A stretch of DNA of 32,806 nucleotides, taken from contig MPMZ01000035.1 of the NCBI GenBank assembly GCA_002238765.1, forward strand, positions 1 to 32,806. The letters run 5' to 3'. Every line of letters begins with the position of its first letter. Position 1 is the first letter of the stretch. The notes under the pieces were generated by a model that saw nothing but the letters and a program-made list of their open reading frames with translations, searched no databases and was not told the origin of the DNA. The translations under genes were made by a program, and so were the position numbers. Below are positions 1 to 32,806 of the stretch, piece by piece. Source of the stretch: Nitrospira sp. bin75 (lineage in GTDB: Bacteria; Nitrospirota; Nitrospiria; Nitrospirales; UBA8639).

Positions 1-150
1 GGAAAAGTTGGGAGGTAGAGGCATCTATTCCCCTCCTTTGTAAGGAGGGGTAGGGGAGGTAGAGGCATTTGCAGTCACCCGACGCTCCGACTCTACCCCA
101 CCTGGCCTCCCCTTACAAAGGGGAGGGAAAGGGGAGGGAAAGGGGAGGGG
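1..150. repeat. Intergenic repeat family 1, two inverted copies
   Basis: Positions 30-50 form a 9-bp-arm hairpin (CCCCTCCTT, TGT, AAGGAGGGG) followed by GGGGAGGTAGAGGCATTTG. Positions 91-130 carry the same type of sequence in reverse orientation (CTCTACCCCACC, then CTTACAAAGGGGAGGGAA), followed by tandem AAAGGGGAGGG units to about 150. Related copies lie at 9617-9660, 12915-13050 and 22669-22725. The reading frame across this stretch is low-complexity and does not look like a gene. Confidence 0.75.
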
Positions 151-261
151 AAAACCCCGGTAGTCCCCACTCAAGCTGACCATGCTGTCAACGAATGACT
201 GAACACACACGGAAATGACAAAAGAGACTATTTCCATACGAATGACCGGTTCGGGGTGCCC

Positions 262-951
262 ATGGCTTTGAAAGCCTTAATCGTGGATGATGAACAGGCG
301 ATCGTTGACTTGGTTCGTCACCACTTGGAAAAAGAAGGACTGTCCTGTATCGAGGCGTTTGAAGGCGAAACGGCGCTGCAACTCGCCCGGACCGAACGCC
401 CGGATCTGATTGTGCTGGATCTCATGTTGCCCGGTATCGACGGGTTGGAAATTTGCCGGTTGCTTCGCCGGGATCGGGCCCTCGTCAACGTGGCGATTAT
501 CATGTTGACGGCCAAAGCCGAAGAGGTCGATCGAGTGGTGGGCCTGGAGATGGGGGCGGACGATTACCTGGTCAAACCGTTTTCCCCCAGGGAATTGGTG
601 GCTCGGATCAAGGCGGTATTGCGGCGGGGGCGTGATGCGCAAACGGGCGGCATCAGGCGAATCGGGACGCTTGAAATCGACGAAGCGAAACATCAGGTTC
701 GGGTTGCAGCCGGTCTCATCGACCTGACGGTCAAGGAGTTTGATCTGCTCCGTGCGCTGATCCAAGCCAACGGCCGGGTGTTGAACCGGGAGCAGATTCT
801 GGAAATGGTCTGGGGATACGCCAATGCCGTGGAGATCGAATCGCGGACGGTGGACGTGCACATCAGACGTCTTCGGGAAAAACTCAAAGATGAAAGTCAC
901 CGGATCGTGACGGTCAAGGGTGTGGGCTACCGCTTCGAGGAAGAAGGATAG
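262..951 (+). CDS. phoB: Phosphate regulon response regulator PhoB
   Basis: OmpR/PhoB-type two-component response regulator. The receiver domain (about residues 4-118) shows the acidic pair DD at 9-10, phospho-acceptor Asp53 in VLDLMLPG, the conserved Thr in IIMLTAKA and the Lys in YLVKPFSP. A C-terminal winged-helix DNA-binding domain follows (DLTVKEFDLL, then VDVHIRRLREKL and VKGVGYRF). About 229 residues, normal for PhoB. I prefer the ATG at 262 over the GTG at 256 because MALKALIVDD is the family-like start; neither has a strong ribosome binding site. It is followed at once by a repeat and then by the cognate kinase gene. It should bind the 11-bp-phased boxes noted before pstS, the porin gene and the minus-strand operon. 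Close paralogues such as PhoP cannot be excluded by sequence alone, but the pst context favours PhoB. Confidence 0.93.
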   Translation: MALKALIVDDEQAIVDLVRHHLEKEGLSCIEAFEGETALQLARTERPDLIVLDLMLPGIDGLEICRLLRRDRALVNVAIIMLTAKAEEVDRVVGLEMGADDYLVKPFSPRELVARIKAVLRRGRDAQTGGIRRIGTLEIDEAKHQVRVAAGLIDLTVKEFDLLRALIQANGRVLNREQILEMVWGYANAVEIESRTVDVHIRRLREKLKDESHRIVTVKGVGYRFEEEG

Positions 952-988
952 ACCTGTCCTGAGCCCTTCGACTGCGCTCAGGACAGGT
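952..988. repeat. Palindromic intergenic repeat between phoB and phoR
   Basis: Perfect 13-bp inverted arms, ACCTGTCCTGAGC (952-964) and GCTCAGGACAGGT (976-988), around an 11-nt loop. It begins one base after the phoB stop codon. A degenerate relative lies at about 9470-9513 (CCCTTCGAC, CGCTCAGGACAGGCTC). Read through in the phoR frame it encodes a spurious SPSTALRTG peptide. Confidence 0.8.
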
Positions 989-1027
989 GTAGCGTCAGCG
1001 GAGTCGAAGGATGAGGAGGCACCGACG

Positions 1028-2419
1028 TTGAAGGGCCGGTTGATTTCCCGTTTGGGTTTGTTCTTCAGTTTCATGACGTTGGTCGGCATGGGGGCCATGT
1101 GGCTGTTGACTTCTTTCGGGTTCACCGGCGGAACCCTCTGGGTCGGGGGTCTGGTGGTAGCCGTGTTGGGGTTCCCTTTTGGCGTGTGGTTGGGCCGGCG
1201 GCTTTTGCAACCGGTCCATGAAATCGACATCCGGGCGGAGCGGCTGTTGCAGGGATGGCGCGAGCAGGACAAGCCAATCGACGAAGATGAATTGAGCGGC
1301 TTGAGAAAGGCGTTGGATTACATCACGGCTTACCCCCGGACACGGGTTGAAGTCCTGGAGTCCGAACGGGCCAAAGGCACGGCTATTCTCGACAATATGA
1401 TCGAGGGCGTGATCGCCCTGGATGGGCAAGGGTACGTGATGCTCATGAATCCCGCGGCGCGCAGGATTCTCGACGTTGCTCAGGATCAGGGAGAACGGCG
1501 CACCCTCTTGGAGGTCGTCAGGGACAAGGGATTGGCCGATTGGGTGGAGATGTGTCAGGCCCTCGACACTGCGGAGCCGTGCAAGCGGGAAATCGAGAGT
1601 CATTTGCCGTCCCTGAGAATCATCGAGGTGAATGCCATGCCCATGCCCATGCCTTTGTCGTCGGAGCGCCGGGGCTTTTTACTCGTCTTGCACGACATCA
1701 CCGAACTCCGGCGGTTGGAAAAAGTCCGCGCGGAATTCGTGGCCAACGTGTCCCATGAGCTGCGTACGCCGTTGACGGCCATCAAGGGCTACCTGGAGAC
1801 CGTCCTCGATGAAACCAAATTGGAATCGGATACGCACCGGCGATTTCTGGAGGTGGCGAACAGCCATGCGGAACGCATGGGGCGCTTGATCGACGACCTG
1901 CTGAACCTGTCCGATATTGAGACGGGCAAAGTGGTCCTGGACCCAACTCCCATCAGTCTCGGGGCCTTTGTGCAGGACGTCTCGGCGATGTTCGAGAAAG
2001 ATGCCGCGAAGAAAGACGTGAAGCTTGTCAACCGGATTCCACCCGATTTATGTGTGCAGGCCGACCGGGACCGGCTCTCTCAGATTCTGGTGAACCTGGT
2101 CGATAATGCGGTGAAGTATACGCCGAAAGGGGGAACGGTCAGTTTGCTCGCGGCGAAAATGGACATCCGTCAAATTCGTATCACGGTCCGGGATACGGGG
2201 CAGGGTATTCCGCCAAACGATCTGTCTCGCATTACGGAACGGTTTTACAGGGTCGATAAAGCACGTGCCCGCGTGGAAGGCGGCACCGGCCTCGGTCTCG
2301 CCATCGTGAAACATTTGGTGCAATTGCACGGCGGCACGCTTCACATCGAGAGTGAATACGGCAAGGGCACGACGATCGAAGTTCTGCTTCCGGCCTCGCA
2401 ACTCCAACCCGCCTGCTAG
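1028..2419 (+). CDS. phoR: Phosphate regulon sensor histidine kinase PhoR
   Basis: Membrane sensor kinase partnering PhoB. Two N-terminal membrane helices (about residues 8-28 and 36-56), a short linker, a PAS domain (about 115-225), a HisKA domain with phospho-acceptor His243 in NVSHELRTPLTAIKGYLE, and an ATPase domain with N box LVNLVDNAVKYT, G1 DTGQGIPP and G2 GTGLGLAIVKHL. The frame is open upstream to a GTG at 920, but that extension reads through the palindromic repeat and out of the phoB end. I choose the TTG at 1028: a perfect AGGAGG lies at 1014-1019 with 8-nt spacing, and the product then begins directly before the first helix (463 residues). The very short periplasmic loop between the helices fits PhoR, which senses PstSCAB-PhoU rather than phosphate itself. 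Confidence 0.93.
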   Translation: MKGRLISRLGLFFSFMTLVGMGAMWLLTSFGFTGGTLWVGGLVVAVLGFPFGVWLGRRLLQPVHEIDIRAERLLQGWREQDKPIDEDELSGLRKALDYITAYPRTRVEVLESERAKGTAILDNMIEGVIALDGQGYVMLMNPAARRILDVAQDQGERRTLLEVVRDKGLADWVEMCQALDTAEPCKREIESHLPSLRIIEVNAMPMPMPLSSERRGFLLVLHDITELRRLEKVRAEFVANVSHELRTPLTAIKGYLETVLDETKLESDTHRRFLEVANSHAERMGRLIDDLLNLSDIETGKVVLDPTPISLGAFVQDVSAMFEKDAAKKDVKLVNRIPPDLCVQADRDRLSQILVNLVDNAVKYTPKGGTVSLLAAKMDIRQIRITVRDTGQGIPPNDLSRITERFYRVDKARARVEGGTGLGLAIVKHLVQLHGGTLHIESEYGKGTTIEVLLPASQLQPAC

Positions 2420-2461
2420 CTGGTCGGGTTACGCTACCTCGATCTACGGTCTCCTCTCCTT

Positions 2462-2563
2462 CTGTCATCCTCGACATTTTTAATCGAGGATCCAGGGTCT
2501 TTGCTTTTTCCTTCGTTCGCAAAAATCAGAGACGCTGGATTCCCGCGTGCGCGGGAATGACAG
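2462..2563. repeat. MITE-like element with CTGTCAT/ATGACAG termini, copy 1
   Basis: A 102-bp element bounded by CTGTCAT (2462-2468) and ATGACAG (2557-2563). It is built from three nested inverted repeats: TCCTCGA/TCGAGGA (2468-2490), ATTCCCGC/GCGGGAAT (2538-2557) and ATCCAG/CTGGAT (2490-2495, 2535-2540). A second copy with the same architecture is at 10539-10673 and a half copy at 9794-9818. It has no coding capacity. It occupies much of the phoR-pstS gap; the rest of 2564-2747 shows nothing I can name. Confidence 0.7.
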
Positions 2564-2747
2564 ACTAGGGGAAGGTTCTCTCCCATGGAGAGAGGGTCGA
2601 GAAAATTAACGGACGTGTAACCCTTCTCATATGTGACTGCAATACGCTCCCCGTATAGTGCAGACGTCCATTCCGTGTGAACACGGCCGTTTCGTTTGGC
2701 AGACCGGCAGGGCCGAAGCAGGAGGGCATCCGGGTAGCCCCTTTCGC

Positions 2748-2786
2748 TTAACAATTTCGTAACCTACTTTTTACGCCCGGGAAACA
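2748..2786 (+). promoter_or_regulatory. Candidate Pho box upstream of pstS
   Basis: Four hexamers in exact 11-bp phase: TTAACA (2748-2753), GTAACC (2759-2764), TTTACG (2770-2775) and GAAACA (2781-2786). A possible -10 hexamer, TAGAGT, is at 2796-2801, so the box would replace the -35. The box ends 71 bp before the pstS ATG. The 11-bp direct-repeat layout is known for PhoB/PhoP sites, and TTAACA resembles the Bacillus PhoP half-site. Matching motifs precede the porin gene and the minus-strand operon at 19909. Binding by PhoB is inferred. Confidence 0.7.
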
Positions 2787-2857
2787 TTCAACCGTTAGAG
2801 TAGGCAACTGCCAGGGAACGGTACCGCAAATACATTCTTCAGAAGGAGGGTTGCAGC

Positions 2858-3883
2858 ATGATGAGACGTTTCGTCTTGGCACACGACACAAGTCGTTTTT
2901 TCAGTAAGAGGATTGTATCCATGAGTTTCCTTTTCCTGGCAATCGGTATTGGCAGTGCAATCCAGAGTGGGGCGGCTTCCGACTCGATGGTGGACCCGGC
3001 CTGGAAAAGCTATAGTCAGGTGAGCGGGGTGTCCGGGAACCTGAACAGCATTGGGTCCGACACTCTCAACAATCTCATGACCCTGTGGGCCGAAGGGTTC
3101 AGAAAAGAATATCCCAACGTGAAGATTCAAATCGAAGGGAAAGGCTCCAGCACGGCGCCCCCGGCCCTCATTGAAGGGACGGCTCAGGTGGGGCCGATGT
3201 CCAGGCAAATGAAAGCGAAAGAGATGGACAAGTTCGAAGCGAAATTCGGCTATAAAGCCACCAGTTTCCCCGTGGCCGTCGATGCGCTGGCCGTGTACGT
3301 CAACAAGGACAATCCCGTGAAATGTCTCAGTATGGAAGAGGTGGATGCCGCGTTTTCAAAAACCCGGAGGCGCGGGCATTCCGTGAATATCGATACGTGG
3401 GGGAAAGCGGGTCTTGATGGGAACTGGAAAAGCACGAGGGTGAGCCTGTACGGTCGAAATTCAGCCTCGGGGACCTACGGGTTTTTCAAGAAGAAGGTGT
3501 TGAAGAAAGGCGATTATAAGGATGAGGTCAAGGAGCAACCCGGCTCGGCTTCCGTAGTGCAGGGCGTGACGGAGGATCGTGGTGGGCTAGGATACAGCGG
3601 CATCGGGTATCGGACCTCGGGCGTCCGGGCGATTCCGTTGTCGGCCAAGAGCGGCGCCGGGTGCTATGACCCGACGTTTGCCAACGCCTCCGTCGGCAAG
3701 TATCCGTTGGCGCGGTTCCTCTACTTGTACGTGAATAAAGCTCCGGGGAAACCGCTGCCGCCGTTGGTCTCGGAATTCCTGACATACGTGTACAGCACAG
3801 CGGGACAGAACATCGTCATCAAGGACGGCTATTTCCCTTTGCCGCAAACCTTGATAACCAAGAAATTGGACGAAATGCAATAG
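2858..3883 (+). CDS. pstS: Phosphate ABC transporter substrate-binding protein PstS
   Basis: Periplasmic phosphate-binding protein feeding the Pst transporter. Strong ribosome binding site AAGGAGGG ends 7 nt before the ATG. The N-terminal signal peptide has a basic start, a hydrophobic MSFLFLAIGIGSA stretch and probable cleavage after SGAA (about residue 41). An internal Met before that stretch (2921) is a possible alternative start. Phosphate-binding signatures are visible: GSDTLNNLM (start of lobe 1), GKGSSTAPPALIEG, the GPMSRQMK loop and GRNSASGTYGFF. About 341 residues, typical for the family. It is the first gene of the pst operon, directly downstream of the candidate Pho box, and should be the most strongly phosphate-regulated gene here. 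Confidence 0.95.
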   Translation: MMRRFVLAHDTSRFFSKRIVSMSFLFLAIGIGSAIQSGAASDSMVDPAWKSYSQVSGVSGNLNSIGSDTLNNLMTLWAEGFRKEYPNVKIQIEGKGSSTAPPALIEGTAQVGPMSRQMKAKEMDKFEAKFGYKATSFPVAVDALAVYVNKDNPVKCLSMEEVDAAFSKTRRRGHSVNIDTWGKAGLDGNWKSTRVSLYGRNSASGTYGFFKKKVLKKGDYKDEVKEQPGSASVVQGVTEDRGGLGYSGIGYRTSGVRAIPLSAKSGAGCYDPTFANASVGKYPLARFLYLYVNKAPGKPLPPLVSEFLTYVYSTAGQNIVIKDGYFPLPQTLITKKLDEMQ

Positions 3884-3913
3884 GTCTTGGCTTTAGCCGT
3901 CAATCCCTTTCCC

Positions 3914-6208
3914 ATGAACCAGGCTGACCTCACAACAAATCAGGTTGAGCCGGCTTCCCCTCCAGCGCCGTCGGTCCGGGTGGCCGCCCGGACGTGGCGG
4001 CGTTGGGTCGATTCGGGCGCACGGGTCGTGATCACCCTTGGAGGGTGGGCGACCATTTTTAGCATCTTCGGCATTTTTGCCTACCTGTTTATCGAAGTGG
4101 CTCCGTTGTTTTACGCTGCTTCCTGGACCGAATCGAGTTCCGTACACATCGACCCGGTCGATGCCGCCGGTCAGCAGCCGGAACATGTCGCCGTCGGAAT
4201 CGATGAATACAGGGAAGTGGGCTACGTGCTCCGAAATGGCGACATTTCGTTCTATGCGTTTCCCGCGGGGACCCCGATACCTCTCAAGTCCGAACCTGAT
4301 TTCGAGAACGGGGACATGACCGCGCTGGCGCGCGCTCCGGGGAAAAATCATACCTATGGACTCGGGACGGAAACCGGCCGGGTCATTCCCTTCTACGTGA
4401 CGTTTAGAGTCACGTTCGAGGATGACGTCCGAACCATCGAACCGGTGGTGACCACGGGCGAGCCGTTTGAGGCTGTCCCGACCGGTTCCCCCATTGCGCG
4501 ACTGGCCTACCGGGAGACGGAGAGCGGGCCCATCGCCGCGGCCTTGACCGGGTCGGGACGCTTGTTCCTCACCAAGATGCAGGAATCGGAGGCGGAGGGG
4601 CTGTTTGCGCTGGAAACGGAATCGGAACTCCTTCAGGCCGAGATCATTGATGAGGGCGTGGTGGAGCTGTCCGTGCTGCTCCTGGACGACTTGGGGGAAA
4701 CCCTGTTGGGTGGTACGAAGGACGGCAGGTTGCTGTATTGGGACATTCGGGACATCCAAAGCCCGAGGCTGATGGGGATGTATTCCGCCGGCACGTCCAT
4801 CACCGCCCTTTCCTATCTCATCGGGGACCGGTCCATCGTGGTCGGTACGGAAAAAGGGACGGTCTCCGTCTGGATGTCCGTGATCGATCCTGACGTGGGA
4901 GGTGATCCGCGTCTTGAAAAGATTCGGGACCTGGCTTCGCATAACGGGGCCGTGAGCGCCATTTCCCCTTCGCTACGGGACAAAGGATTTCTCACGGCGG
5001 ACGTCTCCGGCGGCGTGGCCGTTCATCATTCGACTTCCGATCAGACGCTCATCCAAATCCCCGGGAACGGGTCCGCCATTGTCGCTGCCATGTTTGCGCC
5101 GAAAACCGACGGCGTCGTGGTGCTCGATGATTCGGGACGGCTGACCACCTATGACATTGAGAATGAGCATCCCGAATCCACGTTTTCATCCCTGTTCTTT
5201 CCGGTACTCTATGAAGGGTACGAAGAGTCCCTCCACATCTGGCAATCAACCGGTGGCTCCGATGCGTTCGAGCCGAAATTCGGCTTATGGCCGATCATGT
5301 TCGGCACGCTGAAAGGGACGATCTACGCGATGTTGCTGGCCACGCCGCTCGCCGTGCTGGGCGCGATCTATACCGCGATGTTCATGCGTCCCAATATTCG
5401 CGCGGTGGTCAAACCGGTCGTGGAGACCATGGCGGCCTTCCCGACGGTCGTGCTGGGATTCCTGGCCGGATTGTGGTTCGCGCCGTTGTTGGAAAAAATT
5501 TTCCCCGCCGTGGTGGGCATGTTTCTCCTGATACCCTTGGCCGTGGTGTTGGTCTGCGTCGGTTGGCAATTCCTGCCTTCACGCCTCAAGGGCCACTCGG
5601 GGAACGTGACGGAATTGGCGGCGTTCGTGGTGCTCCTCGTCGGAACGGTGTGGGTCTGTCTCCAGTTGAATCACCAGATCGAATCCTGGCTCTTCGATTC
5701 GAACTATAAAGAATGGTTACAGTCGACGTTCGGATTGGCGTACGACCAGCGAAACACGCTAGTCATTGCCTTTGCCATGGGCATGGCCGTGATTCCCACG
5801 ATTTTCAGCATCAGCGAGGATTCGCTGAGCAACGTGCCGCCCCATTTGATTGCCGGATCATTGGCCCTCGGGGCCACCCCGTGGCAGACCCTGACGAAAT
5901 TGGTCATCATTTCGGCGAGTCCGGGCGTGTTCTCCGCTCTCATGATCGGGTTGGGACGGGTCGTGGGAGAAACCATGATCGTGCTGATGGCGACGGGTAA
6001 TACCCCGGTGCTGGACATGAACCTCTTCAACGGATTCCGAACCTTATCGGCGAACATTGCCGTGGAAATGCCCGAAGCCCCGCATGGAGGCACGCTGTAT
6101 CGTCTCTTGTTCCTGGCCGGCCTCCTCCTGTTCGTGTTTACGTCCATCGTCAACACCCTTGCCGAAATTGTCCGGCAGCGGCTTCGGGCGCGATACAGTC
6201 AATTTTAA
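3914..6208 (+). CDS. pstC: Phosphate ABC transporter permease PstC with beta-propeller-like insertion
   Basis: Inner-membrane permease of the Pst system, about 764 residues against roughly 320 for E. coli PstC. An N-terminal cytoplasmic tail and TM1 (WATIFSIFGIFAYLFIEVAP) are followed by some 390 residues of likely periplasmic sequence with WD40/beta-propeller-like blades (GGTKDGRLLYWDI, VGTEKGTVSVWM, TADVSGGVAVHH, VLDDSGRLTTYDI). The permease domain proper begins near GLWPIMFGTLKGTIYAMLL. It has the transporter coupling loop IAGSLALGATPWQTL and ends with several helices. Enlarged PstC proteins of this kind are known in some gammaproteobacteria. A TTG at 3887 gives nine more residues; neither start has a clear ribosome binding site, so coupling to pstS translation is likely. 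I chose the ATG. Confidence 0.92.
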   Translation: MNQADLTTNQVEPASPPAPSVRVAARTWRRWVDSGARVVITLGGWATIFSIFGIFAYLFIEVAPLFYAASWTESSSVHIDPVDAAGQQPEHVAVGIDEYREVGYVLRNGDISFYAFPAGTPIPLKSEPDFENGDMTALARAPGKNHTYGLGTETGRVIPFYVTFRVTFEDDVRTIEPVVTTGEPFEAVPTGSPIARLAYRETESGPIAAALTGSGRLFLTKMQESEAEGLFALETESELLQAEIIDEGVVELSVLLLDDLGETLLGGTKDGRLLYWDIRDIQSPRLMGMYSAGTSITALSYLIGDRSIVVGTEKGTVSVWMSVIDPDVGGDPRLEKIRDLASHNGAVSAISPSLRDKGFLTADVSGGVAVHHSTSDQTLIQIPGNGSAIVAAMFAPKTDGVVVLDDSGRLTTYDIENEHPESTFSSLFFPVLYEGYEESLHIWQSTGGSDAFEPKFGLWPIMFGTLKGTIYAMLLATPLAVLGAIYTAMFMRPNIRAVVKPVVETMAAFPTVVLGFLAGLWFAPLLEKIFPAVVGMFLLIPLAVVLVCVGWQFLPSRLKGHSGNVTELAAFVVLLVGTVWVCLQLNHQIESWLFDSNYKEWLQSTFGLAYDQRNTLVIAFAMGMAVIPTIFSISEDSLSNVPPHLIAGSLALGATPWQTLTKLVIISASPGVFSALMIGLGRVVGETMIVLMATGNTPVLDMNLFNGFRTLSANIAVEMPEAPHGGTLYRLLFLAGLLLFVFTSIVNTLAEIVRQRLRARYSQF

Positions 6209-6217
6209 AGGGATTCC

Positions 6218-7852
6218 ATGCCTGCCAGGATCAAAAAATTTCTCGACTCGGGGGCGCTGTTCATCTGGTTTTGCGGTACGGCGGTGGCCGCCTCGCTGCT
6301 TATGGTCGGCGGCGTCCTTCTCCTGATCATGATCAACGGCCTCGGGTTTTTCTGGCCGCATGCCCTTGTGGAACTGACACTCAAGGACGGCACGCACGTG
6401 TTGGGAGAACTGAAAGGGGAAGAAGTCATCCCTTATTCGGAGACGCCGGAATTTCCCGAAGGGAAAACCCGTGTGAGGCTGAAAGTCGGCAATCGTGACC
6501 TCTATGGTCTGGACTTCAGGTGGGTGGATACCGATCAGATCGTCTCGGCGGAATCCCCGAAAGACGTGGCGGCGTTTGAACGGCGGGAATGGGGGAACTT
6601 TTATGGCCGGATTCGAGAGGTCTCACGCGGCGAAGGCGTGGTCGCCACGGGCAATCAGGAAGGCTGGAAGGCGTTACAGCCCCTGATCGAGCAGGCCAAT
6701 GACCTGCATGAGGAGATTGAACACCTGCAACGAGACGTCATCGGCGACATCAATTATGACATCGAAGAAACCCGTTTGAAAATCAGGGAGTTGGCATTAC
6801 ACGGTCAAGGTCAGGTCCCCGAGGTTGCGGAGCTTCAGGCCTCCACCGAACAATTGGAAACCCGATACCGGAAGCACGTGGAGACCCTTCGGACGTTGAG
6901 CCATCGACTCGACGAGTATTCCGTGGTTCTCGTCGAGACGAATGGCCGGGAGAAGCGCCTTGCGGTCGGCCAAATCGTGAAAGCCCTGCGTCCCAACGAC
7001 ATGGGCTTCGTCGAAAAGATTCTCCGATACTTCATGAATTTTTGGTCCGTGCTGAGCGAAGAACCGCGGGAAGCCAATACCGAAGGGGGCATTTTCCCGG
7101 CGATCTTTGGTACCGTCATGATGGTCTTGATCATGAGCGTGGCCGTGGTGCCGTTCGGCGTCCTGGCCGCATTCTACCTGCGGGAGTACGCGCGACAGGG
7201 GCTGATCGTTCGGGTGATTCGCATTGCCGTCAATAACCTGGCCGGCGTGCCGTCGATCGTGTTCGGCGTGTTCGGGTTGGGGTTCTTCGTGTACGCGGTC
7301 GGCGGGACCATCGATACCCTGTTCTATCCCGAAGCCTTGCCGACGCCGACGTTCGGCACGGGTGGCATTCTGTGGGCGTCGTTCACCCTGGCCCTCTTGA
7401 CGGTTCCGGTGGTGATCGTGTCCACGGAAGAAGGGCTTTCCGCCGTCCCCCGGGAATACCGTGAAGGATCCCTGGCGTTGGGCGCCACCAAGTTTGAAAG
7501 CATGCTTCGCGTGATTTTGCCCTGCGCCTTGCCGGGCATTTTGACGGGACTGATCCTGGCGGTGGCGCGCGCGACGGGCGAGGTGGCCCCCCTGATGTTA
7601 ACCGGGGTCGTCAAATTGGCGCCGGCGCTTCCCTTGGACCACCATTTCCCGTTTTTGCACTTTGAGCGCAAATTCATGCATTTGGGCTTCCATATCTTCG
7701 ACGTGGGCTTTCAGTCCCCGAACGTGGAAGCGGCGAAGCCGATGGTGTACGTCACCACCCTGATCCTGGTGATGGTGGTCATTGGTCTGAATCTCAGCGC
7801 CGTGGCCCTTCGCAATTACATGCAGAAAAAATTCAAGGCGTCGGCGGTGTAA
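6218..7852 (+). CDS. pstA: Phosphate ABC transporter permease PstA with periplasmic coiled-coil insertion
   Basis: Second Pst permease subunit, 544 residues against about 300 in E. coli. TM1 lies near residues 20-45 (VAASLLMVGGVLLLIMINGLG). It is followed by about 240 extra residues with a beta-rich part (LKDGTHVLGELKGEEV) and a strongly heptad-like helical part (LIEQANDLHEEIEHLQRD through LETRYRKHVETLRTLSHRL), probably a coiled coil. The transport domain resumes near GGIFPAIFGTVMMVLIMS, with coupling loop YREGSLALGATKFESML. Ribosome binding site AAAGGG precedes the ATG, 9 nt after the pstC stop. The insertion sits at the same topological point as the propeller in PstC, so the two extra domains may interact in the periplasm; that is inference. 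Confidence 0.92.
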   Translation: MPARIKKFLDSGALFIWFCGTAVAASLLMVGGVLLLIMINGLGFFWPHALVELTLKDGTHVLGELKGEEVIPYSETPEFPEGKTRVRLKVGNRDLYGLDFRWVDTDQIVSAESPKDVAAFERREWGNFYGRIREVSRGEGVVATGNQEGWKALQPLIEQANDLHEEIEHLQRDVIGDINYDIEETRLKIRELALHGQGQVPEVAELQASTEQLETRYRKHVETLRTLSHRLDEYSVVLVETNGREKRLAVGQIVKALRPNDMGFVEKILRYFMNFWSVLSEEPREANTEGGIFPAIFGTVMMVLIMSVAVVPFGVLAAFYLREYARQGLIVRVIRIAVNNLAGVPSIVFGVFGLGFFVYAVGGTIDTLFYPEALPTPTFGTGGILWASFTLALLTVPVVIVSTEEGLSAVPREYREGSLALGATKFESMLRVILPCALPGILTGLILAVARATGEVAPLMLTGVVKLAPALPLDHHFPFLHFERKFMHLGFHIFDVGFQSPNVEAAKPMVYVTTLILVMVVIGLNLSAVALRNYMQKKFKASAV

Positions 7853-7911
7853 ATTTCAACGGGTTTCAGTATCATGCATGCAGGGATTGACGCGTTATCA
7901 GAATCCCATCA

Positions 7912-7931
7912 GGCGGACACGCAGGTCCGCC
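7912..7931. repeat. Inverted repeat at the 5' end of the pstB frame
   Basis: GGCGGAC (7912-7918), a 6-nt loop, GTCCGCC (7925-7931). It lies in the upstream extension of the pstB reading frame, in the gap after pstA, and looks like a short intergenic palindrome that happens to be read through. Confidence 0.45.
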
Positions 7932-7966
7932 CCTACGCGACAAAAACGCAGACGGCGGAACCAACC

Positions 7967-8749
7967 ATGGCTTCTTCTGAACGTGCTCGAGACACCAACC
8001 CCAAAATCACGGTCGAGGATACCGACTTCTTTTACGGGGAGAAGCAGGCGCTGTTCAAAGTCGCCCTGACCGTCCCGACACATCAGGTCACGGCCTTTAT
8101 CGGTCCGTCGGGTTGTGGAAAATCGACGTTGTTGCGGTGTTTCAACCGGCTGAACGATCTGGTTGAAGGGGCCCGCATCACCGGAAAGATTTGTCTTGAC
8201 GGCAAGGACATTTATGCCCCGTCGGTGGACGTGACCGACCTGCGGACCAAGGTCGGCATGGTCTTCCAGAAAGTGAATCCGTTTCCCAAGTCGATTTACC
8301 AGAACGTGGTGTATGGGCCGCAGCTCCAGGGTGTCCGGCGTCGTTCCGTGCTCGACGGCATCGTTGAAAAGAGCCTGCAGGGCGCGGGCCTCTGGGAAGA
8401 AGTCAAAGATCGCCTGCATCACAGCGCGCTCAGCTTGTCCGGTGGGCAGCAACAACGCTTGTGTATAGCGCGGGCGTTGGCCGTCAACCCCGAAGTCTTG
8501 CTGATGGATGAACCTTGCTCGGCGCTTGATCCCATCTCGACCGCGAAGATCGAAGAGTTGTTGCATTCCTTGAAAGAGCAACTCACCGTGGTTATTGTCA
8601 CGCACAATATGCAACAGGCCGCGCGCATCTCCGACCTGACCGGCTTTTTTCTCATGGGGGAATTGATCGAATACGTCGAGACCAAGACCATCTTTACCAA
8701 TCCATCGGACAGCCGGACCGAAGATTACGTCACCGGGCGTTTCGGCTGA
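7967..8749 (+). CDS. pstB: Phosphate ABC transporter ATP-binding protein PstB
   Basis: Cytoplasmic ATPase of the Pst transporter. Walker [10 protein letters not shown] (residues 46-54), Q-loop at [11 protein letters not shown], signature LSGGQQQR, Walker [14 protein letters not shown] and switch His in [10 protein letters not shown]. The open frame begins at an ATG at 7874 (291 residues), but the extra 31 residues come from sequence containing an intergenic palindrome and lack any family resemblance. Starting at 7967 ([10 protein letters not shown]) gives 260 residues, the usual PstB length. Neither start has a clear ribosome binding site, so this choice is moderate. It sits between pstA and phoU. 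Confidence 0.93.
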
Positions 8750-8775
8750 TGGTTCGGGAGAGGAAATGAGAAGGC

Positions 8776-9444
8776 ATGGAACGTCACTTCGAAGAAGATT
8801 TTGACAAGATCAAAGGCAAAATTCTCACGATGGGCTCCCTGGTCGAGGACCAGATCAGGAATGCCCTGACCGCGTTGGTCGAACGTAACGAAGCCCTGGC
8901 GCAACGGGTCATCGAGAACGATCACCAGGTGAATACGTTCGACGTGGAAATCGACGAATTGGCGCTCGATGCGTTGGTCCGGTATCAGCCGGTCGCCAAG
9001 GATTTACGCTTTGTGACCACTGCCATGAAGATTTCCACTGAATTGGAGCGGATGAGCGACTTGGCGGAAAACATCTGCGAGCGGGCGATCGAACTCAACG
9101 AAGAGCCCCAGTTGAAGCCCTATATCGACATTCCTCACATGGCGGAGCGCGCCCGCATCATGGTCAAAGAATCGTTGGACTCCTTTGTCAAAATGGATTC
9201 GGCGCTGGCCCGGAAAGTCATTCAGGATGATGATTTCGTTGATAATCTGACGGAACAGTTGTTCCGGGAACTCCTGTCCTTCATGATGGAAAATCCCAAG
9301 ACGATCAGCCGGGCCATCCGGCTCTCCTTTATCGCCAAGTACATTGAACGGGTTGCCGACCATGCGACCAACGTCGCGGAACTGGTGGTGTACCTGGTCG
9401 AAGGCAAAATCATCCGCCATACCATCCCCCCGCAAGAAGCCTGA
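8776..9444 (+). CDS. phoU: Phosphate signalling protein PhoU
   Basis: Cytoplasmic all-helical protein that links Pst transporter state to PhoR and restrains uptake. 222 residues with the two PhoU repeats. The first carries the metal-site-type motif KISTELERMSDLAENICERA (about residues 85-105), the second FIAKYIERVADHATNVAE (about 187-205). GAGAAGG lies just before the ATG; the gene follows pstB by 26 nt. Last gene of the pst operon; the downstream 250 bp holds repeats only. Confidence 0.95.
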   Translation: MERHFEEDFDKIKGKILTMGSLVEDQIRNALTALVERNEALAQRVIENDHQVNTFDVEIDELALDALVRYQPVAKDLRFVTTAMKISTELERMSDLAENICERAIELNEEPQLKPYIDIPHMAERARIMVKESLDSFVKMDSALARKVIQDDDFVDNLTEQLFRELLSFMMENPKTISRAIRLSFIAKYIERVADHATNVAELVVYLVEGKIIRHTIPPQEA

Positions 9445-9469
9445 GCGCCGCTCCCCCTCACCCTACCCC

Positions 9470-9660
9470 CTTCGACAAGCTTCCTTCGACTTCACTCCGT
9501 TACGCTCAGGACAGGCTCTCCCACCAGGGGAGAGGGGCATAGCGCCTCTTCTGTCATCCCTGTAAATGTTCAGTAATTCATTGACACTTTCCGCTGTCTC
9601 CTTCTGTGCCTCAGTTCCCCTCCTTTGTAAGGAGGGGCAAGGGGAGGTAGAAGCATTTGG
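9470..9660. repeat. Intergenic repeats downstream of phoU
   Basis: Positions 9470-9513 resemble the phoB-phoR palindrome (CCCTTCGAC and CGCTCAGGACAGGCTC). Positions 9515-9538 are a GC-rich run (TCCCACCAGGGGAGAGGGG). Positions 9617-9660 are a copy of repeat family 1 (CCCCTCCTTTGTAAGGAGGGG, then GGGGAGGTAGAAGCATTTG), nearly identical to 30-70. No gene is supported between 9445 and 9721. Confidence 0.65.
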
Positions 9661-9721
9661 TCCTGACGCTGCCTCGTTCATTCCCTAGCGTATGACTCCG
9701 TCATATCAAGAGGAGGTGGCC

Positions 9722-9898
9722 ATGCGCACGACCAAACCCATCACGATTTCCTTGCCAACCAATATTCTTCGCGAAACCGAACGCAATCCTGCCATTCCCG
9801 CCGGTAGTTATCGGGAATCCGGAGTTCTGTCGTCAAAATCACCTCCGTCTGAGGCATTCCTCTTGACATATTTACAGAATGTGGCAATATGGAAATAA
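9722..9898 (+). pseudogene. Disrupted ribbon-helix-helix antitoxin gene
   Basis: A strong AGGAGGTGG ribosome binding site precedes an ATG at 9722 whose product begins MRTTKPITISLPTNILRETER, a typical first strand and helix of a CopG/RHH antitoxin. After about 21 residues the frame runs into CCATTCCCGCCGG...CGGGAAT (9793-9818), one half of the MITE-like repeat seen at 10539-10673, and then into unrelated sequence ending at 9898. The rest of the RHH domain is missing. I read it as an antitoxin gene cut by repeat insertion or by rearrangement; no matching toxin remains next to it, since the following higBA pair has its own antitoxin. Confidence 0.55.
9863..9891 (+). promoter_or_regulatory. Possible higBA promoter
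   Basis: TTGACA (9863-9868) is a perfect -35. With 17-nt spacing the -10 would be AATATG (9886-9891), a weak match. It would place transcription start at or next to the higB ATG at 9898. Confidence 0.35.
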
Positions 9899-10191
9899 TG
9901 ATAAACTCGGTTAAAGGTAAAATTATCAAAGATATTGTTAACAAAGGTGCTTATAGGAAGTTTCACGACCGAATCAACAAAAGAGCCGTTTTGCTTCTGC
10001 AAGCGTTGAGTGATGTATCGAATTTTGATGATTTAAGAAGAATTTGCGAACCCCCCACTTTAAAATTACACAAGCTAAAGGGGAACATGAAAGATTTTTG
10101 GTCAATCACGATAGAAAAGCCTTGGTGTATTATTTTTAAGTATCAGCAAGGTGAGTTTGTCAACGTTGAAATTAAAGATTGCCATGATTAA
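9898..10191 (+). CDS. higB: Type II toxin HigB (RelE/ParE-like mRNA interferase)
   Basis: Toxin of a HigBA pair; the family cleaves mRNA on the ribosome. 97 residues starting MINSVKGKIIKDI. The family signature is visible in LHKLKGNMKDFWSITIEKPWCIIFKYQQGEFVNVEIKDCHD, matching the HigB core of Lys-Gly, Trp-Ser and a C-terminal acidic-His tail. An ATG at 9889 adds three residues, but HigB proteins normally begin MI. The gene is markedly AT-rich compared with its neighbours, which suggests horizontal acquisition. higA follows after 34 nt in the toxin-first order usual for this family. Confidence 0.85.
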   Translation: MINSVKGKIIKDIVNKGAYRKFHDRINKRAVLLLQALSDVSNFDDLRRICEPPTLKLHKLKGNMKDFWSITIEKPWCIIFKYQQGEFVNVEIKDCHD

Positions 10192-10225
10192 CTTTCAATA
10201 AAATAAACAAAGAAGGGACCGGTTT

Positions 10226-10486
10226 ATGGTTGAACTGAAAGTCAGATATTCGCCAGGCGATTTTTTAAAAACAATGGTACTGGAAGAAAGAGGGTTGACC
10301 CAAAAATGGTTAGCTAAAAAAATTGGCTGTGCAGAAAGAAAGATCTCTGAAATTTGCAATAACAGGAGAGGAATTTCTGCTGTTTTTGCCCTTCAGCTTG
10401 AAGAAGTCTTCGGTATCAGTGCCGAGTTCTGGGTTACAATGCAAGCGAAATGGGAACTCTATATGGCCCGCAAGGAAGCTGCATAA
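10226..10486 (+). CDS. higA: Antitoxin HigA (XRE-family HTH)
   Basis: 86-residue helix-turn-helix antitoxin. It begins with the HigA-type LKVRYSPGDFLKTMVLEERGLTQKWLAKKIGC, contains the recognition-helix region ISEICNNRRGISAVFALQLEEVFG, and ends SAEFWVTMQAKWELYMARKE, the family's conserved Phe-Trp ending. Ribosome binding site AGAAGGG lies before the ATG. It is expected to neutralise the upstream HigB and to repress the pair. AT-rich like higB. Confidence 0.88.
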   Translation: MVELKVRYSPGDFLKTMVLEERGLTQKWLAKKIGCAERKISEICNNRRGISAVFALQLEEVFGISAEFWVTMQAKWELYMARKEAA

Positions 10487-10538
10487 ATGACTCCCCGAAG
10501 AAGTCGGAGGGCTAATCCGACCTACGGGGGGCTCCCCT

Positions 10539-10673
10539 CTGTCATTCCCGCAGGTCGTTAGCGGGAATCCAGGGTCGTTCTTTTCGCGCCCAAGAAAAAA
10601 ATAAAGACGCTGGATCCTATAATCATCTGGATCCCCGATTACAAATGTCGGGGACAAGCGTCGAGGATGACAG
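10539..10673. repeat. MITE-like element with CTGTCAT/ATGACAG termini, copy 2
   Basis: A 135-bp element bounded by CTGTCAT (10539-10545) and ATGACAG (10667-10673). It has an inner ATTCCCGC/GCGGGAAT stem (10544-10568), an ATCCAG/CTGGAT pair (10567-10572, 10610-10615) and a right arm with CCCCGA/TCGGGG. Same plan as 2462-2563, with the left and right stems differing. The gap 10487-10723 holds only this element and nearby G-rich palindromic sequence. Confidence 0.7.
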
Positions 10674-10723
10674 GAGGGGAGGGTCGGGAATGACGGAAGG
10701 AAAGGCGGGGATGACTGAAAACG

Positions 10724-12874
10724 CTACAAGGCGCCTGTGCCGCGGCTTTTCCAATTTTCCAGAAACCAGTCATGGGAATTGAGGGGGGCATGCTCGGGGA
10801 CGAGCTGGAGACGGGTATAATCCCCGTTCGACAGCAACTGACGGGCCTTGACGTTGTCGTGAAGAGCCACTTGCAGGAGGTCCTCGACCAGGACTTTCCG
10901 CAGGTGAGGAGACTCGATCGGGAACAGGAGTTCCACGCGCCGGTCCAGGTTGCGGGGCATGAGGTCGGCGCTGCCGAGAAAGAGTTCTTCCTGCCCGCCG
11001 TTGCGAAAATGATAGAGGCGCGCGTGTTCCAGGAATCGTCCGACGACCGAGGACACGGTGACGGTTTCGCTGATTCCGGGAATCCCCGGACGAAGTCCGC
11101 AGACCCCTCGAACCTGAAGGTCGATCTTGACGCCGGCTTGTGACGCCCGATAGAGCGCTTGAATGCATCGTGTGTCCACGAGGGCGTTCATCTTGAATGC
11201 GATGTACCCGTCCCCCGTTTCCTTGTGTTGTTGAATCTCCCGCTCGATCCGCTCCAGAATTTGCTCCCGCATCGATTGGGGCGCCACGAGCAGTTTGGCA
11301 TAGGAATTTTTTCGGGAGTAGCCGGTTAACGAGTTGAAGAGGTCGGCCACGTCCGCGCCCATGGCCGGGTCACAGGTAAAGAAACTGAGGTCGGTATACA
11401 TCCGGCTCGTCACCGGATTATAGTTGCCAGTGCCCAGGTGGACGTACCGCCGGATGCTGTCCTCGTCGCGCCGGATGACCAGGCACATCTTGGCGTGGGT
11501 TTTCAGCCCAAAGACCCCATAGACCACGTGGATGCCTTCATCTTCCAGTTTCCGGGCCCATTCGATGTTGTTTTCTTCATCGAATCGCGCCTTCAGTTCA
11601 AGCAGGACCGCGACCTGTTTCCCGTTCACTCTCGCTTCCATTAATGCCTCGACGATCGGGGAATTGGCTCCGACGCGATAGAGGGTCTGTTTGATGGCCA
11701 GCACGTTGGGATCGCTTGCCGCCTCACGCACGAAATCGACGACCGGGGTGAAACTGTCGTAGGGATGGTACAGCACGACGTCGCCACGCCTGATCACCGA
11801 GAACAGGCTTTCCTTCTTATTGAGGGAATCCGGGATCTCTGGAACGAACGGCGGATATTTCAATTCCGAGAGATCGATGCGCGTCAACTCCATGAGGCTG
11901 GACAGGCCGAGAGGAAGGTCCTGTGTGTAGACCTGGTAAGGAGCCAACGAGAGATTCCTGATCAGTATGTCCCGGATATGATCGGGCGTCGTCTGGTCGA
12001 TTTCCAGCCGGACCACCGAGCCGAAGTGACGGTTGTCCACCTGTTCTTCAATCGAAGCCAACAGGTCGTCCGCCTCGTCTTCCTCGATTTCGAAATCGGC
12101 GTCGCGCGTCACCCGAAAGAGGTAGGATGCGAGAATGGTGACCCCCGGGAACAGGAGGTCGAGATTGGCGGCGACCACGTCTTCGATCCAGACGAAGTTG
12201 TTGGCTCCCGAGTCGGGCAAACCGATTTGGTCCGCTTCGTTGACCATGTCTTCGCTGGGGATGCGGACGAGACGCGGAAAAATGTTGGGGATTTTGACGC
12301 GGGCGAAACATTCTCCGCGCTCGGGATCCTTCCCCACTACGGCTAAATTCAAACTCAAGGTGGAAATATGGGGGAAGGGATGGGAAGGGTCGAAGGCCAA
12401 GGGAGTGAGCGCCGGAAAGATTTCTTTGGAAAAATACCCGCGCAGTAAGTGTTGTTGTTTCGGTTGCAGTTGATGGTAGCGAAGCACGTACACGTCTTGG
12501 GCGTTGAGCTTTGGCAGGATATCGTTCCGCCAGCAGTCCGAAAAACGGGCCAGTTGACACAGGACTTCCTGCCGAACGGCCGCTAACTGTTCCGAGGTGG
12601 TCATGCCGTCCGGAGGACCTTCACGCACTCCACCGGACAATTGTTCTCTCAACCCCGAGATCCGGATCATGAAAAACTCATCCAGGTTGCTCGAAAAGAT
12701 CGACAGAAACTTCACCCGTTCCAACAGCGGGTTGCCGTGATCCTCCGCTTCCTCGAGCACGCGGGCGTTGAATTGGAGCCAACTGAACTCACGATTCAAA
12801 TACAGCTTGGGATCATCAAGGTCGGACGGAGAAGAATGGGCTGGGGATTTGGTTTCAGCGGAACTGATGTCCAT
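10724..12874 (-). CDS. ppk: Polyphosphate kinase Ppk1
   Basis: Polymerises the terminal phosphate of ATP into inorganic polyphosphate, reversibly. 716 residues, normal for PPK1. The N-terminal part begins LYLNREFSWLQFNARVLEEA; the middle domain contains FFMIRISGLREQL; the two phospholipase-D-like C-terminal domains carry the catalytic histidines, His460 in LKTHAKM (followed by RRYVHLGTGNYN) and His617 in FLEHARLYHF. It is on the same strand as the CYTH-CHAD gene upstream, separated by 206 bp of repeat sequence. The link to the Pst/PhoU block is storage of imported phosphate. No 11-bp-phased Pho motif was seen in its immediate upstream. Confidence 0.95.
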   Translation of the reverse strand: MDISSAETKSPAHSSPSDLDDPKLYLNREFSWLQFNARVLEEAEDHGNPLLERVKFLSIFSSNLDEFFMIRISGLREQLSGGVREGPPDGMTTSEQLAAVRQEVLCQLARFSDCWRNDILPKLNAQDVYVLRYHQLQPKQQHLLRGYFSKEIFPALTPLAFDPSHPFPHISTLSLNLAVVGKDPERGECFARVKIPNIFPRLVRIPSEDMVNEADQIGLPDSGANNFVWIEDVVAANLDLLFPGVTILASYLFRVTRDADFEIEEDEADDLLASIEEQVDNRHFGSVVRLEIDQTTPDHIRDILIRNLSLAPYQVYTQDLPLGLSSLMELTRIDLSELKYPPFVPEIPDSLNKKESLFSVIRRGDVVLYHPYDSFTPVVDFVREAASDPNVLAIKQTLYRVGANSPIVEALMEARVNGKQVAVLLELKARFDEENNIEWARKLEDEGIHVVYGVFGLKTHAKMCLVIRRDEDSIRRYVHLGTGNYNPVTSRMYTDLSFFTCDPAMGADVADLFNSLTGYSRKNSYAKLLVAPQSMREQILERIEREIQQHKETGDGYIAFKMNALVDTRCIQALYRASQAGVKIDLQVRGVCGLRPGIPGISETVTVSSVVGRFLEHARLYHFRNGGQEELFLGSADLMPRNLDRRVELLFPIESPHLRKVLVEDLLQVALHDNVKARQLLSNGDYTRLQLVPEHAPLNSHDWFLENWKSRGTGAL

Positions 12875-12914
12875 GGTTGTTACCTCGGTGTCATTGCGTC
12901 ATGCGGGTTTGGTT

Positions 12915-13050
12915 CTACCCCACCCGCATCCCCTCTTCGGAAATGCGCCCACTTACAAAGGGGAGGGAACGACGTCCTTTCTCTCCTGGTTCCCCTCCTT
13001 TGTAAGGACGGGAACTTTTTCCGAAGAGGGAAAAGTTGGGAGGTAGAGGG
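12915..13050. repeat. Intergenic repeat family 1, composite copy
   Basis: Left unit 12915-12968 (CTACCCCACCCGCATCCC, CTCTTCGG, ACTTACAAAGGGGAGGGAA) is the near-perfect reverse complement of 22669-22725. Right unit 12991-13049 (TTCCCCTCCTTTGTAAGGA, then CCGAAGAGGGAAAAGTTGGG and AGGTAGAG) points the other way and shares its end with window positions 1-20. It fills the gap between ppk and the CYTH-CHAD gene. Confidence 0.75.
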
Positions 13051-13080
13051 TTTGACGTTTGTCATATCTGTTCAAGCACG

Positions 13081-14529
13081 TCATTGGGCAAAGACCTCGC
13101 GGCCGCGCTTTTTGAGTTTCGCCCATTCTCGCGGGAAAATCGCTTTCGTCCGGCGTCGGCGAGCCCGCAGTCTCTCGACGATCTGTCCAATGGCGAACGC
13201 GGTCTTCACGCCTCGGGTCGTCAGGAGCAATTGCCGGAGTCGAGCCTCCGTGACGACGGCGTCCTGGTGCTCGCCCAGGATTTCCTGGTTTCGTTTGGTT
13301 TGGCGAACGAACCGTACGGCGGATTTCCCCATGGTTTCGAGGGCGAGTTCTGCGGCATATCGCGTGCGTTTGGTGCGGATTCTGAGTTGATGCAGTTCGT
13401 GATCCGAGGGCTCGGCAGTCCCGCGCTTGCCGGCCTTGACCAACTCTTTGAATGCTTGCGCAGCCCATTGTACCAAGGAACTCTCGGGTGCGTCACGCAA
13501 GGCCGGAGCTTGGACGGCTTGTTCAAGGCGGCCCAGGAGATCCAGATAGCGGTCACTGCGAAGGGCGTCGAGTAATTGCCCGCGGGCTTCAGAACGATGG
13601 GTTTCAAAATTGGTCAACAAGCGTTCGAAAATTTTTCGTTCGGCAGGAGGAAGGACGCGGGCTTCCGCATAAAGCTGCTCAAGTAGAACGTCCTGGTCCC
13701 GAACAGTGCCCAGCATCGCGCCAAGCCACTGGAGTTCTTCTTGCATGGACGCATACCATTCGGGTTCCATCAAGCCCCTTGCTGCCCGCAGGAGCGCTCG
13801 AAACCGTCTGATCCCCACGCGCATCTGGTGGAGTTCTTCAGGGTCTTTGCCGATTCGCGTTCCGGGGTCGTGCAGCAGGATGTCCCGGAGTTGTTTTTGC
13901 AGGATGGATTTGATGCGTTCCGGGAAGGGTGCTGATTCGGGAAGACAGGGATCCGAAAAATTCAGGTTTAAGGCTTGAAACACTTTCGGGCGGGAATCTC
14001 CGTCGGATGCGCCTGCTTCACGCAGGGCGGTCACGATTGCAGCGAGTTCTTTTTCCTTGCCTGAGCGGAGTGCTACTTCAATCTCGCTCAGATGACCCAC
14101 CACTCGACGGGCGCTGAAAATCCTGACGCGGTCGATGACCACGTCGGCGATGGGTCTGTCCAAAGGTTGAATCCTGATGCCGGAACGACGTATCTGGAGT
14201 TTCGCAATGGCCGTCAACAGTTCACGTCGTAACAGGCCGAACAGGAGTTCCTCCAGCGCTGCCGGCGGGGTCGAGCGACCGGAAGCCATCTCCACTTCCA
14301 ACCGGGCTGGCGGTCTCGGAAGTTTCAGTTGCCATAAGACGTGTTTCTGTTCGGTCCTGCGACTGAGTGTGACCCCAAGCCGGGCCAGCCTGAAATCAAC
14401 GGTATCGAAGTAGGTGGAGGTAAACAGCCGAGGAGGAAGCGGCTCACCCGGAAAATGGGGCAGGCGAAACGTGTGCCCCGTCTTGAGCTTGACTTCCCGC
14501 TCCAGCATTTGCCGTACAACGCAGTTCAT
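13081..14529 (-). CDS. CYTH-CHAD domain protein (polyphosphate-associated)
   Basis: 482 residues. The N-terminal CYTH domain (about 8-200) has the ExExK signature in LEREVKLK and alternating basic and acidic strands (LWQLKLPR, RLEVEM, VVIDRVRIF, SEIEVALRSG) typical of triphosphate-tunnel enzymes that hydrolyse or bind triphosphate and polyphosphate. The C-terminal CHAD domain (about 225-480) is helical and His/Arg-rich, with LHQMRVGIRRFRALLRAARG and its repeat ELHQLRIRTKRTRYAAELAL. CHAD domains are known to bind polyphosphate and locate to granules. Its position next to ppk supports that role. Start taken at 14529; an internal ATG (residue 8, 14508) would put the signature at the very N terminus and is also plausible. 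It lies 83 bp after the TPR gene and may belong to the same transcript. Confidence 0.9.
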   Translation of the reverse strand: MNCVVRQMLEREVKLKTGHTFRLPHFPGEPLPPRLFTSTYFDTVDFRLARLGVTLSRRTEQKHVLWQLKLPRPPARLEVEMASGRSTPPAALEELLFGLLRRELLTAIAKLQIRRSGIRIQPLDRPIADVVIDRVRIFSARRVVGHLSEIEVALRSGKEKELAAIVTALREAGASDGDSRPKVFQALNLNFSDPCLPESAPFPERIKSILQKQLRDILLHDPGTRIGKDPEELHQMRVGIRRFRALLRAARGLMEPEWYASMQEELQWLGAMLGTVRDQDVLLEQLYAEARVLPPAERKIFERLLTNFETHRSEARGQLLDALRSDRYLDLLGRLEQAVQAPALRDAPESSLVQWAAQAFKELVKAGKRGTAEPSDHELHQLRIRTKRTRYAAELALETMGKSAVRFVRQTKRNQEILGEHQDAVVTEARLRQLLLTTRGVKTAFAIGQIVERLRARRRRTKAIFPREWAKLKKRGREVFAQ

Positions 14530-14612
14530 ACCTTGGAATATTTAGCGAGGGTTGAAACGAAAAGATTAGCACGACGGTCTGGAGAAGACAAAGAGAAATT
14601 ACGCGTTGTTGC

Positions 14613-15344
14613 TTACTTGCGATTTTGAAGCTCATCCAGGAGCCGTTGCGCTTCGGGCCGAAATCGTCTTTCCCAGGCATAAGGGTAATGCGGGTTCCGG
14701 GCCTGAATGACGGCGAGTAGTTGAGCTCGGGACCCATCGAGCTTTCCCTCCTTGATGAACAGCTTGGCCAGGATGATCCGAGCGTTGGTAAACTTGCCGT
14801 CCGCCTCGATGGCCCGGCGAAGATAGTCTTTGGCCAGTTTCGCGTTGCCGCCGAGATACCAGGGCAATTCGGCCAACAAGCCTCCTTTCATTTGTAACGA
14901 TGGAGCGTGGTGCGGGTCGAGTTCAATGGCACGGTCCACGTGTTTTATGATGTCCGAGAGATTGACGGCCCCGGACGTGATGCCTCGCAATTGCGTGGCG
15001 CTCCCCAGGTTCGCGGCGTAGAGGAAATGCGTTTCGGCATCATCCGGGTGAAGCGTCATGGCTTGGGTGGCGGCTTTCAGTCCTTTGTCATACGCTTCAA
15101 TTTTTTCTGATGTGTCGGTGAACAGATCATCTGCCATGTTCAGGTACGCGTGCGACAACAGCTTCCAGAGTTGAGGATTCTTGAGATCCTCGATCAAGGC
15201 TGCGGTGAAGTCGTCTCGTTGTTGGCGAAGGGACTCGGGATACCCTTCCGGAATGGAAAACTTTTGACTCCACGACGGGAGATGACACGAAAAGATGAGC
15301 AGGAGACAGAGAAGACAGGTGCCCGGAAACGCGGGGTGTCTCAC
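14613..15344 (-). CDS. Exported TPR-repeat protein, possible lipoprotein
   Basis: Last gene of the four-gene operon. I set the start at a GTG at 15344, whose GTG overlaps the upstream TGA as GTGA; a longer frame exists to 15461 but runs deep into the Lgt-like gene. The product (243 residues) then begins with a signal peptide (PGTCLLCLLLIFSCHLPSWSQ). IFSC at residues 17-20 is a weak lipobox with an unusual Phe at -2; signal peptidase I cleavage after SWS is the alternative. The rest is tetratricopeptide-like: LWKLLSHAYLNMAD, GLKAATQAMTLHPDDAETHFLYA, HVDRAIELDPHHAPSLQMKGGLLAE, YLRRAIEADGKFTNARIILAKL. Probably a periplasmic or membrane-anchored scaffold for the other operon products; partner unknown. 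Confidence 0.75.
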   Translation of the reverse strand: MRHPAFPGTCLLCLLLIFSCHLPSWSQKFSIPEGYPESLRQQRDDFTAALIEDLKNPQLWKLLSHAYLNMADDLFTDTSEKIEAYDKGLKAATQAMTLHPDDAETHFLYAANLGSATQLRGITSGAVNLSDIIKHVDRAIELDPHHAPSLQMKGGLLAELPWYLGGNAKLAKDYLRRAIEADGKFTNARIILAKLFIKEGKLDGSRAQLLAVIQARNPHYPYAWERRFRPEAQRLLDELQNRK

Positions 15345-16432
15345 AGATGCTCTTTGTGAACAAAGAAGGACAGCACGGAGCCCGTCATGCGGCTTCTTCC
15401 CATAAAAAGGAAGATGCCGATCCAGGCGCTTTGAAGAAAGAGCAGCACCGTCGGGTCCCACAGAGAGTGAAGCCCCACGAGAAGGTCTGGAAAAGCAAGC
15501 GGGAAAGAGGGCACAACCATCATGACGGCGATCATGTAACCTATTCCCACGACGGACATCACCTGGTACATGGAAATCGATCCTTGTCCCCGGTGATCCG
15601 CGCGCCAGGTTTCCGAGACGGCACGCCAGGCTTGCGTGATCATCAAGGAGACCAAAAGACTTGCTGCAAAGCGTCCGGTCAGGAACAATCCCATGCCGAT
15701 CAGGTAGCCCGTCGTGGAAATGACGGCCGTGATGGCCTGAATGGGGACCACCGGAACGGATTCGAGGTTTCCGGCGTATGCAATTTTCTTGGTCGCACCC
15801 GTAAAGCGGCAGTGCAGGGTCTTGAATAATGTTCGTACGACCGGTGAGCAGGCGGAAAGCGGCTTCCCGTAGCAGCAGCCGTAGCTGATGCAGGCCAGTC
15901 TTCCGATGCCTTCGCCAAGGGCGAAGGAGACGACGAGCGCCGAGAGTGCCGGAAGAATCGGGAGCACGTCAGGCTGGGGATTCATCTCATTGATCGCGAC
16001 GGCCACCACCGGCGCCATGACGAGGCCCGTGAAGGAAGCTCCCCCGATCGTGAAGGTAAACGCTTTTTTTTCGACGACTTTGGCGATGATTTTGGAAGCA
16101 GGAACCGCCAGGCTCATGAGAGAGAGGACGAACAGCAGGGAGATCGAAAGCCGAACGTGGAGTGCTCCCAGGAGAAACAGCATATTCCCGGCGGCAAACG
16201 TGACTGCACTGGCCGTGATGAACCCATAGTAGGTCAGGTTCAGCCCGTGCCATCGCTTCGAGTCGGCCCGGTGCCGTGGGAGCACGGCCATGATTTGCCA
16301 CTGTTCTTGGGGGAGGATGGCAAAGGCCCACCGAAAGAGAAGAAAGAAGCCGAGGGTGACGGTTCCCAGGAATAGGAAAGGCACCCCTCCAAGGTTCTCC
16401 ATCCAGATGTAAGGCAAATCCGAAATACTCAT
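15341..16432 (-). CDS. Lgt-family (prolipoprotein diacylglyceryl transferase-like) membrane protein
   Basis: 363-residue polytopic protein, third gene of the operon; its ATG overlaps the previous stop as ATGA. It has Lgt-like landmarks in the right order: GGASFTGLVMAPVVA (about 130-145), GIGRLACISYGCCYGKPL (about 175-192, corresponding to the GRIGNF / GCCYG region with the phosphatidylglycerol-contacting Arg), VPIQAITA (about 229, corresponding to the HPTQLYE region) and GQGSISMYQVMSV (about 282-294, corresponding to RGLSMGQ). The essential His of the SFHGG motif (His103 in E. coli Lgt) is Thr here. Some nine hydrophobic segments are visible. Together with the phosphatidylserine-decarboxylase-like neighbour this suggests a lipid-transfer enzyme acting on another acceptor, rather than the housekeeping Lgt. 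Family assignment is by motif only. Confidence 0.7.
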   Translation of the reverse strand: MSISDLPYIWMENLGGVPFLFLGTVTLGFFLLFRWAFAILPQEQWQIMAVLPRHRADSKRWHGLNLTYYGFITASAVTFAAGNMLFLLGALHVRLSISLLFVLSLMSLAVPASKIIAKVVEKKAFTFTIGGASFTGLVMAPVVAVAINEMNPQPDVLPILPALSALVVSFALGEGIGRLACISYGCCYGKPLSACSPVVRTLFKTLHCRFTGATKKIAYAGNLESVPVVPIQAITAVISTTGYLIGMGLFLTGRFAASLLVSLMITQAWRAVSETWRADHRGQGSISMYQVMSVVGIGYMIAVMMVVPSFPLAFPDLLVGLHSLWDPTVLLFLQSAWIGIFLFMGRSRMTGSVLSFFVHKEHL

Positions 16433-17505
16433 GACACGTGAGTCTCCATATCGCGCATGGAGGGCAGAGCTTGCCCGATGGTCGAGCGAACTTTGACCGC
16501 CGTCTCGACGGCCGGACGACCAAAGCCCAACGAATACCGACTGATGGCGTCTCGTCGCCGTTGGTTCAGGCGCAAGTCCTGGCAAAAGTCGACCCGTCCG
16601 CGTTGCAACAGAAGCACATTCGTGGAACTGCCTGGTCGATACAGGCTTTTCGGCTGCCCTTTTTTGACGAAAAGACCTTTTTCCATTTTCTGCGGGTTGT
16701 CGTAAAAGTGTTCGCTGTAGCATTGATCGATCGCGCCGATCATGAGGGCCACGATTTCAATCATGGTGACGAGGCCGGCCTGCGTCCCGCCTGGAACGTC
16801 CGTATCGATCACGGTGACGACCCGCTTATTTTTCGAATAGGGTGTGACCACCGAAATAATCGGACCCGGGTTGCAGCTATGATAGGTGCCGTCCACTTCA
16901 TAATAGTCCACGACCACACCGGAGACCGGTGAGTGGTTGTAATGATATTCGTCGGGTGTCAGGCGAAAGATGGCAAAATCTCCGTCTTGAAACGTCTGAT
17001 GCCACAACGCCTTTTCTTGACCCAACAATTCATACACGTCGAAAAATTTCCCCTTCAAGAACAGTTGAGAACTGGTCTGCAAGGACCCGAGAAGCACCTT
17101 CGAATCCGCAGGCGAAACGAGAATGGAAGCCGCGGAGTCCATGGGGCGACGTTCCCAATATCGGATCTTGCGTTCAAACACTTTACGTGGAGAATCGAAC
17201 GTCGCAAGACTGTCCACGCATTCCGAGAGATTGATGCCCAACTTTCGACAGAACGACGAAACCCCTGAAGACGCAGGGCCGAAGGTGACGTCATAATTCC
17301 AAAGGCCGACCAGATAAGAGATTGACGATGAGGTAAGCGCCTTAAACAGGGTCGGAGCCTTTTCCCTGACGGCCGAGTAGAGATAGTTGACGACCCGGTC
17401 CCCGTACAGTTGCTCGCTTTGCACACTGGCGGTTTCGCGATCAATATATTGATGCAGGCTTGAACTAATCAATTTCGGATTCATGATCGCCGGCATGTTG
17501 CTCAT
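16429..17505 (-). CDS. Phosphatidylserine decarboxylase family protein
   Basis: 358 residues, second gene of the operon. Landmarks of the pyruvoyl-dependent PSD family are in order: KVFERKIRYWERRP (FF-R-type motif), VSPADSKVL with Asp134, FLKGKFFDVYELLG, LTPDEYHYNHSPVSG with His188 and His191, and RPGSSTNVLLLQ (292-300) where self-cleavage between Gly292 and Ser293 would create the pyruvoyl group. Asp, His and Ser of the self-processing triad are therefore all present. No N-terminal membrane helix is obvious. Start at 17505 overlaps the upstream gene by 41 nt; an ATG at 17484 (MNPKLISS) would give a 20-nt overlap, and neither has a good ribosome binding site, so translational coupling is likely. 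It may make phosphatidylethanolamine or decarboxylate a related serine lipid; which one cannot be told from sequence. Confidence 0.8.
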   Translation of the reverse strand: MSNMPAIMNPKLISSSLHQYIDRETASVQSEQLYGDRVVNYLYSAVREKAPTLFKALTSSSISYLVGLWNYDVTFGPASSGVSSFCRKLGINLSECVDSLATFDSPRKVFERKIRYWERRPMDSAASILVSPADSKVLLGSLQTSSQLFLKGKFFDVYELLGQEKALWHQTFQDGDFAIFRLTPDEYHYNHSPVSGVVVDYYEVDGTYHSCNPGPIISVVTPYSKNKRVVTVIDTDVPGGTQAGLVTMIEIVALMIGAIDQCYSEHFYDNPQKMEKGLFVKKGQPKSLYRPGSSTNVLLLQRGRVDFCQDLRLNQRRRDAISRYSLGFGRPAVETAVKVRSTIGQALPSMRDMETHVS

Positions 17506-19909
17506 CGACCAGTAAGGTGATCAACACCAGATAAATCAATTTCGTGAGTTGAGGGAGGGAGATCGTTTCGTCGATCAGTACGGGCTTTGTGCGTTCCAGA
17601 AAGGATCCCGCGGACGTGGAAGGCCCCAGGATGGTTTGCATGAGGGCTTTGCTCGTGTGAAGGGTTGAGCCCGTACAGTCATCCAGGGCGGCGCAATCAA
17701 CTTCCAATTCCTGAATCGCTTCGCTGAGGTGTCGTTGTCGAAGCGTGTGACGATAGTAGGTTTCAGCGGCTGTGTTGTACTCCTCTCCTGAAAGACTGAA
17801 GGGGGAGGTTGCCCCACTTTCCTGCAGTATGCCTTTCGTCAGCTTCCCGAACGTCGAGCAATCATCAGGGTTTTCGAGCCGGTCTTTGAGTTTGTCCATG
17901 ACGTCGTGCAGTTGAAAGGCTTCAATGAGGTCCGGGCCGTCCTCCCGGAGAATCGTCAAGAGGGTTCGGCCATATTCCCGATAATGGACCCGATAATATG
18001 AGGAAAATCGTCGACTCAGCCGCACTTTCGGCGTTCGGGCCAGGATGCGTTTCAGAAACCAGTTCGACGTGTCGGCACGGACGTAGAAGGTGGGGAGATT
18101 GACGGCCGCCCCGAAAAAGATCTGTCGCCGTTCACTTTCCGTGGCGGGGTCGTCGGAAATGTCGGAAGGCTGCACGTCAAATTGGAAGATATATTTGAAC
18201 GCCAACGCGGTGACCAAAGCCTGAAGACTGGCGGCTTCTCCCATGTCGTCGAGGAGGCTTTCGAACAAACTATAGTACCGGCCCTCGAATCCGGAAAATC
18301 CCATTGTGGAAAACGTTCGGAGTTTATAAAGCTGATAAAAGGACATTCGTTCGTCATAGATGCCCTGTTCGGCCAGGTCTCGTTTGAGCCGAAGGTCGTT
18401 CCCAAGCGTGCCGTCGAGGGCAGGACATTCTTCCGTGCTCGGCAGGACGACCAGATAATCGATGAGCCGGAAATCGGGGATATAATCCCCTCGCATCCCA
18501 AACCCGTAGCTCAACGCCTTGTCCAACCACACCGGTCCCAGTGGCGTGACGGGTTTCCCGAAGAACCGCAAGCCGGCCTTTCGCTTCCACCGCTGCCAGA
18601 GTAAACGCAGAAATTGGTGATCCAATTCATGGGGGAGAAAGCCCAACACGTTTTCCGGATGAAAGTCCCAGAAGTCCAAACGATACGGAGCGGCGCTGTA
18701 GGTTCCGACGAATAACGGAAGGAAATGCTCGGCGACTTTCGTCACGAGATCCCCGAAATATTTTTCATCGCGGGGTGTAAATTCGTCGGGCATGGTTCGG
18801 GAAAGCTGTGTCAATTTTCGGCTTCCCAAGCTGATGTGGGTGCCGTTATTTGCCAGGCTGATGTTAGAGGGGCTGGTCGGGACGACCAGATTGCGTGTAA
18901 TGATTCCGGCATTTTTGAGCTTTCCAATCACGTGCTGGTGACTTCGTGACAACACCTCATGGCAGAGTCGCATATACTCGTGCTTGTCTGGCCCGTTGTC
19001 CCATCCCGACAAACAGGGGTTCATGAAGAGTTCCCGATAAAAGTTGTCGGAAATGAGACCGTTGAGACGTTTTTGACGGATTGGCGGATGCGGCGCAAAA
19101 TACATCAGGGCCCGTTGGCCCGTTTCGAGCAACGCGAACTTCCGGTTGGCGTACGTGGTCAGTAAATGACTGAGAAAGAATCGTTTGCTCGCTTCCTTCC
19201 CGACTGTACGTCCCATCTTGGTATCCTGATGAAGGTTCATGATATAGAAGCTGCACGTTTCCGGAGACGTGTTGTCATTCAGAAAGTGATCCATAAGGCG
19301 TTCGCCGATGCGACGAATGGCGGAAGGGGCCTTGCCGCTTATGACGTCGGCCAATGCGAGGCGCGAGAGGTAACTGATTGGAACGCGGACCCACTCTTCC
19401 CCATCCTGATAAAACACCACCTTCCTGATGTCTCGTCTCGGCGGGCCGGCAAGGTCTTTTTTATCGGCCAGGAGATCATGTTGAAGCACCTGTCTGGCAA
19501 ACGGACCGAGCGTCCGCCTCGGAAACCGGACCCAACTGTTTTCCCATACGTCGTTGGATTCGTGAGCCAAATAAGCCTCGAGTTCGGATTTGCTGCGTTT
19601 GGAATGGCCCCTCGCTTTCGCGAAGGGAGCCCCTTTGCGCCAGGTTTGTTTGACCAGGTTCTTGTAAAAATTGGACGTTTGCAGGGTAATGGGTAGGTCG
19701 ACGTGTTTCGTCGTGCCCAATACCGCGGTTTGGTATTCGTTTTCCGAGCCCGCTGTCACGTCGTCCGGTGCGAAGGGGAGACTGCAGAGGTTCAAATTTG
19801 ATGAGCGCCCGCCGGCACCGAGTACGTCGGCCAGACGTTCGACCCTTTGTTGGTGATCAGAAGAAAACGTTTGAACGGTTGAGGATGGTGATTCGGTTTT
19901 TATCAGCAT
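17465..19909 (-). CDS. Large conserved-looking protein of unknown function, first gene of a Pho-box operon
   Basis: 814 residues; AGAGG lies 5 nt before the ATG. I do not recognise the family. It looks soluble: no signal peptide and no clear membrane helix except a short hydrophobic run near the C terminus (LIYLVLITLLV). The middle region has dense motifs that look catalytic or structural: FYIMNLHQDTKMGRTVGKE, TSPSNISLANNGTHISLGSR, YSAAPYRLDFWDFHPENVLG, FLPHELDHQFLRLLWQRW and GFGMRGDYIPDFRLIDYLV. HELDH formally matches the HExxH metal site, but that can arise by chance. The C-terminal third is helix-rich. A candidate Pho box lies 90 bp upstream, and the gene is translationally coupled to the PSD-like gene. 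The role may be synthesis or attachment of a lipid head group; this is inference from neighbours only. Confidence 0.8.
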   Translation of the reverse strand: MLIKTESPSSTVQTFSSDHQQRVERLADVLGAGGRSSNLNLCSLPFAPDDVTAGSENEYQTAVLGTTKHVDLPITLQTSNFYKNLVKQTWRKGAPFAKARGHSKRSKSELEAYLAHESNDVWENSWVRFPRRTLGPFARQVLQHDLLADKKDLAGPPRRDIRKVVFYQDGEEWVRVPISYLSRLALADVISGKAPSAIRRIGERLMDHFLNDNTSPETCSFYIMNLHQDTKMGRTVGKEASKRFFLSHLLTTYANRKFALLETGQRALMYFAPHPPIRQKRLNGLISDNFYRELFMNPCLSGWDNGPDKHEYMRLCHEVLSRSHQHVIGKLKNAGIITRNLVVPTSPSNISLANNGTHISLGSRKLTQLSRTMPDEFTPRDEKYFGDLVTKVAEHFLPLFVGTYSAAPYRLDFWDFHPENVLGFLPHELDHQFLRLLWQRWKRKAGLRFFGKPVTPLGPVWLDKALSYGFGMRGDYIPDFRLIDYLVVLPSTEECPALDGTLGNDLRLKRDLAEQGIYDERMSFYQLYKLRTFSTMGFSGFEGRYYSLFESLLDDMGEAASLQALVTALAFKYIFQFDVQPSDISDDPATESERRQIFFGAAVNLPTFYVRADTSNWFLKRILARTPKVRLSRRFSSYYRVHYREYGRTLLTILREDGPDLIEAFQLHDVMDKLKDRLENPDDCSTFGKLTKGILQESGATSPFSLSGEEYNTAAETYYRHTLRQRHLSEAIQELEVDCAALDDCTGSTLHTSKALMQTILGPSTSAGSFLERTKPVLIDETISLPQLTKLIYLVLITLLVDEQHAGDHESEID

Positions 19910-19999
19910 CGTTGCCTCTTCGTCGCCCGTTTAGCCTGTTCGGCAGGACGGGCGCGTGCTTTTTTGGGACGTATTTTTACGCGGTTTCCCGGGGCGACT

Positions 20000-20038
20000 T
20001 GTTATCTGAGGGTTACATTGCCGCAGCCCCGGTGTTAA
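20000..20038 (-). promoter_or_regulatory. Candidate Pho box upstream of the four-gene minus-strand operon
   Basis: On the minus strand, hexamers at 11-bp spacing: TTAACA (20038-20033), GCTGCG (20027-20022, degenerate), GTAACC (20016-20011) and ATAACA (20005-20000). TTAACA and GTAACC are identical to the first two units of the pstS box. The last unit ends 90 bp before the ATG at 19909. The box lies in the divergent gap with the inositol-monophosphatase-like gene, so effects on that gene are also possible. Confidence 0.6.
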
Positions 20039-20102
20039 ATTGTCACGTGTCAGGGTTTTCTGAAAACCGATTGTGCAAACCAATGGGGAACATGAACAGT
20101 TG

Positions 20103-20888
20103 ATGGATGCCGAGGAACTAGAACGCCTGCTGGCCCTTTCAATTCGCGCGGCGCAAACGCCGGCCGGGCTGCTGCTCGACTATTTTACGGATCGCACCCT
20201 TCACGTCGAACGAAAAGACGACGGCTCTCCGGTGAGCATTGCGGACTGCGAGGCGGAAACCGCGATCCGGAATGTGTTGCAGGGCGATCCGGTCGCCGCG
20301 GGCTTTGACGTGCTGGGAGAAGAGTTGGGAGAGAAAGGAAGCAAGACGCGCTATCGCTGGTTGATCGATCCCATCGACGGCACGCGCTCCTTCGTGAACC
20401 GGATCTCCTTGTTTGGCACGATTGTGGCGTTGGAGGACAGGGAAGCCGCCAAAGCGCTTATCGGGGTGATCCATTTGCCCATGCTGAACATGACGTATAG
20501 TGCGGCTCGAGGGTTGGGAAGTTTCTGCAACGGGACGGCTGTCTCGGTTGCCGGGGAAGCAGCGTTGGAAACCAGTATCATTGCCACGGGAGATATTGCT
20601 CAATTCACGAGTGCGGGCTGCGAAGGGATGTTCCGGCAACTGGCCGGCGTGTGTCCGTATCTTCGGGCCTATACCGATTGTTACGGCCATACGCTGGTGA
20701 TTAAAGGATCGGTCGGCGCGATGGTCGATCCGGCACTCAATCCATGGGACGCCATGGCCACTCAAGTCCTGGTTGAAGAGGCCGGCGGGACCTTCGTCAC
20801 CCGTCCGTCTCGGGTGGAGCACAAAATCGATGTCCTGTTCGGATCGCCCCAACTGGTCGAACGATTGGTTGCCTTACTGCATTTTTAG
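20103..20888 (+). CDS. Inositol monophosphatase family protein
   Basis: Metal-dependent phosphomonoesterase of the IMPase/FIG superfamily, 261 residues. The motifs are in place: the early DGSPVSIADCEAE metal-site Asp, GEE (VLGEELGE), the central WLIDPIDGTRSFVNR and the C-terminal LNPWDAMATQVLVEEAGG. The exact substrate (inositol phosphate, histidinol phosphate or a sulfated nucleotide) cannot be decided; the family's HisN-type members look similar. I chose the ATG at 20103; a GTG at 20073 adds ten residues without family resemblance. It is divergent from the four-gene operon. Release of phosphate from organic phosphates would fit the context. Confidence 0.85.
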   Translation: MDAEELERLLALSIRAAQTPAGLLLDYFTDRTLHVERKDDGSPVSIADCEAETAIRNVLQGDPVAAGFDVLGEELGEKGSKTRYRWLIDPIDGTRSFVNRISLFGTIVALEDREAAKALIGVIHLPMLNMTYSAARGLGSFCNGTAVSVAGEAALETSIIATGDIAQFTSAGCEGMFRQLAGVCPYLRAYTDCYGHTLVIKGSVGAMVDPALNPWDAMATQVLVEEAGGTFVTRPSRVEHKIDVLFGSPQLVERLVALLHF

Positions 20889-20974
20889 CTTTTACCGAGC
20901 AATGTAGTCTGGTATGTCGGGGTAGCAAAGCGTAACCCCACAGGTCACCGTGTTCCAGAGGCTTCCACACAATC

Positions 20975-21002
20975 GTAACATTCGCACAACAGTGCTGTTA
21001 TA
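20975..21002 (+). promoter_or_regulatory. Weak Pho-box-like site upstream of ppx
   Basis: GTAACA (20975-20980) and ACAACA (20986-20991) are 11 bp apart, with a degenerate TCCACA 11 bp upstream (20964-20969). GTTATA (20997-21002), overlapping TATAAG, could act as the -10. The site ends about 65-75 bp before the ppx ATG, a spacing like that at pstS. Only two good units, so the call is tentative. Confidence 0.35.
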
Positions 21003-21066
21003 AGGCCTGCCTATCCTGTTAAGATGAAGGCCAACCCCTAGTGTAACCGCCGGAGCAGGTACCGCG

Positions 21067-22632
21067 ATGTCGAAGATCGCCGTAATAGACATTGGCACCA
21101 ATTCCATTCACATGGTGTTGGCGGAAGCCGAACCTGATGGCTCCTATAAAATTCTTGACCGGTTCAAGGACATGACCCGTCTGGGTGACGGGACGTTTCG
21201 CCAGCGGCGTTTGTCCTCCGAGTCGCGGGCGCGAGGCGTTGAAGTCCTGAAAAACCTGACGATGTTGGCACGAAACAAAGGGTTTGATCGCATTCTGATG
21301 GCGGCGACCAGCGCGGTTCGTGAAGCGCGCAACAGTGGCCAATTTGTCGAGGAAGTGTCCGAGAGCACGGGTGTTCGCGTCAAGGTCATCACGGGTCAGG
21401 AAGAAGCCCGCCTCATTTACCTGGGTGTTCGCCAAAGCATGGATTTGACGGACCAACCGACTCTGCTGGTGGACGTGGGCGGAGGCTCGGTCGAAATTAT
21501 CGCGGGGAATCGAAAGCGTCTGCTACACGCCGAGAGTCTCAAACTCGGGGCCATTCGCCTGAAAGATCTGTTCTTGACCAAAGCGCCGCCTCCGAAGGCC
21601 AAACTGCGGGCCATGCACGACATGATCGCCAAAGAACTGGAAGCCGCCTTGGAGCGATTTTGTCAGCCTGAGTTCGATCGAATCGTGATCTCTTCCGGCA
21701 TGGCGTCGAACCTGGCGGAAATCATTTATCTGGAACGGACCGGTGCCCCCATTCCCCAGATCAATCTTTCGACCATTACCCTGAAAGAAATCCGTGCCGT
21801 CGAGCAACGGCTCGCGACGAGCGACGCGGACACGCGGCTCGGCATCCCGGGTCTGGATCCGCGACGGGTGGATACGCTGCTGGCGGCGACGTCGGTGATT
21901 CGCCAAACTCTCGAAGCCATCGGGCATAAGGAAGCCACGGTCAGCGACAAAGCCATGCGTGAAGGCCTAGTGTACGATTTTATCCAAAAGAACCAGGAAG
22001 GCTTGCTGATCGAGCAGGAAATTCCGAATATTCGATTGCGGAACGTCGTGGCCTTGGCCAGACGCTGTCATTACCCCGAGACGCATTCCCGTCACGTGGC
22101 GACGTTGGCCTTGTCGCTGTTTGATCAACTGCAATCCCTGCATGGCATGGCTGAGGAGGAACGCGAGTGTCTGGAATATGCCGCGTTGCTCCACGACGTG
22201 GGGTATGCCATCAACCCGCGCCAACACCATAAGCACAGTTATTATCTCATTACGAACAGCGATCTGGCCGGATTTACGGTCGATGAAATCGAGATGATCG
22301 CCAACGTGGCCCGTTATCATCGCCGCTCGTTACCTGGCCCCCAACACCTGCCGTATAAACTCCTTTCACTGGCCGGGCGAAAGGTGCTGGAGACGCTCAG
22401 CGCGATTTTACGCATTGCGGATGGCTTGGATCGCAGTCACTTTTCCATCATCCGGGACGTCCACGTCACCATCGGAAGAAAAATGAACATCGAGTTGAAG
22501 GCGCTGGCCGACTCGGAGTTGGAAATCTGGACTGCGCAATCGCGAGCAGATCTATTCCAGAAAGTCTTCGGACGAGAGGTCACGTTCACCGTTCAGGTGG
22601 AGCCCAGGCTTTCGACAAACGCGGCGGAATGA
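21067..22632 (+). CDS. ppx: Exopolyphosphatase / GppA family phosphatase with C-terminal HD domain
   Basis: Hydrolyses terminal phosphates of polyphosphate or the 5' phosphate of pppGpp. 521 residues. The actin-like Ppx/GppA domain (1-310) shows AVIDIGTNSIHMVLAE, ATSAVREARN, GQEEARLIYLGV and LLVDVGGGSVEIIAG. The C-terminal HD-type domain (about 330-510) shows HSRHVATLALSLFDQL, AALLHDVGYAINPRQHHKHSYYLI and VARYHRR. The extra domain is usual for longer Ppx proteins. Two readings remain, Ppx or GppA; nearby ppk and CYTH-CHAD favour polyphosphate. Divergent gap to the previous gene contains a weak Pho-box-like site. Confidence 0.92.
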   Translation: MSKIAVIDIGTNSIHMVLAEAEPDGSYKILDRFKDMTRLGDGTFRQRRLSSESRARGVEVLKNLTMLARNKGFDRILMAATSAVREARNSGQFVEEVSESTGVRVKVITGQEEARLIYLGVRQSMDLTDQPTLLVDVGGGSVEIIAGNRKRLLHAESLKLGAIRLKDLFLTKAPPPKAKLRAMHDMIAKELEAALERFCQPEFDRIVISSGMASNLAEIIYLERTGAPIPQINLSTITLKEIRAVEQRLATSDADTRLGIPGLDPRRVDTLLAATSVIRQTLEAIGHKEATVSDKAMREGLVYDFIQKNQEGLLIEQEIPNIRLRNVVALARRCHYPETHSRHVATLALSLFDQLQSLHGMAEEERECLEYAALLHDVGYAINPRQHHKHSYYLITNSDLAGFTVDEIEMIANVARYHRRSLPGPQHLPYKLLSLAGRKVLETLSAILRIADGLDRSHFSIIRDVHVTIGRKMNIELKALADSELEIWTAQSRADLFQKVFGREVTFTVQVEPRLSTNAAE

Positions 22633-22668
22633 TTCAACAACCGCACGAAAGAACAGGCGGCTCTCCTC

Positions 22669-22725
22669 TTCCCTCCCCTTTGTAAGTGGGCGCATTTCCG
22701 AAGAGGGAATGCGGGTGGGGTAGAG
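22669..22725. repeat. Intergenic repeat family 1, long copy
   Basis: TTCCCTCCCCTTTGTAAGTG, then GGCGCATTTCCGAAGAGG and GAATGCGGGTGGGGTAGAG. It is the near-perfect reverse complement of 12915-12968, about 10 kb away. It sits in the convergent gap between ppx and sixA. Confidence 0.75.
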
Positions 22726-22775
22726 CCCCCCTGCCTTGGGGCACGGGCTTTCGCCTCTGTAGACTCTAACGCCCT

Positions 22776-23282
22776 TCACCCACTTTTCGCCAGTTTCCTG
22801 AGTTGAGCCGGTTCCAGCCACCATTGTAACGCGCCGTTCCCATGTCGGGGCTTTCCATGAAACCGGATACAGCACGCTCCGGCTTTTTTGAACGACAACC
22901 CTGAAACGAATTGGCCCAACAGCATCGTGCCCGCGGTATGCCCCAAAAGCGGTTCATGGCCGACGCAGAGCACGCAGTCATCCTCGAAAAACGAGACCAG
23001 CACGTCGAGGACATCTTCCGGTGATGCATCCGGCTTGAGTTCGGCGCACTGTTGAGGGGGCTCGGTCAATCCCAGCGTTTCCTTGGCAATATCCGCGGTT
23101 TGCCGGGTCCGGAGGTAGGGGCTGCAGAGAAGGTGAGTGGGGGTGACGCCCAGCCGGATAAGGCCTTGCACGGCTTTTCGTGTTTTCTCGATCCCCTCCT
23201 CGGTCAAGGGACGCGAGTGATCTGCCTGTTGCCAGTCTCGCCAATCAGCGGCAATACCATGTCGGAATAAAATACAATCCAT
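22776..23282 (-). CDS. sixA: Phosphohistidine phosphatase SixA
   Basis: Histidine-phosphatase superfamily protein of 168 residues that removes phosphate from His of phosphotransfer proteins. It opens MDCILFRHGIAADW with the RHG catalytic motif. Further family residues are in PLTEEGIEKTRKAVQGL, LLCSPYLRTRQTADIAKE and the second catalytic His in CVGHEPLLGHTAGTML. Convergent with ppx. Substrate protein unknown here. Confidence 0.9.
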   Translation of the reverse strand: MDCILFRHGIAADWRDWQQADHSRPLTEEGIEKTRKAVQGLIRLGVTPTHLLCSPYLRTRQTADIAKETLGLTEPPQQCAELKPDASPEDVLDVLVSFFEDDCVLCVGHEPLLGHTAGTMLLGQFVSGLSFKKAGACCIRFHGKPRHGNGALQWWLEPAQLRKLAKSG

Positions 23283-23390
23283 GGTCGGGGTCCAGAGAAA
23301 GAATTCTAACAGAGGAGGTTGAAGGAAAAAAGGTGGAATGCGTCGAGTATTCCGAGGAGGTCCCTTTGGCGAGCGACGTTCGCGTCAGGT

Positions 23391-23828
23391 CTATGCCCCG
23401 TCGCGTAAATACGACCCCAATTCTTGCCGAACGAATGCTTCAACCCGGCCATGGATCTCATCGCGGACGAGTCGGAAAACGGCCCGCCGTTCTTCAGTCG
23501 TCCCTTTTGCTTTGGCAGGGTCCGGAATGCTCCAATGCAGAAGGCGGGGTGAATCCGGAAAGGTCGGGCAGCGTTCCTGGGCCTGGTCACAGACCGTGAT
23601 GACGAAATCAAATGGTTGGCCGAGGAATTCACTGATGAATTTTGAGCGATGGCCGGAGATATCGACGTCGCGTTCCTTCATGGATTCCACGGCCAGGGGG
23701 TTCACCGTTTGCGGATCGGTCCCGGCGCTGAACGACTCTATGGGTGGTCCGGTCAGATGCCGAAGCCACCCTTCGGCCATTTGGCTACGGCAGGAATTTC
23801 CCGTGCAAAGAAAAAGGATTCGGGCCAT
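23391..23828 (-). CDS. arsC: Thioredoxin-type arsenate reductase ArsC (LMW-PTP fold)
   Basis: Reduces arsenate to arsenite. 145 residues with the P-loop LFLCTGNSCRSQMAEGWLR, the Asp-Pro element WSIPDPAKAKG and the redox pair in TVCDQAQERCP, matching the three-cysteine layout (C10, C82, C89) of thioredoxin-coupled ArsC of Gram-positive type. A low-molecular-weight tyrosine phosphatase is the alternative, but the VC...CP pair favours arsenate reductase. Arsenate enters cells through phosphate transporters, which makes its place in a phosphate region sensible. No arsB or arsR is visible nearby. Confidence 0.85.
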   Translation of the reverse strand: MARILFLCTGNSCRSQMAEGWLRHLTGPPIESFSAGTDPQTVNPLAVESMKERDVDISGHRSKFISEFLGQPFDFVITVCDQAQERCPTFPDSPRLLHWSIPDPAKAKGTTEERRAVFRLVRDEIHGRVEAFVRQELGSYLRDGA

Positions 23829-23977
23829 GACTTGGATCGCGGCTTCCGGTCAGGTCCCCGATATGGAGAGAGAGTTCGGAGTGGGCAAGCCCTCCGGCGC
23901 GGAATCGCATTTCGCCGGCAACCACCTAACCGCGACGACCCGGAGAATGGCGAGCGCCAGCAGAATCCCTCCAAGGG

Positions 23978-24133
23978 TCAGGAAAACAGCAGGTACAGGT
24001 CGGCAAAGGTTTTCACGACTCCGCCGGTCAGCGCCATCAGGAGCGTCAGAATCAATAAACTCAGCACGACTTTCGTGCCGTGCATCCAGATCGTCGTCAT
24101 ATCGGAAAAGAACGTGCGTGTCAGAAAAGACAT
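23978..24133 (-). CDS. Small membrane protein, possibly frameshifted
   Basis: 51 residues starting MSFLTRTFFSDMTTIWMHG and continuing with a hydrophobic helix (VVLSLLILTLLMALTGGVV). AAGGTG 7 nt before this ATG is a good ribosome binding site, better than for the longer 62-residue start at 24166. The frame stops at 23978 after LYLLFS. In another frame directly overlapping and continuing downstream to about 23850 there is a second hydrophobic stretch (PAVFLTLGGILLALAILRVV) followed by a polar tail, so the original gene may have encoded two or more helices and suffered a frameshift near 23990. It lies between the CBS gene and arsC on the same strand. Family not recognised. Confidence 0.5.
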   Translation of the reverse strand: MSFLTRTFFSDMTTIWMHGTKVVLSLLILTLLMALTGGVVKTFADLYLLFS

Positions 24134-24180
24134 AAGAGAACACCTTAAACTGGAATTGGTTGACAAGGAATGCCTGACCG

Positions 24181-24564
24181 TTAGAGGTCATCGACGGCCA
24201 CTGGATGCAGCATGTCCCGGACGGACAGGACCCCGACGATCTCGTTTTCCTGCGTGACGGCCAAATGGCGCGTACCGTGTAGTTGCATCATGTCGGCGGC
24301 TTCAAAAACCGGCCGGTCCCGGCCGATGCCGATGACCGGAGCGCTCATGACCCGCGTGACGGGTGTATGTTCGGGAATCCGGCTCATCGACACCACCTTC
24401 TTGACGATGTCGGATTCGGTGACGATGCCGATGATGGTATCCTGCTCTTTCACGAACACGCTGCCGACGTTCAGGACGCGCATGAGCAAGCTGGCCCCAA
24501 ACGCGGTTTCGTCGCTCCGGACTGAAATCAAGTCTCGTTTCATGAGTTTTTCGATACGAAGCAT
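24181..24564 (-). CDS. Two-CBS-domain protein
   Basis: 127 residues consisting of a CBS pair: first CBS MKRDLISVRSDETAFGASLLM to DTIIGIVTESDIVKKV (about 8-60), second CBS VMSAPVIGIGRDRPVFEAADMM to NEIVGVLSVRDMLHPV (about 72-123). Such stand-alone pairs bind adenosyl nucleotides and regulate other proteins; the partner here is unknown. GGGGG upstream of the ATG serves as ribosome binding site. Confidence 0.88.
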   Translation of the reverse strand: MLRIEKLMKRDLISVRSDETAFGASLLMRVLNVGSVFVKEQDTIIGIVTESDIVKKVVSMSRIPEHTPVTRVMSAPVIGIGRDRPVFEAADMMQLHGTRHLAVTQENEIVGVLSVRDMLHPVAVDDL

Positions 24565-24730
24565 AGGCCCCCTTTCTGACCGTGGATGGCCTAGCGTATC
24601 CGCGCAATGTAAAGAGAAGGTTTCCGTGACGTTAGGGTCAAGTAAATAAATGCCGAAATCGCCGGAATGCCCCGCGCAAACGGGGAACTTCGTCTTGACG
24701 GTATGCTAGAATGGGTCTCCGCTCCTTACT

Positions 24731-24805
24731 CCATCACTCCCCCCTTGAGGGGGAGTCGGGGAGCCAAGGGCGTAGCCCGCCGGCGAACCGGCGGGGGGAC
24801 AGTCT
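24731..24805. repeat. GC-rich intergenic repeat with inverted arms
   Basis: Contains ACTCCCCCTTGAGGGGGAGT, a perfect inverted repeat, then GGGGAGCCAAGGGCGTAG and CCGCCGGCGAACCGGCGG, a second stem. It lies in the divergent gap (24565-24867) between the CBS gene and the lipoprotein gene, where I see no other gene. Confidence 0.6.
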
Positions 24806-24867
24806 CCATCACCGGATATTGACGACTTGATGCAGTGCTTATCATCAAGAAAGGAGTCAGAAGAAGG

Positions 24868-25527
24868 ATGAAAGTCTTGGCAGGACTCGGATTGAGCATG
24901 GTGTGGCTGCTCGCGGCATGCGGTGGCACCCCCCACGTCGTGACCCAGAAAGTCTATACGGACCCCAACCGGGAAGTCGGACTGCAAACGGTTTCCGAGA
25001 GCAGCCGGGGGGAGGGGTTTTCCCATCCGGCGTTTCTCAAGAACACCGATATCGCCAACGTGCTGAAAGGGCTGTACGTCGAACGCCAAAGCTCCATCTC
25101 CCTGCCGTTGATGGGCGGGGGCGAATCGGAGCGCTACCCTGTCTTCAATCAGAAGGAAATCGCATTTTTTGCGCCCCTGCTGGCTCAAGGGTTCGGCCTG
25201 GCGCAGCCGAACGAAGTCGTCACCTTTTATGAACGCGGGGAGATTTCCCACTTGCATGAAGTGAGGACTTCCGGAGGGCTGTATCTGCAGGGCGACGTGC
25301 TGTACGTGATCCTCAGCAATCATGCGGCCCAGACCGAAATTTGGCAGGACGTGGAAGAATACCACTCACCCGTCAGACTCCAGCCCCTCAAGCAACTCGA
25401 GCCGCAACCCGGCCGGCTGGTGTTTGATCCTCCTCAATTCATGGTCACACCGCAAAACGAGTCCTTCGGCACCGTCGCCACGGGAAAGCCGTGGCAGGTC
25501 GGGGTACGCTTCAAGGAATTGCGGTAA
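24868..25527 (+). CDS. Lipoprotein of unknown function
   Basis: 219 residues. The signal peptide MKVLAGLGLSMVWLLAACGG ends in a clear lipobox LAAC with Cys at residue 18, so it should be lipid-modified and anchored to a membrane. The mature part is mixed alpha/beta with no motif I recognise (FLKNTDIANVLKGLYVERQS, FNQKEIAFFAPLLAQGFG, VVTFYERGEISHLHEV, GDVLYVILSNH). A GTG at 24835 would add 11 residues, but those spoil the signal peptide. A GAAGAAGG run touches the ATG and AGGAG lies 11 nt before it. Single gene, divergent from the CBS gene. Confidence 0.8.
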   Translation: MKVLAGLGLSMVWLLAACGGTPHVVTQKVYTDPNREVGLQTVSESSRGEGFSHPAFLKNTDIANVLKGLYVERQSSISLPLMGGGESERYPVFNQKEIAFFAPLLAQGFGLAQPNEVVTFYERGEISHLHEVRTSGGLYLQGDVLYVILSNHAAQTEIWQDVEEYHSPVRLQPLKQLEPQPGRLVFDPPQFMVTPQNESFGTVATGKPWQVGVRFKELR

Positions 25528-25574
25528 CAAATGGAATGACACCGGCGCGCTCGTTCATTGCACCAGTTCCCTTC

Positions 25575-26012
25575 TCAATTGTCCCGGCCTCGATTCGACT
25601 GAAAAAACAACGCGGGACTTATGCGGAATCGTTGACTCAACGCCTCGATGTGATCGCGCGTCAGACGGCGATCGCCGCGTAATATTCTGGACACCAGCGA
25701 TTTGCTGCCAATCTCCGGCAGGTCGGCAACTCCCAGGTGATGTTGCTCCATGATGACTTTCAGCGTCGTGATGCCGCTATCGAGTTTTTCAATGCGGTCA
25801 TTGAACGCGCTGAATTCAGGAGACGTATTTTCCCACCGCGCGATTGAACCGGAAAGCACGTCAATCAATGCTTTTTGGTTGTCGTAATCTTCGATCAATT
25901 CGTCCATGAGGGCCATGGCCCGTTCATAGTCGCGTTTATTCCTGATCTGACTGATAAAAGACGCCTCATTGAAGAGCGCAGAGGCCTTCTCTTTAATGGC
26001 TGTAAATCCCAT
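25575..26012 (-). CDS. Antitoxin HigA-2 (YgjM-like HTH protein)
   Basis: 145 residues, like E. coli HigA/YgjM in length and layout: an N-terminal helical dimerisation part (RDYERAMALMDELIEDYDN, IARWENTSPEFSAFNDRIE) and a C-terminal helix-turn-helix (ADLPEIGSKSLVSRILRGDR, then LTRDHIEALSQRFRISPALFF). AAGGAGA lies before the ATG. It is the second gene of a toxin-first pair with the gene ending at 26102. Confidence 0.9.
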   Translation of the reverse strand: MGFTAIKEKASALFNEASFISQIRNKRDYERAMALMDELIEDYDNQKALIDVLSGSIARWENTSPEFSAFNDRIEKLDSGITTLKVIMEQHHLGVADLPEIGSKSLVSRILRGDRRLTRDHIEALSQRFRISPALFFQSNRGRDN

Positions 26013-26101
26013 ACCAATTGCTCTCCTTTGCTGTATTCTTTGTTGCGTATTGTATATGTGAATATGGGATTGATTAACGATTTAGAATTCTTTTCCCGTG
26101 A

Positions 26102-26407
26102 TTACCTCCTTTCGTATTGTCTGGAAATCCTGTCATATTCGGCATGGTTCACAATGTGCTTGACGTACAGGCGGTTGTCTTTGAAATTGATGAAGGCAAT
26201 CAGACGCAGGTTGTTCCCACCTATATCAATGACCCACCATTTGTCCTCATGTGTAAAGTTGCCCAGTGATGGAAACACCTTTCTCAGGTCATCCGGGCGC
26301 TTAAAGGTGCCGTTACATAAAACCTTGTATGTTCGGTCAATAGCCGTGGCATCATTCGGATACCTTGCTGCAGCATCGCGAAAAGGTTTTCTGGATATAA
26401 CGTGCAA
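26102..26407 (-). CDS. Toxin HigB-2 (YgjN-like mRNA interferase)
   Basis: 101 residues matching the E. coli HigB/YgjN pattern: start MHVISRKPFRDAAARYP, then LRKVFPSLGNFTHEDKWWVI, DIGGNNLRLIAFINF and IVNHAEYDRIS. The start codon is TTG, supported by the conserved MH-V/L-I opening and by AAAGGG six nt upstream. An inverted repeat at 26426-26444 just upstream is a likely operator. The partner HigA-2 follows 89 bp downstream. Confidence 0.88.
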   Translation of the reverse strand: MHVISRKPFRDAAARYPNDATAIDRTYKVLCNGTFKRPDDLRKVFPSLGNFTHEDKWWVIDIGGNNLRLIAFINFKDNRLYVKHIVNHAEYDRISRQYERR

Positions 26408-26425
26408 TATTTTCCCTTTGCCAAA

Positions 26426-26444
26426 AGTTTCCTTTTTGGAAACT
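26426..26444. promoter_or_regulatory. Candidate operator of the higBA-2 pair
   Basis: Perfect 7-bp inverted repeat AGTTTCC (26426-26432), TTTTT, GGAAACT (26438-26444), directly upstream of the toxin start. The position fits autoregulation by HigA-2. Confidence 0.5.
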
Positions 26445-26493
26445 ATGGAAGAGACGCTGTACCTTTGTCAAGATGGGATGGAGGGACGGCAGG

Positions 26494-26532
26494 GGGGGGC
26501 TTCCTGGACCGTCGCGGTCCAGGAAGCCCCCC
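26494..26532. terminator. Long perfect hairpin downstream of the porin gene
   Basis: An 18-bp perfect stem, GGGGGGCTTCCTGGACCG (26494-26511) against CGGTCCAGGAAGCCCCCC (26515-26532), with a 3-nt loop. It begins 41 bp after the porin stop codon on the minus strand. There is no T run after it on either strand, so it may act as an mRNA 3' stabiliser or a weak terminator rather than a classic rho-independent one. Confidence 0.55.
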
Positions 26533-26572
26533 AGGAGGAGGAGTCACAGCTCCTCTCAGGATAAGAAGTCGA

Positions 26573-28021
26573 TCAGAAGGACACGTCCCACTGGAGACGG
26601 ACGCGTTGTTCCGTCCACGCTGGCAAGTTGGGGTTTGGTTGCTCAAGTGTCAGGTGCGAAGCGTCGAGCGTCAGCTTGTTGCGGTGCCCGGCAAAGAACC
26701 AATTGAGGCCCGTGGTAAATTCCTGGCGGAGGTCTCCGCCGGCATCCACGTTCGGATCGACGTGTGAATACCGGAAGGCGATTTCCAATGGCTTGGGAAC
26801 GGCCGAAATCAAATAGTGCGGGAAATAGCCTGTCTGCAAATAGCCACCGAACATGTTTCTTTCTTGATCCGGATCTCCTGCCGCCGCTTCAGTATCCTTG
26901 ATCTGTTTCCAATGCGTTTCATGCTGCCAGGACCACCCACGATACTTCATGGCCGATCCGACCTGCATGCCGCTGACCTGGTATTGGCCGTCGGTGGTGG
27001 CCCTGTCAAAGCCGCTCACCTGTCCGCAGCCGCTGGACGACCATCTCGTGCACCGACCCTTCACCGTGTACGCGCCGTACGAGATACTGGCCGTGGGTTT
27101 CTTGTGGTATTTGACGTCGCTCTGCCGCCATTTGAGCTCGCGACCGAACACGTTCCACTGGATGCGTCCCATGTACATCATGTTATCGTCATCGTTGATC
27201 GTCGCACGACCGGACCCGGAATAGATCCCGAGGTAATAGTTCGTATCCAGGATCGTGCCGGGGTTCACGCGGCCGTACAACATCATCCCCACTTGCCGGT
27301 CAATGGTAAACACCCGGTTCATGATGGACCGTTCCACCATGGTCTGTTTGCCTGAGGAGTCGACCCGCTCTCTGCTGTAATTGATTTTCCATTGGCCGAT
27401 CCGCAATTTGAGCCACTTGTATTTTTCCAGCATGATGCGCCAATCGATCAGCCTGGTCCTGTCGCCGCAGCAGCTATATGAGGTATTCGTGGGTTGCCAG
27501 TCCACCTCGAAGTAATATTTGATCCAAGGCTTGTACCCGTGCCCGCCGACCTTCATCCGGACCCGCCGCAACTCGAAGGTACTTTCTTCGTTGTCAGAGA
27601 ACGCGCTTGCATTGCGCGGGTCTGACCGTTCGGGATAGGTGTACCGGCCCTGAAACCGCCATTGGATCTTGGTTTTGAACAACCCGTCTCTGGTGGCCAG
27701 GGTAAACCCTTTTTTCCCGAAGCCGACTTTGACCCCGGAATCTTTCTTTTTGGATGGTTCCGACGTTTTCGCGACTGCCGGCGTCTCCTCTCCGTAGCCG
27801 GCTTCGATCTGGGGTGTCTTTCTGGAGTGTGTCGCGGCTCTTGCGGCTTCCCGTTTCTTTTCTTCGGCTTTGATCTGAGTCAAATCATCCTTTGTGATGA
27901 TGCCTTTTTCCAGCAAAATCTCCAGGAGTAAGTTCCCCTCTATTGCCGTTGCCGGCGACGGCATGAGGGTCATCATGACAAACAGTGCCATCATTCCAAG
28001 GATCGCTCGCTGAACACTCAT
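26573..28021 (-). CDS. Phosphate-selective porin O/P-like outer-membrane protein
   Basis: 482 residues. GGGGAGA lies 7 nt before the ATG at 28021 (a longer frame to 28057 exists). Signal peptide MSVQRAILGMMALFVMM...SPATA, then a short helical segment (LLLEILLEKGIITKDDLTQIKAEEKKRE), a charged linker, and a barrel with alternating aromatic strands (KIQWRFQGRYTYP, TFELRRVRMKVGGHGYKPWI, LKLRIGQWKINYSRERV, SWQHETHWKQIKD, LEIAFRYSHVDPN). It ends in Phe (VRLQWDVSF), the usual outer-membrane insertion signal. The layout fits the OprO/OprP family. A candidate Pho box with four phased units lies 94 bp upstream, which fits an outer-membrane route for phosphate or polyphosphate. Substrate selectivity is inferred. 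Confidence 0.85.
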   Translation of the reverse strand: MSVQRAILGMMALFVMMTLMPSPATAIEGNLLLEILLEKGIITKDDLTQIKAEEKKREAARAATHSRKTPQIEAGYGEETPAVAKTSEPSKKKDSGVKVGFGKKGFTLATRDGLFKTKIQWRFQGRYTYPERSDPRNASAFSDNEESTFELRRVRMKVGGHGYKPWIKYYFEVDWQPTNTSYSCCGDRTRLIDWRIMLEKYKWLKLRIGQWKINYSRERVDSSGKQTMVERSIMNRVFTIDRQVGMMLYGRVNPGTILDTNYYLGIYSGSGRATINDDDNMMYMGRIQWNVFGRELKWRQSDVKYHKKPTASISYGAYTVKGRCTRWSSSGCGQVSGFDRATTDGQYQVSGMQVGSAMKYRGWSWQHETHWKQIKDTEAAAGDPDQERNMFGGYLQTGYFPHYLISAVPKPLEIAFRYSHVDPNVDAGGDLRQEFTTGLNWFFAGHRNKLTLDASHLTLEQPNPNLPAWTEQRVRLQWDVSF

Positions 28022-28114
28022 AAAGAAATCTCCCCTCTCAAAAATGGTCAATGGCATGGAAATATCGATTTGCGTTTGATGAAAATTCGTGCTGGAGCAG
28101 TTTTAAAATTTTTT

Positions 28115-28153
28115 CGTTACGGTGGCGTTACAGAGGGTTCAACGAGCCGTAAA
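28115..28153 (-). promoter_or_regulatory. Candidate Pho box upstream of the porin gene
   Basis: On the minus strand, four hexamers at exactly 11-bp spacing: TTTACG (28153-28148), TTGAAC (28142-28137), GTAACG (28131-28126) and GTAACG (28120-28115). TTTACG also occurs in the pstS box. An AT-rich stretch with TTTTAA around 28101-28108 could be the -10. The box ends 93 bp before the ATG. Confidence 0.65.
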
Positions 28154-28271
28154 TTGTCGGAATGAACGGTTGGTTATCGGAGAAAGCACACGAAAATAGG
28201 GCGGAAAGAGGGGAACTGGATCACCGAAGGGAGTGGGCAGGCGCGTGCCGGTTACGCAGACCGGTCTTGCC

Positions 28272-28694
28272 TTAATCGGCTTCTTTCAAGGGTGGTAATA
28301 CCATCAACTCCGAATCGCGTGAAATTCGGAGAAAATCTCGATCGGCAGTCAACAGGGGGAAGCCCTGTTCAATGCAGACTGCGGCAATCAGACAATCGAC
28401 GGGACCAGCCTGGACTCCTTTTTCCCGACACGCGGTTCGTAGACGGGCTGCCTCAATATGGATCGCGCGGTTGGGGACGAGGAGTGGGAAAGGCTCCAGA
28501 CTTCGCGTGAGGCGTTGGAACTGGCTCCGGGAACGAAGGCCATCCAGCAGTTCCTGGAGAATATTGCCGATCAGGAAGAGACCGTCTTCAGCCGTCAGGT
28601 GGCGGCGAAAGGCCTGGACGAATGGATTGTCGACTTCCACCTGCGGCCGCCGCAGGATTAGAGACCACACCGACGTGTCAACGACGAGATTCAC
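28272..28694 (-). CDS. vapC: VapC toxin (PIN-domain ribonuclease), pair 1
   Basis: 140 residues from a GTG at 28694 that overlaps the end of vapB. PIN-domain acidic residues are visible: Asp6 in NLVVDTSVWS, Glu in GNILQELLDGL, Asp in QAGPVDCLIAAVC and Asp in LLTADRDFLRI. Cleaves RNA when not bound by its antitoxin. The open frame extends upstream to 28739 but that part lies inside vapB. Confidence 0.9.
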   Translation of the reverse strand: MNLVVDTSVWSLILRRPQVEVDNPFVQAFRRHLTAEDGLFLIGNILQELLDGLRSRSQFQRLTRSLEPFPLLVPNRAIHIEAARLRTACREKGVQAGPVDCLIAAVCIEQGFPLLTADRDFLRISRDSELMVLPPLKEAD

Positions 28695-28890
28695 GGCCGT
28701 GCCGATCAGCTTTGTAATCCCAATCCTCGCGAAATTCAAACGTCCCGCACACGCGCAGGATTTTGCGTTGCTGCCGTCGCTGGATGAATTCTTCCAACGC
28801 TTTGGTCACGGTTTCTTTTTTCGTGCGGAGCTTACCTGCTTGAACCGCTTTCTGTAACAACCGATCATCAATGGCCAAATTGGTCGCCAT
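28678..28890 (-). CDS. vapB: VapB antitoxin (DUF2191 type), pair 1
   Basis: 70 residues: MATNLAIDDRLLQKAVQAG, then LRTKKETVTKALEEFIQRRQ and a C-terminal tail RVCGTFEFREDWDYKADR that would wrap the toxin. GGAGG lies 6 nt before the ATG at 28890. Promoter and palindromic operator are visible just upstream (28902-28949). Confidence 0.88.
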   Translation of the reverse strand: MATNLAIDDRLLQKAVQAGKLRTKKETVTKALEEFIQRRQQRKILRVCGTFEFREDWDYKADRHGRESRR

Positions 28891-28901
28891 AAGGAACCTC
28901 C

Positions 28902-28949
28902 ATGTGTAGCTTCTACACATACAATAGGCAAGCCGGACTTTCTTGTCAA
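28902..28949 (-). promoter_or_regulatory. vapBC-1 promoter and operator
   Basis: On the minus strand: -35 TTGACA (28949-28944), 17-nt spacer, -10 TATTGT (28926-28921). Immediately downstream is a palindrome with 8-bp arms, ATGTGTAG, CTT, CTACACAT (28902-28920), covering the expected transcription start. This is the usual layout for VapB autorepression. Confidence 0.65.
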
Positions 28950-29050
28950 TGTGTCGTGTTCGTTCATTCCATATGAGACAGTCGGCTCGAGGATGACACG
29001 GGGGGGATAATTGACAAAAAACATTTAACGTGACCCATCGCGCCAGCCGC

Positions 29051-29079
29051 TTGTCAGAGCATATGGACTATGATATGTA
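29051..29079 (+). promoter_or_regulatory. Possible vapBC-2 promoter
   Basis: TTGTCA (29051-29056), 17 nt, TATGTA (29074-29079); an alternative -10 TATGAT is at 29069-29074. Either would start transcription within about 0-8 nt of the ATG at 29087, leaving almost no leader, and no ribosome binding site is visible. Confidence 0.3.
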
Positions 29080-29086
29080 TGCCTGT

Positions 29087-29311
29087 ATGCATCAGAACCC
29101 TAAACAGAAGATTCGCCGCGTGACGTCCAATTTACCCGCCGACCTTTTAGAGGAAGCGTGCCGCGTGTCCGGCGCGGGTGTGACTGAAACCCTCACACAA
29201 GGATTGTGTTTGGTCAAACGGGGGGCGGCCCTGACCAAGGCCTCGCGTCTTCGTGGTCGTCTCAAGCTTGACGTTGATCTTCGGGTATCTCGTGAGCGCC
29301 CTCGTCGTTGA
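29087..29311 (+). CDS. VapB-like antitoxin, pair 2
   Basis: 74 residues starting MHQNPKQKIRRVTSNLPADL and continuing LEEACRVSGAGVTETLTQGL, an RHH-like strand and helix arrangement, then a basic tail. In-frame ATGs at 29063 and 29075 are alternatives. It overlaps the PIN toxin gene by 20 nt, the same arrangement as pair 1, and this supports its role. Confidence 0.7.
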   Translation: MHQNPKQKIRRVTSNLPADLLEEACRVSGAGVTETLTQGLCLVKRGAALTKASRLRGRLKLDVDLRVSRERPRR

Positions 29312-29678
29312 TACCTCCAGTTGGGTAACCTACTTTGCGCATACGGCTCCTTCTGTCATTGATGAGGCCTTGGCTGAAGGCCGGGTGTACCTTCCCCCCA
29401 TTGTTGCTGCGGAATTGCTCAGCGGGAAGATGAGTGCACGGCAGCGTGCGCAATTAGAATCCTTTCTCCTTGACCTTCCTCTTTGCACGCATGATTTGGA
29501 GCACTGGATGCGCGTGGGACGATTGCGGGCGCACTTGTTTTTGAAGGGGATCAGCGTTTCGACACCTGATGCCCACATTGCTCAATGCGCGCTTGATTTG
29601 AAAGCCGAGCTGCTGAGTGAAGATCACGTCTTTTTCAAGATCGCTCAAAAGACCGCTCTTCGATTGTTACTGGTTTGA
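29292..29678 (+). CDS. VapC toxin (PIN-domain ribonuclease), pair 2
   Basis: 128 residues from a GTG at 29292. PIN landmarks: Asp in ALVVDTSSWVTYF, Glu in LPPIVAAELLSGK, Asp in ISVSTPDAHIAQCAL and the late acidic LLSEDHVFFKIA. Its end overlaps the 3' end of the DUF3422 gene on the other strand by 12 nt. Confidence 0.88.
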   Translation: MSALVVDTSSWVTYFAHTAPSVIDEALAEGRVYLPPIVAAELLSGKMSARQRAQLESFLLDLPLCTHDLEHWMRVGRLRAHLFLKGISVSTPDAHIAQCALDLKAELLSEDHVFFKIAQKTALRLLLV

Positions 29679-31067
29679 AGGGTCCGATGGGTCCGCGTTT
29701 GGGCCGGAATCCTCGAAGCGGCGCTGGTAGATGAACTTTCGGCCGAGCAGGATGAGTCCGAACGCGATCCCCAGGGAAATGGGCACGAACAGGCCCGAGA
29801 GCAGGTCGGCGTTGTCAATCCAGCCCAGCGTTTTCAAGGCCTTGAACACGTAACTGCCGAGGCCGCTCAGGTAATACGAAATCACGATCACCGAGAGGCC
29901 TTCGACCGTATGCTGCAGGATGGCCTGGCGGCGGGTCGTCTTGTCCATGCTGCGCAGGAGTTTCAACATCTGGTTTTCCAGCGCCAGGTTCTGGTCTTGC
30001 AGTTGAAGTTCGACTTTTGTGCGGATCATGGCAATGGAGCCTTGGAAATCATTCACCAGCGCATTGATTCGTCTGACGAATTGCTGGTATCCATCGGCGA
30101 CCCCGATGGTTTTTCCGTCTACGTATTCCGAGATGCGCCGGCACCCTGCGAGAGTTTGTTCGTTCAACAACGCCAGGTTGGCCCGAATGATGCGATCGTA
30201 CGGCACGGACGCGGACAGTTTGTACCGCATGGATTCGGCCATGCGACTGACGTTCATGAAATCCTGCGTCATCACGGTGAGCCAGTGCTGGAGTTTTTGC
30301 GATGTGGCGTTCTCAATCTCCGTGGCGATAACGCCGCGTTGATACAGATGACGTTGTTCATATTGATGGACCTGATCTACCGATTCGGCGAAGGCGTGAA
30401 ACGGAAACAGGATCAGGTGCGTATAGTTTTCAACAGTCACGAGTGTATCGATGGTGCGGGCCACGTGCGTGAGCAACACGTCAAACGACGGTGAGAGAAT
30501 GAGATAGCGCTCGCGTTTATACTCATCCGGGGTAAAGGTGGTCATCACGGAAATGTCTTCCCCGAAGATCCGGCTGCCATAAAGCTGGGGCCCGGGCATC
30601 GTGTTTTTGACTTCTTCGATGCCCAGGGTCACGTGTGGTAGCACCAGGATGTCCAACGCATTGACCTGTAGGCCCAATGGTGACAACGGCATGATATAGT
30701 CGGGAAACGTGAGCGGCCCGAATGCGAGCGGCTTCAATTTATCGTCGGGTATGTGCCACAACTGGTAACTGTAGTATTCGGTGTGGGCCTCCCACGTGAC
30801 GAGCAAGCGGTCTCCATTGGAGGCGATTTTGGCGCCATGGCCGAACTTTTCATGAATGACGGTCTGTTCTTCGGGCACCTCCAGGGACTGCAGGAGCTGT
30901 TGAAACTCTTGCCGGCTTTGAGGACGGTCCGACGGCGGGTTCGCCATATGATGGGCGACGTGGTGAATGTGCGCCGGCACGTCGAACCATTCTTCCAAAT
31001 ATTTTTTGGAAGGTTCATGCAGTTGCCGGAGAAACCCTTGGTCGGAAGCCGGAAGATTTTGACTCAT
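29667..31067 (-). CDS. DUF3422 family membrane protein
   Basis: 466 residues from the ATG at 31067 (MSQNLPAS); the frame is open to a GTG at 31109. Family features: an N-terminal soluble domain (VTWEAHTEYYSYQLWHI, PLTFPDYIMPLSPLG), a helical region with LAGCRRISEYVDGKTIGVAD, and the conserved QNLALENQMLKLLRSMDKTT...QHTVEGLSVIVISYYLSG block, followed by two membrane helices near the C terminus (GLGSYVFKALKTLG, LFVPISLGIAFGLILLGRKF). Members are inner-membrane proteins of unknown function. No ribosome binding site is obvious for either start. Confidence 0.85.
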   Translation of the reverse strand: MSQNLPASDQGFLRQLHEPSKKYLEEWFDVPAHIHHVAHHMANPPSDRPQSRQEFQQLLQSLEVPEEQTVIHEKFGHGAKIASNGDRLLVTWEAHTEYYSYQLWHIPDDKLKPLAFGPLTFPDYIMPLSPLGLQVNALDILVLPHVTLGIEEVKNTMPGPQLYGSRIFGEDISVMTTFTPDEYKRERYLILSPSFDVLLTHVARTIDTLVTVENYTHLILFPFHAFAESVDQVHQYEQRHLYQRGVIATEIENATSQKLQHWLTVMTQDFMNVSRMAESMRYKLSASVPYDRIIRANLALLNEQTLAGCRRISEYVDGKTIGVADGYQQFVRRINALVNDFQGSIAMIRTKVELQLQDQNLALENQMLKLLRSMDKTTRRQAILQHTVEGLSVIVISYYLSGLGSYVFKALKTLGWIDNADLLSGLFVPISLGIAFGLILLGRKFIYQRRFEDSGPNADPSDPSNQ

Positions 31068-31306
31068 GGTGGTTGCGCTGGATGACCGTCGTCGATCGCG
31101 TCTCCCCACATGTTCTATCTAATCCCTTGAAGGCGGATCAAGGAGGACGCATTTGAAATGCCAAAGGGGCCTGAAACGGCGCACCACTCCCCCGGGACAC
31201 AAATCCTGGACTCCGCGTGTGCCCGCTTCAAAAATGGGTGATGCTAAAAAGCCCGGTGCCCGTGGTCGGCTTTGGATCTAATTACAACAGGATCGGCCGA
31301 TGCCTC

Positions 31307-31690
31307 TTACGCAGCCCCGCGGGCTTCATCCACACTCCAGATTCCCGACCCTTGTGCCGAAATGAACAGGAAGGCGAAGCAATACATGATGGCCAAGTCT
31401 CCCTGGTTCACGATCGGGAAAAAGGCCTGCGTCCCATGCACCATCCAATACCCCGCAGCCATCAAGCCGCTGCACAAGAACGCCGCCCATCTGGTGAACA
31501 AGCCGACCGCGACCAGCAGGCCGCCGATCAATTCAATAGGACCGGCGATATAGATGACAAACGCCGGAACTTCATGTGGCGAGGGCACGGGAAAGGTAAA
31601 GAGCTTTTGTGTGCCATGAAACAGAAACGTCAGTCCCGCGAAGATTCTCAACAAGGCATACGTTTGGTTGGTGTACGCTTGCATGAACAT
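31307..31690 (-). CDS. DoxX family membrane protein
   Basis: 127 residues with four hydrophobic segments and the DoxX pattern: LLRIFAGLTFLFHGTQKLFTF, AGPIELIGGLLVAVGLFTRW, AAFLCSGLMAAGYWMVHG and GDLAIMYCFAFLFISAQGSG. AAAGGAGGTG is a strong ribosome binding site. Members are linked to oxidoreductase and redox-stress functions; the role here is open. Single gene. The 31691-31977 stretch upstream shows no gene I can support. Confidence 0.88.
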   Translation of the reverse strand: MFMQAYTNQTYALLRIFAGLTFLFHGTQKLFTFPVPSPHEVPAFVIYIAGPIELIGGLLVAVGLFTRWAAFLCSGLMAAGYWMVHGTQAFFPIVNQGDLAIMYCFAFLFISAQGSGIWSVDEARGAA

Positions 31691-31977
31691 CCTGACACCT
31701 CCTTTGAAGGCTCAATGACCGATTGGCGCGGAAAGACGTTCCGGTCTTGAGATAGGGTGGGTTTGTTGATCCGATGCATGGGTTCGCCAAGGCTTCTTGC
31801 CGCACCGGCATTGGGGACAACGAGTGAGAAATCGAACTCCCGCAGAATGCGTCGACCGTGAACTACACGGCGACGCACATCCTGCATCATACCGCATCTT
31901 GCCGTACAATGCATCCCTTTCTTGGCACATGATCGGGAATTGAATCGGGGAACGGCGTGCGACTCGTCCGGCATCGG

Positions 31978-32433
31978 TTACAAGGGAACCTCGGGCGGCT
32001 GGGACATCAAGCGAAACGACAGAATCCGGCGCTTGCCTTCGGAGTCGAGTTGAATGATCAATTCGACGGCGGTCCCCGTTCTCAGGTCCCGCAAATCCAC
32101 GATGGATTCCGAGGCGCGTGGATGCACCGCCAGCAAGGCCTCACCGGGAACCGGGCGCCATCCCATTTCGAATGACGGATCCGCGGCGCGCTCATGCCAA
32201 TCCAACCAGAGGATCGGCCCGTCGAAGTCAATATAGCGAATGGTGCCCCGGATACCCGTGGGCTTGGTAAAGTTCAGCACGTCCGTCAGAAAGGTATCCA
32301 GGGGATGAGGCTCGGTTTGATGCTGCGCCAACGTCGGAGCCGGGACAAGAACAACCAGGAGCACCAATGCCAGCATTCCTTTATGAAGTAGGGGTAGACC
32401 TATGTGTCCCCCAGGTCTTTTGTCTTGTCTCAT
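31978..32433 (-). CDS. Small exported protein of unknown function
   Basis: About 151 residues. The N-terminal hydrophobic run LALVLLVVLVPAPTLAQ looks like a signal peptide cleaved after TLA. The mature part is beta-rich (IRGTIRYIDFDGPILWLDWHE, GEALLAVHPRASESIVDLRDL, GTAVELIIQLDSEGKRRILSF) and resembles small OB- or barrel-like periplasmic domains, but I do not recognise a family. Candidate starts are at 32475, 32460, 32433 and 32376; none has a convincing ribosome binding site. Confidence 0.6.
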   Translation of the reverse strand: MRQDKRPGGHIGLPLLHKGMLALVLLVVLVPAPTLAQHQTEPHPLDTFLTDVLNFTKPTGIRGTIRYIDFDGPILWLDWHERAADPSFEMGWRPVPGEALLAVHPRASESIVDLRDLRTGTAVELIIQLDSEGKRRILSFRLMSQPPEVPL

Positions 32434-32479
32434 GTCTATCGGCCTGAATGCCCGTCGCATGTACTTAGCATACACGTTC

Positions 32480-32806
32480 TTAGGTTACGGGTCCGGTATT
32501 AAACCCTTCCCGGCTCACTCCCACCCGCTCATGGCTCCCAAACACGCGACGGAACACGTCCACGATTTCATGAAATTTCTTTAACGTCGTCCATTCGTCA
32601 TAGCCTGCCTCCCGTAACAGCCGCGGAAATACCGTCTGTTTCGTCCGTTGCCCCTCTTTGCTCCCATCCCCGAGCAGGTAATGATCCAGGATGACCCGCG
32701 TGCAGGCCTGCTCCAATTCACCGGCAAATCGCCGAGGATCATCCAAGGGCAACAACGGACTCACCGTCGCCACCGAGTCCAACCCTGCGGCTCGCAGGGC
32801 GTGCAG
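32480..32806 (-). CDS. C-terminal part of a possible radical-SAM (SPL-like) protein, truncated by window edge
   Basis: The frame is open to the window edge and the visible 108 residues are the C-terminal end. The sequence HALRAAGLDSVATVSPLLPL, then RFAGELEQACTRVILDHYLLGDGS, resembles the last part of SPL-family radical-SAM proteins (alternating strands and helices of the barrel end, with PLLP and DH-GDGS elements). The cysteine motif is outside the window, so the call is tentative. A TTG at 32782 inside the fragment is unlikely to be the true start. Confidence 0.5.
   Translation of the reverse strand: MHALRAAGLDSVATVSPLLPLDDPRRFAGELEQACTRVILDHYLLGDGSKEGQRTKQTVFPRLLREAGYDEWTTLKKFHEIVDVFRRVFGSHERVGVSREGFNTGPVT

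Follow-up and report, generated by a model that had tools for sequence, protein, structure and literature searches.

A conserved three-gene cassette linked to phosphate genes encodes a predicted carboxylate-amine ligase with PSD-like and Lgt-like proteins in Nitrospirota and Desulfobacterota

Described lipid remodelling pathways with a phosphate-linked context include those for ornithine lipids (OlsBA/OlsF), betaine lipids (BtaAB) and glycolipids (Agt), and we know of none among them in which a GCS-fold ligase, a PSD or an Lgt takes part. Phosphorus-free lipids form a large share of the lipids in many oxygen-poor waters, where their makers and genes are known only in part, and in phosphate-limited D. 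alaskensis such phosphate-starvation lipids replace >90% of the phospholipids (PMC5193443). In Lgt, R143 and R239 form a pocket that activates the diacylglyceryl C3-O bond, and R143, R239, E243 and R246 are intolerant of the mutations tried (PMC4728403). Here we describe a locus in which a predicted GCS-fold ligase is encoded together with a PSD-like and an Lgt-like protein, a combination for which no description was found in the open-licence literature.

A conserved core of three genes

The window, a 32,806-nucleotide stretch of a Nitrospira genome, carries four overlapping minus-strand open reading frames within 14613-20038 (Table 1). Their overlaps lie where the original prediction had placed them, and the coordinates bear out an operon with 41-nt (PSD-like and ligase genes), ATGA and GTGA junctions. 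The mechanical ORF of the Lgt-like gene begins at 16723; the ATGA overlap and the relatives favour a start at 16432, giving a 363-aa product. The TPR gene starts with GTG inside the GTGA overlap, and its product has a signal peptide. Pfam matches (PS_Dcarbxylase, LGT and TPR) uphold the family assignments first made for these three proteins.

Table 1. Features of the operon and of related upstream repeats in the window
Feature	Position	Strand	Remarks
Triple 11-bp repeat upstream of pstS, positive control	2749..2774	+	TWAC-N7-TWAC kind
Secreted TPR protein	14613..15344	-	243 aa; Pfam TPR families; accessory gene
Lgt-like integral membrane protein	15341..16432	-	363 aa; PF01790 E 2e-9
PSD-like pyruvoyl-dependent decarboxylase	16429..17505	-	358 aa; PF02666 E 4e-34
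Predicted GCS-fold carboxylate-amine ligase, first gene	17465..19909	-	814 aa; AF2 fold and conserved motifs
11-bp direct repeat TAACCCTCAGATAAC, proposed lineage-type Pho box	20001..20015	-	TWAC-N7-TWAC, upstream of ligase gene
Phosphate-selective porin gene	26573..28057		PF07396
11-bp repeat upstream of phosphate-selective porin gene	28115..28136	-	TWAC-N7-TWAC kind

Contigs were scanned once, with strict peptide patterns, and the carriers analysed here belong to Nitrospirota and Desulfobacterota. Because all 59 intact loci of these phyla keep the order ligase, PSD-like, Lgt-like, the operon is more than a set of chance neighbours: its three-gene core is co-conserved and forms a conserved system. 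The distance matrices of the three core proteins also correlate (r 0.83-0.88). Among 395 sampled Desulfobacterota genomes, about one in nine has the core: 44 genomes have the ligase and 45 the Lgt-like protein, 44 having both, and the 45th (G530) has Lgt-like and PSD-like genes in a locus cut by the contig end. The co-occurrence foreseen for four families thus holds for three, since the TPR gene appears only in loci of Nitrospirota f1 and f3 and is missing from f29 and Desulfobacterota loci; it is a lineage-specific extra outside the conserved core. No core gene fusions were found among the loci, and the longer ORFs of L119 and L129 look like other-frame read-throughs.

Predicted activities of the core proteins

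The 814-aa product, originally set down as a large unknown, matches no sequence in Pfam, NCBIfam, PDB or PADLOC, and no family with an unrelated role, but its fold is recognisable. An AF2 model built from 58 sequences (pLDDT 89.8, pTM 0.92; an earlier 7-sequence model was poor, with pLDDT 45.9, and was discarded) resembles E. coli GshA (VIA Z 16.6), YbdK (15.5) and PafA (14.3), whereas the next unrelated fold scores 3.0. Foldseek returned top GCS matches with probability 0.97-1.00, yet with E values of only 2e-3 to 3e-2. Superfamily membership rests on fold and motifs, since hhalign of the ligase alignment against GshA or YbdK was not significant over the full length; two short matches did land on the expected motif sites.

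Compared with the published motif list for GS-fold carboxylate-amine ligases (PMC2588565), the GhExE motif of core strand 1 (G54-x-E56-x-E58) is present in all sequences covering the region, with the hydrophobic position relaxed to S/T/C/V. On core strand 4, where [HD]x[NH] is expected, His358 is invariant and the second motif position is Ser or Thr; on core strand 6 (expected Ex[RK]x2D), E542 and R544 are invariant and the Asp is replaced by an invariant Ser547. Given the GshA/YbdK/PafA fold, the GxExE and ExR motifs and the active-site His, this protein is predicted to be an ATP-dependent carboxylate-amine ligase of a new family.

The PSD-like protein matches E. coli Psd in hhalign (98.7%) and keeps the catalytic Asp and His residues as well as the self-cleaving Ser that gives the pyruvoyl group: Asp134, His188, His191 and Ser294 are invariant in 59 sequences.

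In the Lgt-like protein, R178, R270, E274 and R277 (equivalent to Lgt Arg143, Arg239, Glu243 and Arg246) are invariant in 56 sequences, as are Cys181, Cys186 and Cys187, and Gly189 (Lgt Gly154) is kept. However, the His of the HGG position (Lgt His103) is absent, and the GRxGNFxNGExxG signature is replaced by GRLACISFGCCYG, with Cys in place of Asn146 and Glu151. Judged by these residues, the third protein of the operon is Lgt-like and not an Lgt. It scores 23 bits against a curated Lgt equivalog cut-off of 334, and all carrier genomes checked also encode a canonical Lgt. Since His103, Asn146 and Glu151 are lost, and E151A/Q kills the activity of E. coli Lgt (PMC4728403), its reaction may be other than diacylglyceryl transfer.

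A link to phosphate supply

The original prediction placed a Pho box before the operon, which holds in substance, though not for a box of the E. coli type. The E. coli box is CTGTCAT-N4-CTGTCAT, and E. coli sites score 12-25 bits; the best site upstream of the operon under the E. coli matrix reached 7.0 bits and ranked 30 in the window, and regulation by a box of that type was rejected. What stands there is an 11-bp direct repeat, which also precedes pstS and the phosphate-selective porin gene. The TWAC-N7-TWAC pattern is matched 8 times in the window, where 0.58 matches are expected, and those two sites are among them; the repeat before the operon shares the operon's orientation, and relatives keep it ahead of their ligase genes. 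The window also encodes a PhoB-type regulator (256-951). The repeat is convincing in the window's own family but not beyond it: across all carriers its enrichment upstream of the ligase gene is moderate (10/63 versus 23/427 controls), and for this reason we do not claim it as general.

Gene neighbourhoods point the same way. Of 61 genomes, 17 have phoU within 20 kb of the core, where 0.94 would be expected; once relatives are merged at 60-80% identity, the count is 15-16 of 37-47 lineages. A PHO4 phosphate transporter adjoins the cluster in six f3 loci. An OlsF-type aminolipid synthase is found ≤20 kb from the core in five of the 12 genomes with strong PF13444 matches (0.17 expected). In most carriers the core is not beside phosphate genes. 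The link between the system and phosphate supply is strong and recurs in several independent lineages. The known remodelling routes had been described as absent. Of these, OlsB/OlsF (PF13444) was looked for and is missing from the window's genome (97.8% complete) and from the genus mates searched, but OlsF occurs in several other carriers of the core, so that replacement of ornithine lipid does not by itself account for the product.

A possible lipid pathway and its alternatives

On balance we give an even chance to the core being a phosphate-responsive module that makes an amide-bearing, amino-acid-derived head group on diacylglycerol, most likely as a phosphate-free lipid. The Lgt-like protein would move diacylglyceryl from phosphatidylglycerol to an amino-acid-type acceptor, at its thiol or hydroxyl, with release of glycerol phosphate; the PSD-like enzyme would strip the acceptor of its alpha-carboxylate, so that a head resembling serine or cysteine becomes one resembling ethanolamine or cysteamine; and the ligase would then join a carboxylate to the amine at the expense of ATP. 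Known GCS-fold members usually use the gamma-carboxylate of glutamate. The analysis shows directly that the ligase has the fold and active-site motifs described above, that the PSD-like protein keeps its catalytic residues and the Lgt-like protein its donor-site arginines, that the three are strictly co-conserved and that they are tied to phosphate genes; the substrates, step order and phosphorus-free product are what we infer from this. A transport step would also be needed, since E. coli Lgt, with its head domain in the periplasm, works on substrates that have been exported, and the ATP-requiring ligase is presumably cytoplasmic; the core genes do not supply this step. The starvation-induced envelope-lipid pathway first proposed retains a conserved system, a phosphate tie and two enzymes of lipid families, but loses the TPR protein from its core.

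More tentatively, and as a possibility rather than a probability, the Lgt-like transferase, PSD-like decarboxylase and GCS-fold ligase could make an undescribed lipid class, in which a thioether or ether links diacylglycerol with a decarboxylated amino acid that bears a glutamyl amide on its amine, and which would replace phospholipids in phosphate-short Nitrospirota and sulfate reducers.

Alternatively, though this is unlikely, the module may modify phospholipids: the PSD-like enzyme would make a phosphatidyl amine, the ligase would add an acyl or glutamyl group (as in an N-glutamyl-PE type), and the Lgt-like protein would rearrange diacylglyceryl, leaving a product that keeps its phosphate. 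The PSD family acts naturally on phosphatidylserine or a relative, and the PSD-like protein is closest to true PSDs, with all catalytic residues kept. However, every carrier genome checked already has a canonical PSD (G023, which holds only an operon remnant, has the canonical PSD alone), and phospholipid modification leaves the repeated siting near phoU/pst and OlsF genes unexplained.

Pup-like tagging, in which the ligase would couple a lysine or amine with a glutamyl group and a small peptide or protein tag would be anchored in the membrane through diacylglycerol by the Lgt-like protein, has only a slim chance. The closest folds include PafA and Dop (Z about 14), and the known Lgt acceptor is a protein cysteine, but the clustered neighbours of 90 aa or more include no small conserved ORF that goes with the core, and the PSD-type decarboxylase would be left without a clear role. 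Equally doubtful is a soluble gamma-glutamyl thiol or amine for storage or redox purposes, with the Lgt-like protein serving another function such as metal binding through its three invariant cysteines. GshA and YbdK as the closest folds, and cysteines in place of Lgt-specific residues, are consistent with such a product, whereas the ligase's strict association with two families of lipid enzymes and the enrichment near OlsF argue against it. A defence role for the module was dropped, as there were no matches.

If the core does make a membrane lipid, it would provide a gene marker and a head-group chemistry coupling a gamma-glutamyl-type ligase with lipid enzymes, and a direct test would be possible in cultured Desulfosarcina, of which Desulfosarcina widdelii carries the core (locus L035). 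The cassette occurs in the phylum of that genus and in Nitrospirota, to which nitrite oxidisers belong, and its first enzyme lies outside Pfam and NCBIfam families.

Among known systems, the predicted ligase has its fold in common with GshA/GCS1, YbdK/GCS2 and PafA/Dop of the glutamine-synthetase fold (Z 14-17), along with the GxExE motif on strand 1, an acidic residue on a following strand, the active-site His and ExR. It differs in lacking family-level sequence similarity to them, in its gene context, in being about 450 residues longer than YbdK, and in having HxS rather than HxN/H on strand 4 and Ser rather than Asp on strand 6. The PSD-like protein shares with Psd its Pfam family and the Asp/His/Ser catalytic and self-cleavage residues, and is a paralogue in which the N-terminal part is longer; its gene always lies near that of the ligase, and the ordinary Psd of the same genomes is short. 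The Pfam match to Lgt spans the length of the Lgt-like protein, which keeps the equivalents of Arg143, Gly154, Arg239, Glu243 and Arg246 but differs at His103, Asn146 and Glu151 and falls far below the equivalog cut-off. In the window's genome the cassette stands without OlsB or OlsF; with OlsBA/OlsF, BtaAB and Agt remodelling the core shares a phosphate-linked context, and in some genomes OlsF is encoded nearby.

Genomic setting and the upstream repeat

The operon for the 814-aa ligase and the PSD-like, Lgt-like and TPR proteins forms a genuine phosphate-linked enzyme system that has not been described so far and includes a new ligase family; its product is likely a lipid, plausibly one without phosphorus. 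The source genome belongs to Nitrospirota, Nitrospirales (3.04 Mb, 97.8% complete; the window is its contig 46), and among publicly recorded relatives an uncultured Nitrospirales chromosome is closest to it. The gene overlaps described in the original prediction are real, with the Lgt-like and TPR starts (16432 and 15344) each lying within a 4-nt overlap.

Features of the window
Feature	Position	Strand	Remark
phoB, phoR, pstS-C-A-B, phoU	256-9444
11-bp repeat match	9562-9576		just downstream of phoU
Polyphosphate kinase	10724-12874
CYTH/CHAD protein	13081-14529
Four-gene operon	14613-19909	minus
Inositol-monophosphatase-type gene			
Exopolyphosphatase	21067-22632
11-bp repeat match	24631-24645		stretch without identified gene
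Phosphate-selective porin	26573-28057
DUF3422 protein, function unknown	29667-31109		past the porin; also near the operon in locus L012

The predicted Pho box before the operon is not of the E. coli type, since the E. coli matrix gave nothing notable upstream; what stands there is an 11-bp direct repeat, TWAC-N7-TWAC, which we read as the Pho box of the source lineage. The window holds eight copies, versus 0.58 in shuffles; their sites include the operon, the porin and also pstS, which has two, one of them triple. The copy upstream of the ligase gene is conserved in relatives with diverged flanks. PhoB would presumably bind this repeat.

Conservation of the core and its link to phosphate

Of 396 Nitrospirota genomes, 20 carry the ligase, G023 among them with a mere remnant; of 395 genomes from the phylum of Desulfosarcina widdelii, 44 carry it, a count that leaves out two fragment hits. 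In all 59 loci uncut by contig ends, the ligase, PSD-like and Lgt-like genes (the core) follow one another in this sequence on a single strand, in some loci interrupted by one to three inserted genes. An independent search for the Lgt-like family in these 395 genomes found it in 45, of which 44 also have the ligase; in the 45th, which gave no ligase match, the PSD-like and Lgt-like genes sit at a contig end. Pairwise distances of the three core proteins correlate (0.83-0.88). The TPR gene is limited to Nitrospirota families f1 and f3.

The G023 copy (L015, 6886-8088) is decayed: what is left is a 116-aa N-terminal ligase piece together with its upstream repeat and a broken TPR gene, and the PSD-like and Lgt-like genes are both missing, which shows that the whole system was lost recently. 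Sequencing errors or early decay could account for an in-frame TAG stop in the Lgt-like gene of genome G006 (L011, 9613-10620), ligase genes split between frames (L036, L068) and a truncated TPR gene (L012). Other neighbors include a large protein with a PHP-like start and a GT4 glycosyltransferase end, near the core in five loci (cluster c24; L103:2011-4461, L035:6870-9368 and others), a DUF2062-type membrane protein after the Lgt-like gene in a few loci, and, in Desulfobacterota, a small zinc-finger protein of the DksA/TraR type, either between the PSD-like and Lgt-like genes or after them (cluster c29; L114, L116, L117, L106).

Which phosphate genes neighbor the core varies by genome (pst and phoU genes, ppk, CYTH/CHAD), and a PHO4 phosphate transporter lies near it in six f3 loci. 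At least 17 of 61 carrier genomes have phoU within 20 kb of the ligase gene (lower bound; approximate expectation 0.94), as do at least 15-16 of 37-47 lineages when relatives are merged (about 0.9 expected). OlsF-type proteins (acyltransferase plus Acetyltransf_5, a domain pair checked in L116) occur within 20 kb in 5 of 12 genomes with strong hits, versus 0.17 expected; in Desulfovibrio alaskensis under phosphate limitation, OlsF makes ornithine lipid, which is phosphorus-free (PMC5193443). A search of the source genome found no PF13444 protein.

Fold and motifs of the ligase

Searches of Pfam, NCBIfam and PDB sequences with the 814-aa protein gave no match, and its 58 aligned relatives gave no consistent one. 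The AlphaFold model built from the 58-sequence alignment is confident (mean pLDDT 89.8, pTM 0.92), and its top PDB fold is E. coli glutamate-cysteine ligase (Z 16.6), followed by YbdK (15.5), PafA (14.3), Dop (14.1), yeast glutamate-cysteine ligase (10.0) and type III glutamine synthetase (6.9); after these comes an unrelated chain (Z 3.0). Foldseek also places these families at the top of its list, at weak E-values (0.002-0.03). Most superfamily-defining motifs set by Iyer and colleagues (PMC2588565) were found (G54-x-E56-x-E58, an acidic residue at 123, invariant H358, E542-x-R544), although HxS stands where HxN/H is expected and Ser replaces the last Asp. Judging by motif order and model strands rather than a residue-level structural alignment, we would place H358 on core strand 4 and E542/R544 on core strand 6. 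In known superfamily members the group activated is usually the glutamate gamma-carboxylate, and by analogy the ligase may do likewise.

Partner enzymes and a possible pathway

Pyruvoyl enzymes require a free alpha-amine for decarboxylation; the amino acid therefore has to be attached by its side chain when the PSD-like enzyme acts, like serine in phosphatidylserine. Side-chain attachment suggests an order in which the Lgt-like protein would link a side-chain thiol or hydroxyl to diacylglycerol, the PSD-like enzyme would decarboxylate the linked amino acid and the ligase would then form an amide on the amine, though a different order is possible. A difficulty for this pathway is that the ATP-using ligase would work on one side of the membrane and the Lgt-type cavity would face the other. 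In some Nitrospirota the carrier of the product might be the secreted TPR protein, which resembles TatT and BstC weakly, a lead only.

Asp134, His188, His191 and Ser294 of the PSD-like protein, kept in 59 of 59 sequences, have their counterparts in E. coli Psd within the motifs PAD, DYHRVH and LGST. The Lgt-like protein retains equivalents of Arg143, Arg239, Glu243 and Arg246 of E. coli Lgt, which are intolerant of the mutations tried, R143 and R239 forming the pocket that activates the phosphatidylglycerol bond to be broken (PMC4728403). The HGG histidine is missing from it, and Cys stands in place of Asn146 and Glu151. Its donor site thus looks kept and the remainder changed. Since ordinary Psd and Lgt are also present in every genome checked (15 of 15 and 16 of 16, respectively), the operon constitutes an additional pathway.
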